Virus record (IMG/VR): IMGVR_UViG_3300021962_000103
Location: 1-62,113 of that record
Source of the DNA: a virus
Length of the DNA: 62,113 nucleotides
Direction: 5' to 3' (one strand)
Positions 1-62,113 of this stretch are shown piece by piece. The notes beneath the pieces are model-generated. The model had not been told where the DNA came from. It ran no database searches and saw only the letters and a list, made by a program, of their open reading frames with translations. Position 1 is the first letter of the stretch, and the number at the start of each line of letters is the position of its first letter. The position numbers were made by a program, and so were the translations under genes.

Positions 1-583
1 TTCCCGTAGTAGGTTGTATTGCAACACCCTCTACCGAACCACTTTGTGTTGCACTTGGAATTGTTTTAGAAAATATAGGTTTTACTATTTCTGATATAGC
101 AACTTGTGGCCTTCTATAAAAACGAACAATATCTTCGTTGGCAAGGTTTCGGTTTATCTTAAATGTTTTTTCCCATTTAACATTATAAACACCCTTCCAT
201 TCTTCAGGAACATCTAATAAAGTTCCATTATCGTTTCTATATTTTTTTAACTCACCAAGGACAGTAATCTTACCAATTCCTATTGGAGTATCGGGATATA
301 TGTGAACTGACACTAAAGTTGATAAACCTTCATAGTAATCAGGTGAACCTTTACCTGGCTCATAATAAATGGGATTACCTTCAACATCCAAGATTTCAAT
401 TTTAACCTCGGTTGTTTCTTTTAAGAACTCAGACCCCTCAATTAAGAACCCATTCTTACCACCACTAAAAGTATCTTTAAGTTCGGTGATTCTAAAATAT
501 TCAGATGTAGGATTCGTATCAACTATAAAAGTTGAAAAATTTGAAAGATTCTGAAATGATGAAAACGATTTGATTATTGCCAT
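1..583 (-). CDS. Probable virion protein, N-terminal part (runs off left edge)
   Basis: Only the first 194 codons are in the window, translated by hand from the ATG at 583. That ATG follows an AGGAG ribosome binding site and a TATTTATA late box, which I infer marks a late structural gene. The product starts MAIIKSFSSFQNL, has no signal peptide or membrane segment, and is polar with many short beta-prone stretches and Gly/Pro turns, as in tail or fibre proteins. I do not recognise a named family. It is the last gene of the late block here and is divergent from the small plus-strand gene at 670. Confidence 0.6.
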   Translation of the reverse strand, partial: MAIIKSFSSFQNLSNFSTFIVDTNPTSEYFRITELKDTFSGGKNGFLIEGSEFLKETTEVKIEILDVEGNPIYYEPGKGSPDYYEGLSTLVSVHIYPDTPIGIGKITVLGELKKYRNDNGTLLDVPEEWKGVYNVKWEKTFKINRNLANEDIVRFYRRPQVAISEIVKPIFSKTIPSATQSGSVEGVAIQPTTG

Positions 584-600
584 AAAAACTCCTATACCAA

Positions 601-608
601 TATAAATA
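601..608 (-). promoter_or_regulatory. Putative late promoter box
   Basis: TATTTATA on the minus strand, within CCATATTTATATTGG, 18 bases upstream of the ATG at 583. One of a family of about a dozen identical boxes ahead of late genes in this window. Confidence 0.65.
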
Positions 609-625
609 TGGAGTTTTTTAATACT

Positions 626-633
626 TATTTATA
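626..633 (+). promoter_or_regulatory. Putative late-type box, plus strand
   Basis: TATTTATA on the plus strand, 37 bases upstream of the ATG at 670. With the box at 601-608 it forms a divergent pair in the 86-base gap. It is the only copy of the motif that points in the plus direction ahead of a gene. Confidence 0.45.
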
Positions 634-669
634 AAATATATAGAATAATATAGAAAGTTATAGAAACCT

Positions 670-837
670 ATGGAAAGACAAAAGTACACAACAATTCAGA
701 TAAAAAAAGAAACCCATGAACTTTTACAAGAGTATTGCAAAGAACATGGGTATAAACTAAGTGGGTTAATAGAAAAGTTGGTTTTACAAAAAATCCAAAC
801 TCCTAAACCACAAAATGTATTAAGGGTTAAAACTTAA
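670..837 (+). CDS. Small ribbon-helix-helix DNA-binding protein
   Basis: 55 residues, read by hand. The sequence KYTTIQIKKETHELLQEYC followed by a Gly-Tyr-Lys-Leu-Ser turn and a second helix ending VLQKI fits the Arc/CopG ribbon-helix-helix fold: a short beta strand with alternating Thr/Gln/Lys, then two helices. Such proteins dimerise and bind operators, so it is a candidate repressor or transcription modulator. It is the only convincing plus-strand gene in the window. Its last 11 bases overlap, tail to tail, the end of the Mre11-Rad50 fusion gene. Which promoters it controls is unknown; the adjacent divergent late promoter is the obvious candidate. Confidence 0.75.
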   Translation: MERQKYTTIQIKKETHELLQEYCKEHGYKLSGLIEKLVLQKIQTPKPQNVLRVKT

Positions 838-3800
838 CCTCTGAGAATCCATTTATCTTTTTGATTTCAATCAATCCATCTACCACATCTCTCATCGAGT
901 CAATGTGAGATATAATCATAACGAAGTCAAATTGAGTTTTAAGGTATGTAAACAACATAAATAAGGATTGTAGGTTCTCACTATCCAACGTACCGAACCC
1001 TTCATCAATCACAAGGAAATTAGGACGAGGTAGGTTACATACGTTGATTAAGGCAACTCGAATTGCCAAACCACTAATAAATCTCTCCATACCACTACAC
1101 ATCTCCAATGACCACTTTTGGTCACCATATACAAGATATGCATTGATGTTCTTACCATCCATCTCTAACTGCATTCCAAACTCTACAATTTGAGCAAGGA
1201 TGTTATTCACCTCACCTTCAATCATTGGAAGTGCCTTCTCAATCAATTCATAAGAAACACCATCTTTAGAAAGAGCATTCAAATAATACTCAAATAACTT
1301 AGATTGTTCTTCTAAATCCTTTACCTCTTTGATTCTACTTTCAATTGTTTCTTTTTGATTTTGAAGAGCAGAAATCTTACCATTTAACTTTAGAACTTCC
1401 GAATTTACTTTTTTCAACTCATCTTTGTTCTGATTTAACGTAGAACGAACTTGAGTGATTTCTTCTCGAATTTCTCTATTTTTATTGATTTGTTCCTCGT
1501 TCTTATAATATTCTTGAATGAGTTGTTCTTGTTGTTGGATTTGTGTTTCTAACCTAACCTCTTCGGTTTCTTTGGTAGAAAGTTGATTATGGAGTTGAGT
1601 AATCTCTCTATCCAATTTATCTTCTTTTTCCTTTGCTTCTTGTAGTTTACCCCATTCTTCTTCAATTGTTTTTAAAGAATCAATTTGGAGTAACAACATC
1701 AATCTTTCTTCATCAAACTCTTTAAAGTAAGATTCACCATCTTGAATACGAGATTCCACCTCTGCTTTTTGTTCTCTGATTGATTGTGAGTTCTCCATAC
1801 AAATCTCACAATTTTCGTTGTATTTATGAGAATCTAAGTGTTTCTTTCTATCGTAGTGAGAATCTAATCCAACTTTGATTTTCTCAATTTCAGATTCAAC
1901 CTTACCCAATCTTTGTCTTGCATCTCTTAATTTATCAATTGATTCCTTTAAAGATTCTTCATCATACTCATCGATGATTTCTTCCAAAGTTACTTGTAAT
2001 TCTTCTCTATGGGTGATTCTTTCTTGTATTGAACCTTTTGTGGTTTGGACCTCATCAATCTTCTCTTTAAGGGTTTCTAACCTTTTTTCCAACTCACCAA
2101 TCGAAACCCCACTATCAGAATTAAGTTTTACAATTCGTTCGTTTAACTTGTTGATTTTCTTGTTTAACTCATCTTCTTCGGTTTTTAAGGCAATTTGGTT
2201 CAACTCCAACAATTTAAATTCGTTCTTGTCGGTTTTTAAACTTGTTTCGATTTCTGCTAATTTTGTAGTAAAATCATCGGACTTAAATTTCTTGATAAGT
2301 GTTGCATTATCCCTATTCTCATCAGAGGCAACATTATACAATTTATCGAAAATATCCACACCAATGAATTGAGAAAGAATTTCCTTTCTTTCACTTTGTG
2401 ATTTATCAATAAAGAGTGCATTGTTTCCTTGTAGGGATAATGTAGTTAAAACGAAATCTTCAAACTTACCTAAATATTTTTCAATATTCTTGTTAGTATC
2501 TCTTCGTTGTTCTCCATTAAGTGATTCTACTACCCCACCATCTTCTTTCCAAAAGTTTACATTTACCGAAAGGTTGGTTTGTTTTCTTGTCCACTTTGCA
2601 GTTCTTTCAATAAAGTAATCTACTCCATCAATTTCAAAGTTGAACTTGCAATGGAAGTTATCTTTTTGATTGTTTAGTACATTCTTGGATGATGTAGTAC
2701 GAGATGTTTTATCAAAGATACAAAATGATAGTGCATCGAAAAGAGATGATTTACCCGATGCATTAGGGGCAAAGATACCCATGATACCTCTTGCGTTACC
2801 GAATCTGATTTTGTTACCTTCACCATACGAAAACATATTAGAGAACTCTAAACTCTTAGGAGTCCATAGAATATTCTCTGCAAGGTCATCTGAATTAATT
2901 TTGGTATTTAGTTCTTTGTTTAGTTCCGAAATCTTATCTAACTCCGAATCTTCTAACAAATACTGTCTTTCTAAGTAATCTCTAATAAGAGAGTTTTGGA
3001 ATGTTTCATCCTTAACATTACCAACAATATTCTTGTTTAGTTTGTTATTAGTTTTTAATTGACCGATTGTATCAGTACGAGTTACGGTTACCTCAGCAAC
3101 ATTAAACATCTTCTTTAACTCGGTGATACGAAGTTTCATATCACTTGCCTCAGTATTGGTAAATCTTAATCTTAAACGAGGATGTTTTGGTAATTTAGTA
3201 TCAACCTCATCATATACCCATTGTGGTATTTGACCATCAACCACATCGATAGTAAGGAATCCATAATCGTTGTGAATCTCAAATTCCTCATAAGTTCTTG
3301 TTGGAACATCCCAAATCAAATAACCATGATTTTCCAACATCTCACCGTGGTTTTGTTGAATCATAGAACCACAATAGGATACGATTGGTTTTCCATTTTG
3401 TGGGTCATATTCTTGTAGGATTTGTCTTTTATGAATATCCCCCATCAAAACCATATCAAACCCCGCAAACATTTCAGTAGTGAATGAATTTGAAGATACG
3501 GTATATCCAATATCAGTTTGTGATTTATTTACCGGACCATGAAACAAACATATTTTTGTTTCCCCTTGGATGGATTTACCACTTGGCCAATTTTCCTTTT
3601 TATCCAATATGGAATAAACAACAAAAGTAAGATTATGGATGTTATAAACACCAGTATCACGAAGATAGTGAATACGAGGATTTTTAAGATTATCGATAAT
3701 AGGCGTAAGAACATCTAATCTGTGTTGGTTATTTAAATTACAATCGTGGTTTCCAGTTATAAGTATTGTTTCTCTTAACTTAGAACATTCAGTTAAGAAC

Positions 3801-4000
3801 CATGAGATTTCTTGAATCAATTCAGGAGACATCTCAGTTTTAGCATGAGCAATATCACCTCCAATATAAATTACCGAATCTTCAATCTTATCTTCTTTTA
3901 CTTGTTTTAAAAACTTTTTGAATACCAAACGATATTCTTTGTGTCTTTGCAAATTACGAATGTGTAAATCTGCTAAGTGGTAGATTTTGTTTATAACCAT
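827..4000 (-). CDS. Single-chain Mre11-Rad50 (SbcD-SbcC, gp47-gp46) recombination nuclease
   Basis: 1057 residues. The N-terminal third is an Mre11/SbcD metallophosphoesterase: D11-x-H13, G48-D49, G83-NHD, a Leu-Phe-His-Gly motif and GDIH. The rest is a Rad50/SbcC ATPase: Walker A (APNASGKSS, near residue 415), long heptad coiled coils, a zinc hook Cys-Glu-Ile-Cys near 732, signature SGMER near 969, Walker B FLVIDEG near 997 and an H-loop IISHID near 1028. In T4 these are two genes, 47 and 46, needed for recombination-dependent replication and host DNA breakdown; here they form one reading frame with nuclease and ATPase motifs all intact. The preceding gene overlaps its start by one base. Confidence 0.95.
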   Translation of the reverse strand: MVINKIYHLADLHIRNLQRHKEYRLVFKKFLKQVKEDKIEDSVIYIGGDIAHAKTEMSPELIQEISWFLTECSKLRETILITGNHDCNLNNQHRLDVLTPIIDNLKNPRIHYLRDTGVYNIHNLTFVVYSILDKKENWPSGKSIQGETKICLFHGPVNKSQTDIGYTVSSNSFTTEMFAGFDMVLMGDIHKRQILQEYDPQNGKPIVSYCGSMIQQNHGEMLENHGYLIWDVPTRTYEEFEIHNDYGFLTIDVVDGQIPQWVYDEVDTKLPKHPRLRLRFTNTEASDMKLRITELKKMFNVAEVTVTRTDTIGQLKTNNKLNKNIVGNVKDETFQNSLIRDYLERQYLLEDSELDKISELNKELNTKINSDDLAENILWTPKSLEFSNMFSYGEGNKIRFGNARGIMGIFAPNASGKSSLFDALSFCIFDKTSRTTSSKNVLNNQKDNFHCKFNFEIDGVDYFIERTAKWTRKQTNLSVNVNFWKEDGGVVESLNGEQRRDTNKNIEKYLGKFEDFVLTTLSLQGNNALFIDKSQSERKEILSQFIGVDIFDKLYNVASDENRDNATLIKKFKSDDFTTKLAEIETSLKTDKNEFKLLELNQIALKTEEDELNKKINKLNERIVKLNSDSGVSIGELEKRLETLKEKIDEVQTTKGSIQERITHREELQVTLEEIIDEYDEESLKESIDKLRDARQRLGKVESEIEKIKVGLDSHYDRKKHLDSHKYNENCEICMENSQSIREQKAEVESRIQDGESYFKEFDEERLMLLLQIDSLKTIEEEWGKLQEAKEKEDKLDREITQLHNQLSTKETEEVRLETQIQQQEQLIQEYYKNEEQINKNREIREEITQVRSTLNQNKDELKKVNSEVLKLNGKISALQNQKETIESRIKEVKDLEEQSKLFEYYLNALSKDGVSYELIEKALPMIEGEVNNILAQIVEFGMQLEMDGKNINAYLVYGDQKWSLEMCSGMERFISGLAIRVALINVCNLPRPNFLVIDEGFGTLDSENLQSLFMLFTYLKTQFDFVMIISHIDSMRDVVDGLIEIKKINGFSEVKF

Positions 4001-5094
4001 TATTTGTAATTGTTTCTATTGAAAATAAACTTTTGTTTTTCTAATAGTTTAAAGTTGGATTGTATATTATATACATTTTTTTTATAATAAAAATATAAGT
4101 CTTCTAATGACATTTTATGAATTACATCTAAATTATTTTTATATTGTTCCATTATAGAATCATGGGTGTGCTGCGGAGTTAAATCAAACAAGTCATCTGC
4201 TAACCAAAATCCTAAATTTTTTAAATAGCTATTGATATAAGTACTACCTAAAATTAAAGGTATATTTCTTGATATAAAGGGATTCCATGATTTTTCACTT
4301 AAATGAATTCCATCACCGACAATAATTTTTGTTTCTAATATACAACTAACATAAGATGTCATAGTAATTGGAAGTGGTGGCATTTCAACATTTATGCAAC
4401 CCATATTTGTCATCTCTGATGTAGAATCTAATATAATAGGAATTTTTTTCTTTTTAAATTCAAGTAGTTCTTGTGATAATTCGGAATCGTTATAACTTGT
4501 AGCGAATGAACTATAACCCAACCACGAATCAGTATCTAATCCTATATCATAAACATATTTAAAAATTTTCAATCTTTCTTGTTTGTCAACACCAATAATC
4601 ATGTTAAGTTTTTTTTGACGAAAATTATCCATAAATTTGGTAGTCACATAATCAACATCCCTCCAATAACTTTGCTTTGGGGCTCGATATCTAAAATAAT
4701 TAAAATTATTAATATCAGTAACAACATTAAATCTATTTGAAAAATAGGTAAGATTTTTAGTATCACTAAAATCATCACGATTATCATCGTCTACTACAAA
4801 AAATTTACACTTATGTTTTTCAGCTAAAGAATCTATTTTTTCTCTAAAAACTTCAATCGAATCTAAGTCAAAATGCAATCTATCTAATATTATTGAATCA
4901 CCCGGTTGAATATCTATTTTTGAAAGATGTATATCTAATAATTCAATAAAATTAAATTTCCAAGCATTTACTTCTATTTCATTGGCATTTTCAATATTAA
5001 CAAAGTTAACTGGCTCATTTTCCGTAAATTCAAACAAAGAATACCACGGCGAGTACGAACCTCTTCTAATGTGTACTGGAATTACATGAATCAT
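4000..5094 (-). CDS. Glycosyltransferase-like protein
   Basis: 364 residues. The C-terminal part (HLSEKSWNPFISRNIPLILG, then a Leu-Gly-Phe-Trp motif and a DDLFD run) lines up by eye with the protein at 47550-48665, which has HITEKTIKPIYLKRPFVIYG followed by FGFTTFDDL. This Ser/Thr-Glu-Lys plus Pro-Phe/Leu-Ile pattern is the nucleotide-sugar-side signature seen in several phage and bacterial glycosyltransferase-like families; the specific family is not certain. It overlaps the primase gene by four bases and the nuclease gene by one base, so it is wedged inside a replication operon, which suggests insertion as a cargo gene. Substrate unknown. Confidence 0.55.
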   Translation of the reverse strand: MIHVIPVHIRRGSYSPWYSLFEFTENEPVNFVNIENANEIEVNAWKFNFIELLDIHLSKIDIQPGDSIILDRLHFDLDSIEVFREKIDSLAEKHKCKFFVVDDDNRDDFSDTKNLTYFSNRFNVVTDINNFNYFRYRAPKQSYWRDVDYVTTKFMDNFRQKKLNMIIGVDKQERLKIFKYVYDIGLDTDSWLGYSSFATSYNDSELSQELLEFKKKKIPIILDSTSEMTNMGCINVEMPPLPITMTSYVSCILETKIIVGDGIHLSEKSWNPFISRNIPLILGSTYINSYLKNLGFWLADDLFDLTPQHTHDSIMEQYKNNLDVIHKMSLEDLYFYYKKNVYNIQSNFKLLEKQKFIFNRNNYK

Positions 5095-6032
5095 AAATTA
5101 AATAACTTTTGTTTTATCACATCCGTAAAATCGGTTTCTTTTGATTCTTTCAAAATATGATTTACTTTTGAAAATCCCATTTCACCTGCATCTTTATCTG
5201 ATGGAATTATATTTCTAACTTTTATACCTTGGTTTCCTAATTGAACTACATAATAAAGTGCTTGTTCTTGAGCATCTTTATCTAATAAGATATTGATGTT
5301 CTTTACACTCTTATCATATATATTTTCCATTAATTTTTTTGGAATAAATTTACCAAGAATAGGAATTGCATTTCTTTTAACCGATAATGCATCAAATACA
5401 CCTTCTACTAAAGTTATTGGTTCGTTCCAATTTATTTGGTTTTCGAACATGATAACATTTTTCGATACTGGCGGATTTTTATATTTAAATGTTTCCTCAT
5501 CAAATACACTTCGTGCGATGAAGTAATTGAGTCTATTGTCAGAATCGTAAGAAGGAATAATAATACGGCCGGAATACAAACCACCATCACAATACCCAAT
5601 ATTATATCTGATAATATCTTCTCTAGTGATACCACGAGAATCTGCATAATGTTTTACCTTTCTGAATGTAGGGTTTACACCCTTTGGTTCTTTTAGTAAT
5701 GATTTAAATTCGTTGGGTAACCTTAGTTCTATTTTTTCCTCTTCAGAATCTTTAGAATATACTATGTAATCATCTCCATAGATTTCATGAAGTTTTTGTA
5801 ACTTATGAGAATCTACATGAAGTCTTCGTAACAAAGATGAAATTCGTTTTCCTTTTGCATCACATACCCAACAATGCCATTGTTGTGTTTCTAAGTTAAC
5901 TTGAAGTTTCTTTTTGTGGTGATGACAAAATGGACAATGATGTGCCTGCTCATCCCCTTTCAACGAACTACCAGTCCCAAGGGTTTCATCTAAAATATTA
6001 ATTACAATAATTCTATCTCTTTGTGAGAGCAT
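5091..6032 (-). CDS. DNA primase (gp61/DnaG-like)
   Basis: 313 residues. An N-terminal CHC2-type zinc finger (HHCPFCHHH then WHCWVCDAKG, residues about 31-61) is followed by a TOPRIM domain with the Glu motif ITLVEGVFDAL and the Asp motif ILLDKDAQ. This pairing defines bacterial and phage primases that lay RNA primers for lagging-strand synthesis. At 313 residues it is close to T4 gp61 length and lacks the long helicase-interaction region of DnaG. A host-type promoter (6056-6087) lies just upstream, so it is probably expressed early, with the downstream glycosyltransferase-like and nuclease genes in the same transcript. Confidence 0.9.
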   Translation of the reverse strand: MLSQRDRIIVINILDETLGTGSSLKGDEQAHHCPFCHHHKKKLQVNLETQQWHCWVCDAKGKRISSLLRRLHVDSHKLQKLHEIYGDDYIVYSKDSEEEKIELRLPNEFKSLLKEPKGVNPTFRKVKHYADSRGITREDIIRYNIGYCDGGLYSGRIIIPSYDSDNRLNYFIARSVFDEETFKYKNPPVSKNVIMFENQINWNEPITLVEGVFDALSVKRNAIPILGKFIPKKLMENIYDKSVKNINILLDKDAQEQALYYVVQLGNQGIKVRNIIPSDKDAGEMGFSKVNHILKESKETDFTDVIKQKLFNL

Positions 6033-6055
6033 AACACTTACAATTTTTGTTAATA

Positions 6056-6087
6056 CAAAGATACGAAAAATAATTCAAATTACCAAA
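6056..6087 (-). promoter_or_regulatory. Host-type (Bacteroidetes) promoter for primase operon
   Basis: On the minus strand: TTTGG, then TATCTTTG (box at 6056-6063) with 20-base spacing, matching the Bacteroidetes -33 TTTG and -7 TAnnTTTG boxes. The ATG at 6032 lies 24 bases downstream. Confidence 0.75.
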
Positions 6088-6088
6088 T

Positions 6089-6391
6089 TTATTTATTAAT
6101 ATTGGATTCTATTATTTTTAACATTTCTGATTCAACATTATCAAAAATTATTGTACTGTCTACAGAAATAGTATCTTGTGTTGAGTTTTTAAAATTGGAC
6201 ATTCTATCTTTTCTTAACATCTCTGATAAAGTTACAAAATCTTTATGCATTTTTATATTCTCATCAATTATACCTCTACAATCATCGGTTTTAAAATATT
6301 GTATAGCCAATATCGTAATCAATATGATTATCAATACCATCAATCTTTGAGATTGAGTAAATTGCTTTAGTATGTCAACTATATATTTCAT
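6089..6391 (-). CDS. Small single-pass membrane protein
   Basis: 100 residues. A hydrophobic helix at about residues 18-30 (LMVLIIILITILAI) follows a short basic N-terminus; the remainder is polar and helix-prone with one Cys. No family recognised. It has its own host-type promoter (6423-6454) and an AGGAG about 20 bases before the ATG. The topology (short inside, long outside or the reverse) cannot be fixed by eye. A role at the host envelope is an inference. Confidence 0.65.
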   Translation of the reverse strand: MKYIVDILKQFTQSQRLMVLIIILITILAIQYFKTDDCRGIIDENIKMHKDFVTLSEMLRKDRMSNFKNSTQDTISVDSTIIFDNVESEMLKIIESNINK

Positions 6392-6422
6392 AAAAATTTT
6401 CCACTATAATACTCCTCACATA

Positions 6423-6454
6423 CAAATATACGAAAAATTTTCCACTATTCCAAA
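6423..6454 (-). promoter_or_regulatory. Host-type (Bacteroidetes) promoter
   Basis: Minus strand ATTTGG, 20 bases, TATATTTG (box 6423-6430). Drives the membrane-protein gene at 6089-6391 and overlaps the end of the GIY-YIG gene. Confidence 0.7.
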
Positions 6455-6882
6455 TCTTTTCTAAAAAATTTTCCAAGAAGATTATCGTTTAGTGCTTTTT
6501 CATCTCCAAGAACATCGTGTGCAAATTGTTCTTGTAATTCGTAATATGTAAGTGATTTTTTGTTGGAACAAAAACGAAGGATTCGTGTTTCTATCTGGTC
6601 ATTATCTATTTCTTTAAACCAATCCTGAACATCTTTGTTTGATGAACGATAATTTTTCCAATCTGATTCTTTAATAATCATCTCGTACTTTTTTAATCGT
6701 TTATCAGACATTGATTCAAGTTCTCTTTTACCGAAATTTCTTTTTCGTATTGATACTACTTGTTTTTTACCAATGTAGTATTGACCTGTCTTTCCATTTG
6801 TGATTTTGTAGATAAATCCAAAAGTTCCTTCTGGCATATCTTCAAATTGTGTAATGTGGTTTCCTTTATATATCCAACCCAT
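6445..6882 (-). CDS. GIY-YIG family protein
   Basis: 145 residues from the chosen ATG at 6882 (MGWIYKGNHITQF); an ATG seven codons earlier is possible but extends the overlap with the preceding gene. GFIYKITNGKTGQYYIGKKQ carries the GIY and YIG elements at about residues 21-40. The GIY-YIG fold is found in homing nucleases and repair nucleases, and small proteins of this shape recur in T4-like phages without proven function. Arg residues follow in the expected place, but I cannot assign all catalytic residues, so nuclease activity is likely rather than shown. It is the last gene of the late unit that starts at 7911. Confidence 0.7.
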   Translation of the reverse strand: MGWIYKGNHITQFEDMPEGTFGFIYKITNGKTGQYYIGKKQVVSIRKRNFGKRELESMSDKRLKKYEMIIKESDWKNYRSSNKDVQDWFKEIDNDQIETRILRFCSNKKSLTYYELQEQFAHDVLGDEKALNDNLLGKFFRKDLE

Positions 6883-7438
6883 AGTTAAAAAGTGTGAAAT
6901 CATTTTTATATTTCTCCCTCACCCAATCTTTCATCCACTCTTCATTATAATATTGTTTATATAACTTATGAGTATCTAAATTAGGGTGTCTATCCCAATA
7001 TTGGTTTCTATTCAAATGTGGGATTTGGTTCTGTTCTATTCCAATCTGATTAAAAATATAATTCAAATCATTATAGAAATTTTCGTATCTTCCAACAAAA
7101 GAAACTTTCTTTGTGTTGGTTTTACCATGATACAAATAATATTCTTGAGAAAAGAATAAAAAATCCAAGGGGTTAATGGATTCTATAAATGTAGAAAATA
7201 ATTGAATTTGCCCATCCCTCTTTTTATGTTCGTACCACGATGCCAATCGAGTAAAGGGATTTCGGACTAACGAGAATATGAAATAATCATCTACATCTCT
7301 CAATTGATTAATTGCACCATGTACTGTAATTTGTTCAGTTCCCGGTACATTCAATAAGATTTGTGATATTGAATTTCCTCCTGTCTTAGGTATATGAATA
7401 TACGCCCACTTTTGTGGACGGTTTATAAGTAACCCCAC
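6866..7438 (-). CDS. Sulfotransferase-like protein
   Basis: 190 residues. The N-terminal WAYIHIPKTGGNSISQILL is the PAPS-binding loop of the sulfotransferase 2 family (PKTGGxS), and FSLVRNPFTRLASWYEH is the matching 3-prime phosphate-binding segment (RNPxxRxxS). Together they indicate transfer of sulfate from PAPS to a sugar or similar acceptor. It is shorter than typical cellular sulfotransferases but both motifs are intact. It sits at the end of a late unit behind two small genes, so the target may be a virion or envelope glycan; that is inference. Confidence 0.8.
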   Translation of the reverse strand: MGLLINRPQKWAYIHIPKTGGNSISQILLNVPGTEQITVHGAINQLRDVDDYFIFSLVRNPFTRLASWYEHKKRDGQIQLFSTFIESINPLDFLFFSQEYYLYHGKTNTKKVSFVGRYENFYNDLNYIFNQIGIEQNQIPHLNRNQYWDRHPNLDTHKLYKQYYNEEWMKDWVREKYKNDFTLFNYGLDI

Positions 7439-7452
7439 TTATTAAAAGTTTT

Positions 7453-7638
7453 TTATCGTTCTACTGAATCAGAATATTTTTTTTGATTCAACTTACCACC
7501 ACGAGCCTTTTCTAATTTATCTTCAGAAATTGCAAGTTTAGCTAAGTCAAAATCTCCCTCTGAAATAGGAGTTCTATCTTTTTTCAGAGGAAGTTTTGAG
7601 AAATCTGATTTTTCGTATAGTTCTTGTATAGATGCCAT
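7453..7638 (-). CDS. Small hydrophilic protein, unknown
   Basis: 61 residues, charged, no Cys, no membrane segment. A two-base gap follows the preceding gene, so the two are co-transcribed from the late box at 7911. Family not recognised; expression class suggests a minor virion or assembly factor. Confidence 0.6.
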   Translation of the reverse strand: MASIQELYEKSDFSKLPLKKDRTPISEGDFDLAKLAISEDKLEKARGGKLNQKKYSDSVER

Positions 7639-7640
7639 TA

Positions 7641-7868
7641 TTATGCTTCTTCTTCAATTAACTTGTAAATTCTAACATTTTCTAAAGTCATTTCTGGGTC
7701 TGCTGCCATTTGTGCTGCAAATCCTTTAACAACATCAGTTTCTTCATTACCATCCCATTGAAAACAGTTCAATTCCATGGTATTTTCTTTCATAGTTGCT
7801 AATTCAACATCAGATACAGAAGCAATTAATTCTTCACCTTTGTAATTTAAAATTTGATAATTTGCCAT
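7641..7868 (-). CDS. Small acidic protein, unknown
   Basis: 75 residues, acidic, beginning MANYQILNYKGEELIASVSD. It is preceded by a purine-rich leader with AGGAAA and by the late box at 7911-7918. It is the first gene of the unit that continues into the small gene at 7453, the sulfotransferase and the GIY-YIG gene. The fold looks mixed beta/alpha; no family recognised. Confidence 0.65.
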   Translation of the reverse strand: MANYQILNYKGEELIASVSDVELATMKENTMELNCFQWDGNEETDVVKGFAAQMAADPEMTLENVRIYKLIEEEA

Positions 7869-7910
7869 TTTTTTTTTCCTATTGTTAGTTAATAAATAAT
7901 ATAACTTTTA

Positions 7911-7918
7911 TATAAATA
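7911..7918 (-). promoter_or_regulatory. Putative late promoter box
   Basis: TATTTATA (in CATATTTATATAAAAG) 43 bases upstream of the ATG at 7868, directly after the stop of the gene at 7922. Confidence 0.65.
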
Positions 7919-7921
7919 TGA

Positions 7922-9004
7922 TTAAGTATCAAAACGAATCAAAAAGTTAAGGTCATAATCAGGTAAATTTTTAATTGGTTGTGGTAATTTTGCAATCGCA
8001 ACCATATCCCCATCCTCATCATATAATCCAATTGTTGTAATAAATGGTGCTAAATATGAACCAGTTGGATCTACTGAACCTGAATTATAGTAATCATCCC
8101 ACGAACCACTTATTGTAGTATCAAATGAACCACTATACCATTGTCTTTGTTCTATATCTAATACTTCTTTTATTTTTACTGTCTTTGCAGGTGATACATT
8201 TGTTATTGGTGTTGTTTCAAAATCATACGAACCACTCAATCGTACATTTACTGCAGTTGGGTTTTGAGAATAATTAAATTCACCAGCCTTAACTGATAAA
8301 AGAACTTCAGTTTCATATATAGTTTGTGTAGAACGATATTCTAATTGATACTCCGATAAATTTAATTCAGAATTAATTATAATAATACCATCTGAATAAA
8401 ATACATTACCATATGCAAGAGTGGAAATTGGAATACTTTGGAAATCTAATTGTTTTGTAAATGTAATTAATTCTGTTTCCGCGTCTATTGATACTACATA
8501 ATAAGTTTCACCAATACCATCATCTAATATTATAATACCACCCGTTTGTAAATCAAAAGTTAAAACTTCTAATTCATATTCAATTGCATTTTGAGAAATA
8601 GTAAGAATACCACTTTCCACATCAAACTCAGTAAAAGTATAAGTTGGTATGGGATTTACAATTCTACCAAATCCATCATCAACATAGGTTGCACCACCAA
8701 CTGAAAGATTTACTGATTTTTTCTTTATAGCCTCACCAAACTTATCTCTATCTATATCGAATACATAAATTGTATCAGATAATTGTCTTTCTTGATTAAG
8801 TCTTGAGATATTATTAAAAGAACCAAATGTTGTAAATGCATTACCATCTAAATTAGAATAGTATTTTGAACGAATTGAGCGATAGTTTGAGTTAGACTCA
8901 TCTATCAACTCAACCGGATACGATTCATTGGTTAGATTATCCCAAAGTTTATATACTTGGAACTTTCGTTTGGTTACACTTGATTTTGGTATTGATTTTA
9001 ACAT
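7922..9004 (-). CDS. Tail or baseplate structural protein (paralogue of 9127-10356)
   Basis: 360 residues, beta-rich, no signal peptide. The C-terminus (FITTIGLYDEDGDMVAIAKL, then QPIKNLPDYDL and a terminal RFD) matches the end of the next structural gene (FITTVGLYNDANEMIAVAKT, then QPIPKSF and KLDF). This shared end is a recurring feature of uncharacterised virion proteins of T4-like marine phages as I remember them. The gene has its own terminator-promoter start at 9022-9065. The role is inferred from position after the large tail-peripheral protein: an outer baseplate, neck or fibre-attachment component. Confidence 0.7.
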   Translation of the reverse strand: MLKSIPKSSVTKRKFQVYKLWDNLTNESYPVELIDESNSNYRSIRSKYYSNLDGNAFTTFGSFNNISRLNQERQLSDTIYVFDIDRDKFGEAIKKKSVNLSVGGATYVDDGFGRIVNPIPTYTFTEFDVESGILTISQNAIEYELEVLTFDLQTGGIIILDDGIGETYYVVSIDAETELITFTKQLDFQSIPISTLAYGNVFYSDGIIIINSELNLSEYQLEYRSTQTIYETEVLLSVKAGEFNYSQNPTAVNVRLSGSYDFETTPITNVSPAKTVKIKEVLDIEQRQWYSGSFDTTISGSWDDYYNSGSVDPTGSYLAPFITTIGLYDEDGDMVAIAKLPQPIKNLPDYDLNFLIRFDT

Positions 9005-9021
9005 AATATATTCCTACTCTA

Positions 9022-9029
9022 TATAAATA
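9022..9029 (-). promoter_or_regulatory. Putative late promoter box
   Basis: TATTTATA within AGTATATTTATATAGAG, 18 bases before the ATG at 9004 and 12 bases after the terminator hairpin at 9042-9065. TAGGA follows as ribosome binding site. Confidence 0.75.
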
Positions 9030-9041
9030 TACTAAAAGAAA

Positions 9042-9065
9042 AAACCCCATATTACTATGGGGTTT
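9042..9065 (-). terminator. Intrinsic terminator
   Basis: Minus strand AAACCCCATA, short loop, TATGGGGTTTTTTC: a 10-base stem followed by a T run. It ends the 11008-9127 transcript immediately before the next late box. Confidence 0.85.
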
Positions 9066-9083
9066 AAACTCGTGTGAGTCAAT

Positions 9084-9111
9084 CCTACGATACTATCATA
9101 GGGGGCGCGCC
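9084..9111 (-). other. GC-rich dyad between stop codon and terminator
   Basis: The spacer after the 9127 gene contains CCTACGATA-C-TATCATAGG (84-102, nine-base arms with one G-U type mismatch) and the perfect palindrome GGCGCGCC (9104-9111). Such GC content is rare in this genome. It may stabilise the 3-prime end of the transcript or be a protein site; function unknown. Confidence 0.5.
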
Positions 9112-9126
9112 ACCTTGAGGGGTATT

Positions 9127-10356
9127 TTAGAAATCAAGTTTTACTTTGATTAGAACTTCTTTATCGAATGATTTTGGAATTGGTTGAGATGTTTTGGCAA
9201 CTGCAATCATTTCATTAGCATCATTATATAAACCAACAGTTGTGATGAAAGTTTTAGGGTCTCTTTCAAAAGTTGATTCTGCAAATGTTCCATCAGAACC
9301 AGTTGTAAATGTTGGGTTGTTTGAGAAGTTAAATTCTCTATTTGTTGCTCTTACGAAATAATGAGATGTAGAAACATTTTCAGTTCTTCTTGCTTCGAAA
9401 TCAGCACCACCTTTGATTGCATTGTACAATAAGAAATGGTTTTTACCTTCATAAGCAGTTCCAGTGTAAATAGATTTACCACCAAGTGAACCACTATCTT
9501 TTGATGTTCCAATTGTAGTGTGTAACGCAGTTGGGTTAAGAATAACTAAACCTTGGTCAGGATAGAATAAACCATATCCCCTACCATTTGCATCATATCT
9601 ATTAGCGATTGTTGCTTCTGCATCTTGTCCTAAGTTAATCGAACCACTAACTACATAGAATACTCTACCTGCTTTACCAACCGTATCAGAGAATTTTTTA
9701 CCTGAATCATCAATGAATGTGTGTAATCCAGTTGAACCAGAAACAGTTAATTCCCAGTTTCCAGCATCCATTTTCTCTTTGTATCTGGCACGAGATACAT
9801 TAAGTACATAGATATCAGAAGAATCGTGTACACCTTCACCTGATGAAGAATCAAAAGTAAAGAATTGGTCATCTTGTTCTAATAAAATAGAACGATATTG
9901 AGCATAAGTTGCTTTGGATGCCAAAGTAGATGAATTATTTGCATCTAAGTTAACTGAACCACTAGCATATTTGTGTCCATACGCAACTGCAAATTGTACA
10001 GCAGCAGAATCATCAGTTGTGGGGTTTGCATTATATACATTTACATAATAGTTTGAACTATCTGCAACTGCCTGAGTAGATGAAGTAAAATAAGAATTTA
10101 AACTTCCTGTATCACCACTCCATAATCCAGTAGTAACTACTTCAACTTTACCGGTAACTTGGTCAAACTCACCAAATCTTTTGTAGATACCCGAATTGAT
10201 GTTTCCACCCTGAGCACCTAATTTATCACCGCCAGATAAGTATTGGTTGATGATTGTTGATAATTGCTCAGATGTTAAATTCCCTTGTTGCGAATTTAAA
10301 TACGCAGCCAATTCTTGGGTTAAGTTAACACCGGCTTGTCCTGTAATTTGTGCCAT
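9127..10356 (-). CDS. Tail or baseplate structural protein
   Basis: 409 residues, Ser/Thr/Gly/Asn-rich and beta-prone, with no transmembrane segment. The C-terminal FITTVGLYNDANEMIAVAKT is shared with the gene at 7922, so the two are diverged paralogues. It follows the 10379 gene with a 22-base gap that includes a TAAAAAGAGGAATT ribosome binding region, so both are read from the late box at 11036. Likely a multicopy tail-peripheral protein. An exact T4 counterpart is not recognisable. Confidence 0.75.
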   Translation of the reverse strand: MAQITGQAGVNLTQELAAYLNSQQGNLTSEQLSTIINQYLSGGDKLGAQGGNINSGIYKRFGEFDQVTGKVEVVTTGLWSGDTGSLNSYFTSSTQAVADSSNYYVNVYNANPTTDDSAAVQFAVAYGHKYASGSVNLDANNSSTLASKATYAQYRSILLEQDDQFFTFDSSSGEGVHDSSDIYVLNVSRARYKEKMDAGNWELTVSGSTGLHTFIDDSGKKFSDTVGKAGRVFYVVSGSINLGQDAEATIANRYDANGRGYGLFYPDQGLVILNPTALHTTIGTSKDSGSLGGKSIYTGTAYEGKNHFLLYNAIKGGADFEARRTENVSTSHYFVRATNREFNFSNNPTFTTGSDGTFAESTFERDPKTFITTVGLYNDANEMIAVAKTSQPIPKSFDKEVLIKVKLDF

Positions 10357-10378
10357 ATCTTTTTAATTCCTCTTTTTA

Positions 10379-11008
10379 TTATCTTGGTTGTACATAGGTT
10401 ATCGTTACCGGGATTGATTGTGAACCACCAGTTTCGTTACCATATACAGTCAATGTTGTCTTGATTGTTTGTGTAATATTTGGATTAGGGATGAAAGTAA
10501 ATGATAATCCTCTTTCTACTGCTGCAGTTGTTGTGATTTCATCACCCAAGAAAACTGGAATTGTACCACTTCCTGCTGCCAAACCTGCTCCTACAATAGA
10601 ACCTGCATTTTTGTTAGCAAGAACTAAAGTATATCCCGCTTGAGTGTTTCCACTTGGAGATGTTGTTGGAGTCAATGATACTTGACCCGAGTTTTGGTTT
10701 ACTGAAATGGATGGAACACCAAATTCCACTTTAGGAATTTTAGTAGTACCTTTTGGCAAAGTTACCAATTTGTACTTTAACACTTGAGTTTCATCAGGTG
10801 ATGCCTCGGTTACGGGAATCGCCTTGATTAATGCATCATAATATGCAGAACCAAGTGGGTGTGCTGGTTCGTATAAGGTGTAATCAATTTCATCATCACC
10901 TAATGCGAATTTTGTAATGTTTAATCCTTCACCGGTTGCTAATTTCTCTCTACCTTTCTTGGTAAGGATTGCATCAACGGTAATTTCGGTATTGTCTAAA
11001 TAAGCCAT
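10379..11008 (-). CDS. Virion structural protein
   Basis: 209 residues. The start MAYLDNTEITVDAILTKKGR, followed by a Phe-Ala-Leu-Gly-Asp-Asp-Glu-Ile-Asp-Tyr motif near residue 40, is a pattern I know from uncharacterised virion proteins of T4-like marine phages. The second half (about 100-209) looks like an Ig-like beta domain with repeated Thr-rich strands. First gene of a late unit (box 11036-11043, ribosome site GAGGAAA). Function beyond being structural is not known. Confidence 0.7.
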   Translation of the reverse strand: MAYLDNTEITVDAILTKKGREKLATGEGLNITKFALGDDEIDYTLYEPAHPLGSAYYDALIKAIPVTEASPDETQVLKYKLVTLPKGTTKIPKVEFGVPSISVNQNSGQVSLTPTTSPSGNTQAGYTLVLANKNAGSIVGAGLAAGSGTIPVFLGDEITTTAAVERGLSFTFIPNPNITQTIKTTLTVYGNETGGSQSIPVTITYVQPR

Positions 11009-11035
11009 AGTTTAATTTCCTCTTTACTTTCAGTA

Positions 11036-11043
11036 TATAAATA
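11036..11043 (-). promoter_or_regulatory. Putative late promoter box
   Basis: TATTTATA within CTTATATTTATATACTG, 28 bases before the ATG at 11008, followed by AAAGAGGAAA. Confidence 0.75.
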
Positions 11044-11074
11044 TAAGTATTCTATAAATTTTGTAATAATATAG

Positions 11075-14000
11075 TTATTCTACAATCAAAATTGGTTCTC
11101 CACTACCTCTACCACTCTCATTTACCTTCAATGTGTTCGGGTTAGTTGTAAATGTTACTACCGGCGAACCACCATCTAAAGTTGTAAGTTGGGTTTGTTT
11201 TGAACCCTTGAAATAAGAATTTTCTAATCCAGTTGTTAAATCACCAACATTTCGGTAATGTGATGCAAAGTATCCATTTAATGGTGTTGCCTCTACAATA
11301 TTACCTCCACTTGGAGTTGAAGTTTCAAGTCCATCGGAACCCGTAAATGGTAAGATAGATACTTTGTTTCTATAAAAAGTTTTACTCATTATCTCTCTAC
11401 CCAATGATGGGTCACTAGGACTGATGTTTTGTGGAACGAGAACTTCGTAACTCTCCTTTATATTAAATATCTTAACTCTTTCTTTTTGAACATTTCCCCA
11501 CACATCTAAATAAGTTCTAATTGAATGAGAACCACTTGCCCAAACTCCGAATCCTTTTACTGTAATTGAATCTGGGTCCATTCCAACTTGTTGATATGAA
11601 GTTGCATCGTATTCTCCCATAAGAGATGCACCTAATTGAGCATCAATGTTAAATACGATTCCACCCATATTAGAACCCGAATTAACGGTCATCTCACCTG
11701 ATTGGTTAGTATCATCAGTAGTTCTATAAACACCCTCGTAATCGGTTCTTTCCCCACTTAAAGAAGAAACATTAGTATCAGTAATAGTTCCATCATATTG
11801 TGGGTTTGTACCAACAAAAGAAACTTCATTTGTAGCATCAATTGTTACTTCTTTTCCTTCAAATGTAGAAACAATATTTCTTTCTTCTTCCGTATTGATT
11901 GTTACTTCAAAGTCATTTCTTTCCGCACCTGGTCTTTTCCAACCAACTTTACTTCTCTCTAAAATATGTGGTTCAATTAATAAACCTGAAGAAACTTTTG
12001 CTCTTGCAGGTACTAATGATTCTAAAGTATCAAATAATGATTTATCTATATAACGAACTAATTGAATATATTCGGTAAAGTTTAAATCAAATCTTTGGAA
12101 ATAATAATTTCTTAATTTTGTCAAAGAAGAATATGAATCACTATATTCATCAGATGGGTCACCAATATAATCATCAATATTAAATTGTCCTAAAGATTTT
12201 AGGATATCCATATTGATTTCTTTGATAGGTGAGAAAAATAATCCCAATCTATCTGAATCTATTGGTGCATTATCAAATGATTTTTTAGTTGAACGAGATT
12301 TAGAATCTAAAGAAACACCTGTATCATCTCCAACGATTTCATTTCCTTCAAAATCATATTGTGTTTCAAATCTAAATTTGTTACCAACACTAAATCCAGT
12401 TTGTGGTACGGTTGCAGTTACATCTCTATCGTATGGAGTGTAGTTGTATGGGTATTCGGATATTGATTCAAATCCACTTGCAACTGATGATGTTTGGTAT
12501 CCTTGTAAATATGCAGTGTTCTTAATATCAATTTCAACTCCACGATTTTTTGGATATTCAAAATCATTTCTAAATATCAAATCATGAGTAGATGCAGAAA
12601 TATGATTACCATCGATTGCATCGGGTAATAAAGCGTGGTTATCAATCCTTGATTCTGATAATGCAGAATTCCATAATCTGAATTCATCTATTGAACCGAT
12701 AAATGTTCCACCAATTTCTAATGTAGAACCACTCTTCCAAGAAGTAGAACCAATTGGTAAAGAAAATTCTAATGAACCGGAGTTTCTGATTCTTCCATTA
12801 AATCCTTCTTTAATATAAACTGCAAAAGTTTCGTCACTAGCATTTGTAGTTTTATTTAAAGTGATGTGATAATAATCATCATAGAATACAGGTACATAAT
12901 CGGTATAACTACTTGTTTCAGAACTACTACCACTAATAGTAAATTTAATTCTGCCCAAATAATTAGAACCACTTTCGATTTCTAATCTCCATGCATCAGG
13001 AACTTCTGCAAGTAATTGGTCTTGTTTTTCAGTTGTATTAATTCGTAATTCAACCGAATTTGGATAATCTCCTTCGTGTTCTTTCCAATCAACTGATATT
13101 TTTTCTCCATTGTTGGTAAAGTTTAATGCAGCAGTTCTATCTTCAAATGTAAATTTAGTAGTACCATTTAATTGTGGGTCTTGTGGTCCACCGAATTCCA
13201 TTACGGTTAATAATGAAGCAGGAATACCATAACAAGCCATTGCAGCATGTAATGCTCGTTTAGTACCTTTATGTTTATTAAGATATGGTAAGTTATTTAA
13301 TAATCTTCTCCAAATCTCATGTTGTCTATCCCTACCACTCATTGATGAAGCAGTTGTTCCATCTGAGTGTTTACCAAATGCATATTCCCAAAGAGCTTGA
13401 GATTGTACACCCATATCAGCATCCCACCCAAGGGATTCTAACATATGATAAACCAAATCATCTTTAATACCAACTTCGTATTTTTGTTCAAGTTTCTTTG
13501 AATTTTGTAAACCATTAATATGTGTCCACAAAATATCAAAGTGTTGACCAATCATATTGAAGAATAAGACAAAATCCTGTCCTTCATCATCATCTTGAAT
13601 GTGTGATGGTAAATTATTTACAAGATTTGATTTATTAAATTTATCATATTCTTGTGCAGATGAATGAATACTATAATACCACGAATCAACTACCGAATCA
13701 CTTGATAATAAAATTTCACCTGAATCATAAGGATATGTCCACGAATCAGAATCATTTGTTGTATATTCTGATGATGAAAAATATAAGAATTTCTCAAATG
13801 CATCAAAATCATTTTTTACTTTTTGTATTTTTTCTCTATATGAACTTACTTCGTTTGTTGCAGATACTAAAGAACCGGTTAACTCTAATATGTTATCAAC
13901 TTTATCATTATAAAATTCTATTAATCGAACTTTATACATAAAATTATCTACTCGTTCTGCAGCAGATGAATATTTTACAAAATTACTCCACCAATAATCA

Positions 14001-15748
14001 GAATCACCTTCTACTAATAATGAACCATCTTCTACTTTAGAAGTTGATACAAATTGAATATCTAAATTATCTAACGAGAATCCTGAAGATGATATGTAAG
14101 TAGATATTAAATCAGTAGATGTTGCAGAACCACTTGCTACCAAATCATCTAAGATTTGATATCCAATATCATCACCTAAACTAACACTAAAGTTTGGAGT
14201 TAATGGTGTACAATTATTAGCAATATCACCAACAATAGAAATTTGTTCAATCATTGGTACTGATTGTACTTTAGAAATCCAAACGGTTTGGTTTTCTTGT
14301 ATTGATGTTGGTAATGGTTCGTATAATTTTAAAACTAAAGATTTTGGTTGATTTAGTTTCTTTTTATATGCATTTCCTTGAGAATCAAATCCCTCTTGGT
14401 ATTCTGCAAAAGTTTCGGTATCAACTCCCCAAGTAGCAATTAATTTATTATCACCATCACCAAAGTGTAGATAATGAGTTAATAAGTTTGAAATTTCATC
14501 TTTAAAGAAAGATGTATCAAAGTGTCTATTGAATGCCTCTCTAATATCAGAAACAACTTTTCCTCTTTGTAATTTTAAATCACCCTTATCAAAAAGTATT
14601 TCTATTTCTTCAACGGCACCTTCAGTAGATTCATCACCTTCAATGTTTGTTGGTACTAATAATAACTTAAATCTTATTTTATCGTGTGATTCATCAAATG
14701 TTGAATTTGCTTTTCTTAAAACTTGTTCAACATTGAAAGTTGCTTGTCCTGATGGAGAAAATTGACCTAATACAAATGAATCATCTTTTTTACTAACATA
14801 AATTTTTACAAAGTTAGTATTGATTGATTGCCAAGTAATATCAAAATCAACATTAAACCCAACAAAATCTTTACCCTTAATCATTTCAGGATATGAGATA
14901 TTTGTAATATCAGGACCAGGTAAGAATGATTTACTTAATACATTAATACTTGCAGATTTAATTTCTCCACTTCCATTTTTTTCAGATACTGGTTGTAAGT
15001 ATAGGGTGTATTGACCTATACTTTGTAGTTCTTGTTTTGATAAAGTAAGTACTCCTGCTGCAGGTAATCTTCGTTGAGTAGTTCCAAGAGCCATTACAAC
15101 ATAATCTGCAAACTTGGATGCGTATTCAATACTTAATGGTTTGGAATCATTTATATTCCAAGAAAAAGAATTTGAACTAATCGCAACTAATGGTGAATCT
15201 ATTGCCGGAGAAACATTATTTTTTGATGCAGTTATTGTTGCTTTTACAACACCACCTGCTAATTCTAATCTAACATCTTGGTTTCTATATGTACCACGAT
15301 TTACAGTTTCTATTAAAGAAGAATATTGTTCACCAACATCTTGTCTTTCAAATAAGATATAAGTTGAATCAGTAGTAAAATCTAATGGTTCAGAAATAAA
15401 CCCACTTTCAAACTCGGTTGTATATTTTATTACATTTCCTTTATAAACATCGGGTGTAATAACAATACGAGTTCCTGTTGGGGGTGGATCTCCCGATATT
15501 GGTTCAAATGAAAATTGTAAGGCTGCATTCGGAGTATCAGTAGGATTTATTGTTTGTACAACTCCTACATTTGATTTTTCTATATTAACTCTATATGATG
15601 TTGTGTAGACAGTAGTAGTTGTAGAAGATGATGACGAACCATCACCTCCACCACCTCCACCATTACCAGATGCAGCATTGTTGTATGCCGAGTTTGTTCC
15701 TGGTGTTATAGAAAGGTCTCCTCTTTGATATGTAAATTGGTCTGCCAT
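11075..15748 (-). CDS. Giant tail/baseplate-peripheral protein with LamG-like domain
   Basis: 1557 residues, the largest product here. Order of parts: a 24-residue N-terminal segment (MADQFTYQRGDLSITPGTNS...) nearly identical to that of the next gene, a Gly/Ser linker, beta-rich repeats, then near 828-841 GTKRALHAAMACYGIP, which resembles the KGT...G-Ile-Pro motif of tail protein I, then a LamG/concanavalin-like region (about 866-1035) ending GSIDEFRLWNSALS, and a long C-terminal beta region. LamG folds commonly bind glycans, so a receptor-contact or fibre-attachment role is plausible. Position among wedge and peripheral genes supports the baseplate assignment; exact T4 equivalent unclear. 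Confidence 0.75.
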   Translation of the reverse strand: MADQFTYQRGDLSITPGTNSAYNNAASGNGGGGGGDGSSSSSTTTTVYTTSYRVNIEKSNVGVVQTINPTDTPNAALQFSFEPISGDPPPTGTRIVITPDVYKGNVIKYTTEFESGFISEPLDFTTDSTYILFERQDVGEQYSSLIETVNRGTYRNQDVRLELAGGVVKATITASKNNVSPAIDSPLVAISSNSFSWNINDSKPLSIEYASKFADYVVMALGTTQRRLPAAGVLTLSKQELQSIGQYTLYLQPVSEKNGSGEIKSASINVLSKSFLPGPDITNISYPEMIKGKDFVGFNVDFDITWQSINTNFVKIYVSKKDDSFVLGQFSPSGQATFNVEQVLRKANSTFDESHDKIRFKLLLVPTNIEGDESTEGAVEEIEILFDKGDLKLQRGKVVSDIREAFNRHFDTSFFKDEISNLLTHYLHFGDGDNKLIATWGVDTETFAEYQEGFDSQGNAYKKKLNQPKSLVLKLYEPLPTSIQENQTVWISKVQSVPMIEQISIVGDIANNCTPLTPNFSVSLGDDIGYQILDDLVASGSATSTDLISTYISSSGFSLDNLDIQFVSTSKVEDGSLLVEGDSDYWWSNFVKYSSAAERVDNFMYKVRLIEFYNDKVDNILELTGSLVSATNEVSSYREKIQKVKNDFDAFEKFLYFSSSEYTTNDSDSWTYPYDSGEILLSSDSVVDSWYYSIHSSAQEYDKFNKSNLVNNLPSHIQDDDEGQDFVLFFNMIGQHFDILWTHINGLQNSKKLEQKYEVGIKDDLVYHMLESLGWDADMGVQSQALWEYAFGKHSDGTTASSMSGRDRQHEIWRRLLNNLPYLNKHKGTKRALHAAMACYGIPASLLTVMEFGGPQDPQLNGTTKFTFEDRTAALNFTNNGEKISVDWKEHEGDYPNSVELRINTTEKQDQLLAEVPDAWRLEIESGSNYLGRIKFTISGSSSETSSYTDYVPVFYDDYYHITLNKTTNASDETFAVYIKEGFNGRIRNSGSLEFSLPIGSTSWKSGSTLEIGGTFIGSIDEFRLWNSALSESRIDNHALLPDAIDGNHISASTHDLIFRNDFEYPKNRGVEIDIKNTAYLQGYQTSSVASGFESISEYPYNYTPYDRDVTATVPQTGFSVGNKFRFETQYDFEGNEIVGDDTGVSLDSKSRSTKKSFDNAPIDSDRLGLFFSPIKEINMDILKSLGQFNIDDYIGDPSDEYSDSYSSLTKLRNYYFQRFDLNFTEYIQLVRYIDKSLFDTLESLVPARAKVSSGLLIEPHILERSKVGWKRPGAERNDFEVTINTEEERNIVSTFEGKEVTIDATNEVSFVGTNPQYDGTITDTNVSSLSGERTDYEGVYRTTDDTNQSGEMTVNSGSNMGGIVFNIDAQLGASLMGEYDATSYQQVGMDPDSITVKGFGVWASGSHSIRTYLDVWGNVQKERVKIFNIKESYEVLVPQNISPSDPSLGREIMSKTFYRNKVSILPFTGSDGLETSTPSGGNIVEATPLNGYFASHYRNVGDLTTGLENSYFKGSKQTQLTTLDGGSPVVTFTTNPNTLKVNESGRGSGEPILIVE

Positions 15749-15756
15749 TTATTTTC

Positions 15757-16296
15757 CTATTTCTGATTTTGTGTAGGTCTATCACCTACATAATTTGCAT
15801 TATTACTATTTGGGTCTCCTGGATTAAATTCGTATGGATTATATCCACCACCTGAATATCCTCCACCATAGGAATTGCCTCCTCCACCACTTCCACCACT
15901 TGAATTTCCAGTACCAAGTTCGGTGGTTATAATTTGTGAAGAAAGTATATAAGTTTCTACTGATTTTGAAGAACCATTTAAAAGAGAAATTGTTTTAGAA
16001 TTTAATAATTCAGTTTCAGTAAATGAAAGTGTATGTGGAGTTGTAAAACCCGAACTCACTCCATCAATTAAAATCGATGCACCTTGTGGTGATGACGATA
16101 TTGAAAATGAAATAGCCCTTGTAGTTGGATTGTTAAAAACAACTGCAGGATTATACGATGAGTTAGATGATGACGAACCATTACCTCCATTACCCCCACC
16201 ACCTCCACCATTACCAGCTGCTTGGTTGTTGTATGCCGAGTTTGTTCCTGGTGTTATAGAAAGGTCTCCTCTTTGATATGTAAATTGATCTGCCAT
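15757..16296 (-). CDS. Glycine-rich virion protein sharing its N-terminus with the giant protein
   Basis: 179 residues. The first 24 residues differ from those of the 1557-residue protein at only the final few positions, and the DNA over the first 60 bases differs by about one base. A poly-Gly/Ser linker follows, then a central beta domain of about 80 residues and a Gly/Tyr/Asn-rich tail. The shared head is probably a docking or assembly tag, and the DNA identity points to recent duplication or gene conversion. First gene of the late unit with box 16312-16319. Confidence 0.7.
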   Translation of the reverse strand: MADQFTYQRGDLSITPGTNSAYNNQAAGNGGGGGGNGGNGSSSSNSSYNPAVVFNNPTTRAISFSISSSPQGASILIDGVSSGFTTPHTLSFTETELLNSKTISLLNGSSKSVETYILSSQIITTELGTGNSSGGSGGGGNSYGGGYSGGGYNPYEFNPGDPNSNNANYVGDRPTQNQK

Positions 16297-16311
16297 TATC
16301 TCTCTTTTGTA

Positions 16312-16319
16312 TATAAATA
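16312..16319 (-). promoter_or_regulatory. Putative late promoter box
   Basis: TATTTATA within AAATATTTATATACAAAAG, 16 bases before the ATG at 16296; GAGAGA between them may serve as ribosome site. Confidence 0.7.
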
Positions 16320-16322
16320 TTT

Positions 16323-17147
16323 TTAAGGATATAAAATTGGTTTTATTGAACTATCTTTTACCAATAAATCGTAAATACTTTTTATAGTACCACCTATTGA
16401 TTTATGGTTCATTACTATCAATCTTACACAATCCATTTTATCTCCATTATCAAATTTTTCCTGTCCTTGCCAATGATAGTAAGAATTTTCATGATTAAAA
16501 ACATTTATTTTTAAATCATAATAAGTTACTATTCTATGTAACAAGTGTTCGAATACAAAATGAGAACTCAATGATTTATCTGAAATTAATTCTTCATTTC
16601 GATTAACCAAATCATTCTCGTTTTCTAAATACCACTTTCTTAATTTCATATAAGATTTTAAGAAATATTCAAGTAACCCATTTTGTTCTTTCCAATGAAT
16701 TAATCCAGTAGAAAAAGAAGATTTTAAATCAGGATTCCATTCAGGAATTATTTTGTTTATTTCAAACTCATTTAAAATTTCCAAACAATCTTTTGCGTAA
16801 CCACTATTTTGTATAGGAACTATTGTATCGATTGATACCATAGATTCTTTATTTATTTTTAAAGGTTTGTGTAAAAACACATCCCCATCTAATAACACAA
16901 ACTCATCGGTTCTTGTTGATAAAATAAAACATTTTAAATCATCAAAAAACCTATAATCTAAATCATCAGTATTGTAAGTTTCATCTACATATTCACCCAA
17001 TCTTTCAATCGCATCAGATGTTCCATACAATACAGTTTCATAACCTAAATCCTTTGCCATGTGAATTGATAAGTAAAACATATCATAAACATATGGAGAG
17101 TGTAACTGATTTTTAACTTTTTTTTGTAACCCCCAAATTAGTTTCAT
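16323..17147 (-). CDS. Putative GT-A-fold glycosyltransferase
   Basis: 274 residues. FVLLDGDVFLHKPL (about residues 83-96) is a DxD motif at the end of a hydrophobic strand, as in GT-A glycosyltransferases that bind a metal and nucleotide sugar; a Trp-rich HW motif near 227 and a His near the C-terminus are in the usual places. The layout resembles the protein at 38274-39059 (YVILDFDTLLF). It lies inside the baseplate gene run, five bases after a structural gene, so it is a late cargo gene and might decorate virion proteins. Donor and acceptor unknown. Confidence 0.65.
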   Translation of the reverse strand: MKLIWGLQKKVKNQLHSPYVYDMFYLSIHMAKDLGYETVLYGTSDAIERLGEYVDETYNTDDLDYRFFDDLKCFILSTRTDEFVLLDGDVFLHKPLKINKESMVSIDTIVPIQNSGYAKDCLEILNEFEINKIIPEWNPDLKSSFSTGLIHWKEQNGLLEYFLKSYMKLRKWYLENENDLVNRNEELISDKSLSSHFVFEHLLHRIVTYYDLKINVFNHENSYYHWQGQEKFDNGDKMDCVRLIVMNHKSIGGTIKSIYDLLVKDSSIKPILYP

Positions 17148-17152
17148 TTATT

Positions 17153-18745
17153 TTACTTTTGAGCTTCGGTAATTTTTGTTCTATATAACCATTCATTTTC
17201 TACTGCATCTTGTGGATTTGAATAATTAGCTCCACCTAAAACACCACCCGAAGATGTTGTTTTACCCAATGGTTGGTTTCCTGCAGCTCCTTCACCCGAA
17301 CCTCCTCCGGTTGGAGATATTGCTCCACCTGCAAGTAAATTATCAGTAAACACAACCGGTTCGTAATCTAAAATAATATCAACCGGTTTTGATATTGCAA
17401 CTGGTTGTTTTGGTGGTTCTTCAAATACCGGTTCTTCTACAACTCTTGGATAATCTCTTACATCACCACCTTCTGCAATTTTAAATGAACCTTCATAATA
17501 ATTTAATGGAATTACTTGTCCATCATTGAATTTTTGAATTTGTCCACCGAACTCATTTTTATATTTTACCGATGAACCATCTTTCCAACCATACCAAGTT
17601 TTGTTAATCAAATTAGCAACAGGTTCTGGTTCTGGAATTATAACAGGTGTTTGTGATTCTGCTCTTGGATAAACACAACTTCCATCATCTTCTTGTGCAA
17701 GAGGATTATAGTTTTGAGCAGATGGGTCAGTACAACCTCTAATAATTGCTTGTTTATTTTCTAATTGAGTTGTATCGTATTTAGTACCGGCAGTAACAGT
17801 TTTTAGAATTTCTTTTGTTGCATCTAAAGTTATTTGTTCATCAAGAGTTAATATATTTTCTTCTTGAATTGCTCGTTTTGGTAAATACTTTTCAATTACT
17901 TTTATTAAAATAGAATTTATAGTTTCTATAATTTTAGATGTACTTAATTCTACATCTCGTTTTGTATTTAAAGGTTTTCCATAACTTTCTGATAGGATAT
18001 CCCAATTTTTATTTTCTATATAATATTGTGCACCTTCAGTAAGTTTATCTTTTATAGTACCAATAAACAATTCCCAGTTTATAATCTTAAATTCTGCTTG
18101 AATTAATTTTACATAATTTTCACCAGTTGCAACCGTACCATTTATAGTTAAGAATGTTCTTAATACATCTTCAACTTTAATTGCCTCAATCATTGGTTTT
18201 ACAAAATAAATCGTATCATCTCTAAAATTTCCATTTTGTAAGATAACATCTAATCTTTTTTGTAAATCACCTAAAACTTCTTCGTTTTCATCTTCCAACG
18301 GTAATACTCTAATTTCAGTTCTTGATGGTGCAATTTCATGTATCCAAAGTTTATCTTTTTGTACATTTTCAGAACCAACCCTTCTATTCAATAAAGTTAC
18401 TTGTGTTTTAAAAATACCATTTGAATATCCTGCTTCGGTAATAAGTTTTTCAACATCTATAATATACTCATCAGCACCATTCATTTTCATGTTTGATTTG
18501 TTTTGAGTAAGTAAGAAGTATTTTCTAATGTTTTCGTTATCTAATGGAATATAACGAACCATATTACCGGCGTCACCTTGTGGTAACTGATTATCGTTTG
18601 AATCAAAAACAATAAATTCAATCATATCAGATATACCCATACCAAAGTAAGATTTACCAATTTCTCTTTCGAAAATGGTTCTATCTTTGGCATTAACCTT
18701 ATACCCTTTTTTATCTACAATTTCTTTGAATCCTTTTATTGCCAT
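17153..18745 (-). CDS. Baseplate-associated structural protein with a CTDP...DGSC module
   Basis: 530 residues. The first 300 are a mixed beta/alpha region with no family recognised. Near residues 337-358 is a Cys-Thr-Asp-Pro-Ser-Ala-Gln-Asn-Tyr-Asn-Pro...Asp-Asp-Gly-Ser-Cys module, a short disulfide-capable motif that I associate with Bacteroidetes surface and secreted proteins. The rest is Pro- and Gly-rich and ends in low complexity. It overlaps the preceding coiled-coil gene by ten bases. Position after gp6-like and two wedge-region genes makes a baseplate or fibre role likely. Confidence 0.65.
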   Translation of the reverse strand: MAIKGFKEIVDKKGYKVNAKDRTIFEREIGKSYFGMGISDMIEFIVFDSNDNQLPQGDAGNMVRYIPLDNENIRKYFLLTQNKSNMKMNGADEYIIDVEKLITEAGYSNGIFKTQVTLLNRRVGSENVQKDKLWIHEIAPSRTEIRVLPLEDENEEVLGDLQKRLDVILQNGNFRDDTIYFVKPMIEAIKVEDVLRTFLTINGTVATGENYVKLIQAEFKIINWELFIGTIKDKLTEGAQYYIENKNWDILSESYGKPLNTKRDVELSTSKIIETINSILIKVIEKYLPKRAIQEENILTLDEQITLDATKEILKTVTAGTKYDTTQLENKQAIIRGCTDPSAQNYNPLAQEDDGSCVYPRAESQTPVIIPEPEPVANLINKTWYGWKDGSSVKYKNEFGGQIQKFNDGQVIPLNYYEGSFKIAEGGDVRDYPRVVEEPVFEEPPKQPVAISKPVDIILDYEPVVFTDNLLAGGAISPTGGGSGEGAAGNQPLGKTTSSGGVLGGANYSNPQDAVENEWLYRTKITEAQK

Positions 18746-19770
18746 GATACTTGTTTAAGTTTATTAGGAAATAACTTATATACTAAAATTGAAAACTTCT
18801 CACCAAACTTATGTAAGAACTTTCCTTTATAATTTTGTTTTGGTAAAACACCCATTTCATATGCCATGTATTCTGACCAATCTTTTACAAAATATTTGTA
18901 AACAAATTTAGAGAACGATTTAGATGTTTTTAATTTATTAACGATTGGTTGTGCCCAAATCCAATATCCATACATAACTTTAGGATTTTGTTCTAACATA
19001 ATATCACCAAACTTGTCATCCATTTCATAAATGAAACTTGGCATAAATCCTTGGTTATATAATTCAGTACAAATAATTTTTTTGGAGGCTTGAGTATTTA
19101 AATTGTTTGCTGCGTTTGCAAAGTTGTTTTGGGCATCAACTAAATTATCTTGAAGTGTTGATATGGTTTCGTTGGCTCTATCCAATGCCTCTTTTGCTTG
19201 TTCTTGTAATTTTATAAAAGCTTCTTTTTCTGCAAGCAAACCTTGTAGAGATGCCTCACGAGAAACCCTCTCGATTGCTTCTTTTGTACCCTTAGATAAT
19301 GCAGCTTGTAAATCCAATGTTACTGATTTTAAAGTTTCATTGGTTGAATCTCTTTCGTTTTCTGCACCTGCCTTTAATAAATTTGCCAAATCCAAATCAA
19401 CATTTAATTGTTCTATTTGAATTTTAAGAGTTTCGTTTTCAGTAGTTAACAAATCTACTTCTGCTTGTAAATCCTTTATATCTAATAACGCTTGATTTAA
19501 TTCAGCACGAAGGTCATCATATACGGTTTTAAGTACAACTGCAGGAGCATCTTTTTGTGGTTTACCAATTAATTCATCTACAACGGTATCAACTGCTTTA
19601 ACAAGTTGTGTTTCGTTATAGACTGGTCTTTCCACATAACCAAATGTTTCACCATCAGTATCTTTGGTGGTATCAACGAAAATAGTTCCATCTTCCCCAA
19701 CTTCTTGTTTTAGGGCAGATGAACCTTTTTTGATTAATTCTGATAATATAAACTCGTTATCTAATGCCAT
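18736..19770 (-). CDS. Coiled-coil baseplate-region protein
   Basis: 344 residues. Residues about 75-215 form a long heptad coiled coil rich in Leu, Glu, Ala and Gln; the C-terminal 120 residues are globular with aromatic clusters (YGYWIWAQP, YMAYEMGV). No enzyme motif. One base separates it from the 19772 gene, so they are translationally coupled. A rod-like wedge or fibre connector is plausible, but the family is not recognised. Confidence 0.65.
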   Translation of the reverse strand: MALDNEFILSELIKKGSSALKQEVGEDGTIFVDTTKDTDGETFGYVERPVYNETQLVKAVDTVVDELIGKPQKDAPAVVLKTVYDDLRAELNQALLDIKDLQAEVDLLTTENETLKIQIEQLNVDLDLANLLKAGAENERDSTNETLKSVTLDLQAALSKGTKEAIERVSREASLQGLLAEKEAFIKLQEQAKEALDRANETISTLQDNLVDAQNNFANAANNLNTQASKKIICTELYNQGFMPSFIYEMDDKFGDIMLEQNPKVMYGYWIWAQPIVNKLKTSKSFSKFVYKYFVKDWSEYMAYEMGVLPKQNYKGKFLHKFGEKFSILVYKLFPNKLKQVSWQ

Positions 19771-19771
19771 T

Positions 19772-20833
19772 TTACTTTTCTACTAAGAATGTTAAATCTT
19801 TATCTGAGAAATATTCTACTACTCCATCTCTATCAACCTTTATTTCAATATAGTATTCACGGTTGGTTTCCCAAGTTGTAAGATTCAGCTTAAAGAAGTT
19901 ACCATTTGAATCGCAAGATACTTTTGAGTAATCACTAAATGGAATAACTATTTCATCAGTAACCACATCCTTAATTTGGTAATAGGTTGTTGATGGAAGA
20001 TATTTTACATCATTATATGCATACTGATTAGTAAATGTTTTAAGAGGATATTTTTCTCTACCAAATACTCTAATTTCAGGTTTACTACCAACTTTATATT
20101 TTGTCTTTAATCTCTTGAATGTTACATGAATATCATCCGAATCAAGTTCTGTCAACGAACCAGTTTCAAATGATGAGTCATCCCATCCTATTCTAATCTT
20201 TGGTTGGTATATTGTATTTGTTTCTTTTGAAAAGAATTTTATTTGACCATAATCAATTACATCGTTTTCAAATGAAGAATTATGTTTAATTATAAATCCA
20301 TTATTTGGTAATGAACCATCCAACCACAAATCCATTATATCTTTAACATCTAATTGTAAATCAGAAGATTGATAATCGTATGATTGAGATGTAACAGAAG
20401 AAGTGTACCATGTACCACCTTTACCATTATAAGAACCGGTTGAATCAGGTGAAAGTTCATCTGCAACTAACCAACTAACTCCGGTTGATTTATGATTCCA
20501 AGTTATACCATCTCCCGAAATTTCATCAAAACGAGTACCTGGCCCCATTTCCCAAGATTGAGATACTGGGTGTACATATAATGAATAAGGAATGGGTATT
20601 TCAGAGGTTTCAGTTTCTCGTAAAATCAATTCAGCAGAACTCATAATTACTTCACCAGTTACAATCGATGAAGAAAGTGGTGTTAAATTAAATTGAATAA
20701 AAGAACGGGCAACATCTTTTAAGTTTCCATAATAAGTTTTAGAAACTTCTAATATCTCATCCAAACCCGTATTCTGAGTTGGTTGTTGTAAGTAAATTGA
20801 TGCATCCTTTGATGCTGTTAAAAAGTAATACAT
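19772..20833 (-). CDS. DNRLRE-like beta-sandwich structural protein
   Basis: 353 residues. The first 190 residues follow the DNRLRE pattern: an Asp-Ala-Ser-Ile-Tyr start, R-S-F-I-Q-F-N-L, then a Ser-Ala-Glu-Leu-Ile-Leu strand, a WNHKSTG turn and LDVKDIMDLWLDG. This beta-sandwich is common in extracellular and virion proteins and is often stabilising or carbohydrate-associated. The C-terminal 150 residues look like a second Ig-like domain. It overlaps the gp6-like gene by one base, so it is a probable baseplate wedge component. Confidence 0.65.
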   Translation of the reverse strand: MYYFLTASKDASIYLQQPTQNTGLDEILEVSKTYYGNLKDVARSFIQFNLTPLSSSIVTGEVIMSSAELILRETETSEIPIPYSLYVHPVSQSWEMGPGTRFDEISGDGITWNHKSTGVSWLVADELSPDSTGSYNGKGGTWYTSSVTSQSYDYQSSDLQLDVKDIMDLWLDGSLPNNGFIIKHNSSFENDVIDYGQIKFFSKETNTIYQPKIRIGWDDSSFETGSLTELDSDDIHVTFKRLKTKYKVGSKPEIRVFGREKYPLKTFTNQYAYNDVKYLPSTTYYQIKDVVTDEIVIPFSDYSKVSCDSNGNFFKLNLTTWETNREYYIEIKVDRDGVVEYFSDKDLTFLVEK

Positions 20834-22857
20834 TATACAACCCTCCCTTTAATATCTCTATTAGGAAACTTAACCTCAAATACTGATGGGTCTACTGATG
20901 GATATACCATCTTTCCTCTTGTTGCTGAACTAATATTATATGAATGTTTAGAATATTCACCTAAACATTTATTTACAATCTGGCATCTTGGTACTGATTG
21001 AACACCTTCAACTCCTGCAATTAATAATTCAACCTCGGAAAGATTAATCGCCATATTAAATGTCCAATTATCTATATTAAAGTATTCTTTAAGTTCATTA
21101 ATACAACGAGTTAATACTTCTCTTTTGTTATATCCACCATAAACCATAATTTCAAAATCTACACCGATGTTGATAACAAATCCATCTAAAAGATTTACAC
21201 CATCGGTTAATAATCTATATTCATTCAAATAAGTTTTTAAGTTTTCTTTAACCGCACGATTTAAGAAAGATAAGTTTTTATTTGAATTGTATCCTAACAC
21301 ATATAAATTAATTGCGAAAGGATTGTTTTTTTCATTTAAGTTATTTTTCTTACCAACCAAGAATTTTTGAACTTCTTGTTTAATTTCATCTTCGGTAAGA
21401 TTTCTATTTTTTAAATCAGTAACTAATCCAGTAAATTCTGATAATGAATCAGGATTAGCAAGAATAGATGCTGGTGAATTATTATCTAACTCACCATCGG
21501 GTGCACAATATGCTTTAGCGATTCCACCATATTTTGCTGGTAATGATAATGCTCTTACTTGGTAATCTTTACGAGTTACTGCTCTATTTTGTGAACCAAA
21601 GTTTGCCAATGCATTTTCTCTAATTTCTTCAATAGTTTCTTCACCTCTACCACCCGTTGCAGGAGTTTCGTTTTCAACCGCAACCGATGCCTTCATTTGT
21701 GAATACAATCTCAATTCTTCATTATTAAATGAAGTTATATCATCATCAAACTCAATTCTATCTACTTTTGTTAATTCACCTTTAGGAACATTTGATTGTA
21801 CACCACCACCTACTAAATAAGATACAGTAAGGGTTGTATTTGATGGTGCCTGACCATAAGTTGATGTTTTCAAAAAGTTAGCAGGGTCAAATGATGACCC
21901 CAATCTATTAATAGATGAATTCAATCCCAAACCAACATTTTTAAAATTTGGTATTAAGGTTTCATCCGATGTAGATGTTCCACCTCCAAATACAATTGAA
22001 GTTGTATTATCATCGTTAATTTGTTTTACAAATCTACGAGACGTTTTAATAAGTTTCAAAACATTTGATGGTGCACCTTGTACTGATGCCAAATCATTAT
22101 CGGTTTGTGTAGAAACTGGGTAATCTACATATACCATTTCTTGTGCAAGATATGGAACTTCGTACCACTTGTTTCCATTAGAATCACGAACATCAAAAAT
22201 ATCAATTACATCTTTGTCTGCAATTTGTATTTTAGAAAATTGTTCAGGAGAACCAAATTGAACATCTTGTGATTTTAAAGTTGCCGATATTGCTTTTACA
22301 TATTTCTTAACAAGATATAAATCAGGATTTCCCTGTTCATTTTTTCTATATATAGTAATTTCTCTATCAGTATCATCATTAAAATCTAATAACTCGGTTG
22401 TTCTGAAAGGAATACCTTGTGGACCAGAAACCAACATACCTTCTTTTATTCTAAGATAATAATTTGAATCGGGTTCATAATCAGTTGAACCACCACCAGC
22501 AGAACTAATTGATGGTACTAATTGATATACTGATAAATCAACTAATGCAGGCGAAGTTACTTTTGGTTTATATCCTAAATAATTTGCAAGTGCAATTACA
22601 TTTGATTTATCTTCTGCATACAACATCATTGATTCTTTCAATGAATCATCAGTATAATAAGAAAGGACATCACCTAAATATGATGCCATTTCTATGAACA
22701 TCATACCGGGAGATGACTCGTTGAAATCAGAATAGGTTTTTGGGAAATAAGTTTTTGCATACTCAATTAAATTTTGTCTAAATGAAGCAAAATCTTTATT
22801 GAGATATTTTATATCCCTACCTTGGTTTGATTTCTTTGTAATTGAATTCAGTGCCAT
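20833..22857 (-). CDS. 6: Baseplate wedge protein (gp6-like, baseplate J family)
   Basis: 674 residues. The N-terminus (LNKDFASFRQNLIEYAKTYF, then a DFNESSPGMMFIEMASYLGD run and YKPK) is the classic gp6/baseplate J start. The central TRKDYQVRALSLP and the C-terminal INLSEVELLIAGVEGVQSVP motifs also fit. In T4, gp6 dimers form the continuous inner ring of the baseplate and drive the hexagon-to-star change; length is near the T4 protein (660). It lies directly after the gp25-like gene, as in other contractile-tail phages. Confidence 0.92.
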   Translation of the reverse strand: MALNSITKKSNQGRDIKYLNKDFASFRQNLIEYAKTYFPKTYSDFNESSPGMMFIEMASYLGDVLSYYTDDSLKESMMLYAEDKSNVIALANYLGYKPKVTSPALVDLSVYQLVPSISSAGGGSTDYEPDSNYYLRIKEGMLVSGPQGIPFRTTELLDFNDDTDREITIYRKNEQGNPDLYLVKKYVKAISATLKSQDVQFGSPEQFSKIQIADKDVIDIFDVRDSNGNKWYEVPYLAQEMVYVDYPVSTQTDNDLASVQGAPSNVLKLIKTSRRFVKQINDDNTTSIVFGGGTSTSDETLIPNFKNVGLGLNSSINRLGSSFDPANFLKTSTYGQAPSNTTLTVSYLVGGGVQSNVPKGELTKVDRIEFDDDITSFNNEELRLYSQMKASVAVENETPATGGRGEETIEEIRENALANFGSQNRAVTRKDYQVRALSLPAKYGGIAKAYCAPDGELDNNSPASILANPDSLSEFTGLVTDLKNRNLTEDEIKQEVQKFLVGKKNNLNEKNNPFAINLYVLGYNSNKNLSFLNRAVKENLKTYLNEYRLLTDGVNLLDGFVINIGVDFEIMVYGGYNKREVLTRCINELKEYFNIDNWTFNMAINLSEVELLIAGVEGVQSVPRCQIVNKCLGEYSKHSYNISSATRGKMVYPSVDPSVFEVKFPNRDIKGRVV

Positions 22858-22863
22858 TATTTA

Positions 22864-23295
22864 TTATCCTCGTATCGTAAATGTTATTTCTTGTGTATCT
22901 ATTTGGTTTCCAACCGTGAACTGAATATTCATATTGGCAATATGTCTATCTTTCATTTCATCGGTCATTTCAATATCAATTTGTCTGATTGTTATGTATG
23001 GTAACCAATAACTCACATTTTTTGTAATAGTTTCTTCTAATTTTGTTTCAAATTCATCATCCATTTGTTCAAAAAGTAACGCCTGTAATCCAGTACCAAA
23101 ATTTGGTTGCATTACTCGTTCACCTTTTTTAGTTAGTAATAGATTTTTTAAGTTGGATTTTGCTTGTTCAAATGATGAAAACGCCTGATTGAAATAACCA
23201 GTGTTACCTCGTTGAACGGGTAAAGTAATACCATAAGCGAAATCGTTAAATTCCTTGGTATCCTTAACAACTTTTCTATCTAATACATACGCCAT
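22864..23295 (-). CDS. 25: Baseplate wedge protein (gp25-like)
   Basis: 143 residues. KKGERVMQPNFGTGLQALLFEQ (the family EPR-like core reads RVMQPNFG here) followed by a long helix and a terminal beta pair matches GPW/gp25 proteins, which link the sheath-initiating region to gp6 and are related to the tail-tube lysozyme-like fold. Length is close to T4 gp25 (132). Six bases separate it from the gp6-like gene and two from the preceding gene. Confidence 0.92.
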   Translation of the reverse strand: MAYVLDRKVVKDTKEFNDFAYGITLPVQRGNTGYFNQAFSSFEQAKSNLKNLLLTKKGERVMQPNFGTGLQALLFEQMDDEFETKLEETITKNVSYWLPYITIRQIDIEMTDEMKDRHIANMNIQFTVGNQIDTQEITFTIRG

Positions 23296-23297
23296 TG

Positions 23298-23906
23298 TTA
23301 CTTCTTAAACCTCTTTACTAATTCAGAATTATCTCTATTTAAAATTCTATCTAAACCGGGAAGACCAGTTGTTACACCAAGACCCCCTCTATTTGGAGTT
23401 GAACCCCCCATATCACCATATCCCATTTTTGCTGCCATTTGATTTCTCATTGCACCTAACCCTACTTGTGCAGTAACTGGATTATTAAATGAAATTGTTT
23501 CATCAATATCAGGTTCTGCATCCATATAATTTGGAACATAAGATTCTTGAACTGGTTGTTGTTGGAATTGGTCTAATACCGAATGAGTTCCACCTACCGG
23601 CCCTGCAACTCTTTGTTCTTTACTGAATGGTTTTGTTTGATTTAGAATCTCGTTAATAACTGGATTCTTTGTAAATGATTTTTTTGGTTGTTGTCTTTCT
23701 TGTTGTAGAACTTGGTTTGCCATTTCAAATGGGTCAACTTCTTCTACCACTTGTTTAAGTGTTGGTTGTTGTACATTTTTCAATCTACGCGAAACTTCTT
23801 CTTCTAAAATCTTAGGAAAGGTTTTAGTAAGAAATTGTTCGTGTTTTTTGGCAACTTCCGCTTCAACAATTACTTTAATAAGTTGTGCTAATTTTTTAGT
23901 ATCCAT
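23298..23906 (-). CDS. Low-complexity protein of the baseplate operon
   Basis: 202 residues. A helical N-terminal third (KKLAQLIKVIVEAEVAKK) is followed by a Gln/Pro-rich, then Gly/Met-rich disordered region. No enzyme motif or family recognised. First gene of the late unit that continues through gp25-like, gp6-like and the wedge genes, so an assembly chaperone, scaffold or tether role is inferred. Confidence 0.6.
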   Translation of the reverse strand: MDTKKLAQLIKVIVEAEVAKKHEQFLTKTFPKILEEEVSRRLKNVQQPTLKQVVEEVDPFEMANQVLQQERQQPKKSFTKNPVINEILNQTKPFSKEQRVAGPVGGTHSVLDQFQQQPVQESYVPNYMDAEPDIDETISFNNPVTAQVGLGAMRNQMAAKMGYGDMGGSTPNRGGLGVTTGLPGLDRILNRDNSELVKRFKK

Positions 23907-23931
23907 TTTATATATTTTACTTTATTCTTAA

Positions 23932-23939
23932 TATAAATA
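23932..23939 (-). promoter_or_regulatory. Putative late promoter box for the baseplate operon
   Basis: TATTTATA within GATATATTTATATTAAG, 26 bases before the ATG at 23906 and 32 bases after the hairpin at 23972-23995. Confidence 0.75.
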
Positions 23940-23971
23940 TATCTTTTGTGGATTTTGGGTTGTAAATAAAA

Positions 23972-23995
23972 AAAGGGGAGTATAATCTCCCCTTT
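23972..23995 (-). terminator. Intrinsic terminator
   Basis: Minus strand AAAGGGGAG, loop ATTATA, CTCCCCTTTTTTTA: a nine-base stem with a T run, four bases after the stop of the 23999 gene. Ends the hub-lysin-transporter transcript. Confidence 0.9.
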
Positions 23996-23998
23996 GTT

Positions 23999-24424
23999 TT
24001 ATAAGTTAATCATTGTTCTGAATCTGAATGTATTTGAATCATCCCAACCTATTCTATATGTTACATTTCCCTTTGGTATATCTATTGCGATTGCAGTATT
24101 ACACCATCGTATGTGGTTAAATTCTTTTTGTACCCAAACTTTAAACTTATCAAAGTTATAAACTAATCTTGGTTCTAAGGTTGGTTCTTTCTTTTCAACT
24201 TTATAGTGTAATGGAACACTCAAAACAATATGTTTATCAACTTTAAAGTTGTGTCTATAAGTAAAACGATTTTCTTTTAAATCGGTTCTATGTCTCAGTT
24301 CAAATCCCTTGTGTTGGATGGCAAGATATGATTTACCATTTGTTCTCATTTCGTATCCTATTTTATTCTGACCGAATGCTAGGTTAGTGAATAACAATAA
24401 GATACCTATCAGTAAATATTTCAC
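23999..24424 (-). CDS. Secreted beta-rich protein coupled to the PiT gene
   Basis: 141 residues with a GTG start that overlaps the stop of the transporter gene as GTGA. A signal peptide (MKYLLIGILLLFTNLAFGQN, cleavage after AFG) is clear. The mature part is built of alternating polar/hydrophobic strands with many Arg, His and Tyr, like a small outer-membrane or periplasmic beta structure. No family recognised. The tight coupling to the phosphate-transporter-like gene suggests an envelope partner, perhaps for substrate entry; this is inference. Confidence 0.7.
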   Translation of the reverse strand: MKYLLIGILLLFTNLAFGQNKIGYEMRTNGKSYLAIQHKGFELRHRTDLKENRFTYRHNFKVDKHIVLSVPLHYKVEKKEPTLEPRLVYNFDKFKVWVQKEFNHIRWCNTAIAIDIPKGNVTYRIGWDDSNTFRFRTMINL

Positions 24425-25356
24425 TTAAAGAATAAGTTAATCATAAATACAATTGTAACTGAAACTATGATTCCTACCATTAATTTTGCAAAATCTTTTC
24501 CAATTAGTGGGAATACTTTTTTACTAAAACCTCTATGTAATGCCAATTCTCTACCGGCCAATAAACCTACGAATACAAATGTAGTACTCATTGGTAAATC
24601 ATTTACTTCTTTAAAATAATATAAAATTAACGCGTAAACCAAATCAATGAGTGTAGCATTTCTTACAAACTTTGTATTTGTTTTTGATGATAATAATTTT
24701 TGAATTTTACCCCCACCTTCATAAAACATAAATCCTAATACTACAACATAGAATAAAACAATTAAAGATGTTCCTAATAAAGAATGTTCTCTTGGTAAAA
24801 ATACTGCAATGTTAGCATGGTCATGTTGTAACCAAGTAATCCATAACCACCCCGTTGCACCCCATTGTGCCACGGTCCAAAACTTTGTCCATCTTTCATT
24901 ATCATATTTTTTAAAATACTTTTTATCAAAGTTAGACATTAGTTTTTGAATTAAAAACCAAATTGCATATGCAGATATTGCTGCAACTCCATACCCAACA
25001 AAACTTTTCATTAACATACTCTCCATCACAAATGATGATGCGAATACTGAGAGAACTAGAAAGGAAGTTGAAACGGGAATTCCTAAACGCGTTAGGATTA
25101 AAAGTGATAGTGGTGCAAGAGCATGATACCATTGTACTTCTTGAAAAGGTATTTTATCTAATCTACCATAAGATACATCACCAGTATAATGACCATAGAA
25201 GATTACTCCTGCCATAATCAAAGAAGCAAATCCCCATTTATAATACCATTTAACTGATTGGTTAGAACTTATCCAAGTTCCAAGAGTTTGTAGAGAATCA
25301 TTAGCGATAACTGCATATCCAGCTAATAAGAAACCCAAAAGTGCAAATAGTTCCAT
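24421..25356 (-). CDS. PiT-type inorganic phosphate transporter-like protein
   Basis: 311 residues with about eight hydrophobic helices. Two inverted-repeat signatures of the PiT (PHO4) family are visible: near the start VIANDSLQTLGTWISSN and PVSTSFLVLSV, and in the second half LQHDHANIAVFLP and LPMSTTFVFVGLLAGREL. PiT proteins import phosphate with H+ or Na+. It is shorter than cellular PiT (400-500 residues), so it may be a compact version. It lies between virion lysin genes and the baseplate operon, in a late transcription unit. As an auxiliary gene it would raise phosphate supply for phage DNA synthesis. Assignment is by motif only. Confidence 0.7.
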   Translation of the reverse strand: MELFALLGFLLAGYAVIANDSLQTLGTWISSNQSVKWYYKWGFASLIMAGVIFYGHYTGDVSYGRLDKIPFQEVQWYHALAPLSLLILTRLGIPVSTSFLVLSVFASSFVMESMLMKSFVGYGVAAISAYAIWFLIQKLMSNFDKKYFKKYDNERWTKFWTVAQWGATGWLWITWLQHDHANIAVFLPREHSLLGTSLIVLFYVVVLGFMFYEGGGKIQKLLSSKTNTKFVRNATLIDLVYALILYYFKEVNDLPMSTTFVFVGLLAGRELALHRGFSKKVFPLIGKDFAKLMVGIIVSVTIVFMINLFFK

Positions 25357-25440
25357 AAGTTACTTTTGTTAGTTGATACCAATAAGTAAGAAACTATTTT
25401 TTTAAAGTGAGTAGTTTTATATTATTAAATTATTAATAAT

Positions 25441-26406
25441 TTAAGTGTATAAAGTTGGGTCTTCTTGTAATTTTTTCCAATAACCACAAAAATACTTTTT
25501 TCTATCTTCATAACCATTGTAACCACCATTAACTCGTTTGGTTACTTTCTTTAGGGTTTCAACTGAATCATCATTTGCAAAATCATTGAACTTACGAGTT
25601 TTCCAAAACCAACCCGCTGATTGAGCAACATAATCGGTTTCTACTAATAATGGGTCTGATACAATATCTTTAGAAACACTACCATTAAACTTAGTATAAT
25701 TTGCCCTTCCTGTCAATTGAATATATCCCCTACCTTTATATCGAACACCATCTCCAGTTTGAGTATTACCTAAATCTTGTCTACCTTCGTATGCCTTACC
25801 ACTTGCAAATTCTCTAACCCATTTAAATCCTCCACTTTCGTGTGCACATTGTGCCAAGAAATGAGCTCTTCTAATTGGAGTATCTATCCCAAATATTTTC
25901 ATGGCTTCAACCAATTTTGCATTAGGAGTTGGTAGTTTAACATCACCACATCCCTCAACCTTTTCAGTTGATGTTGGTTCAGGTTCTTGTGTATCGGATG
26001 AACTTCGTTTTTTCGGCGGTATTACTTCTGAAAGATTTGATATTGATACTTTACCACTTTTTATTTGGGCACCAACACTCAAACCAATACCAATTGATTC
26101 CATACCACTATAACCAGCTTCAGATGCAAAATCTGCAGCTGCAGATTCTTCAGGTGATAATGTAGTTGCCTCTTCAAATTCTTCGGGAGTTTGTGGTTCT
26201 TCTTCACCCACTTCAGGTGGAGTTACTCCTCCTTGAGTTGGAGGTATTGTATATCCTGTCCAAGTTTTAAATCCCGGTAAGGGTAATGGAGAAGGTGCTA
26301 TTAAGCCGGTTGTAACATACACACCACCAACAGTTGTTAGATGTTGTTGCATCTGTGCTATTAATTGGTCTAAAAACACTTCACTATTATCGGTTGGTCT
26401 TGCCAT
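25441..26406 (-). CDS. Hub-associated GH19 chitinase/muramidase-like lysin
   Basis: 321 residues. The last 190 residues are GH19: AHFLAQCAHESGGF (catalytic Glu near 188), GRGYIQLTGRANY and VNGGYNGYEDRKKYF. In phages this fold cuts the glycan strands of peptidoglycan. The first 130 residues are not catalytic: a Pro-rich start (APSPLPLPGF) and an acidic linker. The same kind of Pro-rich segment occurs in the neighbouring peptidase-like protein, so both look virion-mounted near the spike rather than free endolysins. Three bases separate the two genes. Confidence 0.85.
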   Translation of the reverse strand: MARPTDNSEVFLDQLIAQMQQHLTTVGGVYVTTGLIAPSPLPLPGFKTWTGYTIPPTQGGVTPPEVGEEEPQTPEEFEEATTLSPEESAAADFASEAGYSGMESIGIGLSVGAQIKSGKVSISNLSEVIPPKKRSSSDTQEPEPTSTEKVEGCGDVKLPTPNAKLVEAMKIFGIDTPIRRAHFLAQCAHESGGFKWVREFASGKAYEGRQDLGNTQTGDGVRYKGRGYIQLTGRANYTKFNGSVSKDIVSDPLLVETDYVAQSAGWFWKTRKFNDFANDDSVETLKKVTKRVNGGYNGYEDRKKYFCGYWKKLQEDPTLYT

Positions 26407-26408
26407 AA

Positions 26409-27623
26409 TTACGCAGTTTTATTTTTTTGAGATTGAAGAGCTTGTTTTCCATTTTCATTTAATCTCCAAAGAGCAATAGTATTGAAATCAACTTTTCGTT
26501 GTTGTACTGCATTCTGAGAGAAATCACTTACCCATTTCCATCCTGTCCAAACTTGAATGTGTCCATATGGTTTTCCATCGGTATAACCCATTACAATTAT
26601 ATCACCAACTTGCCATTTTGATTTATCGGTTATAAAATCTTTACCAACTTTTACTTTATCATTGTAATATGTCTTACCACCAACTGAAATAGCAAAGGAA
26701 CTTCTACCTCCACCAGTTGATGGATTTTTAAATGAGAACCAATCGGCATTTCCACTAATAGTTCCTAATCCTTTTACTCCGGTTAGGGCAACAACTACTG
26801 ATTGAGTTCCTTGTGGACAAAGACCATGAACTCCTTTTATATAACCACTTTTTAAATTACCATAGTTAACTCTTGGATTTTTACCAAGTTTGGGTGCCCA
26901 ACTTCCTGCAATTTTTAAAAGTTCATCTAAATTTTTATAACCACTTTTTAAATCAGTATCATTACCCGTTACATCAACAATGTCTTGTTCGTATAATGCA
27001 TTATCAATAATTTCTGCCTTTAGATTATTCAGTTGTGTTGCCCCTGCTCTTCCCATGTCATCAGTTGCACCCGAACTTCTAATTTGTTGGTCTATTTTAT
27101 TTAAATTTGGTTTTATAATTTCTTGAACTTCAGGGTCATTCTTATCCAAGGGTATTTTACTCCAATCCAATTTATCATAAGGATTGGTAGTATCTACGTC
27201 TTGTTTCGGTGGAGTTAAAGTTGTTTTATCAACTACACCCCAAGTTCCGGTATTTGTAATAAAATTTGATATTTGTGTTATGTGTACAAAAACACCAACT
27301 GGTGTAATTGATGGAAGTGGTGGTGGAAATAAATACATACTTGCACCAGACCAATATGCCTGAAATGCCTTTCCTAAATTTGTAATGATAGCATGTTCAC
27401 CCGATGATTGTTGGAATGCTGTATTTAAAACTCCAATCAATACTTGTTCCATCAATTCAGTATTTCCTTTTTGAAGTTTTATACCATTAATAGAATCAAA
27501 TCCACTTTTTACTAATACATCATATTCTTGTACCAATTTTTTAGCAAATTCTTCCTTAGAACCAATGTTTCTTTGATTCCTCATATAGGATAGCATATTT
27601 GATTTAAAAATATCGTATGACAT
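26409..27623 (-). CDS. Hub-associated CHAP/NlpC-like peptidase
   Basis: 404 residues. The C-terminal domain has a Cys near 268 in HGLCPQGTQSVVVALTG and a His near 355 in GKPYGHIQVWTGWKWVSD, with GDIIVMG between, the layout of CHAP/NlpC-P60 cysteine amidases that cleave peptide cross-links. The N-terminal half holds helices and a Pro-rich loop (FPPPLPSITPVGVF) like hub-tethering segments. It stands between the spike and GH19 genes, so a two-enzyme wall-penetration set is inferred. Catalytic third residue not assigned. Confidence 0.7.
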   Translation of the reverse strand: MSYDIFKSNMLSYMRNQRNIGSKEEFAKKLVQEYDVLVKSGFDSINGIKLQKGNTELMEQVLIGVLNTAFQQSSGEHAIITNLGKAFQAYWSGASMYLFPPPLPSITPVGVFVHITQISNFITNTGTWGVVDKTTLTPPKQDVDTTNPYDKLDWSKIPLDKNDPEVQEIIKPNLNKIDQQIRSSGATDDMGRAGATQLNNLKAEIIDNALYEQDIVDVTGNDTDLKSGYKNLDELLKIAGSWAPKLGKNPRVNYGNLKSGYIKGVHGLCPQGTQSVVVALTGVKGLGTISGNADWFSFKNPSTGGGRSSFAISVGGKTYYNDKVKVGKDFITDKSKWQVGDIIVMGYTDGKPYGHIQVWTGWKWVSDFSQNAVQQRKVDFNTIALWRLNENGKQALQSQKNKTA

Positions 27624-27624
27624 G

Positions 27625-28887
27625 TTATTCAGTAAAGTTTTGTGTAGATAACATTTCTTTTAATCTTCTTTTCAAAGAATTAAATTCTGCCCTATTTTCA
27701 GGACCAATTGCAGTAGGACCTGAAGGTGTTTTATACACTTGTTCTACAATTAAATCAATCATTGTTTCCAATAACTCTTTTAAAGTATTTCCTCGTACCA
27801 ATGGTTCGTTTCCTTTATCAGTATTTGGAGATTTCCCACTTGTATTAGTATTTAAGAAAATTTTACCACTACCCGTGTTTATAGAAACATTAGATGAATT
27901 TCTATCGGTTGTTATTTTTACATCATCACCGAAATCTAATTCTGCACCCAATCCACCATCTATTGAAAATTTACCATCTGATATAAATCCATAATCACCT
28001 TTTGAGTGAAATACCATTTGTCCTGTCTTTGCAGATAAAACTATTTTACCACTATTAATTAGTAGATGGTCATCTCCTTTTAATGGATTTGGATACGATG
28101 AAAATTTATTAGGAGTAATTGAAGTTGTTGCCGTAAATGGTATTTGATGTTCTCCACTTGATAATACAATAGTACTACCATCGTTGTTTACATCTTCTTG
28201 AGTAATATCACCTTTTTTTAATTCACCTAAATTACCTTGTCTATTTCTAATAATAATTGTTGGTGAAAAAACATTACCATCATTATTATATCCACTAAAA
28301 CGAATCGATTGTCCAAATCGGGATTGAATAATTTTATCACCTTCCCAATTTTTTAATTTATTCACATCTTGTGCTTCAAAATAATCTCCTAATTTTACAG
28401 AATTTTCAGAAGATGTTGATGGTTGATTTCCTAATGGTGTACCTGTTTGGTTAGCCTCTGAATAATTTTGAGAGGATTTAGTTTTATCTTTATCCGGGTA
28501 TATAAATTTTTGCCGGCCACCACTTCCTGCATTACCGGTACTTAAAAATTGTCCACCAAATCTTCTATACAATTTTGTTCCACCAATATCATATAGTTCA
28601 ACTGATTCTCCTTTTAGTGGTAATTCTAAATTATAAGGGTCTAATGGTAAATAAATTGTAAGATTTTCATCGGGTGATGTAACATCACTCATTTTTCTTA
28701 CAACAACCCCACCTACTTTAGATGTATCTTTTTCAGTAAACCAAGTTTGTTTATCATTTTTATTAGTAACTCTTTCACTGGTATCATCTAAAATAACATC
28801 AACAACCACTCCAACTCCTAATGATGTTGGTCTTTTATTATTATTAGTTTTTGCAAGTGCATTAGATTTTTGTATTCTGTCTGACAT
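27625..28887 (-). CDS. 5: Central spike / hub protein (gp5-like)
   Basis: 420 residues. An N-terminal OB-like domain (VGVVVDVILDD, VGGVVVRKM, then KGESVELYDIGG at about 95) is followed by a beta-helical spike region with repeated short strands (SGKIVLSAKTGQMVFHSKGD) and a C-terminal helix pair after LVRGNTLKELLETMI. This is the gp5/VgrG-type plan without a lysozyme insert; the enzyme functions sit in the next two genes instead. It is TAATG-coupled to the preceding gene. Confidence 0.8.
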   Translation of the reverse strand: MSDRIQKSNALAKTNNNKRPTSLGVGVVVDVILDDTSERVTNKNDKQTWFTEKDTSKVGGVVVRKMSDVTSPDENLTIYLPLDPYNLELPLKGESVELYDIGGTKLYRRFGGQFLSTGNAGSGGRQKFIYPDKDKTKSSQNYSEANQTGTPLGNQPSTSSENSVKLGDYFEAQDVNKLKNWEGDKIIQSRFGQSIRFSGYNNDGNVFSPTIIIRNRQGNLGELKKGDITQEDVNNDGSTIVLSSGEHQIPFTATTSITPNKFSSYPNPLKGDDHLLINSGKIVLSAKTGQMVFHSKGDYGFISDGKFSIDGGLGAELDFGDDVKITTDRNSSNVSINTGSGKIFLNTNTSGKSPNTDKGNEPLVRGNTLKELLETMIDLIVEQVYKTPSGPTAIGPENRAEFNSLKRRLKEMLSTQNFTE

Positions 28888-29300
28888 TATTTTTTACTTA
28901 ATTTTTCTTTAAGTTCCTCCACTTCAAAAGTTAACTCATCAACCTTATGGTCTTGTTCACTCACTACTTCTTTAGCAGTTGATTCAATTTCTTTTAATAG
29001 TTGTTCCTTTTCCTCCTCGGTAAGGAATCCAGTATCACCTTCAGATTTTTGTTGTGAAGAAATGATTCGTTGTGCAATTGCAGCAAGTTTAATTAAGGCA
29101 TCATCATTCTTAACTGATGTATCTACCAAATCTTTTATGATTGGACCAATAACAGCCATATCTCCGGCATGTTTAATTACCTTTTTCATCTCAGCAATTA
29201 GTTCAGAGATTCTTTGTTTTTTATTTTGTTGATTATCGTAAATATCCTTAAAAAGACCCGAAAGGTTTTTACCAGGAAATAATTCAAAGTCCGTACTCAT
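28887..29300 (-). CDS. Conserved helical hub-region protein
   Basis: 137 residues starting FELFPGKNLSGLFKDIYDNQ, then helices throughout and a C-terminal acidic coiled coil. I recall similar small proteins beside spike genes in marine T4-like phages, but function is unknown. First gene of the late unit with box 29323-29330; its stop overlaps the start of the spike gene. Confidence 0.65.
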   Translation of the reverse strand: MSTDFELFPGKNLSGLFKDIYDNQQNKKQRISELIAEMKKVIKHAGDMAVIGPIIKDLVDTSVKNDDALIKLAAIAQRIISSQQKSEGDTGFLTEEEKEQLLKEIESTAKEVVSEQDHKVDELTFEVEELKEKLSKK

Positions 29301-29322
29301 GATTTTACCATATTATGTTGTA

Positions 29323-29330
29323 TATAAATA
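29323..29330 (-). promoter_or_regulatory. Putative late promoter box for the hub-lysin unit
   Basis: TATTTATA within CTATATTTATATACAAC, 23 bases before the ATG at 29300 and 10 bases after the terminator at 29341-29366. Confidence 0.75.
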
Positions 29331-29340
29331 TAGTAAATGA

Positions 29341-29366
29341 AAAAACCTCACCGAAGTGAGGTTTTT
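29341..29366 (-). terminator. Intrinsic terminator
   Basis: AAAAACCTCAC, loop TTCG, GTGAGGTTTTTTC on the minus strand: an 11-base stem with a stable tetraloop and a T run. Ends the holin transcript two bases after the 29369 stop. Confidence 0.92.
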
Positions 29367-29368
29367 AG

Positions 29369-29488
29369 TTATTTGAATTTTGAAATCAATTCTCTATTTT
29401 GTTCTAATCTTTTAATCAATTTTAATTGTGATTTTCTTCGTTTACCCCAAACTGTTTTTGGTGTATTGTTACTTCTACTTGTTCCCAT
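29369..29488 (-). CDS. Very small basic protein
   Basis: 39 residues read by hand (MGTSRSNNTPKTVWGKRRKS, then a basic helix ending FKFK-like). Net charge is strongly positive. It sits between the 29502 gene and the terminator, with a GAGAAATTAG leader. Function unknown; nucleic-acid or membrane binding is possible. Confidence 0.55.
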   Translation of the reverse strand: MGTSRSNNTPKTVWGKRRKSQLKLIKRLEQNRELISKFK

Positions 29489-29501
29489 AAACTAATTTCT
29501 C

Positions 29502-29600
29502 TTAATTTTTCTTTTTATACATTCCACTTTTTTGTTGGGCCTTTATAGTTTGTTTGGCCATCTTTTTACGATTTGCGGTTTTTCTTTCTCGGTTGGTCAT
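29502..29600 (-). CDS. Very small basic protein
   Basis: 32 residues (MTNRERKTANRKKMAKQTIK, then AQQKSGMYKKKN). Start overlaps the stop of the holin-like gene as TAATG, and an AGGAGGAA site lies 7-10 bases upstream. Highly basic, no hydrophobic segment. The coupling and strong ribosome site support a real gene. Function unknown. Confidence 0.6.
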   Translation of the reverse strand: MTNRERKTANRKKMAKQTIKAQQKSGMYKKKN

Positions 29601-30154
29601 TATTCTTCCTCCTTGATTTTACCACACTTCAAACATTCTTCTTCTCCATCACCATCAACATCACCCCAAACATGGTCACATTGTCTATGTGCAAAGTATT
29701 CATCAATAATACCATCCCCATCGAAATCAATACCATCCATAATACCATCACCATCTTCATCGATTTCTACACCAACTCTTGGTTGTGGTTCTACAACTTC
29801 TATTTCATTTACAACTGATTTTGGTGGTGGTGGTAAATCAGGTGCATCTCCACCTAATGTATTAGATAAAGAAACTCCATCTTCTTCATCCATCTTTTGT
29901 ACTAACATTTTATCCTTATCAGTATCACTAAACCAGTAATCAATAATTTTACCATACGAACCAATAAAGGCACCTAACATAAGAAGTAATAATTCTTTCC
30001 ATTCCTGACCTACAACTGTTTCAGTATGAATTGAAATTACAATACCCAATGTTAATAATAAAAAAGTAAATAAAACGATGGCTGTTATTAACCATCTTCG
30101 TTTCATCATTGAATATAAAAGGTCTCTAAAACCTGTGTTTTGTGGTTGTTCCAT
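29600..30154 (-). CDS. Holin-like membrane protein with Ca-binding repeats and a Cys/His tail
   Basis: 184 residues. Two hydrophobic helices (about 21-42 and 54-70) end in GSYGKIIDYWFSDTDKD, which resembles the end of the 3-TM holin family. The C-terminal half is a Pro linker, then DEDGDGIMDGIDFDGDGIID (about 131-150) and DVDGDGEE, repeats of the calcium-binding DxDGDG type, then a Cys-x-His...Cys-x-x-Cys possible zinc knuckle. Holins permeabilise the inner membrane for lysis timing. The Ca-binding tail is unusual. It is the first gene of its own late unit. Confidence 0.65.
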   Translation of the reverse strand: MEQPQNTGFRDLLYSMMKRRWLITAIVLFTFLLLTLGIVISIHTETVVGQEWKELLLLMLGAFIGSYGKIIDYWFSDTDKDKMLVQKMDEEDGVSLSNTLGGDAPDLPPPPKSVVNEIEVVEPQPRVGVEIDEDGDGIMDGIDFDGDGIIDEYFAHRQCDHVWGDVDGDGEEECLKCGKIKEEE

Positions 30155-30180
30155 TTATGTAATCTCCTATTTTTTTTATA

Positions 30181-30188
30181 TATAAATA
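30181..30188 (-). promoter_or_regulatory. Putative late promoter box for the holin unit
   Basis: TATTTATA within TTATATTTATATATAAA, 27 bases before the ATG at 30154 and 10 bases after the terminator at 30199-30221; TAGGAGAT is the ribosome site. Confidence 0.75.
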
Positions 30189-30198
30189 TAAAATAAAA

Positions 30199-30221
30199 AA
30201 CCCCAACGATTAATTGGGGTT
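30199..30221 (-). terminator. Intrinsic terminator
   Basis: AACCCCAA, loop TTAATCG, TTGGGGTTTTTTATTTT on the minus strand. Ends the transcript of the small secreted protein at 30228. Confidence 0.88.
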
Positions 30222-30227
30222 AGTGTT

Positions 30228-30569
30228 TTACATAGAATTTGAAACTATCATTTCTTGTAGTTTATTTACTTTATTTCGTAATCGATATAATTCTAATTCA
30301 TCTTTATAATATTTTCTATCACCTTTTAATTTTATCCATTGCATTTCACCATTATTAAAGTATGCCTTAGTACCATTAAAATCTACCCAAGTTCCGTGAA
30401 TAATATACCTATCGTTTGATTTTAAATAATATCCCGATTGGAAAACTTTACCATCTTGATACGAAGTAAATTTATATAAATTAGAATCTATTTCTTGTAA
30501 TTGTTTTGTTTGACCGTAAGTTGATAATGATACAAAGAGTATCAAAATCGTAAGAATGTTTTTTATCAT
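30228..30569 (-). CDS. Small secreted protein
   Basis: 113 residues. Signal peptide MIKNILTILILFVSLSTYGQ with cleavage likely after TYG. The mature part has tandem beta turns (FQSGYYLKSNDRYIIHGTWV, then YFNNGEMQWIKLKGDRKYY) resembling MORN-like host proteins of Flavobacteriia and ends in a helix. It may be host-derived. It is a single-gene unit between a host-like promoter and a terminator. Export to the periplasm or cell surface is the only function I can infer. Confidence 0.65.
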   Translation of the reverse strand: MIKNILTILILFVSLSTYGQTKQLQEIDSNLYKFTSYQDGKVFQSGYYLKSNDRYIIHGTWVDFNGTKAYFNNGEMQWIKLKGDRKYYKDELELYRLRNKVNKLQEMIVSNSM

Positions 30570-30587
30570 GATATACCCCTTTTTTTA

Positions 30588-30620
30588 TAAGTATATCAAT
30601 GTTAAGAAATTGTTACCAAA
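30588..30620 (-). promoter_or_regulatory. Possible host-type promoter
   Basis: Minus strand TTTGGTA (cc at 30616-30617), then TATACTTA at 30588-30595 with 20-21 base spacing. The -7 box departs from TAnnTTTG at two positions. Precedes the secreted protein gene at 30228. Confidence 0.4.
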
Positions 30621-30644
30621 TAAATGTTAAATGTTATCTCAATG

Positions 30645-32363
30645 TTAAATGATTTTCTTCTTCACTATATAGTTGTGTAAAACCAAAGTATCCATTTCAC
30701 AATTCAAGAATGTTTTTACCGCGGTTTCAGGGTCTAATACCATTGTTTGGTCTTTTAGATTGAATGAAGTATTTAACACAATTGGATAACCATTATCTAC
30801 CTCCAACTGATTAAGTAGTTTGTAGATACGAGTGTGTTGTCTATTATTAAGAGTTTGTATTCTTGCAGAACCATCAATGTGAGTAATCGCCGGTAAGTTC
30901 TTTTGATGTTCTTTCTTTACCTTAACTACTTGGTTCATATAAGGAACTAATTGTTTGTACTCAAAATACTTTAATCGTTCTTCTTCTTTTACAATTGGTG
31001 CAAAAGGTCTGAACCCTTCTCTCTTTTTAATTACACGATTAACTCGTGCCTTCATTTGAGGGTCTCTTGGATTAGCAAGAATAGAACGATTCCCAAGGGC
31101 TCGAGCACCGAACTCCATTCTACCTTCGAACCAACCAATGACATTACCATCAGTAATTTCTCTACTAATGATTGGGATAATTTGTGAGTGGTTTTTGTAT
31201 TCATACCAAACATCATCTTTATATTTTTCTAAAACTTCTACTATCTCTTCGTTTGTATAAGAAGGACCTAAATAAGGATTTGTATTAACAACTCTTTTCT
31301 TATTGTTCATTTCATTATACCAATAGTATAATCCTGCACCGATTGCAGAACCAGCATCAGATGGTGCGGCTGGAATCCACAATCCTTTGAATGGAGTTAA
31401 ATCTAAAATCTTACCATTTGCAGTTCCATTGTATGCACAACCCCCACTCAAACATAAATTATTAGCAGGTCTTAATGCAATTGCACGATTTAATAATTTA
31501 AAGAAATATTTTTCATAAGTTACTTGAACTGCTGCAGCAAAATCTTTATGTTCTTGGGTAAGTTCTTCTTCGGGTAATCTATTTAATAATCCAAAGTGTT
31601 CACCCAACTTTTCGTTGAACATCATATCATCTGACCAATCGTAATCAAAGAAATTCATGTTGATTTCAAATCCATTAGTTTCGGTTGGTGAAATAATATC
31701 ATCAAACTTTTTTAAGTAAGTATATGGATTACCATAAGGTGCAAGACCCATAACCTTATATTCACCTTCATTGGGTTTAAATCCTAAGAATGCAGTCATT
31801 GCAGAATAAAACATTCCCAATGAATGTGGAAAATGAATTGTTTCTAATTTGATGATTCGATTTTCATCACCGTATGCAATTGCAGTAGTTTCCCACTCTC
31901 CAACTCCATCTACCGATACAATCATTGCCCGTTCGTATGGAGATGTATAATATGCGTACGCAAGATGGGAAAGATGATGTTCTGAATAAAACACGGTTGA
32001 GTTTGGAAATTGTTTTTTAATTTCTTTTTCTACCTTTTTATATTCTTGTTTATTTCTATAAATGATTTCTTGTCTATGAACTTCTCGAAAGAACCCACCT
32101 CTCTTTGTAGATTTTTCAATTCTATCTATTTTGAGTTTTGGGTTTTCATAGAAACAAACTATCTCAATATCATCTTTGGTTATTTTTTCATTTTCCAATA
32201 ACCAATTAATTGTATTGGTTGGGAAGGATGAATCGTGTTTAATACCAGTGAATCTTTCTTCTTCACACGCACCAATCACTTCACCATTTTTAATTAAAGC
32301 AGCTGCAGAATCATGGTAACCAGAACTAATTCCTAAAATATAACAATCTTTAATCCTCATCAT
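30645..32363 (-). CDS. Carbamoyltransferase (NodU/TobZ family)
   Basis: 572 residues. The start YILGISSGYHDSAAALIKNG, the metal-site segment EHHLSHLAYAYYTSP, VSVDGVGEWETT and the C-terminal GWFEGRMEFGARALGNRSIL are the family signature for O-carbamoyltransferases that make carbamoyl-adenylate and transfer it to a sugar hydroxyl. Full length for the family, so likely active. These enzymes occur as auxiliary genes in some marine phages. Start chosen at the first ATG; the alternative TTG adds one residue. The gene overlaps the end of the late-sigma gene, so the two are coupled. It may modify phage or host glycans together with the sugar-transfer genes here. Confidence 0.9.
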   Translation of the reverse strand: MMRIKDCYILGISSGYHDSAAALIKNGEVIGACEEERFTGIKHDSSFPTNTINWLLENEKITKDDIEIVCFYENPKLKIDRIEKSTKRGGFFREVHRQEIIYRNKQEYKKVEKEIKKQFPNSTVFYSEHHLSHLAYAYYTSPYERAMIVSVDGVGEWETTAIAYGDENRIIKLETIHFPHSLGMFYSAMTAFLGFKPNEGEYKVMGLAPYGNPYTYLKKFDDIISPTETNGFEINMNFFDYDWSDDMMFNEKLGEHFGLLNRLPEEELTQEHKDFAAAVQVTYEKYFFKLLNRAIALRPANNLCLSGGCAYNGTANGKILDLTPFKGLWIPAAPSDAGSAIGAGLYYWYNEMNNKKRVVNTNPYLGPSYTNEEIVEVLEKYKDDVWYEYKNHSQIIPIISREITDGNVIGWFEGRMEFGARALGNRSILANPRDPQMKARVNRVIKKREGFRPFAPIVKEEERLKYFEYKQLVPYMNQVVKVKKEHQKNLPAITHIDGSARIQTLNNRQHTRIYKLLNQLEVDNGYPIVLNTSFNLKDQTMVLDPETAVKTFLNCEMDTLVLHNYIVKKKII

Positions 32364-33114
32364 CAAATATATCGTCTTCTAAATCTAACTTAGAAGTATC
32401 AATCCAAAATGGTTTATCTTTTACCGAAAATTCACCATCTTCAAGATACTCATTTAACATTTTTTTCTGATGTTGTTTCATTACATTTACAACCTTAGTA
32501 ATGTAGTGAGTTTTACAATCAGTCATTTCTCTAATAAGTAGATATAAATGTTTTTTATTAAAATTTTCTATGTATTGACTTCTACGAAAAAGTTCTAATA
32601 CTGCGTCTGCAATTTGTATATCTCTTTTCTTATTAAATACGGTTGCAAGGTGTCTATCCCAATACTCTAACATTATATCTTTAAACTCTCGGAACTCACC
32701 TGCCTCTTCCATTTCATAGTAATCATTTTCGGGATTCCATGATTCTGGCATTTCTGATAATAAGGCATTTTGTTTCCATCGTTTAAAGTTACCATTATTT
32801 TTTAAAATCAAATGATTCTTTGCAATAATAGTAAAGTATGAGAATGCTCTACCCTTACCTTCTTTGTACATATGCATTTTTTCAATCATGGTGGAAACCA
32901 CCTCTGTTTGAATATCTTTTTTAGGTACATCAAAGTACGAGAATTTAAATGTATTGATTACATTCTCTGCTAATTTTTCAAATGGATACTTAATTCTATC
33001 TTCATAAATCTTAGACCTTTTCATTGGGTCTTTTGTTTTATTATACTCAACGATTGCATCTTGAGCAGGAGTACCAAAATATATTTTAGATTTTGGTTTT
33101 CTTTGTTTTGTCAT
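32350..33114 (-). CDS. 55: Late transcription sigma factor (gp55-like)
   Basis: 254 residues. Residues about 40-110 look like a sigma-70 region 2: RIKYPFEKLAENVINTFKF, then a DIQTEVVSTMIEKMHMY helix and KGRAFSYFTIIAKNHLI. T4-like gp55 proteins share this core and no sigma region 4, and direct RNA polymerase to late promoters with a -10 box only. The long acidic C-terminal tail may contact the clamp. It is encoded in the unit behind the host-type promoter at 34363, consistent with middle expression. It is the best candidate to read the TATTTATA boxes of this genome. Confidence 0.8.
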   Translation of the reverse strand: MTKQRKPKSKIYFGTPAQDAIVEYNKTKDPMKRSKIYEDRIKYPFEKLAENVINTFKFSYFDVPKKDIQTEVVSTMIEKMHMYKEGKGRAFSYFTIIAKNHLILKNNGNFKRWKQNALLSEMPESWNPENDYYEMEEAGEFREFKDIMLEYWDRHLATVFNKKRDIQIADAVLELFRRSQYIENFNKKHLYLLIREMTDCKTHYITKVVNVMKQHQKKMLNEYLEDGEFSVKDKPFWIDTSKLDLEDDIFDDED

Positions 33115-33115
33115 A

Positions 33116-33379
33116 TTAAAGTTCTTGATTTAAATCTTCGATGATATTTTTTAGTTGTTCGAATGTTGCACCAACCTCATCATCTTTTTCAAAAACTTCA
33201 CGAGTATCAATATCTTTCATTTGTTGTAATGCAGTTTCAACACGAATTCGTGTTCCTTCTACAACTTCAACAAGAGTATCTTCTAATTCTTCGTTTTGTT
33301 TTATGAGATTTCTAACGCCAATTAAAAAGGTGATGTTTAATACAACCGAAATTGCTAAAATTATATAAATAGTTAACAT
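33116..33379 (-). CDS. Small membrane-anchored coiled-coil protein
   Basis: 87 residues: N-terminal membrane helix (MLTIYIILAISVVLNITFLI), then a heptad coiled coil with EVGATFEQLKNIIEDLNQEL at the end. It lies between the sigma gene (one base away) and the 33385 gene. Similar small proteins with a terminal acidic helix occur in T4-like phages with unknown role. A partner for the transcription machinery is possible but unproven. Confidence 0.6.
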   Translation of the reverse strand: MLTIYIILAISVVLNITFLIGVRNLIKQNEELEDTLVEVVEGTRIRVETALQQMKDIDTREVFEKDDEVGATFEQLKNIIEDLNQEL

Positions 33380-33384
33380 AAGTT

Positions 33385-33774
33385 TTATTTTTTTGTGGTA
33401 ATGATATTAGATTTTATATTTTGTAGTAAATCTAATTCATTTTGGAATACCGTTTTTTCAAACTCGATTCTATCTCGTTCAATATGTTCTTTAACAACTT
33501 TAGTTACATAATCAGTAAATGTAATTGCTGATTGAGCAACATAACTAAATTTGTGATTGGTAATTGTAACTGCACTATCACCAATTCTTACCCAATAACC
33601 TTTTCGTTTGTTTGTAATATAAAACTTACCACTAATTGGTGCAGTTAAACATTCGGTATCGTCTTGTTCAAACAATAAATTAATAATATCAATAATCAAT
33701 TGTTCGTGTTCTTGTGGTTTGTAACTTGGGAAAAACTTTTCTTTAAAGTAACTGAATAAATTTGTGTTGTCCAT
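33385..33774 (-). CDS. Unknown small protein
   Basis: 129 residues. A beta-rich middle (FYITNKRKGYWVRIGDSAVTIT) is followed by a long C-terminal helix. No membrane segment and no family recognised. Its position inside the unit with the muramidase-like and sigma genes indicates co-expression only. Confidence 0.6.
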   Translation of the reverse strand: MDNTNLFSYFKEKFFPSYKPQEHEQLIIDIINLLFEQDDTECLTAPISGKFYITNKRKGYWVRIGDSAVTITNHKFSYVAQSAITFTDYVTKVVKEHIERDRIEFEKTVFQNELDLLQNIKSNIITTKK

Positions 33775-33778
33775 TTTT

Positions 33779-34339
33779 TTAAAATTTAGATTTTAGATTT
33801 TCTCTTTCAATAATGTTTTGTAAATTTACAATATAATTTGGGTCTTCTGCATAAGATTGAGATAAGTAGTTGAAATAATCTCTTTCGTTTTTAATCTTGT
33901 GTAAGTAAGTTGATGAATAAAATGCGTAATCATAAACTGATTCTAACCAAGTGTCATAGTATGCATGGCCATGTTGTGTACCACCTGCAGTGTTAATTCT
34001 CTGCCGTGCTTGTTTCATTCCAAAAAGATTGTTGTTTTCATTAAACATTTTGGAAGTAAAATTTCCTGTCTCTAATTTTGCCTGTGCAAGAACGATATGT
34101 GGAAATTTGAAATTTAGTTCTTTTATTCGTTGAACTAATTTGTCTTCGGTAAATTCATTGTACTTTGAAATGATTACCTCAATTTCAGATTCAGTATAAT
34201 TCATTGAGTTTACTCTATTAACTTGAGAAACTGCCCCAAGTGTTAACATAATAGATGTCACAAAAATGAATTTACTTGTGTGTTTGGAAAAATTTACTTT
34301 CCTAAACTCTCTTGATTTTTTGTCATAAATGTAAATCAT
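33779..34339 (-). CDS. Membrane-anchored glucosaminidase (GH73-like)
   Basis: 186 residues. The N-terminal 40 residues contain one hydrophobic helix (FIFVTSIMLTLGAVSQV) after basic residues, a possible signal-arrest anchor. The catalytic domain FPHIVLAQAKLETGNFTSKM (Glu near 95), NNLFGMKQARQR, and AYYDTWLESVYDYAFY is typical of endo-beta-N-acetylglucosaminidases such as Bax/FlgJ. It is read from a host-type promoter, unlike the late hub lysins, so it could be the true endolysin held inactive in the membrane until lysis or an early wall-remodelling enzyme. Confidence 0.8.
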   Translation of the reverse strand: MIYIYDKKSREFRKVNFSKHTSKFIFVTSIMLTLGAVSQVNRVNSMNYTESEIEVIISKYNEFTEDKLVQRIKELNFKFPHIVLAQAKLETGNFTSKMFNENNNLFGMKQARQRINTAGGTQHGHAYYDTWLESVYDYAFYSSTYLHKIKNERDYFNYLSQSYAEDPNYIVNLQNIIERENLKSKF

Positions 34340-34362
34340 AATAGTTTAAATTTGTTATATTA

Positions 34363-34394
34363 CAAAGATACGAAAAAAAACCCAAACTACCAAA
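34363..34394 (-). promoter_or_regulatory. Host-type (Bacteroidetes) promoter
   Basis: Minus strand AGTTTGGT, 20 bases, TATCTTTG (34363-34370), identical in -7 box to the primase promoter. Drives the glucosaminidase, sigma and carbamoyltransferase unit. Confidence 0.78.
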
Positions 34395-34410
34395 CTTTTA
34401 TATAGTTTTT

Positions 34411-34662
34411 TTATGCTTCACCTCTTGGCCCTTTAAAAAGGGATAGTTTTTTATATAACTCCAAATCTTCTTTTTCTTGTTCTTCAAATTTTTTTAATTG
34501 ATTTTCAACATCTTGCAGGTTTCGTTCAATTAATTTAACAAGTTTTTTTTCTGAAATTATTTCCGATTGAACTAAAATATCACATAGTGTATTTATAACC
34601 ACAGTTTGTTTTAACAAACTATCGTTTAGTTTTTTTAGTATTTCTTCTTGAAGTGATATCAT
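34411..34662 (-). CDS. Small coiled-coil protein
   Basis: 83 residues, nearly all helix, with a long charged coiled coil (ISEKKLVKLIERNLQDVENQ) and a terminal FKGPRGEA. It overlaps the preceding gene by 44 bases with no later in-frame ATG. An alternative non-ATG start cannot be excluded. Family unknown; its end at the intergenic promoter 34363 suggests the end of a unit. Confidence 0.55.
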   Translation of the reverse strand: MISLQEEILKKLNDSLLKQTVVINTLCDILVQSEIISEKKLVKLIERNLQDVENQLKKFEEQEKEDLELYKKLSLFKGPRGEA

Positions 34663-34885
34663 GTAATAGTTGTTTTAGTTCCCCCTCTGTCTCATCGGCA
34701 TAAATCAAATCTCCAAAAGATTTATTAATACTCGGTTCAGTAAACCCCAACGCGGAGGCCATGCGTACGCACATAACTTTGAACTCGTGGATGGTCATAT
34801 CATCCGGTACTTTGAATTCAATTTCTGAGGCTTCTCTACAATCCTCTAACAACTCATCTGTATATTTAAATATAAGTTTTGCCAT
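34619..34885 (-). CDS. Unknown small protein
   Basis: 88 residues with an N-terminal beta strand pair (MAKLIFKYTDELLEDC) and a helical C-terminus ending in a basic stretch (TSRRNTKKTKR). No known family. Follows the deformylase gene by 12 bases, so it belongs to the same unit. The end overlaps the next gene in a different frame. Confidence 0.6.
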   Translation of the reverse strand: MAKLIFKYTDELLEDCREASEIEFKVPDDMTIHEFKVMCVRMASALGFTEPSINKSFGDLIYADETEGELKQLLHDITSRRNTKKTKR

Positions 34886-34897
34886 AATTTAGTATTT

Positions 34898-35509
34898 TTA
34901 TAGAATTTCTACACCAGGAATAAGAGTAGCTTTCTTATATTTCATAAATTCAGTAGAACCATTTGGTAATTTAACCATAACCATTTCGTTTCTACCATAA
35001 GTTTTTGGTGCAATATATGTTGTAGAATATCTTCTATCTGAATCAGTAATAAGTTTACCATTCAAATGGTCAATCTCATGTTGTGCACAAACACATTCCA
35101 ACAATCCTTCATCGGAAAAGAATTCATTTGAATCTTTCCAAGTACTTCCTTGGTTATCGGGAGAAAATATAACAGTACCCAAGTTATCACACTCAACGGT
35201 AAATGTTTTGTGTCTAACTGTCTTTACTGGTTTTCTCATTGTTTTAGGAATAGATAAACATTGTTCTACATACGCAACGGTATCCTTTGATACTTCAACT
35301 ACAACCGGATTAATCAATACAAGTGGTTCTTTAACATTGATGACACATGCACGAACATCTAAACCAAGTTGATTTGCAGATAATCCAATCCCACCATATT
35401 TTTTTAATCCCTCCAACAACTTAATTGAGATATCATCAATCTCTTCTTGGGTCATTGGTTTTGGTTGAATTTGTTTTGTAAGTTTTGAAGGATTTGTAAT
35501 TAATGCCAT
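34898..35509 (-). CDS. def: Peptide deformylase
   Basis: 203 residues. All three family motifs are present: GGIGLSANQLG (motif 1), EQCLSIP (motif 2, with Gln for the usual Gly) and QHEIDHLNG (motif 3, metal-binding His pair and catalytic Glu). It removes the formyl group from new proteins. Phage deformylases are known auxiliary genes, usually shorter than host ones, but this is near host length. A run of about 30 residues between motifs 2 and 3 (from CDNLG to DEGLL) is longer than usual. Confidence 0.92.
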   Translation of the reverse strand: MALITNPSKLTKQIQPKPMTQEEIDDISIKLLEGLKKYGGIGLSANQLGLDVRACVINVKEPLVLINPVVVEVSKDTVAYVEQCLSIPKTMRKPVKTVRHKTFTVECDNLGTVIFSPDNQGSTWKDSNEFFSDEGLLECVCAQHEIDHLNGKLITDSDRRYSTTYIAPKTYGRNEMVMVKLPNGSTEFMKYKKATLIPGVEIL

Positions 35510-35515
35510 AATATA

Positions 35516-35818
35516 TTATTTATTTGAGTGATATGGGTTTATAAATTGTTTTTTATAATACTCATCGGTGTATTCTACTGAATCTGGAAAAATTGATTTT
35601 CGTGTTTCTTCGCTTATTAAAGTTCGTTCAGATACATCTCCACCAAGAGGTCTTTCGTAAATAGTTTTACCACCATCAGGCGATTCAAATATTTTTTTAC
35701 CTTTCATTTCTTCCATTAATTTATCTTGGAATTCTCTTTCTTTCCAATATAGTTCTCTTACTTTTGCACCCAACTCCATATTGTTAGGATACATTTCTAC
35801 TAATTCTTTAATTTTCAT
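35516..35818 (-). CDS. Unknown small protein
   Basis: 100 residues with a helical N-terminus (MKIKELVEMYPNNMELGAKV) and a Gly-rich middle (ESPDGGKTIYERPLGGD). Six bases precede the deformylase start. No family recognised; polar, cytosolic. Confidence 0.6.
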   Translation of the reverse strand: MKIKELVEMYPNNMELGAKVRELYWKEREFQDKLMEEMKGKKIFESPDGGKTIYERPLGGDVSERTLISEETRKSIFPDSVEYTDEYYKKQFINPYHSNK

Positions 35819-35845
35819 TTGTGGTAGGTATTTGATGTTGTAAAT

Positions 35846-36022
35846 TTATTTATTAAAATCAAAAGTTAATTGTTTGCCAATTGATTTTAGTTTAGTTTCC
35901 AATCGTTCAACTTTTTCTTTATAACCTTGTTGTGTCCAACCATCGTTATAAGGGGATGTTGCTTCAATCTTTGCATTAAACAATTCCCATTCAAGTGCTT
36001 CTCGTGTTTGTGTAGTTTCCAT
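35846..36022 (-). CDS. Small helical protein, unknown
   Basis: 58 residues from ATG at 36022 (METTQTREALEWELF), chosen because it sits one base after the TAA of the preceding gene; an ATG four codons earlier would overlap it. Two helices joined by a Tyr/Asn/Asp/Gly loop. Function unknown. Confidence 0.55.
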   Translation of the reverse strand: METTQTREALEWELFNAKIEATSPYNDGWTQQGYKEKVERLETKLKSIGKQLTFDFNK

Positions 36023-36023
36023 A

Positions 36024-36497
36024 TTACTCTGCAATGTTTAGATATTTTTGTAATAACCAAGATGATGATTGAACCTTCTCACCCAATCCCCATACTGAAT
36101 CTATTCCAAATGTATTACATACATCGTTTTCGGGTGTAGTGGTTTGAGTTCTATCTCCACCATTTCCAAATGCCATATCTCCTTTTTCTAAAGGACCTCC
36201 TTTGGCTCTTACAAATCTATATCGTGAATGTTCAATAAAATCAATTGCAGTTTCATCATTATGCATTTTAGGATTCATTATATAAACATAATCTACTCCT
36301 TTAAGATTTTCCATAATGAATTTTCTTTCTTGAGCATCCATAAAAGATTTACCTTTCTTTCTTCTCAACCAAGCATCATTATTTAATCCAATCCAAACTT
36401 CTTCTGCAAGTTCTTTTGCATTATTGATACACTCGATGTGGCCTTTATGAACAGGGTCAAAACCACCACTAATTAAAATTACTTTATATTTTTTCAT
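36024..36497 (-). CDS. Nucleotidyltransferase (cytidylyl/adenylyltransferase, RfaE-like)
   Basis: 157 residues. ISGGFDPVHKGHIECINNAKEL contains the (F/Y)DxxHxGH nucleotide-binding loop of the cytidylyltransferase fold, and GLNNDAWLRRKKGKSF fits the second substrate strand. This domain activates sugar phosphates (heptose or glycerol phosphates) as nucleotide derivatives, in keeping with the glycosyltransferase-like genes around it. The substrate cannot be told from sequence; pantetheine-phosphate adenylyltransferase is less likely, as the C-terminal Cys/His pattern differs. A host-type promoter lies just upstream. Confidence 0.8.
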   Translation of the reverse strand: MKKYKVILISGGFDPVHKGHIECINNAKELAEEVWIGLNNDAWLRRKKGKSFMDAQERKFIMENLKGVDYVYIMNPKMHNDETAIDFIEHSRYRFVRAKGGPLEKGDMAFGNGGDRTQTTTPENDVCNTFGIDSVWGLGEKVQSSSWLLQKYLNIAE

Positions 36498-36518
36498 AGG
36501 TTTTCAAATTATATTATA

Positions 36519-36550
36519 CAAATATACGAAATTATTTTCTAAAAACAAAA
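36519..36550 (-). promoter_or_regulatory. Host-type (Bacteroidetes) promoter
   Basis: TATATTTG at 36519-36526 on the minus strand with a weaker TTTTG 20 bases upstream. Drives the unit from 36497 down to 34411. It lies across the end of the 36532 gene. Confidence 0.6.
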
Positions 36551-37290
36551 TTTTCTTTCCAAGTTTTTGGATCTATTTGATGGTTTGGGAAATTGGAATT
36601 GTGAATTTCAATGTATTTTTTATGTGTTTTAGAACTCCCCAATTGTTCAAAGAATACAATATTGTTTTTATTTAATGAATCAAATAAATCTTCTGCAAAT
36701 GGTCTTACCAATAAAGTTTGGATGGAAAGTTCTTCCCAAATAATATTATTTTTAAGTAACACATTACCAATTGGGAAATGTGATTGTTGTTCATTATTTC
36801 CATCAAATAAATTTACAAACTTTTTTAAGGGTTTAAAAGGGCCGCCTAAATAATAATCGTTTATCCAAAGTTTATCAATTTCCTTAGTACCAGCCGAACT
36901 TATATAAAGTTTATCAGATTCCCATACTTGTTCTAAAATAACATGCCAATCACTTATCATATCACATCTATGTAATAATACTTTATCATATTCATCTTCA
37001 TTTTCAATTGAATTTAAAGCATTCATCCAATGATACCACATTCTAAAATTATGTGTTTTGTCATCTCCCCAAGTATCCTTTACAAGTAATAATTTTGCAT
37101 GGGGTATTAATTCTTTTACTAAATTTATTTTTTGACTAGGTACATTTTTTTTAGTTCTATATGAATTTTCCCATGTAGAAATTAAAACATCAACCTTATC
37201 TAAGTGATATAGTTGTTGTGGTATAACTGAGAATGTTCTAAATTCTCCAAAAAATATTAATAAAGTTTTTTTACTTCCAGTTGAATTCAT
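36532..37290 (-). CDS. Putative sugar-transfer protein
   Basis: 252 residues from ATG at 37290 (MNSTGSKKTLLIFFGEF); a TTG two codons earlier is possible. The pattern of KVDVLISTWENSYRTK, then a DKVLLHRCDMISDW segment with an Asp-like metal site, resembles GT-A-like glycosyltransferases, but I cannot confirm the family. It ends the transcript of the SAM synthetase and GT genes and overlaps metK by 20 bases. Probably another envelope-glycan enzyme. Confidence 0.45.
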   Translation of the reverse strand: MNSTGSKKTLLIFFGEFRTFSVIPQQLYHLDKVDVLISTWENSYRTKKNVPSQKINLVKELIPHAKLLLVKDTWGDDKTHNFRMWYHWMNALNSIENEDEYDKVLLHRCDMISDWHVILEQVWESDKLYISSAGTKEIDKLWINDYYLGGPFKPLKKFVNLFDGNNEQQSHFPIGNVLLKNNIIWEELSIQTLLVRPFAEDLFDSLNKNNIVFFEQLGSSKTHKKYIEIHNSNFPNHQIDPKTWKENFVFRK

Positions 37291-38263
37291 TGCCAAAGTG
37301 CCCCCATTGTGATGTTTGTGAAAATATTGGTTTTTTTAAATCTAAATATTCTATTATTCCGTTTGGTGATAAATCATAACCTTCAACTTTTTGAAACCAA
37401 AGTCCGGTTTCGGTATTTATACCATCCTTATTTCCTTTGATTGCTGCTTGTACCGGTTGGTCATATCCAATAGCATATGATAATTCCACCATAGCATATT
37501 TTAAATCGTGTTTTTTTAAAGTATCTACTGCAATTTTACGGGCCATGTATGCGGCACTTCTATCTACTTTTGTTGCATCTTTTCCACTAAACGCACCACC
37601 ACCAATTGGAATACGAGGTCCATAAGAATCTACTGCAAGTTTTCTACCAGTCAAACCTGCATCGGCATCAAACCCACCCATGTTCCAATCTCCGGCCGGG
37701 TTACATAATGTTTTTGATACTTGTAAATCTATATTAGTTATGGTTTGATTTTTAAAAAATTCAGTTATTAATTCTTGTAAATGTGTTGCCTTTGCATTTT
37801 GAAAAGATGAAACAACGGTTGTATCACTTCCATTAATTGTTACTTGAGTTTTACCATCGTATGGATAATACTGATAAATAAATTTATTTAAACTTCTTGC
37901 AAGCTCATATTCAAACGGCATTAGTGTTGGTGTTTCGGCACATGCATAACCAATCATAATTCCCTGGTCTCCTGCACCACCGATATCAACTCCTTGTGCA
38001 ATTTCGGGTGATTGTTTAGATAAGTGAATAGTTACATCTTCTACTCCACTTATTTCTTTAACCACTTCAATAATCTCATCATTGGAAACATTTCCTTGTG
38101 AGGTAACTTCACCGGTAATCCACACCTTACCATGTCCTCCCATTGTTTCAATTGCACATCGTGAGTTAGGGTCTTGTTCTAAAAATTTGTCTAATAGAGT
38201 ATCTGATATTCTATCACACATTTTGTCTGGATGTTTCGGTGAAACAAATTCTGCTGTTCTCAT
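37271..38263 (-). CDS. metK: S-adenosylmethionine synthetase
   Basis: 330 residues, shorter than the cellular enzyme (about 385-400). The signature segments are present: EFVSPKHPDKMCDRISDTLL, GGAGDQGIMIGYA, DADAGLTGRKLAVDSYGP and GGGAFSGKDATKVDRSAAYMARK. It makes SAM from methionine and ATP. A phage-encoded copy would feed methyltransferases and the radical SAM enzyme of this genome (48662-49735) and the SET proteins. This is an inference; the genes are in different units. Confidence 0.92.
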   Translation of the reverse strand: MRTAEFVSPKHPDKMCDRISDTLLDKFLEQDPNSRCAIETMGGHGKVWITGEVTSQGNVSNDEIIEVVKEISGVEDVTIHLSKQSPEIAQGVDIGGAGDQGIMIGYACAETPTLMPFEYELARSLNKFIYQYYPYDGKTQVTINGSDTTVVSSFQNAKATHLQELITEFFKNQTITNIDLQVSKTLCNPAGDWNMGGFDADAGLTGRKLAVDSYGPRIPIGGGAFSGKDATKVDRSAAYMARKIAVDTLKKHDLKYAMVELSYAIGYDQPVQAAIKGNKDGINTETGLWFQKVEGYDLSPNGIIEYLDLKKPIFSQTSQWGHFGNEFNWK

Positions 38264-38273
38264 GTATAAAAAA

Positions 38274-39059
38274 TTAAATTACAAATTTTGTTGCCTCTTC
38301 TATTTCATCGAGTAATCCTTCACTCAATGGTTGTCTAAAATAAAAATCCATGTGAATCATTTTTTTAGCAAGGGCAAGGTTAATATTATATTCCGATGCG
38401 TGTTCTGGAAATGGTGCGTATTCATACAAAAATCCTATATCAGTTTTGTAATGTGCAAGATAATTGTATAATAAACATTGTTCATAAAATTGAACGGTAG
38501 TTGTTTGTTTATCTAACTCATCTTTCATTATATCCAATATCTTGTTGTAAATATTTTTTACCAAGAATGGGTTTTTAACTGCCACAAAAGAATTGTTTGG
38601 AAATGTTAACCAATCTAAAGGAATATCAATTTTATCCCTCATGTGTTGATATGGTTCTAAATAATAACGATTGATGTATTCTTTACCGCCAATTACTTCG
38701 GGTTCACCTTCTTTATAACCATAGGTTATAGTATGAGGTGTTTGAATGTTTTCAAATAAAAGAGTATCGAAATCTAAAATAACATATGGTTCGTTTTGTG
38801 CTTGCATTGCGTAAATCTTTGCAAGACCGTATGAATGTTCATTTACTCCCTTTAGTTCGGGTAAATATACTACCTCATCAAATTCAATCCCATATTCCCT
38901 AAACTTCTTTTCAGTTTTTCTATCAGTATAAAATGCAACATCCTTATAATGTCTTTTTGCAAATTTAACTGATAACTTTGCTAATTTAAAGAACAAATCA
39001 GATTGACCTTTCCAATAATTATCAATAATAGTATAACTATATATAGCTCTTGTAATCAT
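38274..39059 (-). CDS. Putative GT-A-fold glycosyltransferase
   Basis: 261 residues. YVILDFDTLLF contains the DxD motif after a hydrophobic strand at about residues 91-101, and the later FPEHASEYNINLALA with His and Asp/Asn residues fits a GT-A acceptor loop. It is about the length and layout of the gene at 16323. Located between an unknown small gene and metK. No signal peptide. The sugar donor is not known. Confidence 0.65.
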   Translation of the reverse strand: MITRAIYSYTIIDNYWKGQSDLFFKLAKLSVKFAKRHYKDVAFYTDRKTEKKFREYGIEFDEVVYLPELKGVNEHSYGLAKIYAMQAQNEPYVILDFDTLLFENIQTPHTITYGYKEGEPEVIGGKEYINRYYLEPYQHMRDKIDIPLDWLTFPNNSFVAVKNPFLVKNIYNKILDIMKDELDKQTTTVQFYEQCLLYNYLAHYKTDIGFLYEYAPFPEHASEYNINLALAKKMIHMDFYFRQPLSEGLLDEIEEATKFVI

Positions 39060-39062
39060 ATT

Positions 39063-39266
39063 TTACATAGTTGAATTTCTAACATCCCACATAAAATTTC
39101 TCAATTGTGTCAATTGATAAATCATTTTTTCTGGTTCAACCGTTCCTTTTTTAATTTGAACGATTAAATCATCGATTGATGCAACACCTATATTAAGAGC
39201 ATCTTCTCTTGAATTTAAAAAGTTATCCGATACTCGATGTTTTTTTGCAATTTCTTGTAAGTTCAT
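39063..39266 (-). CDS. Small helical protein, unknown
   Basis: 67 residues. The N-terminal MNLQEIAKKHRVSDNFLNSR looks like a short helix-turn-helix-like pair, but no family is recognised. Six bases after the helicase gene, so co-transcribed. Confidence 0.55.
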   Translation of the reverse strand: MNLQEIAKKHRVSDNFLNSREDALNIGVASIDDLIVQIKKGTVEPEKMIYQLTQLRNFMWDVRNSTM

Positions 39267-39271
39267 AATTT

Positions 39272-40657
39272 CTATTTTTTAATTGTTTCTAATCGTAATA
39301 TTTCTTCTTTAATTTTAATGTTATATGGATTCCAAGTTATATTATCCAATAACCATTTTCTATAATAAGGTGGTATAGATGCAACTGGTTTGTTTTTATA
39401 TTTACCAAATGTCATATATACCTTTTGTATTTCTCCTTCTTCGTTTACTTGTTCTGCAAGATTTACTCCACCCTCCAAGTGTAATCCTATCTCGTGAATA
39501 GGTACGCCGGTAATCTTCTTCTTATTCTCTCCATAGAGTTCCCATGTTCCATCTTCATCCTCTTTGTAGTACAAATCCTCTACCTTACCAAATCTATCCA
39601 CAGAGCCCACGAAATCAACTACAATACAATCTTTCTTATTATTGTGGATACGAGTACCCCTTCCAACAAACTGATACCACCATGAGATTGATGCAGTTGG
39701 TCTACCACTAATTAAACAATCCAATTCGGGATAGTCAAATCCTACGGTTAGAACATTTACTTGTACGATAACTCTGATTTGTTGATTTCTAAATTCCTCA
39801 ATGATTCTATCTCGTTCATCTTTTGGAGTTCCACCATGAACTACTGCTGCTTGTGGAATCTTTCTTGCAAGATTGGTTGCTTGTTCTATGGTTGGTACGG
39901 CAACAAGAATAGATTTTCTATCATGAAGTTCGTGTACCTTTTTAACAATCTTATCACCAATGTTTTGATTCTCATAAGCACGGGCAATAGAATCGGATGT
40001 GTATTCTGCTCCACTTGAATTATAAACAAGAGCACCAGTATCAAAATCATAGGATTGGTAAACAAGAGGAGTCCAATATCCTAACTTGACAATATCTTGA
40101 ATTTGGGAAACATGAAGGATGTGTTTAAAGAATGCACCTTTACTTGAACGATTGGTTAACATAACCAATTTTGAGTAAGGGCCAGTATCACCCATGTTAG
40201 ATTGAAGTTTCAATGGAGTTGCAGTTAATCCAAGAATATGAGTTGCTTTCATAGCATCTATAAACCTTCTTAACTGACCTGATTTTTCTCGTGGGTATCT
40301 ATCACACTCATCTATGATAATTTTAGTTACACCCATTTCTCTGAACTTGTGTGCAATGTTAATGATAGAACCGATGGTTGCATAAGTAACATCACCCAAT
40401 TCTTTACTTCCCATTGAAGCAGAATAGATTGATGCAGAACCACCAAAGAAAATAAATTTATTATAGTTTTGTTCTAATAATTCTTTTGATGGTTGGAGTA
40501 CGATAACCTTTTCACCTATACCTTTTGCTATATGTGCAATAACAATCGATTTACCGAATGCAGTAGGTGCAACGATAATCGATGGTGCCATTTTTGGTAA
40601 TTTAAAAAATTCAATACCAATGGTAACTGGTTCAACTTGGTTTTCTCGTAACTTCAC
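39272..40657 (-). CDS. uvsW: UvsW-like superfamily 2 helicase with DUF3820-type C-terminal domain
   Basis: 461 residues, GTG start overlapping the preceding gene as GTGA. Motifs: I (APTAFGKSIVIAHIAKG), II (IIIDECDR), III (GLTATPLK), a helicase C-terminal segment with VNVLTVGFDYPELD and QFVGRGTR. The final 50 residues contain MTFGKYKNKPVASIPPYYRKWL, the pattern of the DUF3820 module (FGKYKG...IPxxYLxWL), here joined to the helicase. T4 UvsW remodels forks and R-loops and switches replication to recombination mode. The Cys in the motif II (DECD) is unusual but tolerated. Confidence 0.85.
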   Translation of the reverse strand: MKLRENQVEPVTIGIEFFKLPKMAPSIIVAPTAFGKSIVIAHIAKGIGEKVIVLQPSKELLEQNYNKFIFFGGSASIYSASMGSKELGDVTYATIGSIINIAHKFREMGVTKIIIDECDRYPREKSGQLRRFIDAMKATHILGLTATPLKLQSNMGDTGPYSKLVMLTNRSSKGAFFKHILHVSQIQDIVKLGYWTPLVYQSYDFDTGALVYNSSGAEYTSDSIARAYENQNIGDKIVKKVHELHDRKSILVAVPTIEQATNLARKIPQAAVVHGGTPKDERDRIIEEFRNQQIRVIVQVNVLTVGFDYPELDCLISGRPTASISWWYQFVGRGTRIHNNKKDCIVVDFVGSVDRFGKVEDLYYKEDEDGTWELYGENKKKITGVPIHEIGLHLEGGVNLAEQVNEEGEIQKVYMTFGKYKNKPVASIPPYYRKWLLDNITWNPYNIKIKEEILRLETIKK

Positions 40658-40869
40658 AATTTATATTTAGTTCGGTACTTTTGTTCAAAAGACCTCCCAA
40701 TTCCAATCTCTAATATTTCGTGTTCATTTGGTATTAAGGGTTTTCTTTTATTCGAATCAATAATATCATCAACCCTTGTATTAGTAAATATTTCAATTTG
40801 TATTTTTGAGTTTTTTCTCGGACCTCTATGAACAACTACTACATCGAGCATTCGATTCATATTACTCAT
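40654..40869 (-). CDS. Small basic protein, unknown
   Basis: 71 residues starting MSNMNRMLDVVVVHRGPRKNS. Basic, beta-rich, without membrane segment. Its TGA overlaps the GTG of the helicase gene. No family recognised; a helicase partner is conceivable given the coupling. Confidence 0.55.
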   Translation of the reverse strand: MSNMNRMLDVVVVHRGPRKNSKIQIEIFTNTRVDDIIDSNKRKPLIPNEHEILEIGIGRSFEQKYRTKYKL

Positions 40870-40870
40870 A

Positions 40871-41008
40871 CTATAATGTTAAGTTATATAATAGTAGTCC
40901 AATCATTATAATAACTAACCCTCCGAATGCATATGCAGCAAGCATCTCATTTGATTCTTGTTGTCTTTTACTTCTACCTTGACGGTATTTTATATCTTCT
41001 TGATTCAT
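40871..41008 (-). CDS. Very small single-pass membrane protein
   Basis: 45 residues read by hand: a basic, Gln-rich N-terminus (MNQEDIKYRQGRSKRQQESN) and a hydrophobic helix from about 22 to 42 (AAYAFGGLVIIMIGLLLYN). The gap to its neighbours is 1 and 6 bases and its codons fit the unit. Could be a small membrane anchor or stress peptide. Function unknown. Confidence 0.6.
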   Translation of the reverse strand: MNQEDIKYRQGRSKRQQESNEMLAAYAFGGLVIIMIGLLLYNLTL

Positions 41009-41014
41009 AACTTA

Positions 41015-41914
41015 TTATTTTAAAAATGGTAATATTGCTAATTCTTTGGCCTTGGCCTCTACCATAATATCAACATCAATACCGTATGTGTTTGGTAACT
41101 CATTGATATAATCAGAATGTGCCTGGTCTTTTAGTTTTGAATTGTTCTCATGTAAAGATTTAGATTCTGAATAATGAACAATTGGTTTGATACCTTGTGG
41201 CCAAGTACTTACGGCCAACGATAGGGCCTGTTCTTCGGTGAGTCCCCCCGTCTGAAACTTATGATGGTGGTAATCAAAAACAATAGGTATGCCAATTTTC
41301 TCATGGATATACATTAAATCTTTTACACTATACATAGTGGCCTTATCATCATTCTCAACGGTCAATCGTGATTTTACTGAATCGGATAATCGTTGGAAGT
41401 TTTCACAAAATCTATCCATGGCAGAAATCTTATCACCATACACACCATTACAATGAATGTTAATCTTGTTGTAAGGAGTACGAGATAAACCTAACATATC
41501 AAATATCTTACCATGAATCTCTAAATCAGTAATTGTGTTTTGTACTACTTTCTCGTTGGGAGATACAAGTACATTGAAAGGACCAGGATGACAGGTAATA
41601 CGAATACCATGTTTCTTGGCAAAGATACCACATGCTTGTAATACGGTCTCAATTCGTTTGTAGTATGGAGAATTTTCTATACCATACTCGGATGCCCAAG
41701 GGAACATATCAGATGATAAACGAAATACTTTGATATTGTTCTGAACATTCCATTCTAATATCTTGAATAAATCTAATGAGTTTTGTAATCCTAACTCACC
41801 TGCGTATTCAATACCTTTCTCGTTAAAGGTTTTCTTAACCATAGAACGATTGGTAGTAACCTTGGGTTTTTGAGAACCAAGAGTCATATTAATACATGCA
41901 TAACCTAAATTCAT
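41015..41914 (-). CDS. uvdE: UV damage endonuclease
   Basis: 299 residues. NLGYACINMTLG at the start, FRLSSDMFPWAS, HPGPFNVLVSP, HCNGVYGDK and FDYHHHKFQTGG are UvdE signatures (a TIM barrel with metal-binding His/Asp/Glu). The enzyme nicks DNA 5-prime to UV photoproducts. In T4-like phages DenV plays a similar role, while UvdE homologues are found in some marine phages. It is the first gene of a repair and metabolism unit read from the host-type promoter at 41942. Confidence 0.93.
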   Translation of the reverse strand: MNLGYACINMTLGSQKPKVTTNRSMVKKTFNEKGIEYAGELGLQNSLDLFKILEWNVQNNIKVFRLSSDMFPWASEYGIENSPYYKRIETVLQACGIFAKKHGIRITCHPGPFNVLVSPNEKVVQNTITDLEIHGKIFDMLGLSRTPYNKINIHCNGVYGDKISAMDRFCENFQRLSDSVKSRLTVENDDKATMYSVKDLMYIHEKIGIPIVFDYHHHKFQTGGLTEEQALSLAVSTWPQGIKPIVHYSESKSLHENNSKLKDQAHSDYINELPNTYGIDVDIMVEAKAKELAILPFLK

Positions 41915-41941
41915 AATTGTGTAGTTTTAAATTTTATACTA

Positions 41942-41973
41942 CAAATATACAAAAAATATTTCACATTACCAAA
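41942..41973 (-). promoter_or_regulatory. Host-type (Bacteroidetes) promoter
   Basis: TTTGGTA, 20 bases, TATATTTG (41942-41949) on the minus strand, 28 bases before the ATG of uvdE. Its upstream box nearly touches the end of the IscA-like gene. Confidence 0.78.
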
Positions 41974-41975
41974 TT

Positions 41976-42308
41976 TTAAAGAGAAAAACTTTCACCACAT
42001 CCACAAGTTCTACTTGCATTAGGATTCACCCACTCAAATCCTTTACCGTTTAATCCGGTTGAATATGTTAATTCAGTACCGGCAAGATAAAGAACCGATT
42101 TATAATCTATGAGTACTTTTAATCCATCTCCTACTTCCACAACTTCATCGTATTCGGTTTTGCTATCATCAAAATCCATTACATATGAAAGACCAGAACA
42201 CCCTCCACCCTTTACACCAACTCTCAAATAATGAGTATCGGGAGTTATACCTTCTTCCATCATCAATCCAATAAGATGATTTAGTGCTGTTCTTGAAACT
42301 GTTACCAT
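41976..42308 (-). CDS. A-type Fe-S cluster carrier (IscA/HesB-like)
   Basis: 110 residues. GVKGGGCSGLSYVMDFDD (Cys near 38) and the C-terminal RTCGCGESFSL (Cys at 103 and 105) give the three-cysteine signature of A-type carriers that deliver iron-sulfur clusters. It lies right after the EF-hand membrane protein gene, in a unit with a late promoter. The phage makes its own radical SAM enzyme, which needs a 4Fe-4S cluster, so a link is plausible; so is repair of host clusters. A T4-type counterpart is not in the T4 genome. Confidence 0.9.
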   Translation of the reverse strand: MVTVSRTALNHLIGLMMEEGITPDTHYLRVGVKGGGCSGLSYVMDFDDSKTEYDEVVEVGDGLKVLIDYKSVLYLAGTELTYSTGLNGKGFEWVNPNASRTCGCGESFSL

Positions 42309-43571
42309 TTAATAAGTTTTTGAATTAAAATCAGTTGGGTATTTTTGTTGTTTTTTATATTCCTCTACTGCACTTTGATTTCCACCTTGGAACTTAATCC
42401 AATAATCAATTGCCTTTCTATCATTAATCCATCTTTCAGATTTTTTCCAATCAAACCAAGGATGTAAGAAATATGGTTTACCCTCAAATGGCGATTTCCA
42501 TCCACCATTTTCATATGCAATTCTTAATTCTTCTTCGGATATTTTACCGTCTCCATCTAAATCCATTGCTCGTTCTTCATCTGAAATGATTCCATCACCA
42601 TCTACATCTAAACCACTTTCATCTAAAGTATCTAACCCATCATTAAGAGTCACATCCCAATCATCGTACAACCCATCTTCCTCATCGGCCTTCATCATTT
42701 CTACAAGAAGTTCTCGTTGGGTTTCTTTATCTGGTTCTTCACCATAGAGTTCTCTCTTTTGAACAACTTTCTTTTTATCCTCCTCACCTTTATCAACTTT
42801 CATTGCGTTGTTAAATGCAACTACAAGTGCAACGGCAAGTGGGTCAAACACAAATATGATAATAAGAATAAACCAGTTGATGATTACATCCATTGGTTTA
42901 CCTAACAACCCACTCAAGTATTCTAATGGTCCTAATTCAGAACCAACCTCGGTGTTTGTATCTATTTGTAGAATTTGTAATTGAATTGATTGTAAGGAAT
43001 CAGCAGCAACCTGTCTTTTAGATTGTACTTCCTTTCTATTCTTTTCTTCTTCAGTAATACGAGATTGTGCAGCTCTAAGTTCTGCAGTTGATACCGTGTT
43101 TCTTATATTACCATCTGAATCTTTATATTGTATTTGTTGTGATTTAGCAGATGATAGAGTAGAAATGTTTTCTGAGATTCTTTCCAACTCTTTATCATAA
43201 CGAGTTACATCACTTTCCCAAAACTTTTCTTTTTGTTGTAGGAATACTTTTTCTTTAGATGTTACCGAATAAGTTTTGAATGTATCTTGGAATGCAGAAG
43301 TTAAGAATCCATAGATACCTAATGATGTTATTAATACTAACACCAAGGTTGCACCCAATAGATACATTCGGAATCCTTTGTTAATTTTTTCCCAATAGTT
43401 ATAAAGATAACCCGCAACAATAAGTTTGGCCAATTCTAAAGAAGAGGCCATTAATATTACAGAAAGGGAAGCACCAGCAAATAATTTAGCCAAACCAGTT
43501 ACCGAAAAGAATGCGGCATTGAATGCGATAAATAATGCTGATAACCCTAATAATAGAGTTCTTAATTTCAT
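42309..43571 (-). CDS. Multi-pass membrane protein with EF-hand loops
   Basis: 420 residues. Four membrane helices: about 4-27, 33-57, 68-92 and 236-258. A coiled, Gln/Lys/Ser-rich domain lies between helices 3 and 4. The soluble C-terminal 150 residues hold two EF-hand loops, DVDGDGIISDEE (about 320-331) and DLDGDGKISEEE (about 335-346). The start FNAAFFSVTGLAKLFAGASL is a conserved pattern of uncharacterised membrane proteins in T4-like marine phages, as I recall. Calcium or magnesium binding is likely; channel, signalling or superinfection roles are guesses. Confidence 0.7.
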   Translation of the reverse strand: MKLRTLLLGLSALFIAFNAAFFSVTGLAKLFAGASLSVILMASSLELAKLIVAGYLYNYWEKINKGFRMYLLGATLVLVLITSLGIYGFLTSAFQDTFKTYSVTSKEKVFLQQKEKFWESDVTRYDKELERISENISTLSSAKSQQIQYKDSDGNIRNTVSTAELRAAQSRITEEEKNRKEVQSKRQVAADSLQSIQLQILQIDTNTEVGSELGPLEYLSGLLGKPMDVIINWFILIIIFVFDPLAVALVVAFNNAMKVDKGEEDKKKVVQKRELYGEEPDKETQRELLVEMMKADEEDGLYDDWDVTLNDGLDTLDESGLDVDGDGIISDEERAMDLDGDGKISEEELRIAYENGGWKSPFEGKPYFLHPWFDWKKSERWINDRKAIDYWIKFQGGNQSAVEEYKKQQKYPTDFNSKTY

Positions 43572-43572
43572 T

Positions 43573-43752
43573 TTATGATATATCCACTATCTCTTGGATA
43601 TTCTCCAGTCCTCGTAGAATTTCTCGTAAATACTTTTCGGCAATTTGTGGGTCAGATGGTCTTTCACCATTCATCATTCCAAGTAAAACTTTGGTTCTAC
43701 TTTCCAATGAACTAATTGTATCACCTACTCGTTGTTTGTAAACATCTTTCAT
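43573..43752 (-). CDS. Small helical protein, unknown
   Basis: 59 residues from ATG at 43752 (MKDVYKQRVGDTISSLESRT); the longer reading frame upstream runs through a terminator and the late box, so this start is better. Helical, with a turn around MMNGERPSDP. First gene of the unit that continues into the EF-hand membrane protein and the IscA-like gene; one base separates it from the former. Confidence 0.7.
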   Translation of the reverse strand: MKDVYKQRVGDTISSLESRTKVLLGMMNGERPSDPQIAEKYLREILRGLENIQEIVDIS

Positions 43753-43775
43753 AATTATAGAGTTTGTTATATGAA

Positions 43776-43783
43776 TATAAATA
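43776..43783 (-). promoter_or_regulatory. Putative late promoter box
   Basis: TATTTATA within TTAATATTTATATTCAT, 24 bases before the ATG at 43752 and 14 bases after the hairpin at 43798-43821. Confidence 0.75.
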
Positions 43784-43797
43784 TTAAAGTATAAAAA

Positions 43798-43821
43798 AAG
43801 GGTGGTTTTTATCCCACCCTT
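43798..43821 (-). terminator. Intrinsic terminator after hsp20
   Basis: AAGGGTGG, loop GATAAAAA, CCACCCTTTTTTTAT on the minus strand; an eight-base stem and T run, 23 bases after the hsp20 stop. Confidence 0.88.
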
Positions 43822-43843
43822 CAAAAAATACAAGTTGAAAAAA

Positions 43844-44221
43844 TTAATAAGAGATTCTGAGAGTTTTACTTTTTCTTTCGATTTTTTTATCAATTAACAA
43901 AGTTAATAAACCGTTTTCAAATTTGGCATCTGTCTTAGTTCCATCATAATCAGTACCAACGGTTAGAGTTAAATTAACATCTTTAACAAAACGAGAAGTA
44001 CCTTCTCCCTTTGTTGCTTTGATTGTGATTTCATCTTCGGTTGCTTCCAAGGTAATATCCTTTGGATTATGACCAAGAGTGTTAATAGTTACTTTTTGTT
44101 TTCCATCCTCTTGAACTTCCACTTCAAATGAATTGTAGTTTGAAAATCTACGAGTAGGGGTTGTAAATGAATCTTTTGCTAGTTCATTAAATAATCTGTC
44201 AAAAGTTGTTAATGTGTACAT
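43844..44221 (-). CDS. hsp20: Small heat shock protein Hsp20 (IbpA-like)
   Basis: 125 residues with an alpha-crystallin domain: NSFEVEVQEDGKQKVTINTL, LGHNPKDITLEATEDEITIKA, KFENGLLTLLIDKK. The consensus GxL (here NGLLTLL) is present. It binds unfolding proteins. Small heat shock proteins are a common auxiliary gene of T4-like cyanophages and related marine phages. Read from its own unit, with palindromic sites at 44290-44335 upstream and a terminator downstream. Confidence 0.93.
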   Translation of the reverse strand: MYTLTTFDRLFNELAKDSFTTPTRRFSNYNSFEVEVQEDGKQKVTINTLGHNPKDITLEATEDEITIKATKGEGTSRFVKDVNLTLTVGTDYDGTKTDAKFENGLLTLLIDKKIERKSKTLRISY

Positions 44222-44289
44222 AGTTTTTTCCTTTTTTTAGTTAAACATTTATACTATAAGTTACAATTTATATACCACTCGATATTTTA

Positions 44290-44335
44290 TGACATTATGT
44301 CAGTATTTTTTAAATACCAATGACAAATTGTCATT
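44290..44335 (-). promoter_or_regulatory. Paired palindromes upstream of hsp20 (possible operators)
   Basis: Two perfect inverted repeats share TGACA-nnn-TGTCA: TGACATTATGTCA (44290-44302) and AATGACAAATTGTCATT (44319-44335). Their centres are 31 bases apart, about three helical turns. A third palindrome, GTATTT-TTT-AAATAC (44303-44317), lies between. No T run follows, so they are unlikely to be terminators. They may be repressor or activator sites controlling hsp20. Confidence 0.6.
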
Positions 44336-44675
44336 ATTCATATATTTCTCTCTTGGTTAATGCCCTATAAAGAATTTCTATTTCTTCTTCTGATTGACAA
44401 AATCCCAATCCCAATGATTCTTCTAACTCAACAAAGTATTGACCTTTGGGTAATCCTATTTGTTTGTATTCATCGTTACAATTAGAAATAAGTTTTAAAC
44501 AATCCTCATCGGGGTTATCTTTAGGGAGTGGTAACATATAGTAATAATATACATATGTTTCACCTTCCTCATCCTCATCTTCTTCTATTTCTTCTACCTT
44601 AAACCAACCTTGTTTTTCAAAGGTATCTTCGGTGATAGGAGTTTCGGGAAATTCTATAATATCTTCATTAATCAT
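44334..44675 (-). CDS. Acidic protein, unknown
   Basis: 113 residues, strongly acidic: a run EEIEEDEDEEGETYVYYYYM at about 27-46, where the Tyr run is striking. ATG overlaps the lipoprotein stop as ATGA. The fold is not recognised. Acidity is reminiscent of DNA-mimic proteins, but nothing else supports that. Confidence 0.55.
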   Translation of the reverse strand: MINEDIIEFPETPITEDTFEKQGWFKVEEIEEDEDEEGETYVYYYYMLPLPKDNPDEDCLKLISNCNDEYKQIGLPKGQYFVELEESLGLGFCQSEEEIEILYRALTKREIYE

Positions 44676-45184
44676 TCTAAAACTATTTTAATTGTTTGTC
44701 TGATATTCCATTCATTAACCTTACAATCAACCACCAATGTATCAGTTCTCATACTATAAATTGGTGCGATGACTGTATTGATTTCACCATCAGTACCAAC
44801 ATACGATGCCGTATTAATTGTTGGAACTAACACATCTTTCCAATTTGTTAATGGGGGTAAATTTACATAAGTAAGTTCACCAGTAAAATAATTGATATAG
44901 GTTTTAGTTATTTCTGCAACAACTTGTCCCTTTAATAACCACCAATATAAATTACTTTCCCATTCTACTTTAGTTGGTTCGTATGTGTTAGAAACTCTAC
45001 CAGTAATACGATGTATTGTTTGATTAGAAGTTGGGTTTAGTTTTAAGTGGTAGTACCCATTATTATCCATAGGTAACCTACCATCCAATTCTAATCTAAG
45101 TTCTGATTGTAAAGGTAATAACTCTTCTTTCTCACAAGAAGTTAAAAAGAGTATTACAATAAGTAATCTAAAATACTTTCCCAT
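44672..45184 (-). CDS. Surface lipoprotein, unknown function
   Basis: 170 residues. Signal peptide MGKYFRLLIVILFLTSC with lipobox LTSC (Cys 17), then Glu-Lys-Glu-Glu: the Lys plus acidic pair just after the Cys matches the Bacteroidetes lipoprotein export signal that places the protein on the cell surface. The mature part is a mostly beta protein of about 150 residues. The start overlaps the nucleotidase gene by 31 bases. A phage-encoded surface lipoprotein suggests receptor masking or superinfection exclusion; that is inference. Confidence 0.75.
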   Translation of the reverse strand: MGKYFRLLIVILFLTSCEKEELLPLQSELRLELDGRLPMDNNGYYHLKLNPTSNQTIHRITGRVSNTYEPTKVEWESNLYWWLLKGQVVAEITKTYINYFTGELTYVNLPPLTNWKDVLVPTINTASYVGTDGEINTVIAPIYSMRTDTLVVDCKVNEWNIRQTIKIVLE

Positions 45185-45633
45185 GTTGGATATTTTCCAG
45201 TTTTACCATTTTCGTAATTTACTCCGAACTGAAGTAATTCACCTTTGAACTCACCGGCACCATTCTTAGTTCTATCATCAATTAGGTAATCACCCAACAA
45301 CAAATCCTTTCGGTGAGTAATGAACATTTTCTTGTGGAATAGATTTCCAAAGTAATCTTCAATCCAAAATCTCTTATCCATTGCTGCCATCGGGTTTCCC
45401 CATGGTGCAGCAGTTGCAATAAACAATTCATACTTACCACTCTCATGTAGTTTTTTGATGGCCTCTATCGCTCCCTCCATTGGTGGAGCGTTTCGGAACA
45501 AACCTTGAATGTGGTCGGGGTGTGATTTATATCGTTCTACTAAGTGTGGGTGTTGTGTGAAGAAGTTTTCTATGGCCTTACCGAAGTTCACAATAACTCC
45601 ATCCATATCGATGTAAACAATTTTTTTAGTCAT
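45154..45633 (-). CDS. HAD-family 5'(3')-deoxyribonucleotidase-like phosphatase
   Basis: 159 residues. The N-terminal YIDMDGVIVNF (DxDG nucleophile and acid) and LIDDRTKNGAGEF with a terminal Asp pair are the HAD motifs of the NT5C/Pyr-5-nucleotidase group that dephosphorylates pyrimidine deoxynucleotides. It could recycle or balance the nucleotide pool during phage DNA synthesis. It is the first gene of the unit with promoter 45662-45693. Confidence 0.85.
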   Translation of the reverse strand: MTKKIVYIDMDGVIVNFGKAIENFFTQHPHLVERYKSHPDHIQGLFRNAPPMEGAIEAIKKLHESGKYELFIATAAPWGNPMAAMDKRFWIEDYFGNLFHKKMFITHRKDLLLGDYLIDDRTKNGAGEFKGELLQFGVNYENGKTGKYPTWESILDYLL

Positions 45634-45661
45634 TTTCTTTTCTTTATCTCTTATTACATAG

Positions 45662-45693
45662 TAAATATACGAAATTATTTTCTATTTTCCAAA
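45662..45693 (-). promoter_or_regulatory. Host-type (Bacteroidetes) promoter
   Basis: ATTTGG, 20 bases, TATATTTA (45662-45669), one mismatch to TAnnTTTG. Drives the nucleotidase, lipoprotein and acidic-protein genes. Confidence 0.62.
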
Positions 45694-46953
45694 TGTAATC
45701 ATAGTTTTTTTCCAAACTCCATTAACTTTTTTTAGTGCATTGTAGTTTCCATTATGATAATTTTCTGCAACAATTTCATCTTGACCATCTCCATCTAAAT
45801 CATCAAATTTAAATAGTGTCCATCCTTGAAAATCTTTTTCACCATTTATATAATTACCATCTAATGATTCTTTAAATATCTCCTCATCTTTGGTGAATGA
45901 TAAGTTTGTGTTATAATACAAAGTAAGTTTGGTTTTTAAATATTGTGGGTCTTGTGAACCATCGGGCAATCCACCAACAAATGCTAACTCAACTAAATCC
46001 AAGTCACCATCTGAATCAATATCAATTATTTCAAAATCTTGAACATCGGTAAAAGATGGTTTTGGTAAGTAAACAACTCGATTTGAATTATCAAATTTGC
46101 CTTGATTATTTAATACAATTGCAGCTCGTTCATCATGAGGACCTCTCAATATCAAATCATTCCAGCCATCCTTATCCATATCAACAATTTCATAAGTAAG
46201 TATATCTCTAACAAACGGTAGGTTATTCATTTCTATTGTTTTTGTAAAGTTTCCTTTACCATCACCGTACCAAATAAATGTAGCCGTAATTACATCAACA
46301 AACCCATCACCATTTAAATCTCCTGCGGCTCCATTATAGAACCAATAATCAGTTGGATTCGGAATTGTTTTTATATCAAATTTACCATTTGAATTTCCAA
46401 TCAATACCGTAAAATTACCACCGTATGGTCTTTCGATAATACCCAATACAATATAATCTGTAATCCCATCATTATTTATATCAGTTTTTAAAATCTTATA
46501 TGCATGGATTCCATCAGTTGATTGATTGAAGTATTCGGTTGTACTTGTAAAATGAAAATTATCTCCCTTATTTATATACCAAGCTAACTTAACATCTCCA
46601 TCATTTATGTGATATGTCATTAATATATCTTGGTGTCCATCATTATTAATATCTGCATATGCATGTCCATTACCATAATATCCTTGAGTTGTTCGTTCTC
46701 GGTTATCGATGATTGGGTTATAATCATAAAAATCATTTGACCAACTGAAGAACATACCACTGCGTTGATTTAAATAAGATTCTTTATGAAGTGGGTATGG
46801 TTTTGAATTTGTTGTGGAAGTTGTTGGTGGTAAATTTATTTTAGTGGTATCTTTTTGTATCAATTCCATTTGTTCTTCCATCTCAAGGAAGATTTCATCT
46901 TTTGAACAAGAAGCAAGTAATAAAATACTTGCAATAAATAATAATTTTTTCAT
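45682..46953 (-). CDS. VCBS/FG-GAP beta-propeller surface lipoprotein
   Basis: 423 residues. Signal peptide MKKLLFIASILLLASC with Cys 16 as lipid attachment site, then SKDE, the Bacteroidetes surface-export signal. The body carries six or seven repeats of the type DINNDGHQDIL, DLNGDGFVDVI, DMDKDGWNDLI and DLDGDGQDEIV, each with calcium-binding Asp residues: a seven-bladed FG-GAP/VCBS propeller. Such propellers mediate adhesion. A host-type promoter upstream of the small preceding gene suggests expression during infection, so receptor blocking, competition between phages or host-surface change is possible. Confidence 0.85.
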   Translation of the reverse strand: MKKLLFIASILLLASCSKDEIFLEMEEQMELIQKDTTKINLPPTTSTTNSKPYPLHKESYLNQRSGMFFSWSNDFYDYNPIIDNRERTTQGYYGNGHAYADINNDGHQDILMTYHINDGDVKLAWYINKGDNFHFTSTTEYFNQSTDGIHAYKILKTDINNDGITDYIVLGIIERPYGGNFTVLIGNSNGKFDIKTIPNPTDYWFYNGAAGDLNGDGFVDVITATFIWYGDGKGNFTKTIEMNNLPFVRDILTYEIVDMDKDGWNDLILRGPHDERAAIVLNNQGKFDNSNRVVYLPKPSFTDVQDFEIIDIDSDGDLDLVELAFVGGLPDGSQDPQYLKTKLTLYYNTNLSFTKDEEIFKESLDGNYINGEKDFQGWTLFKFDDLDGDGQDEIVAENYHNGNYNALKKVNGVWKKTMITFGK

Positions 46954-46964
46954 TCTTTTAAATT

Positions 46965-47150
46965 TTAATTTTCGTATCGTTTAAATCCATGTATGATTGT
47001 TCTTCCCGAAGGATTATCAATCCCTTCTAATTGGGATTCTCTTTGGGTAATCATAACTTTTGTTAAATCTAATAGTTCTTTGTCCTCTACTTTTTTCAAC
47101 CAATCGGTAAACAAGTAGGTCAGTAATTTACTTTTAATTGCGTTTATCAT
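46965..47150 (-). CDS. Small helical protein, unknown
   Basis: 61 residues from ATG at 47150 (MINAIKSKLLTYLFTDWLKK). The longer reading frame would start inside the promoter, so this start is chosen. Amphipathic N-terminal helix. Cotranscribed with the FG-GAP lipoprotein gene, eleven bases ahead of it. No family recognised. Confidence 0.6.
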   Translation of the reverse strand: MINAIKSKLLTYLFTDWLKKVEDKELLDLTKVMITQRESQLEGIDNPSGRTIIHGFKRYEN

Positions 47151-47174
47151 ATTAAGTGTTTTAAAGTTTACATA

Positions 47175-47206
47175 CAAATATAAGAAAAAAATTTGAATCT
47201 ACCAAA
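47175..47206 (-). promoter_or_regulatory. Host-type (Bacteroidetes) promoter
   Basis: ATTTGGTA, 20 bases, TATATTTG (47175-47182) on the minus strand, 25 bases before the ATG at 47150. Confidence 0.75.
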
Positions 47207-47210
47207 TTTT

Positions 47211-47435
47211 TTATCTATAAAGTGTTACAAATGAACCGAAGTTCTTATCAAATGTTTTGATTAGATTTTCATAATCACCACTTCTCATATTTCTGAGGAT
47301 GATTTCTATCTCATCGGAATCCAACCCAAGTTGTCTACCAAGTTTACTTGCCGTTCCTAATAGGAAGAAGGCGTTACCTTGAGGTCCTGTCAAATCAATC
47401 TCAATTCCTTTTGTTTGTTCTTTCTTTAGTATCAT
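47211..47435 (-). CDS. Conserved small phage protein
   Basis: 74 residues from ATG at 47435 (MILKKEQTKGIEIDLTGPQG). The pattern IDLTGPQGNAFFLLGTA, then QLGLD and SGDYENLIKTFD is one I know from many T4-like and other large phages, always without function. Its own promoter lies just upstream. Highly conserved small proteins of this type deserve testing. Confidence 0.7.
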   Translation of the reverse strand: MILKKEQTKGIEIDLTGPQGNAFFLLGTASKLGRQLGLDSDEIEIILRNMRSGDYENLIKTFDKNFGSFVTLYR

Positions 47436-47457
47436 ATTTTCAATCTTTATTACATAG

Positions 47458-47489
47458 TAAATATACAAAAAAAAGTCGAGATTACCAAA
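47458..47489 (-). promoter_or_regulatory. Host-type (Bacteroidetes) promoter
   Basis: ATTTGGTA, 20 bases, TATATTTA (47458-47465), minus strand, 23 bases before the ATG at 47435. Immediately downstream of the island terminator. Confidence 0.65.
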
Positions 47490-47516
47490 TATTTTATGAA
47501 GTATTTTAAAAAAAAA

Positions 47517-47543
47517 ATAACTCATTGGTTATCAATGAGTTAT
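47517..47543 (-). terminator. Intrinsic terminator of the modification island
   Basis: ATAACTCATTG, 5-base loop, CAATGAGTTATTTTTTTTTT read on the minus strand: an 11-base stem and long T run, six bases after the last stop of the island. Confidence 0.9.
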
Positions 47544-47549
47544 ATATTA

Positions 47550-48665
47550 TTAATGAATCTTACTAAGAAAATGATTTTCCAAGATATCAATCATTCTATT
47601 GCTTTTTATTAAATTTTCATAGTTCCACTCACAACTTCTTTTTATATTATCGTGGTTGTATATAAATGATAATTTAATAGCAGCATTAATAACCGAATCA
47701 ATATCGGTACAATCATATTCACCAATCAAATCATCAAAAGTGGTAAAACCAAAATTTTGTAATTGGTTTAAATGCATTTTTGTACCATATATAACAAATG
47801 GTCTTTTTAAATAAATTGGTTTAATTGTTTTTTCGGTAATGTGAGTTGGTGAATCGCCATGATTCGTTTCAATTACAATATTAACTTTTGAATCATAATA
47901 CCATTTTGGATTTATTGTGTAAAGATGTTGGTCTGCCGTATCTAATTCTGCACCATACATCACATCATCTTCTAATTGTATTGATTGAAAGTTATCAACA
48001 TCAATATTCAACTCCTTAACCAAAGATGAATTTCGCATCAAATTTGGATTTGTTTTATTTGCAACCAACGATAAATTAGTATAAGATAATAAACCTCGTT
48101 CTGATAATCTATTTACAAAATTAAACTTATGTATATGGACTCTTCTATTTAAGCAAAGAAAATCTTTTGTAGGTGTAATATCATTATATTCTGATAAATT
48201 TGTAATATATTCTTTCATTTTAAGTGGTGTTGCTAAAATAAAATGAGGAAAATATAAATGTTTTATTTGGTGATATCCATATTGAATAGTTCTTGGTTTA
48301 GAGGATGCATTTGTTACTAAAAAAAATCTATTAAAATTTAAATTTATATTTTTTAATTTATTTAAAAATATTATTCGTTCTTCATCTATAAAGTCATTAG
48401 CCTCGGTAGAATAATCTGCCAAAAAATAAAATCCTAATTTATTTAAGTCATCTAATAAATTTAAAAAACTATCCGTATTTGTTTTGTGTTCTAAATTTAT
48501 AGATACACTCGTTTCCCAAAAAAATATTATAATATTTTTATCTTTAGGATTCACATAATCCTTATTAAATTCTTGAAACGAAATATTACAATACGTTTCT
48601 ATCAATCCCTGTATTCCCGTACCACCTATTAGTGGGTGATACCAAAATTTAATTCCACTTATCAT
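47550..48665 (-). CDS. Glycosyltransferase-like protein
   Basis: 371 residues, last gene of the island. The C-terminal third has HITEKTIKPIYLKRPFVIYG and FGFTTFDDL, alignable with the gene at 4000-5094, and a His/Arg-rich middle (CLNRRVHIHKFNFV). The pattern suggests a sugar-nucleotide-using enzyme. The N-terminal part is AT-rich and diverged. The radical SAM gene overlaps by four bases. Acceptor and donor unknown. Confidence 0.55.
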   Translation of the reverse strand: MISGIKFWYHPLIGGTGIQGLIETYCNISFQEFNKDYVNPKDKNIIIFFWETSVSINLEHKTNTDSFLNLLDDLNKLGFYFLADYSTEANDFIDEERIIFLNKLKNINLNFNRFFLVTNASSKPRTIQYGYHQIKHLYFPHFILATPLKMKEYITNLSEYNDITPTKDFLCLNRRVHIHKFNFVNRLSERGLLSYTNLSLVANKTNPNLMRNSSLVKELNIDVDNFQSIQLEDDVMYGAELDTADQHLYTINPKWYYDSKVNIVIETNHGDSPTHITEKTIKPIYLKRPFVIYGTKMHLNQLQNFGFTTFDDLIGEYDCTDIDSVINAAIKLSFIYNHDNIKRSCEWNYENLIKSNRMIDILENHFLSKIH

Positions 48666-49735
48666 ATAACACTTTTTATAGGTTTTACAAATTCTTGTAG
48701 ATTACTCCATGCAGTATCTCTTGGTAAAACTTTGTTTAATTCTTTTAAAAACTCTTTATGTTCTGGGTGGGTTGGTTTCCACACTTGATGATATAATAAT
48801 TCATCTTCAGTAAAGGTATCCCAATCAGTAATTTTACTATAAAATATATTTCCTTTAATGCCAAATATAGAAATCATAATATCGTGAAAATCTTTCATTT
48901 CTTTGTAGTTATGTTTTTGAACAACGAACGATAGTTTAACCGATTTTAATGCTGGAATGGTTTCTATAAATTTTAAATTATCAATCAACTCATCCCATTT
49001 ACCTCCCAATCTTACTTTATTTTCGTAAGTATCCTTAGTAGCAGCATCAATAGATATTTCACAACTCTTTACATATTTGTGAATGTTTGACATCGAATCC
49101 CACATTTTTTTATTCCATCGAGTTGCATTTGTATGAAGATGTATTTTTTCTAGTTTTGGCCACTTCTCTCTATCAAACTCTCGTAAAAAATCTCTAAAAC
49201 CAACTGATATAAATGGGTCACCCGTGCCGGTTATATATATGGTTCTAACTTCATGACCAAAATCATTTTGAATATCAATGATATTTTGTTTAACGAATTT
49301 TATTTCATCACTATTGGCCATTATTAAACGAACTCTACACGATGGACATTTTAAGTTACAACTATCATCAAATGAGAATTGTACAATTCTTGGTGAATTT
49401 AATTTATTAGATTTATGTTTTTCAATTAACTCCACTAATGTAGTTGGTAAATTATCTTTATGGTATATAGGTTCAACCTTACCAACATTACCAAAAGATT
49501 TTATTTGATTTAAATATGGACATATTTTAGAATCACAATATCGATAACTACCATCTAAGATGGATTCTCTAATATCATACGCTTCATTTGAATTCCAAGC
49601 GTCATATGGAGTTGAATTTTCGGGTAGATTATTTCGTAACCACCCATCACAACATAAGAATCTTTTTGATTTTCTTACTTCTATTGAAGAGAATGGAACT
49701 GCACATATATAATTTTTTAAATCTTTGCTTTCCAT
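48662..49735 (-). CDS. Radical SAM enzyme with N-terminal SPASM-like cysteine region
   Basis: 357 residues. The cluster motif C126-x3-C130-x2-C133 (CNLKCPSC) is followed by the GTGDPF and the SIDAATKDTYENKVR strands of the radical SAM barrel. Ahead of it, residues 11-65 contain CAVPFSSIEV, FLCCDGW, a DAWNSNEAYDIR segment and Cys-x4-Cys, the usual layout of a SPASM auxiliary-cluster domain, but placed at the N-terminus rather than the C-terminus. SPASM enzymes modify peptides or proteins; the substrate is not known. Placed beside dioxygenases and SET genes, peptide or protein modification is the favoured reading. Confidence 0.85.
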   Translation of the reverse strand: MESKDLKNYICAVPFSSIEVRKSKRFLCCDGWLRNNLPENSTPYDAWNSNEAYDIRESILDGSYRYCDSKICPYLNQIKSFGNVGKVEPIYHKDNLPTTLVELIEKHKSNKLNSPRIVQFSFDDSCNLKCPSCRVRLIMANSDEIKFVKQNIIDIQNDFGHEVRTIYITGTGDPFISVGFRDFLREFDREKWPKLEKIHLHTNATRWNKKMWDSMSNIHKYVKSCEISIDAATKDTYENKVRLGGKWDELIDNLKFIETIPALKSVKLSFVVQKHNYKEMKDFHDIMISIFGIKGNIFYSKITDWDTFTEDELLYHQVWKPTHPEHKEFLKELNKVLPRDTAWSNLQEFVKPIKSVI

Positions 49736-50223
49736 TATATTATATTAGTTTTGTCAATTAAATCAGTTCTTAATCTATCTTTACTTTTTTCATCAAAAAA
49801 ATCTTCATAATATTGAATTGGTGTTTGTAATACATCAGATAATATTTGTAAATCATTTTTCATCTGTATTAGCAATTTTTTTGAATCGTTTATAACTTTA
49901 TCCGAAGGGGCTTTGTACTTGTATGGTTTTGTCGAATCATATCCTAATGGAATATTATGATAAATATATGTATATGACTCAAGGTGTTCTTTAAAATTTT
50001 TTCTACTTAATAATATTATCTCATCAAAATCTTTAGATAGTTGTATATTATTTGGGTGTTGAAATATTATTGTTTTTAATACAATATTATCTTGCCCATC
50101 ATATAAAAATCTACCACTGCCATCAAACGGTTCGAATAATGGAATTAGTTTTTTTTCTTTTGCTATTTTATACAATAAAGAAGTTGAACCAGTTCTAGGT
50201 AAACCAATTATCAAAATCCTCAT
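49735..50223 (-). CDS. Sulfotransferase-like P-loop protein
   Basis: 162 residues. MRILIIGLPRTGSTSLLYKI is the PAPS-loop (LPRTGSTS) of sulfotransferases, and EIILLSRKNFKEHLESYTY is the likely 3-prime-phosphate segment. The domain is short but both ends are present. The stub at 52447-52611 matches its first 40 residues. Neighbours overlap by one and four bases. The acceptor may be a sugar or a hydroxylated residue made by the dioxygenases. Confidence 0.65.
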   Translation of the reverse strand: MRILIIGLPRTGSTSLLYKIAKEKKLIPLFEPFDGSGRFLYDGQDNIVLKTIIFQHPNNIQLSKDFDEIILLSRKNFKEHLESYTYIYHNIPLGYDSTKPYKYKAPSDKVINDSKKLLIQMKNDLQILSDVLQTPIQYYEDFFDEKSKDRLRTDLIDKTNII

Positions 50224-50762
50224 ATTAATGTTTTATTTTCGGTTTGTCTTGTTGTAGATTTAATTGTTATATCAGAAATTTCAATGTTATAATCCAACTC
50301 AATGATAAAATTTAAAATTTTAAATAAATCCTCAAATTTTAGTTTATTATAATCACCTCCAAACATTTTGTTATTTTCCAATGTACTTGGATTAAAATTT
50401 ATTATTCTAACTTTTTTATATGGGTTTGCTATATTTAATGTTTGTGATAAATTTATTAAATGTTTTTTATTAGAAACATACAAAGGACTAAAGCACCCGT
50501 CTTCGTGTATTGCAGAAGTTCCAAAGTTTATTATTGTTTTTTCTAAATTTTTCCATTTCTCAAATAACTCATAAAATACCAAAGATTGTTTTACATCTTT
50601 GCTATAAGCATGATTTAAAAACATATCACATGATTCTATCTTTGATATTATAACATCAATATCTTCTCTTAAATCTATTTTTATTATATCATTGTGTTGT
50701 CCCCATGCAATTGATGCATAGTTACCAAACCCATCCGATGTACCTGATATTGCTATTCTCAT
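50220..50762 (-). CDS. Rossmann-fold protein (SDR-like)
   Basis: 180 residues. MRIAISGTSDGFGNYASIAW resembles the short-chain dehydrogenase nucleotide loop (TGxxxGxG), and an INFGTSAIHEDG strand follows with a later Tyr/Lys-rich stretch (YVSNKKHLI), the site of the SDR catalytic Tyr-x3-Lys. Shorter than a full SDR (about 250), so an incomplete or diverged enzyme. An NAD(P)-dependent sugar or residue oxidation is possible. Confidence 0.55.
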   Translation of the reverse strand: MRIAISGTSDGFGNYASIAWGQHNDIIKIDLREDIDVIISKIESCDMFLNHAYSKDVKQSLVFYELFEKWKNLEKTIINFGTSAIHEDGCFSPLYVSNKKHLINLSQTLNIANPYKKVRIINFNPSTLENNKMFGGDYNKLKFEDLFKILNFIIELDYNIEISDITIKSTTRQTENKTLI

Positions 50763-51262
50763 AATAACTTAGAGTTTGCTATATTTAAATGATATTTGTT
50801 TAAGAATAATATAAGTGACCATCGTTCACCTTTTGTTATCTTTTTTACTTCATGTTCTCTATCACTTCTCATCGTGTAAATAGTACCAACAACTTTTGGA
50901 AGTATTTCATCTGGATTATATGCAATAAATTCACCACCTTCATATTCATCGTTTAAGCAAACACCAATATTTAAAAGTTGGTCTGGATGATTTGTTGAAT
51001 CATTATGTCTGGCAAATTCATTCCCAGTCAAATAACGATGTAAATAAATCTCTGGCATTTCGTATAGTTTATTATTGGGATATTCTGTTTTCAAAAAATC
51101 AGATAATCTATTAAAAATCCATTGAGTGGTTGAATCTCTAACTACAACATGATAATAATAATTAAAATCCTGTCTTTTAAATAAATTCGAAGAATGTGTT
51201 GATTTAAATATATTAGATAAATTTATTATTTCGGCACATTCGTTTTTTGTAAATGAAATCAT
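50759..51262 (-). CDS. 2OG-Fe(II) dioxygenase (prolyl hydroxylase-like)
   Basis: 167 residues. Metal ligands H86-x-D88 and H137; R147 in KKITKGERWSLILFL binds 2-oxoglutarate. The sequence LNDEYEGGEF after the HxD is the double-stranded beta-helix turn of the prolyl 4-hydroxylase type. Its ending (HEVKKITKGERW) is nearly the same as in the gene at 53704, so the two come from duplication. Overlaps both neighbours by four bases. Confidence 0.88.
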   Translation of the reverse strand: MISFTKNECAEIINLSNIFKSTHSSNLFKRQDFNYYYHVVVRDSTTQWIFNRLSDFLKTEYPNNKLYEMPEIYLHRYLTGNEFARHNDSTNHPDQLLNIGVCLNDEYEGGEFIAYNPDEILPKVVGTIYTMRSDREHEVKKITKGERWSLILFLNKYHLNIANSKLL

Positions 51263-51801
51263 AATATTTTTTTATTATCATATAATTTTAAATATTTAAA
51301 ATTAGTATTTGTCATCCAAATGTTTAAGGCACACCTAATACCATTTACAACTGGCATTACCCCATGATATATTTTACTACCATCAAACGATATTGATTGT
51401 CCAATTTTTAATTCATACTTTTCAGAATCAGTTTGTTTATGTGTTTCGGATAACATGAATCTCCCATCTGTAAAATTATCATTTAAAACTATAACAGTTG
51501 TCAATTGTGAAGTTGAATCTAAATGTAAATCCAATCTCCTACCTTCATAATATTTAGTTATACTGATGTTGACATCTTTGATTTCAAACTCTTCCAATGG
51601 AAACCATAATTTGAATTTATTATCATCATAGTTTTTTATAAATCTATCAATGATTAATTTGTTAAAATCAACATCTGCTATTCTTTTACAATCCCACACT
51701 TCGGTTGGATTATAATTAAATTTTTTACCAACTCTATCTGCGTATTCAATAATTGAATTACATTCTTCTTTTTCAAAAAAATTATTTATCGAATAATTCA
51801 T
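51259..51801 (-). CDS. 2OG-Fe(II) dioxygenase
   Basis: 180 residues. H93-x-D95, H146 and R156 make up the metal and cosubstrate site; LNDNFTDGRF is the turn after the HxD strand. An N-terminal helical region differs from that of the other copies. It is followed by a gene with another dioxygenase in the same unit. Target unknown. Confidence 0.85.
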   Translation of the reverse strand: MNYSINNFFEKEECNSIIEYADRVGKKFNYNPTEVWDCKRIADVDFNKLIIDRFIKNYDDNKFKLWFPLEEFEIKDVNISITKYYEGRRLDLHLDSTSQLTTVIVLNDNFTDGRFMLSETHKQTDSEKYELKIGQSISFDGSKIYHGVMPVVNGIRCALNIWMTNTNFKYLKLYDNKKIL

Positions 51802-52433
51802 AATATTTTTTTCTCCGTAGTATCAGTTTTAAAATCAACAATTGGTTCGTTTACTTCTAACAAATCATGTAATTTTTTATACACATCATAACAACCAACT
51901 GGGCCGGGATGAAAATCTATCTCCTCACCAACTCCCTCATCCCAATTAGAAGTAGTCTGAATTAAAGTAACGAAGTCTGAAGTGCCTAAATAGAATTGTT
52001 CACTCCAAGTAACAAAGACTGGTTTATATAAATTTAACCATTTTTTTAAATTTTTTATAAAATTTATGTCATTTTGTCTAATACCGTTTACCCAATTATC
52101 ACCCTCAACTAATCTTAACTGGTCTAATTTTTTGGCAAAATGCTTATCCTTAAAAAAATTTGGTGATTTATATGGGTTATCTATAAAAGTAGAATGTCTT
52201 TCACCATAGTATCTTCTAGGTAATCTACCTGCATCTGTAAAATATATAACAATTCTATCACCCTCGATGTAATCACCTAAATTTCCTAACTGAAATAATA
52301 TAGAATAATTATCAGCTCCCAATTTACCGAACTTAATAACTTCATAATGGTTTTCTAAATAATGAGTCCAATGAAATTTAGGTAAGTGCCAATCAACAAA
52401 AGAATCACCAAAACAAAATAATCGAGGTTTCAT
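51798..52433 (-). CDS. SGNH/GDSL-like hydrolase
   Basis: 211 residues from ATG at 52433 (MKPRLFCFGDSFVDW); an upstream ATG at 52490 would run through the small gene at 52447 and is rejected. GDSFVD is block I of SGNH hydrolases, with the Ser nucleophile; GADN (Gly/Asn region) and the C-terminal DFHPGPVGCYDVYKKL carry the Asp/His pair. Members remove acyl groups from sugars or esters. Located between dioxygenases, so it may remove or add an O-acyl mark. Confidence 0.65.
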   Translation of the reverse strand: MKPRLFCFGDSFVDWHLPKFHWTHYLENHYEVIKFGKLGADNYSILFQLGNLGDYIEGDRIVIYFTDAGRLPRRYYGERHSTFIDNPYKSPNFFKDKHFAKKLDQLRLVEGDNWVNGIRQNDINFIKNLKKWLNLYKPVFVTWSEQFYLGTSDFVTLIQTTSNWDEGVGEEIDFHPGPVGCYDVYKKLHDLLEVNEPIVDFKTDTTEKKIL

Positions 52434-52446
52434 AACTACTATTTTT

Positions 52447-52611
52447 TTAATTTTTTTTCCACCACCCAAATTGAAATTTTTTTTCATCAAGATTAGTATG
52501 TGTGGTATCCATATTAAATGGTTCTGCTATAACATGATATTTTTGATTACCAAAAGCATTTGATAATGATATTGTTCCACATCTACCTATCCCCACTAAC
52601 AAAATTTTCAC
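52447..52611 (-). pseudogene. Truncated sulfotransferase-like P-loop gene
   Basis: 54 codons from a GTG at 52611 (overlapping the preceding stop as GTGA) to TAA at 52447-52449. The product starts VKILLVGIGRCGTISLSNAF and goes on with IAEPFN, like the first 40 residues of the sulfotransferase-like protein at 49735 (IGLPRTGSTS, EPFD). The rest of the domain is missing and the end is a Lys-rich run, so it is either a decayed copy or a kept short peptide. An interrupted paralogue is more likely. Confidence 0.65.
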
Positions 52612-53108
52612 AGTAAAGATTGTTTTTTATTAAACATGATAACCAATACTCTTCGTTGTCCTGACTCTACCGATGTCACAGAATGTATGTGTGTATGACC
52701 GTTGAATGAAATATATTGACCTTTTTTTGTTAAATTCATATCAGTATCATCAACTAATAGTTTACCTCCAGTAAATGAATCAGATAGTAGTATTAAAGTT
52801 GTTTGTAACACATAATATGCATCTCTATGTGGTGTTGTGTAATCGCCCGTATCATAAATCAGTTCATAGAAAAAATCTATATCATAATCCGGATTTCCAA
52901 ATTTATTTAATATAAATTTATTAAGTTCACTATCATGTAATCCATAATGTTTCATTGATGATAATATAAGTGCATTATCATCTCTCATTACTGCGTATGG
53001 ATGTTTTTTTTGTAAAGTTTTATATTCAATTTCACTCATTCCCATATTCTTTGAAAGGGAATCATTAATATAATTTAACTCATCTTGTGTTAGAAAATCT
53101 ACAATCAT
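52608..53108 (-). CDS. 2OG-Fe(II) dioxygenase
   Basis: 166 residues. H94-x-D96, H142, and an Arg (152/153) in GQRRVLVIMF; LLSDSFTGGKL is the turn. The family plan is that of prolyl hydroxylase-like enzymes. Follows the 53110 gene with a one-base gap. Substrate unknown. Confidence 0.85.
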   Translation of the reverse strand: MIVDFLTQDELNYINDSLSKNMGMSEIEYKTLQKKHPYAVMRDDNALILSSMKHYGLHDSELNKFILNKFGNPDYDIDFFYELIYDTGDYTTPHRDAYYVLQTTLILLSDSFTGGKLLVDDTDMNLTKKGQYISFNGHTHIHSVTSVESGQRRVLVIMFNKKQSLL

Positions 53109-53109
53109 T

Positions 53110-53700
53110 TTATAATAATGTTTTTTTATTATCGTTATTAAATTTTTTTTCTCGTATCCAAATAACTAAAATATATTTAATACCATCTATAACAGGTAAT
53201 CCTGCATGTTTAGTTCTCCTATTTGGTGTTCTATCTTCATTTAAATTTTTCCAAAATAATAAATCACCAACTCTACCCTTTATTTTAATATTTTCAGAAG
53301 GAAATACAGTTTCACCTCCAATATAATTATCATTTAAATATATAATACTTGTTATTAACCTGTCTCCCATTTGTGGTTGGGGTATATTTTCTATGTTGCC
53401 AAAAAAATCGTGATGGGGTTTATATTGATTGCCCGTTTCATATTTAATAAAAGAAATTGGGGTTTCTTGATTATCAATATCAGTATTTGTTTTAATTGAT
53501 ACTATTTTACGAACTTTTTTTAAAAGAATACTTTCATCATCATAAAGACCAATTTTTGCATCTCTATAATTTATAGTACCAACTATGGTTTCTGCCGTTT
53601 TGAATTTATTAAATTCATCTATTAAATTTTTACACTCTATACTTGTTAGTACGTTTTCTTCAAGTTGGTAAGTAAAAATATCATTTTTTAATAATTTCAT
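53110..53700 (-). CDS. 2OG-Fe(II) dioxygenase (prolyl 4-hydroxylase-like)
   Basis: 196 residues. H96-x-D98 and H165 are in place (KPHHDFFG, RTKHAGLPV), and LNDNYIGGETVFP is the classic P4H turn. The usual cosubstrate Arg is Lys (K175) in DGIKYILVIWIR, as in P4H enzymes. It is the longest copy with the clearest match to prolyl 4-hydroxylases. Hydroxylation of proline in a phage or host protein is a fair working guess. Confidence 0.9.
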   Translation of the reverse strand: MKLLKNDIFTYQLEENVLTSIECKNLIDEFNKFKTAETIVGTINYRDAKIGLYDDESILLKKVRKIVSIKTNTDIDNQETPISFIKYETGNQYKPHHDFFGNIENIPQPQMGDRLITSIIYLNDNYIGGETVFPSENIKIKGRVGDLLFWKNLNEDRTPNRRTKHAGLPVIDGIKYILVIWIREKKFNNDNKKTLL

Positions 53701-53703
53701 AAT

Positions 53704-54198
53704 TCATATAACACTTTTTATTTTAGTTGTATCTTTTTTTAAATCTCTAAATCGTAAAAAAAATAATGCAGAGTATCGTGTACCTTTTGTTATTTTTTTA
53801 ACTTCATGATATTCATTTGATTTGTAATGATAAATCTCTCCCATCGGTTTTGGGTATGGAACATCATTTAAATAAAATTCACCACCCTCATAATCATCAT
53901 TTAATAAAACATTTATGTTATATATAAAATCCTTAGTATGTTTTGTTCCTCCCATATCTATATGTCTAGCAAATACATCGCCGGGGAAATATTTTATAAT
54001 ACCAACTTCAAGATTGATTATATCTATATTTAATTGTGTTTTACAATATTCAATAATCAAGTTTTTAATATCACCATCTTCTAATGCAAGTACAACGGTT
54101 CTATACGATGTTTTAACACCAAATCTTATTCGTTTCCACTCATCTTTAGATTCGGCCAAATTAATCAAATACTCACATTGTTCTTTAGTTAGATTCAT
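53704..54198 (-). CDS. 2OG-Fe(II) dioxygenase
   Basis: 164 residues. H79-x-D81, H131 and R141 (HEVKKITKGTRYSALFFLR). Close in sequence to the gene at 50759-51262, whose last motif is almost the same. The N-terminal KEQCEYLINLAES helix is shared too. Starts four bases inside the preceding gene. Confidence 0.88.
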   Translation of the reverse strand: MNLTKEQCEYLINLAESKDEWKRIRFGVKTSYRTVVLALEDGDIKNLIIEYCKTQLNIDIINLEVGIIKYFPGDVFARHIDMGGTKHTKDFIYNINVLLNDDYEGGEFYLNDVPYPKPMGEIYHYKSNEYHEVKKITKGTRYSALFFLRFRDLKKDTTKIKSVI

Positions 54199-54692
54199 AT
54201 AATTGTTTTATTTAATTTATCATCATCTACAAAATTTGTTATAGAACCATAAATACCAATTCTATTTGGTATTGAACAACTACTTCCTATAAAATTTTCA
54301 GTTTTAAATAGTAATAGGTCACCATCATCTACTGATATTTCATTTATACCGGTTTGTGAATTTATTAAAATTTTACTATTTAAAGATTTTGTAAAAAAAA
54401 TAAATGAATACTTTGATATTAGATTTATATCATTTTTTAATTGTTTGGTAAATTTAATTTCTTCATTATTGTTTTCGGTGAAAGTAAAAATAGTTTTAAC
54501 ATATGTATTGAAATTTTCACCAGTCATTAATTTTAATTCATCTAAAATATTTTCTATTAGATGTGAAAAAATCTTTGATTGAATCATTAATATTCTTTTG
54601 TTAGATTGTATTTTTACATTCTTGACATTTGTATTTATTTCATCCTCTAAAGATATCAAATCAACATTTAATTTTATTATTTTATATAGCAT
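54195..54692 (-). CDS. Degenerate dioxygenase-like protein
   Basis: 165 residues. It has the size, position and end pattern (SFIFFTKSLNSKILI, then GDLLLFKTENFIG and RIGIYGSITNF) of the neighbouring dioxygenases, but no HxD pair or distal His is visible in the expected places. The Arg before IGIYG aligns with the cosubstrate Arg. So the fold may be kept without metal binding, as a pseudoenzyme or scaffold. Less likely, it is unrelated. Similarity is by eye only. Confidence 0.5.
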   Translation of the reverse strand: MLYKIIKLNVDLISLEDEINTNVKNVKIQSNKRILMIQSKIFSHLIENILDELKLMTGENFNTYVKTIFTFTENNNEEIKFTKQLKNDINLISKYSFIFFTKSLNSKILINSQTGINEISVDDGDLLLFKTENFIGSSCSIPNRIGIYGSITNFVDDDKLNKTII

Positions 54693-54694
54693 AA

Positions 54695-55324
54695 TTAGTT
54701 AGTTACATAATCATAAAAATTAATTCTTTTGTTTGTTTCTCTGGTGTGTGTAAAATTATAGTTAATGTTTGTTGTATATACAATTCTATTTGATTTTGCT
54801 TGTAATGTTGGTATTGGCATGTGGGGTAAATCGCCGGGAAAAAATATTATATCATTTTCCTTTGGTGTAAATGAATGAAGTATATCATCTTCTGTTTTAA
54901 AAATCAAATTACCCTCATCATCTTTTAAGTTTGGAGGTATCTGAATATAAAAAACATAGGTCCATTGTGTTTTTAAGATGGTTCTGTTTGATGATTCAAC
55001 CCAATCGTGTGTATGCATCCATTCTATTTTAAATTCGGGAATTTGAACATATATCCAACTTGATGTTACATATGTATTTATGGGTGTGGATAACTTTGAT
55101 TCTAAAAAATTTAAAGATTGGGTATCTACCGATTTAAATTCATCACATTCAATGTGTAATTCAAGTGAATTGGGGTATTCTGATTTTTTACCATGGTACA
55201 ACAACTCGTTTTGTTTTACTCTATTTAAAAAATCATCTTTAGAGTATTTTCTATTATATGTTGTTTTATAGATTGTATATTTTTCAGATAAATTATATTG
55301 TTCGAAATCTCCTAAGCTTTTCAT
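54695..55324 (-). CDS. 2OG-Fe(II) dioxygenase, phage-type
   Basis: 209 residues from ATG at 55324 (MKSLGDFEQYNL); an earlier start at 55357 would overlap the SET gene by 65 bases instead of 32. WMHTHDW (H104, H106, D107) and, later, FFPGDLPHMPIP with H168 and R180 (SNRIVYTTN) match the phage HxH...G...FPxxLxH...R type of oxygenase, a different branch from the five prolyl-type copies. It is larger and more divergent, pointing to a different substrate. Confidence 0.75.
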   Translation of the reverse strand: MKSLGDFEQYNLSEKYTIYKTTYNRKYSKDDFLNRVKQNELLYHGKKSEYPNSLELHIECDEFKSVDTQSLNFLESKLSTPINTYVTSSWIYVQIPEFKIEWMHTHDWVESSNRTILKTQWTYVFYIQIPPNLKDDEGNLIFKTEDDILHSFTPKENDIIFFPGDLPHMPIPTLQAKSNRIVYTTNINYNFTHTRETNKRINFYDYVTN

Positions 55325-55727
55325 ACTTGCCGTATTTTGTAAATAATTCGCTGCCACACTTTATATTTTTTTTAGAGATTAATAAATCTCTATCCATATT
55401 AGGTTCTTCATTCCATGAACAACTATTAACCCAATGTAGGGGATTTTTAAATATCCAATGACAATCCTTGTTAAGAATTATTCTCATTTTCCAACTACCC
55501 ATATGATTATCGAAAGAAAACATATCGTATAAATGATATTGTACATTTTCGTCTAATTGGAAAAAATCATCTTGATTTAAAAAATATTCTCCAGATTCAC
55601 CCTCCCAATTAACAAATAGGGGCTCACCCTCTTTAATTGTTCTTAATGCAAACACACCAACTCCTTGTACTGTACTTGGTGCCAATTTTACATTTACATG
55701 ATTTTTAACATATTCAAATGCTGTCAT
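55293..55727 (-). CDS. SET domain protein
   Basis: 144 residues. LAPSTVQGVGVFALRTIKEG is the start of a SET domain (GxGxFA...I..G), and NSCSWNEEPN plus CGSELFTKYG is its end (NH/NS...N and GExL...YG). SET domains transfer methyl groups from SAM to lysine. The usual Asn-His is Asn-Ser here. It lies in tandem with the SET gene at 55724, overlapping by four bases. The phage SAM synthetase could supply SAM. Confidence 0.75.
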   Translation of the reverse strand: MTAFEYVKNHVNVKLAPSTVQGVGVFALRTIKEGEPLFVNWEGESGEYFLNQDDFFQLDENVQYHLYDMFSFDNHMGSWKMRIILNKDCHWIFKNPLHWVNSCSWNEEPNMDRDLLISKKNIKCGSELFTKYGKYEKLRRFRTI

Positions 55728-56197
55728 ATAAAGTTTTTTGGGTTTGTTTTAAATTGAGAACCATAGTTTGCTAATATTTCTTCACCTTTCTTAATTTTTT
55801 TAATGGCGAAAGCACCTTTGTTTGATAGGGTGTCTACATTAGCTTTACTCAATCCACTATTTAAAAACATTGATGGCCAAACAAATACCCAATGACATCC
55901 TTTAATTAAAGGAAAAAATATTTTACCATATTCAAATCTTAATAATGAAATTTCATTATTTTCATCATGTGAATAAAGTTTATTATCAAAAGTTTCGTAT
56001 ATACTTTTTTCAAGTTCAACCGGTAATGTAAATAATTCTTCTTGTGTTATTGAATATATACCCGTTTCGCCTGTCCAAGGTTCAAAAATAAACGTACCCT
56101 CTTCAATATCTTTTATGGCGAAAAAACCCACACCCGCAACAGAACTGGGTTTGATTATACTAACAACCTTTTGCTGTAGATATTCTATTGGACTCAT
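55724..56197 (-). CDS. SET domain protein
   Basis: 157 residues. IKPSSVAGVGFFAIKDIEEG and the C-terminal FLNSGLSKANVDT with KKGEEILANYG are SET end motifs. Its paralogue is the next gene. A lysine methyltransferase is implied, but the catalytic Tyr is only probable (NYG). First of the two SET genes after the 47-residue peptide gene. Confidence 0.75.
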   Translation of the reverse strand: MSPIEYLQQKVVSIIKPSSVAGVGFFAIKDIEEGTFIFEPWTGETGIYSITQEELFTLPVELEKSIYETFDNKLYSHDENNEISLLRFEYGKIFFPLIKGCHWVFVWPSMFLNSGLSKANVDTLSNKGAFAIKKIKKGEEILANYGSQFKTNPKNFI

Positions 56198-56214
56198 AAG
56201 TGATTATAAAAAAA

Positions 56215-56358
56215 TTAAGAATGTTTAACTTTTATCAACTCCATTAGTTTTGATAATATAGTAAACCCCTTTTCTTTTTTTTCATCACTAATTGGAGAAC
56301 CTTGTCTCAATTTAGCATCAATAATACTTATTGACTTATATTCAGTTGGTTTTATCAT
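56215..56358 (-). CDS. 47-residue peptide gene at the head of the island
   Basis: Read by hand: MIKPTEYKSISIIDAKLRQG, then SPISDEKKEKGFTILSKLM and a basic C-terminus ending KHS. It lies five bases after the Hint-domain gene and 17 before the SET gene. Two helical halves, no Cys and no signal. It could be a substrate or regulator for the modifying enzymes, or just a small phage protein; no evidence decides. Confidence 0.55.
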   Translation of the reverse strand: MIKPTEYKSISIIDAKLRQGSPISDEKKEKGFTILSKLMELIKVKHS

Positions 56359-56363
56359 GGTTC

Positions 56364-58241
56364 TTATAATTTTGGTGTATATAATCTATTATGAACTAAT
56401 ACATTGTTAGCAAAAAAGTTGTGGTTGTTTTCAACATCTTGTAAATTATAAACAACAACTGGTTCGTTGATTTGATTGATGTTAACTATTTTAGAATTAC
56501 CATCAACTAATCTTAAAGTATCACCAATCTCAATCTTATTAACAGGTGTCTCTAAACTATATAATTTATTTGATAATCCATTATCATATGATGACCATCC
56601 TTTATTTTCAACATATAGTGGGTGGTCCAAAGTACATCTTACTATATCACCATTATCCAATTCGTATTCAACAGTTGCATCTACTTTTTTACTAAAAACA
56701 GCATTAACTACATTTGCTTCAACAACTTGGGTTAACATATTAAATGTTAATACCTCATCTCCATTAACAACATCTTCAATGTTTTTCATATCACCATTTG
56801 AAAGAGATATTTGTGTACCTGCAACAAAACAAGGTGAGTTGTGAGTTACGAATGAGTTGATTGGTGTTGAACCTGCAATAATATATGTATCAGTATCTTC
56901 TACATCTATTTCAACCAAACCAAAATCATCTTCATTTATTATTAAGATATCGGAGGTTGTAACTTGTGCCATCGAACCATCATAATCAATTAAATAATCG
57001 GTTGTTGCTTGAACATCTCGAGATTGTTTCCATACAATTGAATCCATTCCACTATCATAAACCAAGAATGATTTATATGTTGATACATACAAAGAATCCT
57101 CATTATTGTTTACGGTCAATCTACATAGTGTTTTATTTTCTAATGGTTTACTGTTTTTATAAATAACGGTTGATGTTGTTAACTCAGAACCAGATGGTAG
57201 TGTGTTTCCTTCTATTTTCCATGTAGGGTAAGTAAAATCATCTTCTGTTAAATCAGTACCACCAATGTAATATGATTTAATATCATCACCTACTGCAAGA
57301 TTACCTATTTCTATTTCAGTATCATCTGCTTTAATTACTAAATGTGTGTTTAATATACCATCAACTCTACCATCGTATTTAATAAAATTAGTTGCAAATT
57401 CATAGTAATGTTTTGCATCAATTCTATTTACATATTGATTATCATTATAAATTGGCTCAGTTGGTAATTCAAAAACAGAGTTTTCTTGAAACTGACCAAC
57501 ATGGATTAAAGATAAATCTGCACCATAAATTATTGAAAATGTTCTTATTGAGGAAACTCTATTATTCGATAGTGTTTCTAAACTTTTATGATATTTCTGA
57601 ATAAGAATATCTTCTCCTGTAACAGAATTAATAAATGAATTCCATCTAGTTTCGGATGTATCTGCTTCAGATTCGGCTCCTATTTTATAAAACCCAATTG
57701 CAGAATGACTTTCATCACTAATATTTTTTACTAAACAATCAGGTAAATTATTTGGATTAAACTCTCGTGTTAGTGTATCGGTAGTTGATAAAGAAGAAGA
57801 GTGATAGAATTCAGTCACCATATCCTCTTGATTATAATCCACAAATAATTGTAAAGTATTTAATGTTCCTTTTGCATATTCACTATCAAAAATAGCAGAT
57901 TCATCATATGCCATTCTTAGGATAAACAAATCATCCGCATCTTCAACAATAGTTGGATATATTCTAGTTACCTGTTCCTTTACTTCATTGAATTCTACAA
58001 TAAAAGGTGCATCGGATACTAAGTATTGTGCTAGTTTATTAACAATTTCCTGATGAATTACTGGTTTATGAATTACAGTAACTTTTGTAATATTATTAAG
58101 CTGTAATACATCTTTGAGATTATCAAAATTTAAATATGTTAAATTGTTTGCAGAAACGGTTGTATCGGTATTAACCTCTAACAATCTTAGATTACCGTTA
58201 TTATCTTCAACAAAATCCGCGGAAAAAAATGTTCCTTTCAT
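56364..58241 (-). CDS. Phage protein with two tandem Hint (intein-like) domains
   Basis: 625 residues. The N-terminal half starts GTFFSADFVEDNNGNLRLLE followed by VNTDT, like the metal-binding strand pair of ATP-grasp enzymes, and is otherwise unassigned. Residues 295-468 form a first Hint fold: the N-terminal nucleophile position is Gly (G295, in GILNTHLVIKADD), GNLAVGDDI follows and the end is FVTHN (H467, N468) then S469. Residues 471-618 form a second: C471 in CFVAGTQISL, a TLDH motif and an end VHN (H617, N618), then only seven residues beginning with Arg. Each lacks one splice residue, so cleavage rather than splicing is expected. First gene of the island, with a late box. Confidence 0.8.
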   Translation of the reverse strand: MKGTFFSADFVEDNNGNLRLLEVNTDTTVSANNLTYLNFDNLKDVLQLNNITKVTVIHKPVIHQEIVNKLAQYLVSDAPFIVEFNEVKEQVTRIYPTIVEDADDLFILRMAYDESAIFDSEYAKGTLNTLQLFVDYNQEDMVTEFYHSSSLSTTDTLTREFNPNNLPDCLVKNISDESHSAIGFYKIGAESEADTSETRWNSFINSVTGEDILIQKYHKSLETLSNNRVSSIRTFSIIYGADLSLIHVGQFQENSVFELPTEPIYNDNQYVNRIDAKHYYEFATNFIKYDGRVDGILNTHLVIKADDTEIEIGNLAVGDDIKSYYIGGTDLTEDDFTYPTWKIEGNTLPSGSELTTSTVIYKNSKPLENKTLCRLTVNNNEDSLYVSTYKSFLVYDSGMDSIVWKQSRDVQATTDYLIDYDGSMAQVTTSDILIINEDDFGLVEIDVEDTDTYIIAGSTPINSFVTHNSPCFVAGTQISLSNGDMKNIEDVVNGDEVLTFNMLTQVVEANVVNAVFSKKVDATVEYELDNGDIVRCTLDHPLYVENKGWSSYDNGLSNKLYSLETPVNKIEIGDTLRLVDGNSKIVNINQINEPVVVYNLQDVENNHNFFANNVLVHNRLYTPKL

Positions 58242-58268
58242 AATATTTTTTCTCTATTTTTATTCTTA

Positions 58269-58276
58269 TATAAATA
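58269..58276 (-). promoter_or_regulatory. Putative late promoter box for the modification island
   Basis: TATTTATA within TTATATTTATATAAG, 28 bases before the ATG at 58241. Follows the end of the PhoH gene by about 30 bases. Confidence 0.75.
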
Positions 58277-58306
58277 TAATAAACTTTAAATAAGTGATGT
58301 ATTTAA

Positions 58307-59008
58307 TCATTTTTTAATAGAACCTGATAAATTTGATGCAACTTCATAAAATTCTTCATACGCATCTAATAGAGTATCCACCACAGGATGTCTATGGTTT
58401 GTAAGTAAAGTATGTGAATCCATATCCTTAATTTTCTTTGCAGCAGATACCAAGAACTTAAATCCACTATCCCCTTTATATTTTAAATCCACTTGTTGTG
58501 TATCCCCACAAACTACCATCTTACTTCTTAATCCCAAACGAGATGTAATCATTTCCATTTGTTCATTGGTACAGTTCTGTGCCTCATCAACAATAATAAA
58601 TGAATCCAAGAAGGTTCTTCCTCTCATGAACGCAAGTGGTACAATCTCTACAATCCCATCTGCCAATATCTTATCTATTTTATCTTTATTATATAGTTGA
58701 TAGAAGTTTGCATAGATTGGTTGCATCCACGGCTCCATCTTTTCTCTTAAATCTCCCGGCAAGAAACCAATCTCTTCTTTTGATACGGTTGGACGAGTAA
58801 TGATTATTTGTTTAACTTCTTTCTTAAATAACATATCCAATGCAGTTTGACAAGCAAGAAGTGTTTTACCGCTGCCCGCTTTACCACTTAGTATTGTAAT
58901 TGCGTTACTTAGAATTTTTTCTTTTGCAACTTTTTGTTCATCATTGAGTTGTAATTGAAACTTGATTGGACCTTTAGGTCTTTTGATTTCTGCAATTTGT
59001 TCAGTCAT
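58307..59008 (-). CDS. phoH: PhoH-like ATPase
   Basis: 233 residues from ATG at 59008 (MTEQIAEIKRP), chosen because it overlaps the previous stop as ATGACTGA; an ATG at 59041 would overlap more. GKAGSGKTLLACQTAL is the Walker A loop and FIIVDEAQN the Walker B, with THxxR-like NHRHPVVD. PhoH is a widely used marker of marine phages and is thought to act as an RNA/DNA helicase-like ATPase, related in some hosts to phosphate stress; role not settled. Confidence 0.92.
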   Translation of the reverse strand: MTEQIAEIKRPKGPIKFQLQLNDEQKVAKEKILSNAITILSGKAGSGKTLLACQTALDMLFKKEVKQIIITRPTVSKEEIGFLPGDLREKMEPWMQPIYANFYQLYNKDKIDKILADGIVEIVPLAFMRGRTFLDSFIIVDEAQNCTNEQMEMITSRLGLRSKMVVCGDTQQVDLKYKGDSGFKFLVSAAKKIKDMDSHTLLTNHRHPVVDTLLDAYEEFYEVASNLSGSIKK

Positions 59009-59507
59009 TTCCTTGTGTTTGATGGATAAGTTCTCTCCCATATTCAATTAAATCTTTTTTGTGAATAATACCAAAACCTAACTTTTCCCAAAACTTAACG
59101 GCACGAATGTTCCATTCTTCTGTATAAAGTGTTATTGTATCGTAACCATTTTTAAATCTATCTGACATTGTTTGTTGGATGAACCATTGTGATTCACCTG
59201 TATTTCGTTCTTGTGATACGAACGCGTTATAAAGATATTCGCCAATATACCAAACATGACCTATTGGTGAATTATCTTTTAATAATAAAAATAAAATTTG
59301 ATTTCGGGATAACCGTTCGTTGGATTCATGTAGAGTCCACATATCATCCCATTTTATTTGGGAATTAAATTTTTGTATAGAAAGTTCTATATTGGTTTTG
59401 TGTGTATCAAAGTCAGTAACTTTAACAACTTCCAATTTAGAAGAATCTATATCAATTACTTTTAAATCATCTTGGTTTTTATATTCAAACCAAATTAGAC
59501 CACCCAT
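59001..59507 (-). CDS. GNAT-family acetyltransferase
   Basis: 168 residues. WFIQQTMSDRFKNGYDTITL followed by TEEWNIRAVKFWEKLGFGII is the second half of a GNAT fold (V/I..N..A..FYEKxGF), and the Gly-rich acetyl-CoA loop is QERNTGESQW. The substrate could be a protein N-terminus, an antibiotic-like small molecule or a sugar. It precedes phoH in the same unit. Confidence 0.78.
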   Translation of the reverse strand: MGGLIWFEYKNQDDLKVIDIDSSKLEVVKVTDFDTHKTNIELSIQKFNSQIKWDDMWTLHESNERLSRNQILFLLLKDNSPIGHVWYIGEYLYNAFVSQERNTGESQWFIQQTMSDRFKNGYDTITLYTEEWNIRAVKFWEKLGFGIIHKKDLIEYGRELIHQTQGND

Positions 59508-59529
59508 ATAACTTGTTTTCTAATAAGTA

Positions 59530-59898
59530 TTAAATGAGATTCTTTTGTATCTTTCTCGAATCGTTTAATTGTTTTCTTGTAACTTTATTTTTCAAGTTAG
59601 TTTTGAACTTTTGTATTTCTGCACATCGTTCGTACATTTCCTTTTTTACAAACCATTCATTACAATAATCTAATACAATATCAAAATCATGTCTTTCAAT
59701 CATAACAACCGAACCAGCGTTTGTATGTACCACAAATGCTAAAGAATCTTTTCCATCTAAAATTGAGTTGTGTATGTTTTGTGCAATTTGCCAAAGTACA
59801 TCATTACCATTCTTATCCAAAAAGTTTTGAACAAATGGATTATCAGGTACTAAATATTTTTCCCAACCTACCGTTGTGAATGACCTTGTTGTTCTCAT
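59530..59898 (-). CDS. Unknown conserved-looking small protein
   Basis: 122 residues after a strong GGAGG ribosome site eight bases before the ATG. Starts MRTTRSFTTVGWEKYLVPDN; the last third is basic (NKVTRKQLNDSRKIQKN). No family recognised. It lies in the unit between the 59911 virion-type gene and the acetyltransferase. Confidence 0.6.
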   Translation of the reverse strand: MRTTRSFTTVGWEKYLVPDNPFVQNFLDKNGNDVLWQIAQNIHNSILDGKDSLAFVVHTNAGSVVMIERHDFDIVLDYCNEWFVKKEMYERCAEIQKFKTNLKNKVTRKQLNDSRKIQKNLI

Positions 59899-59910
59899 AA
59901 GTACCTCCTT

Positions 59911-61185
59911 TTATTTTAAATTTATTTTTACACTTGTTGATGATTGAGGTATAACTTGCATTCGTTTGGTCTCACCGCCCACTTTTATTGGATATGATAA
60001 ATCTGCAGGTTTAATATCACTTCCTGCTTGTGAAAATATAATTTGTAGAGCTTGTTTCACATGGGTTTGGTCATATTTTGTCACACCCATTTGACCTTTT
60101 GCTGCCAATAATAATCTATTCCAATCGGCGGTATCACCTTTAACTTCTCTTCCGAAAACATATTTTTTATCTTCAAATGCACCTCTATCTGATTCTCTTC
60201 CTAAAATGAATTCTAACCAAGAACCTTTAAACTTTCCAAGTGCGGACTGTAATTTATTAATTCCTGATGGTGATAATGATGCAACTATACCTCCGATTGC
60301 CAATCCAGCCAATCCACCAGTTATTACAGTAACTACGGCACCCAATGTAATCCCAAGGATAGCTCCAAATACACTACCACCAAAGAAACTATAAAGTTTT
60401 TTGCCAGGTGGAACTCTTTCACTTAAAATAGCCTCCACTAATTTTGGTATAATTTCTTCAGGTGGTAATGGTTGTAATCCTTCTTTTATTGTGGGTGGAT
60501 CTGGCAAGTCAAAACTATAATCTTCTCGAATAATTTCTGCACCAATTGCTTCGGGGTCAGGATCTTTATCTTTAATCATAGAATCATATTGAGTTTGAAC
60601 ACCTGCTCCCAAATCACCATCGGGTTTATATTCCCATGTTCCCAGCTGATTTATTGGTAACAACTCTATATCTTTTTCTTGTTTACTTACTAACCAATCG
60701 ATGTAAGTACAAATTTCTTCTTCATTATCAATTGTTGAAGTAATTTCGGTTTCACAATAAGCCTCAGTTATTTTAAATTTATTTAATAAATTATATTGTT
60801 TTAAGAAATTTAAATCCAAAGTAATGTTTGGAACTGCATAAGAATTAAACCATGGGTTTCGTTCATTATATGCTGCAATTAAATCATCATAAAATGCTTG
60901 TGATGTATATGATTTACCAGAAGATAAGTTAACAATAAATCTAAAGGATGTATTTTTAATAGGAATTATATTTAGTGAAACTGGGTCTACGAGTGGATAT
61001 GTTGTTTCATTTTCATCGTATATACCTTTTAATACAATATTTTTTTCCTTTGTTGATACAAGTTTAGATTTAGGAATACCCAGCTGATTAGATGGATAGT
61101 TATTACCCGGTGCTAATAAGGTTGACAACTTTCCAGTTGAATCATAGGTTGGTAATCCAATATTATCTAATGGTGTATATTTCAT
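59911..61185 (-). CDS. Putative virion protein with a glycine-rich hydrophobic segment
   Basis: 424 residues from ATG at 61185 (MKYTPLDNIGLPTYD); the longer frame would start on TTG in the late box. The N-terminal half is polar and beta-rich; at about 269-307 is a Gly/Ala/Ile-rich hydrophobic run (FGAILGITLGAVVTVITGGL, then AGLAIGGIVASLS) like an amphipathic or glycine-zipper membrane segment; the C-terminus is compact. Such segments are seen in tape measure, injected or pore-forming proteins. The gene lacks ordinary spacing to its promoter box (4 bases). Confidence 0.6.
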   Translation of the reverse strand: MKYTPLDNIGLPTYDSTGKLSTLLAPGNNYPSNQLGIPKSKLVSTKEKNIVLKGIYDENETTYPLVDPVSLNIIPIKNTSFRFIVNLSSGKSYTSQAFYDDLIAAYNERNPWFNSYAVPNITLDLNFLKQYNLLNKFKITEAYCETEITSTIDNEEEICTYIDWLVSKQEKDIELLPINQLGTWEYKPDGDLGAGVQTQYDSMIKDKDPDPEAIGAEIIREDYSFDLPDPPTIKEGLQPLPPEEIIPKLVEAILSERVPPGKKLYSFFGGSVFGAILGITLGAVVTVITGGLAGLAIGGIVASLSPSGINKLQSALGKFKGSWLEFILGRESDRGAFEDKKYVFGREVKGDTADWNRLLLAAKGQMGVTKYDQTHVKQALQIIFSQAGSDIKPADLSYPIKVGGETKRMQVIPQSSTSVKINLK

Positions 61186-61188
61186 ACC

Positions 61189-61196
61189 TATAAATA
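61189..61196 (-). promoter_or_regulatory. Putative late promoter box, unusually close to the ATG
   Basis: TATTTATA four bases before the ATG at 61185, 7 bases after the hairpin at 61204-61223. Other copies lie 16-43 bases from their start codons. Either transcripts are leaderless or start inside the gene, or the box is a false match. Confidence 0.45.
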
Positions 61197-61203
61197 TCAA
61201 AAA

Positions 61204-61223
61204 AGTGGATTATTTAATCCACT
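61204..61223 (-). terminator. Intrinsic terminator
   Basis: AGTGGATTA, loop AA, TAATCCACT followed by TTTTTTGA on the minus strand. The stop codon of the 61210 gene lies in the hairpin. Confidence 0.8.
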
Positions 61224-61362
61224 CTTGATATGCCATTTCATATGAAGTTACTCTATCGTATCCTTCATTGAGATATTTTTGTGCAGTTTCCAGTATTTCT
61301 ACTCGTAATCCCAATGCCGAAGCTTCCATTAGGATTTCTTCAATTTGTTCTTCTGCTGTCAT
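61210..61362 (-). CDS. Very small acidic protein
   Basis: 50 residues read by hand: MTAEEQIEEILMEASALGLR, then VEILETAQKYLNEGYDR and VTSYEMAYQEWIK. Two helices, acidic, with a Trp near the end. Four bases separate it from the dCMP deaminase gene. The TAA falls in the terminator stem. Function unknown. Confidence 0.65.
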   Translation of the reverse strand: MTAEEQIEEILMEASALGLRVEILETAQKYLNEGYDRVTSYEMAYQEWIK

Positions 61363-61366
61363 AATT

Positions 61367-61822
61367 TTAAATTAAATAATCATCGTAAAATCTTATATCA
61401 ACATCTGCTTCAATAAACATATCATAACTTCTTTCTTGGGATTCTGCCCAATGTTCTCCTTTAGTAACATCAACTCTTTCACAAAAAATTTGTTTAATAC
61501 CTGCATTGATAATTCCTCTGGCACAATCTGCACATGGCATACCACAACTCAAATACATTGTAGTACCTCTCGTAGATACACCTATTCTTGCTGCGTTGTA
61601 AATTGCATTTCGTTCTGCATGTTCAAACCAATAATACTTCTCTGGTCTTTCTTGTCTTGAATCGATTCTATCATCGATACCTCGTGGAAAAGAATTGTAT
61701 CCGGTTGATACAATCTCGTTATCCTCACCAACTATAACTACACCGATTTGTGTGTACTTATCTTTTGATTTTAGTTTGACAGTATTTGTCATCTGTCTAA
61801 AGTAGGTTACCCAATTCATCAT
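61367..61822 (-). CDS. cd: dCMP deaminase
   Basis: 151 residues. HAERNAIYNAARIG contains the zinc His and catalytic Glu, and CGMPCADCARGII is the Pro-Cys-x2-Cys zinc motif. The family converts dCMP to dUMP for thymidylate synthesis, as T4 Cd does. Length is near T4 Cd (193) but shorter. Overlaps the preceding gene by four bases. Confidence 0.92.
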   Translation of the reverse strand: MMNWVTYFRQMTNTVKLKSKDKYTQIGVVIVGEDNEIVSTGYNSFPRGIDDRIDSRQERPEKYYWFEHAERNAIYNAARIGVSTRGTTMYLSCGMPCADCARGIINAGIKQIFCERVDVTKGEHWAESQERSYDMFIEADVDIRFYDDYLI

Positions 61823-62019
61823 TCTATTATTTGTGCTTCTTCGATTTTATTACAAAATAAATATACTCCTCTTTGGTTGTGTTTAAATGCAGAATCACAT
61901 CCCAACCATTCCCTAACACCTTGAGGGTCTTTAATTCGTTCGATTGGCCATTCTGCTAGAACTTGATAAAGATTATTATTAATCTTTTCTATTGGATATT
62001 TCCCAGTTGCGTATCTCAT
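61819..62019 (-). CDS. Small unknown protein
   Basis: 66 residues (MRYATGKYPIEKINNNLYQV, then WPIERIKDPQGVREWLGCDS). Helix-rich with two Cys. TAATG junction with the preceding gene and four-base overlap with the deaminase gene. No family recognised. Confidence 0.6.
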   Translation of the reverse strand: MRYATGKYPIEKINNNLYQVLAEWPIERIKDPQGVREWLGCDSAFKHNQRGVYLFCNKIEEAQIIE

Positions 62020-62113
62020 TATTCCTCACTATTCCAAGAATCTATTCCTGTCTTTATAGTAACAAATAACATAACAATACCCCAACATTCAATTAGTGTA
62101 TAATGAGCATAAG
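62019..62113 (-). CDS. C-terminal end of a gene entering from the right edge
   Basis: Open to the edge; the last 30 residues read YAHYTLIECWGIVMLFVTIK, then TGIDSWNSEE and TAA. A hydrophobic Trp/Val/Leu run suggests a membrane helix near the end. Too short to name. Confidence 0.55.
   Translation of the reverse strand, partial: YAHYTLIECWGIVMLFVTIKTGIDSWNSEE

Follow-up and report, generated by a model that had tools for sequence, protein, structure and literature searches.

A late gene island of an uncultured freshwater phage combines a candidate autoprocessing Hint-domain carrier with modification enzymes that share a C-terminal motif

We analysed a stretch of 62,113 nucleotides (the window) from an uncultured freshwater phage, and observed an island of genes, all on the minus strand, running from position 58241 down to 47550. 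A late-type promoter box, TATTTATATA (58267..58276, minus strand), lies 26 bp upstream of the start codon of the carrier gene described below, and an intrinsic terminator (47517..47543, minus strand) with an 11 bp stem followed by T10 closes the island. The box occurs nine times in the window against 1.5 copies expected, with eight of the nine on the coding strand and most of them 23-35 bp upstream of an open reading frame. At nine junctions the island genes overlap by 1 or 4 bases. The tight overlaps, and the bounding by a late promoter box and a strong terminator, that had been described in a first-pass annotation of this DNA were thus borne out, and the single promoter and terminator, the common strand and the common promoter class are those of a co-expressed late-gene island. 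An Rfam scan of the window gave no match. The island had also been read as a dedicated late modification system acting as one unit, and this gained support, since the promoter box is common to other genes of the same strand and the enzymes carry a shared C-terminal tag. Scattered genes in homologous phages had been named as the observation that would speak against it; the gene order was instead kept in L001 and L002 and largely in L011 and L060, so that homologous phages carry these genes as one unit and the proposal passed this test.

We assigned the enzyme genes (all on the minus strand) to families using the Pfam cut-off, with PHROG profiles as a second source. Two SET proteins, one radical SAM protein, four 2OG-Fe(II) oxygenases and a Hint/intein-splicing domain were above the Pfam cut-off, as had been proposed for the SET and radical SAM genes. 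The SET proteins lie at 55724..56197 (PF00856, 4.6e-6; tag PKNFI) and 55293..55727 (PF00856, 1.1e-8; the C-terminus, RFRTI, is a degenerate tag). The radical SAM protein (48662..49735; PF04055, 7.3e-8; tag IKSVI) has CNLKCPSC and further Cys motifs, and 48 viral relatives. Six 2OG-Fe(II) genes had been counted. The four above the cut-off (PF13640) are 53704..54198 (HID..H..R, 6.5e-7; tag IKSVI), 53110..53700 (HHD..H, 1.2e-13; tag KKTLL), 51259..51801 (HLD..H..R, 1.6e-7; tag NKKIL) and 50759..51262 (HND..H..R, 9.8e-9; C-terminus NSKLL). The other two fell below it in Pfam, yet had His ligands and a 2OG-type match in PHROG: 52608..53108 (HRD..H..R; PF13640, 2.9e-4; phrog_61, 8e-8; tag KKQSLL) and 54695..55357 (PF13640, 0.0022; phrog_81 2OG, 5.5e-9), whose start codon is uncertain and which ends in YDYVTN, with no tag. 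A protein of 165 residues (54195..54692; tag NKTII, present in 4/4 homologues) had been called dioxygenase-like. It has neither a Pfam or PHROG match nor His ligands, so this label describes its appearance alone.

For three further genes the motifs behind the earlier calls were found, with profile scores below threshold or absent. These are an SGNH-type hydrolase (51798..52490; FCFGDSF..DFHPGP, motif only; tag EKKIL), which probably starts at MKPRLF and has an orthologue at L001:16466-17101; a Rossmann-like reductase-type protein (50220..50762; motif only; tag NKTLI), which is 84% identical to the L001 copy and, used as a query, had matches in just the two nearest contigs; and a small sulfotransferase-like protein (49735..50223; LPRTGSTSL, a motif-level call with Sulfotransfer_3 at 0.24; tag DKTNII), in which 13/15 homologues carry the tag. 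The glycosyltransferase call for a 371-residue protein (47550..48665; no tag) rested on appearance and found no family support in Pfam or PHROG. The stub at 52447..52611 encodes 54 residues that match the N-terminus of a 229-residue sulfotransferase-like gene, intact in L060 (L060:15003-15692), of which it is the truncated remnant. This origin had been missed earlier, together with the shared C-terminal motif and the ATP-grasp-like half of the Hint protein.

We observed that 10/14 of the island enzyme genes end in a common motif, K-[T/S/K/N]-[L/I]-[I/L]-COOH (11-12 with a looser pattern), as against 4/56 of the other genes in the window (Fisher 2e-6). Other contigs supplied 1054 genes from around the same carrier, and in these the motif was 96-fold commoner at the C-terminus than internally, and among genes near carriers it is spread over about 20 unrelated families. 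In 709 non-redundant genes it was found on 65% of the homologues of island proteins and on 14% of the others. Its rate was 26-36% near carriers and 12% in carrier-less loci, and in G001 (219 kb) 15/17 matches were modification-type genes within 4.5-33 kb. Enzymes bear the tag, and carrier and structural genes do not; it is missing, too, from several of the island enzymes and from many genes in the neighbourhood of carriers. Marine radical SAM homologues without the tag stop about 20 residues earlier.

Since ATGA or TAATG overlaps are found at many junctions of the island, and the motif is frequent at overlap junctions (0.34-0.47 for all genes near carriers), it could be a by-product of gene coupling, in which the AT-rich stretch that precedes the following start codon is read in the frame of the upstream gene. 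We consider this very improbable. The homologues of island proteins carried the tag at a rate of 0.62-0.76 whatever the distance class of the following gene, including 12/18 of the island-enzyme homologues with gaps of at least 20 bases; 147 tagged genes are free of any overlap with the gene that follows, and their Ile/Leu codons vary; and one tagged gene of the window, at 30645, is far from the operon. The non-overlapping genes and the distance-independent frequency largely refute the idea that the motif arose as an artefact of overlaps. As the motif is present with or without an overlap, it is, from these sequence comparisons, a protein-level tag. Such a tag could also be a timed degron of the ClpX type, by which the enzymes are removed at a fixed point of the infection. 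ClpX recognises the basic-hydrophobic C-terminal end of MuA, which the short basic-then-hydrophobic tag resembles by analogy, and the restriction to enzymes would fit. However, a degron leaves unexplained that only modification-type enzymes close to carriers have the tag, some of them outside the operon, and we regard it as improbable.

The first gene of the island (56364..58241, minus strand) encodes a protein of 625 residues that we refer to as the carrier. It had been listed as a Hint protein, and this was confirmed by a Pfam match (Intein_splicing, 1.5e-10). We found two Hint domains in it. The second, Hint2 (residues 471-618, from Cys to VLVHN, followed by the tail RLYTPKL), gives the Pfam match and has Cys1, TLDH and HNFFAN..VHN, that is, the Hint fold with the block A, B, F and G residues. 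The first, Hint1 (residues 291-468, ending in ..FVTHN and followed by the linker SP), has no Cys1 and was placed in the fold by its profile, which matches inteins and BIL domains (1.8e-5) and Hint2 (9e-6). With an AF2 model, the best Foldseek matches, those of Hint2, were BIL domains (E 2e-13). In the carriers examined, Hint1 has no N-terminal nucleophile and keeps the terminal Asn needed for C-terminal self-cleavage, so that Asn cleavage alone would be expected.

Residues 1-290 form a candidate permuted-ATP-grasp-like domain. In an alignment of 13 carriers, D9, E22, N24, K172, R233, N468 and C471 were invariant; the ATP-grasp-type residues (D9, E22xN24, K and R) are thus all present, but in permuted order. 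Foldseek gave LysX, ArgX and PurK as the best, weak matches of this domain (E 0.03), and circularly permuted carrier sequences searched against PDB and Pfam gave profile matches on one motif (E of at least 0.09). The domain had no consistent Pfam match and no significant Foldseek match among viral models. It is possible that the N-terminal half of the carrier is a circularly permuted ATP-grasp domain. The carrier has 244 viral relatives as against one short match in 84,980 species genomes, and by this comparison it is a conserved, virus-only protein.

The carrier is followed by a micropeptide of 47 residues (56215..56358, minus strand; ending in KVKHS), which is 72% identical in L001. In almost every locus examined, a counterpart of 25-51 residues follows the carrier, and the two are kept beside the enzymes across many contigs. 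The small peptide of the first-pass annotation is therefore real and conserved. The Hint protein and this peptide had been two mere items in a list, whereas comparison across phages places them at the conserved centre of the system; carrier, micropeptide and a rotating set of enzymes are, judged from the sequences, a conserved viral unit. Alternatively, the island could be an ordinary auxiliary set of glycan- or lipid-modifying genes that remodel surface polysaccharides, such as many T4-like marine phages have, and the adjacent Hint protein would then be unrelated to it. Glycosyltransferase, SGNH esterase-type and carbamoyltransferase genes do lie nearby in relatives, carbamoyltransferase- and glycosyltransferase-type genes are among those tagged outside the operon, and cyanophages commonly have 2OG and halogenase genes (PMC10452541). 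This alternative seems unlikely to us: enzymes of the SET, 2OG and radical SAM/SPASM-like kinds usually have proteins or peptides as substrates, carrier and micropeptide keep their place next to the enzymes from contig to contig, and the common tag ties them together.

The carriers of most related phages have, immediately after the Hint1 Asn, a hypervariable Cys-rich peptide (the core) as their C-terminal end. We refer to these relatives as class A. All 52 distinct core peptides have an even number of Cys residues (6, 8 or 10), and so do all 35 clusters formed below 50% identity; the median identity was 40% for the core and 79% for the leader. Even Cys numbers suggest disulfides, which need neither radical SAM nor sulfation. 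Two cores had no significant match among PDB sequences. In the window carrier the core is reduced to SP, which is followed by Hint2, and in its class one to three further Hints stand in tandem with 0-11 residues between them. The two architectures are linked by L152-L154, where the core sits between Hint1 and Hint2. No convincing separate Cys-rich precursor gene was found in a scan of the window and G001. The most striking part of the story therefore depends on the relatives.

The carrier could also be a virion surface or fibre protein whose hypervariable Cys-rich end forms an adhesive or receptor-binding tip. The enzymes would then decorate virion proteins and glycans, the Hint and S74 domains would serve folding or processing, and no free peptide would be released. 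Although Pfam found no S74 C-terminal chaperone domain in the window carrier, S74-like C-terminal domains (below cut-off, in marine relatives only) suggest a virion fibre over a released peptide. The S74-type ends of L157 (1e-7) and L160 (2e-7) match PHROG 'virion structural protein', and the L151 carrier gene adjoins tail-sheath and tail-tube genes; a late-type promoter and the fit of receptor binding to a hypervariable tip point the same way. On the other hand, the Hint1 Asn just before the variable end predicts separation of that end, the carrier has no fibre-like repeats, and it was absent from 50,697 phage records, many sequenced T4-like phages included. We hold a fibre to be rather doubtful. 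A virion component or the host envelope had been proposed as the target; these ends and neighbours give some support to the virion part, and nothing specific supports the envelope.

We favour the reading that the island is a late-expressed tailoring factory around an autoprocessing carrier that docks tagged enzymes, with disulfide-rich peptides in the relatives, and put its probability at about 0.5. Through the tag, every enzyme would dock to one shared partner, for which the carrier or the micropeptide is the simplest candidate, and hydroxylation, radical-SAM chemistry, sulfation and methylation (in relatives halogenation too) would take place on the carried segment. Hint1 would then cut after its Asn, and the finished disulfide-rich product would go onto the virion or leave with it. 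In L152-L154, with a second Hint after the core, the core may be released by two cuts, one at each end, or even circularised. With its core cut to two residues between Hint1 and Hint2, the window phage would be a derived form, with Hint domains in place of the core, and its enzymes would act on a different substrate, which could be the micropeptide, the carrier itself or a virion protein from another locus. Only tentatively do we extend this to a RiPP-like assembly line run by environmental phages, with K-x-L-I-tagged enzymes, a permuted ATP-grasp/Hint carrier and a core freed by Asn cyclisation.

To our knowledge, a C-terminal tag common to about 20 unrelated enzyme families is undescribed so far. 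As a docking tag it would explain how a modification factory is gathered in a crowded cell, and new members can be sought by the tag in place of homology. The carriers suggest that hypervariable, disulfide-rich mini-proteins form a large reservoir confined to viruses; these may bear unusual modifications such as halogenation, sulfation and radical chemistry. The variability of the cores suggests an arms race with hosts or rivals. Together, the carrier and its variable Cys-rich ends point to a viral assembly line, so far undescribed, on which peptides are decorated. A literature search, weak in that it covered few subscription papers and no preprints, found no description of phage RiPPs, of Hint/ATP-grasp/Cys-rich carriers or of disulfide-rich hypervariable phage peptides.

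Among known systems, the 2OG, halogenase and carbamoyltransferase sets of T4-like cyanophages and pelagiphages (HTVC008M, S-H38) have the same superfamilies near structural genes; however, no carrier was found in these two phages and no tag on their 2OG and halogenase genes. Like S74 tail fibres, some of the marine carrier relatives have an S74-like domain at their end, whereas most carriers end in a Hint and a Cys-rich segment, and the N-terminal domain is unmatched among known fibres. In encapsulins and microcompartments, unrelated enzymes are likewise co-localised by a short terminal peptide; this is an analogy only. Their cargo motif is unrelated to the island tag, and no shell protein was identified here. 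Hint2 resembles type A BILs, which have Cys1, the block B His and a terminal HN, without a +1 nucleophile (PMC4031507); the carrier differs from BIL/Hint domains in that Hint1 has no N-terminal nucleophile and in the tandem Hints of the window's class. RiPP clusters (radical SAM/SPASM, 2OG, ATP-grasp) resemble the relatives in having a conserved leader and a hypervariable core in one precursor, followed by peptide-acting tailoring enzymes. A leader with a variable core was found in class A and not in the window, where SP precedes Hint2, so that the window carrier lacks the core of a RiPP precursor; tailoring enzymes (radical SAM, 2OG, SET) stand beside the carrier in the same operon. In contrast to RiPP clusters, the leader of the carrier is about 460 residues long and includes a Hint domain, perhaps with an ATP-grasp fold as well, the enzymes have a common C-terminal tag, the even Cys parity points to disulfides, and the system is virus-only.

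We observed that 10 of the 14 enzymes of the island, a gene block on the - strand of the window, carry the pattern [KR]x(1-2)[ILVMF][ILV] at their C-terminus, as against 4 of the 56 other window genes (Fisher 2e-6). Two of these four also match a stricter form of this tag, K[TSKNQDE][ILMFV][IL]: a NodU-like carbamoyltransferase (30645-32366, - strand; phrog_1601, 1e-112), which lies far from the island and ends VKKKII, the same tag, and a 122-aa gene with no assigned function (59530-59898, - strand), which ends IQKNLI and has similar genes just upstream of the carrier (the Hint protein gene) in two related contigs (L023 and L029). Among 709 non-redundant genes of related contigs, the tag was present on 65% of island-enzyme homologues and 14% of the others; like all tag counts here, these were obtained with a simple greedy gene caller on related, non-independent sequences, and are effect sizes, not exact probabilities. 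The consensus was K (0.55), [TKSN] (0.81), [LI] (0.78), [IL] (0.86) and the carboxyl end, and the tag was 96 times commoner at the C-terminus than internally in the same proteins. Gene overlap as the cause of the tag was rejected, since its frequency was equal (0.62-0.76) across ATGA overlaps, TAATG overlaps, short gaps and gaps of at least 20 bases. There were 147 tagged genes without overlap with the following gene, and their Ile and Leu codons vary.

Depending on the class of locus, 26-36% of the genes close to a carrier had the strict tag, compared with 12% in loci lacking one. In a 219-kb related contig (G001), 15 of the 17 tag matches were modification-type genes within 4.5-33 kb, and another was a polysaccharide pyruvyl transferase-like gene at 146 kb. 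Tagged radical SAM proteins were about 20 residues longer at the end than untagged marine ones, and in Pelagibacter phage HTVC008M and Synechococcus phage S-H38 the 2OG and halogenase genes lack the tag. In these and similar phage records, short genes near such genes are labelled DNA endonuclease (V). PHROG families 274 and 2297 bear this name, yet match 2OG-Fe(II) oxygenases here, so that their label is probably an annotation error. Flavin-dependent tryptophan-halogenase genes also occur within the islands of L018, L022 and L153, tagged in the first two. Another relative (G004:C1) has, at 59.5-73.8 kb, a further group of tagged genes of SGNH and glycosyltransferase-like type, about 12 kb from the island. 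A conserved, usually tagged Cys-containing protein of 92-112 aa, weakly similar to DUF6171, adjoins carriers in many loci (for example L022:6064-6369).

The island (58276-47517, - strand) reads as a single transcription unit, with nine junctions overlapping by 1 or 4 bases and, at its end, a perfect inverted repeat followed by T10. The decamer TATTTATATA lies on the - strand, 26 bp upstream of its first start codon. Nine copies were present in the window against 1.5 expected from shuffles, eight of them on the coding strand and most of them 23-35 bp upstream of an ORF; the late promoter box proposed in the first-pass annotation is therefore well founded. As for its enzyme list, profiles confirmed both SET proteins, the radical SAM protein, the 2OG-Fe(II) oxygenases and the Hint domain, while the SGNH, Rossmann and sulfotransferase proteins were recognized by motifs only; the glycosyltransferase call found no support, and the supposed metal-less dioxygenase matched no family in profile searches. 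An FG-GAP repeat lipoprotein, unusual for a phage and outside the tagged set, lies immediately downstream (45682-46953, - strand).

The first gene of the island is the carrier (56364-58241, - strand), a 625-residue Hint protein that starts MKGTFFSADFVEDNNGNLRLLEVNTDT. Alignments of 13 and 20 homologues showed that D9, E22, N24, a Lys and an Arg are kept; these resemble ATP-grasp residues in circularly permuted order. The structural evidence is suggestive: Foldseek placed LysX/ArgX/PurK on top (E 0.03), and the profile search D-Ala-D-Ala ligases (E at least 0.09, a single motif covered). Relatives of the N-domain numbered 244 in viral contigs. The 84,980 species genomes gave a single match, which lies on a 3.7-kb metagenome contig, and tblastn against 50,697 phage records gave none. 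Residues 291-468 form a Hint domain (Hint1) whose profile matches inteins and BIL domains (1.8e-5 to 7.7e-5) and the downstream Hint domain (9e-6). Its first Cys is absent and its last Asn invariant. The second domain (Hint2, 471-618) retains the catalytic motifs expected of it, and the next residue is Arg. In this it resembles type A BIL domains, whose cleavage proceeds by Asn cyclisation and needs no downstream nucleophile (PMC4031507).

The carriers of most relatives lack Hint2; their Hint1 Asn is immediately followed by a short C-terminal peptide (the core), in which Cys, Pro, Gly, Ser and aromatic residues abound. The 52 distinct cores (28-69 residues) fall into 35 clusters below 50% identity, and all have an even number of Cys (6 in 18, 8 in 33 and 10 in one). 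In 84 pairs with leaders (the part before the core) above 70% identical, median identity was 79% for the leader versus 40% for the core. By sequence, the arrangement is that of a leader and a core whose cysteines come in pairs. A natural intermediate is seen in three relatives, L152 (2076-4001), L153 (8001-9929) and L154 (8001-9920), with a six-Cys core between Hint1 and Hint2; in two of the three it ends GGGG or GG before the Hint2 Cys, and excision or cyclisation is possible. Of the core, SP or AP is all that is left in the window and its closest relatives, where one to three Hint domains follow. Other relatives have the tail replaced by an S74-like domain matching virion structural proteins; in L157 (7222-9171), a Tyr-rich core (about 90 aa, 6 Cys) precedes such a domain in place of the Hint domain.

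In nearly all loci examined, the gene after the carrier encodes a micropeptide of 25-51 residues. We suggest that carrier, micropeptide and tagged enzymes would be co-produced late in infection, and that the common C-terminus most likely recruits the enzymes to one partner, for which the carrier or the micropeptide would be the natural candidate, being always present. The carried segment would be modified by the tagged enzymes, Hint1 would then cut behind its Asn, and disulfides would form once the product has left the reducing interior of the cell. In several contigs (L011, L043, L060), genes of kinase and nucleotidyltransferase type adjoin carriers, which would fit a supply of activated sulfate. 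A trio of APS-kinase-like, nucleotidyltransferase-like and small DUF2061-like genes recurs upstream of the carrier in L022, L043, L060 and L157, possibly supplying PAPS to the sulfotransferases. Since the window carrier has no core, the enzymes of this phage would act on some other substrate; the loss could be recent, or the Hint tail may serve another mode of release or attachment.

Judged by PhoH (61% identity), the closest relative in culture is a Flavobacterium phage, and the island is not beside its PhoH gene. Two freshwater records (L001 and L002), probably one virus as they are identical across the stretch compared, have the island in nearly the same order, while L011 and L060 have it with insertions and losses. 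The radical SAM protein as query retrieved 48 contigs, many with similar islands. The first-pass annotation had named scattering of these genes in related phages as a finding against its reading; the comparison therefore does not refute that reading.

To our knowledge, no RiPP class, intein, phage tail system or cargo-targeting system combines the features of the island, and the literature searched held no description of them. The Hint domains of the carrier belong to a known kind; the assembly and the tag do not.

Follow-up and report, generated by a model that had tools for sequence, protein, structure and literature searches.

A two-gene unit of large uncultivated phages: a predicted ATP-grasp-type protein with tandem Hint domains and its companion peptide

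In this study, we analyzed a 62,113-nucleotide viral DNA (the window, meaning that whole stretch), a T4-like myovirus fragment with gp46-like SbcC and baseplate gp6 and gp25 genes, and found in it a 625-residue protein in which a predicted ATP-grasp domain is followed by two tandem Hint domains and whose gene has an obligate partner, a gene for a peptide of about 47 residues. Our leading reading, which we hold tentatively, is that the two genes form a late-expressed unit in which a self-processing, ATP-dependent carboxylate-amine ligase would work with a small partner peptide. The components of this Hint array on an ATP-grasp domain belong to known superfamilies, while the whole assembly matches no system that we found. 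A first-pass annotation, made from the letters alone, had placed two Hint domains at residues 295–468 and 471–618 with only Ser-Pro between them, and its open reading frame, strand and residue numbers were all correct, as were the residues it listed for Hint2 (Cys471, T537-H540, H617-N618, Arg619 and a seven-residue tail). It did not foresee that relatives carry up to four Hints, that the last Hint is swapped, that the N-terminal domain is of the glutathionylspermidine synthetase (GspS)/YgiC type or that the peptide gene is obligate. The layout is residues 1–293, Hint1, Ser-Pro, Hint2 and RLYTPKL (Table 1), and the full-length AF2 model has a pLDDT of 85.6. The reading frame is complete, because it could be extended upstream in frame by only four codons and because its start, M-[KQN]-[GA], is common to all homologues.

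Table 1. Features of the two-gene unit, in window positions.
Feature	Position	Strand	Evidence or remark
ATP-grasp/poly-Hint protein, 625 aa	56364..58241	-	Open reading frame; 68 distinct homologues
N-terminal domain, residues 1-293	57363..58241	-	AF2, Foldseek, VIA, hhalign, invariant residues
Hint1, residues 295-468; position 1 Gly, TxxH absent, His-Asn end	56838..57359	-	hhalign, VIA, conservation
Conserved insertion in Hint1, residues 327-357, absent from Hint2	57171..57263	-	Family comparison
Ser469-Pro470 linker, Hint1 to Hint2	56832..56837	-	Sequence; family range 0-12 residues
Hint2, residues 471-618; Cys1, TxxH, His-Asn; A-type BIL-like	56388..56831	-	Pfam, NCBIfam, PDB, VIA
Cys471, nucleophile position 1	56829..56831	-	102/102 copies
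T537-L-D-H540, block B TxxH	56622..56633	-	93/102 copies
His617-Asn618, block G end	56388..56393	-	92/92 copies with intact end
Tail Arg619-Leu625 and stop	56364..56387	-	Single Lys here in most relatives
Companion ORF, 47 aa, MIKPTEYKSISIIDAKLRQGSPISDEKKEKGFTILSKLMELIKVKHS	56215..56358	-	ATG 5 nt past stop of large gene
Promoter-like element ATATTTATA	58269..58277	-	28-36 nt 5' of start codon; probably late promoter

Scans of IMG/VR identified 68 distinct homologues with the N-terminal domain, all from uncultivated phages, and the arrangement is conserved in aquatic phages, in line with the suggestion of the first-pass annotation that it may be conserved in marine ones. All 61 full-length homologues consist of the N-terminal domain and Hint1 followed by zero to three Hint2-type domains, mostly one or two (none in 2 proteins, one in 22, two in 31 and three in 6, a few of these counts being lower bounds where the contig ends), and the recurrence of this tandem order in dozens of proteins is far beyond chance. 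The nearest homologues, on contigs of 219, 132 and 13 kb, are 72–73% identical to the window protein, and the remainder 32–54%. No member was found in a collection of 50,697 named phages and another of 84,980 genomes; tblastn of named phages, with the full-length protein, Hint1 and three N-terminal domains as queries, returned unrelated Hints or chance matches only, and none of 29 pattern matches in bacterial and archaeal genomes was confirmed. The nearest named phage by gp6, Microcystis phage Mel-JY01 (42%), has no detectable copy of the gene, and the open-access literature, with subscription papers outside the scope, held nothing on tandem Hints or phage ATP-grasp–Hint proteins.

Hint2 matched Pfam Intein_splicing (E 1.5e-10) and NCBIfam intein_Nterm (E 2.6e-8) and, among PDB sequences, Tetrahymena BIL2 (6tmm and 6y75) and 2lwy, and the structure closest to its model was 6y75 (Z 24.4, 1.4 Å over 147 residues). 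The cleavage-site residues, whose conservation in homologues was one half of the check that the first-pass annotation had set for its proposal, proved constant: in counts over members that are not phylogenetically independent, Cys occupies position 1 of the Hint2-type copies in 102/102 cases, a His-Asn end is present in all 92 complete domains (43/43 internal and 49/49 intact last Hints) and Hint1 ends in Asn in 61/61 proteins. TxxH is present in 93 of the 102 Hint2-type copies, eight of the nine exceptions belonging to a terminal type in which the His-Asn end is missing as well. The residue after His-Asn (+1) is Cys, Ser or Thr in 0 of 92 junctions; it is R in 23, K in 7, F in 6, Y in 3, L in 2 and I and W in 1 each after internal Hints, and K in 46 and R in 3 after the last Hint, where the stop codon mostly follows directly. 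With Arg619 at +1 and a tail of seven residues, Hint2 lacks the nucleophilic +1 residue and the C-extein of a class 1 intein, and it has the sequence features of an A-type BIL, namely a Hint fold with Cys1 and TxxH, a His-Asn end and a non-nucleophilic +1 residue. As A-type BILs, which lack a +1 nucleophile, mostly cleave (PMC4031507, PMC7765530), these features and the +1 counts together argue strongly that Hint2 would cut rather than splice.

The Hints lie 0–12 residues apart, and in 12 proteins the Asn of Hint1 directly abuts Cys1 of the next Hint. Pro stands at –1 of Cys1 in 29/102 junctions, including that of Cys471, and in inteins a Pro at this position is expected to impede the N-S acyl shift, a point against our leading reading. 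Close pairs whose dS is not saturated (L030/L033 and L014/L017) have dN/dS of about 0.10–0.13 for Hint1 (about 0.1) and the other Hints, and all Hint modules are thus under purifying selection. The terminal type with Cys1 and no His-Asn end (..SEHNFIVEDFIVSGLGDNELLN..; L032, L037, L044, L056, L098, L104, L128 and L163) is shared between distant members, and given its end only N-side cleavage would be possible in it, which also tells against the leading reading. As a separate observation, the best Pfam match of Hint2 (window 56388–56831) is AXH, the ataxin-1/HBP1 module (E 9e-16, over the cut-off), which 47 of 51 homologues also match; ataxin-1 structures match the profile (E 7e-12), and these matches suggest kinship between AXH and Hint domains. 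Similarity to pretoxin Hints was also detected for the family's Hints.

Library searches with Hint1 on its own gave no match, and its assignment comes from a comparison of its profile (54 sequences) with a clean Hint2 profile (hhalign 97.6%, E 3.5e-12) and from the full-length model, in which VIA aligned Hint1 with inteins at Z 15–17.6 (best 6zgq, Z 17.6) and residue 295 fell on intein position 1 in most of the rows aligning Hint1. The first-pass annotation was right that Gly295 replaces the N-terminal Cys and that the domain ends in His-Asn; it counted one missing splice feature where there are two, since TxxH is also lost, and the Ser it noted at +1 is present in the window and not conserved, being Ala in the nearest relatives. 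Without Cys or Ser at position 1 and without TxxH, Hint1 differs from class 1 inteins. A class 3 intein was rejected as well, there being no Cys in conserved columns and none in the block-F stretch of the window protein (441–457). Among 51 homologues Gly295 is at least 90% conserved and Asn468 invariant, and a His-Asn end is kept in 58/61 proteins despite the absence of an N-side nucleophile. The insertion within Hint1 follows the family pattern SP.TD..W..G..LPsGS..TsS. The earlier view that neither domain can splice in the classic way is supported for both, and self-cleavage is the likely chemistry.

The N-terminal domain was modeled alone from 63 sequences with high confidence (AF2 pLDDT 90.8), and the ATP-grasp-like strand pair mentioned in the first-pass annotation turned out to belong to a whole ATP-grasp-type domain by AF2, VIA, Foldseek and hhalign. 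In a Foldseek comparison with the PDB the best match was E. coli YgiC (7uk8, E 8e-7, probability 1.00), followed by glutathione synthetases, and VIA-align gave human glutathione synthetase (GSS; 2hgs, Z 10.6), yeast GSS with AMP-PNP/Mg (Z 10.5), YgiC 7uk8 (Z 9.7), YjfC (Z 9.3) and GspS 2io7 (Z 8.6). All of these alignments were collinear from residue 1 to about residue 288, and the next group had Z of 6 or lower, ArgX being among the weak fold matches (Z 5.8). As modeled, the domain is a compact, circularly permuted ATP-grasp of the glutathionylspermidine-synthetase/YgiC/eukaryotic glutathione-synthetase type. Support from sequence is local (hhalign of the family against YgiC/YjfC, E 3.4e-4, residues 8–95), and together with the moderate fold Z of 8–10 this weighs against our leading reading. 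A Pfam scan of 51 members gave no GSP_synth or ATP-grasp model over the cut-off and one weak ATPgrasp_ST match (E 0.06), which is why we class the domain by its ATP-grasp fold and not as a GspS. Sequence comparison with solved structures returned chance thioredoxin matches only, and a BFVD search with the fold found no other viral protein at E≤1e-3. R2K-type ATP-grasp ligases occur in jumbo phages and are a different family (PMC7824862).

Eleven residues are invariant in the 63 N-terminal domains (D9, E22, N24, D26, K59, R109, E114, D119, K172, K186 and R233). By the VIA offset, in which model residue 1 is YgiC 94, D9, E22, N24 and D26 correspond to YgiC D102, E115, N117 and D119, which are invariant in YgiC, YjfC and Gss and serve as Mg-site residues in GspS. 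The catalytic Arg of GspS-type enzymes (YgiC R100, two residues before the Mg Asp) is an invariant Ser7 in the family, and the N-terminal part found in YgiC, GSS and GspS enzymes is absent, both of which weigh against the leading reading. The invariance of Lys172, Lys186 and Arg233 argues for a live ATP site, so that the domain is probably active, and since a GspS/YgiC-type domain keeps the Mg-site residues, the 625-residue protein is probably a ligase besides a self-cutter. With moderate confidence, we consider the domain a live carboxylate-amine ligase. RefSeq names YgiC and YjfC peptide-spermidine ligases.

The companion gene escaped the initial lists of open reading frames, for which its 47 codons fell below the size limit. 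A small open reading frame of 43–63 residues follows the large gene closely in 61/61 representatives with downstream DNA, usually 1–31 nt past the stop codon (range 1 to 99 nt), and its peptides have an invariant Tyr beside Lys, Arg or Gln, many lysines and mostly a ..KH[SLTM] end. A profile of the peptide found 189 copies (redundant, from family loci), all directly behind a family gene and none alone, and the exact pattern of one subgroup found nine stretches in all viral contigs, again all behind a family gene. The median dN/dS is 0.18 (35 pairs). The peptide had no significant PHROG, no real match in phages and no family in the searched libraries. Its fusion to the last Hint by read-through or frameshifting was ruled out by the variable spacing of 1–99 nt. 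No intrinsic terminator was found in the ~166 nt behind the large gene, a gap that holds the small reading frame. Distances between peptides covary more with those of Hint1 and the first Hint2 (rho 0.55 and 0.54) than with those of the N-terminal domain (0.31) or the adjacent last Hint (0.15; bootstrap 5–95% of the difference between Hint1 and last Hint 0.17–0.60, n 29), which suggests a functional link between the peptide and Hint1 and the first Hint across the swapped module. The peptide gene is thus an obligate partner of the large gene, and there are weak to moderate grounds for regarding its product as a substrate or adaptor of the ligase.

Phages exchange the last Hint as a cassette. When 95 Hint2-type copies were placed in a tree, those adjacent to Hint1 and those at the end of the protein were largely separate, and near-identical last Hints are found on distant proteins. 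The last Hints of L070 and L035 are 99% identical in amino acids (dS 0.19) versus 31–43% for the N-terminal domain, Hint1 and first Hint, and comparable contrasts with the rest of the protein were found in L029/L053 (82% versus 28–45%), L006/L019 (81% versus 32–44%) and L037/L032 (86% versus 30–49%). DNA identity runs from Cys1 of the last Hint, or just before it, to the stop codon, and there are at least four terminal types. Judged by its distances, the companion peptide is not transferred with the cassette. A pattern scan of viral contigs for the cassette in other families gave 30 stretches, all in the ATP-grasp/Hint family. Two separate Hint reading frames were also observed: a free-standing one of 166 residues in L005 (10724–11221, Cys1 to HNKNL), 2.4 kb behind that phage's own family gene and possibly a released or donor cassette, and a degenerate one without Cys1 or His-Asn in L070 (29–529), 3' of the family gene.

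The element ATATTTATA has 11 copies in the window on the coding strand and none on the other, seven of them 24–36 nt ahead of gene starts. It precedes genes starting at 30154, 29300, 23906, 16296, 11008 and 9004, of which 23906 heads the baseplate genes and is followed by gp25-like and gp6-like genes, and the motif is also ahead of most homologues. It is likely the late promoter of this phage group, and since it stands before the ATP-grasp/Hint gene, where the baseplate genes begin and ahead of most homologues, late expression of the ATP-grasp/Hint gene would follow. The neighborhood of that gene consists of PhoH, SET and 2OG-oxygenase genes rather than structural genes. In most loci the gene pair is followed on its 3' side by 2OG-Fe(II) oxygenase or SET-domain genes, with 2OG genes behind it in 80/107. 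In the window, positions 50759–56197 beside the pair hold a series of 2OG-Fe(II) oxygenase-like genes together with two SET-domain genes in tandem, and a NolO-like carbamoyltransferase lies at 30645–32366; in 19 loci carbamoyltransferases likewise occur close to the family gene.

Under our leading reading, residues 1–293 would use ATP to activate a carboxylate, which they would couple to an amine. Cys471 would form a thioester with the acyl group before it, Asn618 would cyclize, or both, and the chain would be cut before Cys471 or after Asn618 with no splicing, further Hints in relatives behaving alike. Hint1, its N-side chemistry lost, may still cut after Asn468 through its His-Asn end, its body probably now serving for recognition. 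Once processed, the enzyme (roughly residues 1–468/470) would act with the 47-residue peptide, which would most likely provide the carboxylate or the amine to be joined and otherwise be an adaptor. An extended form, which we regard as speculative and on the whole unlikely and which would amount to a novel type of protein modification system, is that ATP-grasp and Hint-thioester chemistry are coupled, the enzyme attaching itself or the peptide to a polyamine, a lysine or a virion or host amine, with Hint1 recognizing the peptide and swaps of the last Hint altering the outcome.

Tetrahymena BIL2 of BUBL1 joins an upstream ubiquitin-like domain to lysine without ATP (PMC8616854), and for that reason we retain a serious alternative, less likely in our estimation, in which the Hint thioester itself ligates, although the proposal of the first-pass annotation that it might ligate something, for example to a sugar, lipid or protein, gained no direct support: Cys471 would pass residues 1–470 to an amine on a lysine of the companion peptide or of a virion protein, or to a polyamine, with the ATP-grasp part supplying or holding the amine. 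BIL2 is the closest structure to Hint2, the Hints lie at the extreme C-terminus as in Hedgehog, implying that the upstream product matters, Lys is at +1 in nearly all last Hints, and the peptide is rich in lysine, with its invariant Tyr by Lys or Arg; set against this, the first junction often has Pro at –1, the +1 residue after internal Hints is mostly Arg, a poor nucleophile, and a live ATP-grasp site would be superfluous. We consider it improbable that the protein is a late virion or assembly protein matured by Hint self-cleavage, with an inactive ATP-grasp scaffold and a minor structural peptide as its companion. The promoter-like motif is shared with the baseplate region and other phage Hint proteins exist; however, invariant Mg- and ATP-site residues in 63 sequences are unexpected for a mere scaffold, and the neighboring genes are not structural.

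We give a similarly low probability to a reading of the Hint modules as C-terminal cassettes, mobile or selfish, that hardly affect their host protein. Exchange bounded near Cys1 and the stop codon (L070/L035, L029/L053) and the free-standing Hint in L005 would fit such elements, but there is no homing endonuclease, PT-HINT had one match per contig in 12 large contigs, in each case the ATP-grasp/Hint gene, the exact end pattern of the cassette is confined to this family, and Hint1 and the first Hint, which covary with the peptide, are not swapped in this way. A pair of the toxin/antitoxin or effector/immunity kind, in which the processed ligase would target the host and the small gene product restrain it until release, would account for an obligate 3' gene, swapped C-terminal modules and the similarity to pretoxin Hints; we regard it as very improbable, as the swapped part is a Hint with no toxin domain behind it and 1–7 residues follow the last Hint.

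Hint2 has in common with the A-type BILs of BIL2 (6y75/6tmm) and C. thermocellum (2lwy) the Hint fold, Cys1, TxxH, His-Asn and the non-nucleophilic +1 residue, and in the BUBL polyubiquitin locus, too, a single chain carries several processing domains (PMC8616854, PMC4031507). In contrast to BIL and BUBL proteins, the phage Hints are back-to-back, with a first member that is inactive on its N side and a last one that is swapped as a cassette, and they have as cargo an ATP-grasp enzyme rather than ubiquitin-like domains. The N-terminal domain resembles GspS, YgiC/YjfC and eukaryotic GSS in the predicted fold of residues 1–288, strand order and D/E/N/D Mg-site pattern, but differs from them in lacking their N-terminal part, in having Ser7 for the catalytic Arg, in its C-terminal Hint array, in being phage-encoded and in its weak sequence similarity. 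LysX/ArgX-LysW and graspetide systems likewise consist of an ATP-grasp enzyme and a small peptide, and the phage gene also adjoins a small peptide gene, although its ATP-grasp order differs, a Hint is fused to it and the peptide resembles no searched family. As in Hedgehog/Hog proteins, a C-terminal Hint could activate the upstream protein, whereas the phage Hint2 has a His-Asn end and, with seven residues following, no sterol-recognition region.

Hints usually occur singly, as in inteins, BIL proteins, pretoxins and Hedgehog, whereas this group of large, aquatic phages, with no isolate in the searched collection, has up to four consecutive Hints on an enzyme that resembles a ligase and has a peptide gene dedicated to it. 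Should the processing prove real, the family would offer protein engineering a ready natural set of tandem, non-splicing, swappable cleavage modules, and the purpose of self-cutting modules with nothing behind them would become testable. A GspS-like ligase and its obligate peptide would also give phages a new means of modifying peptides or polyamines.
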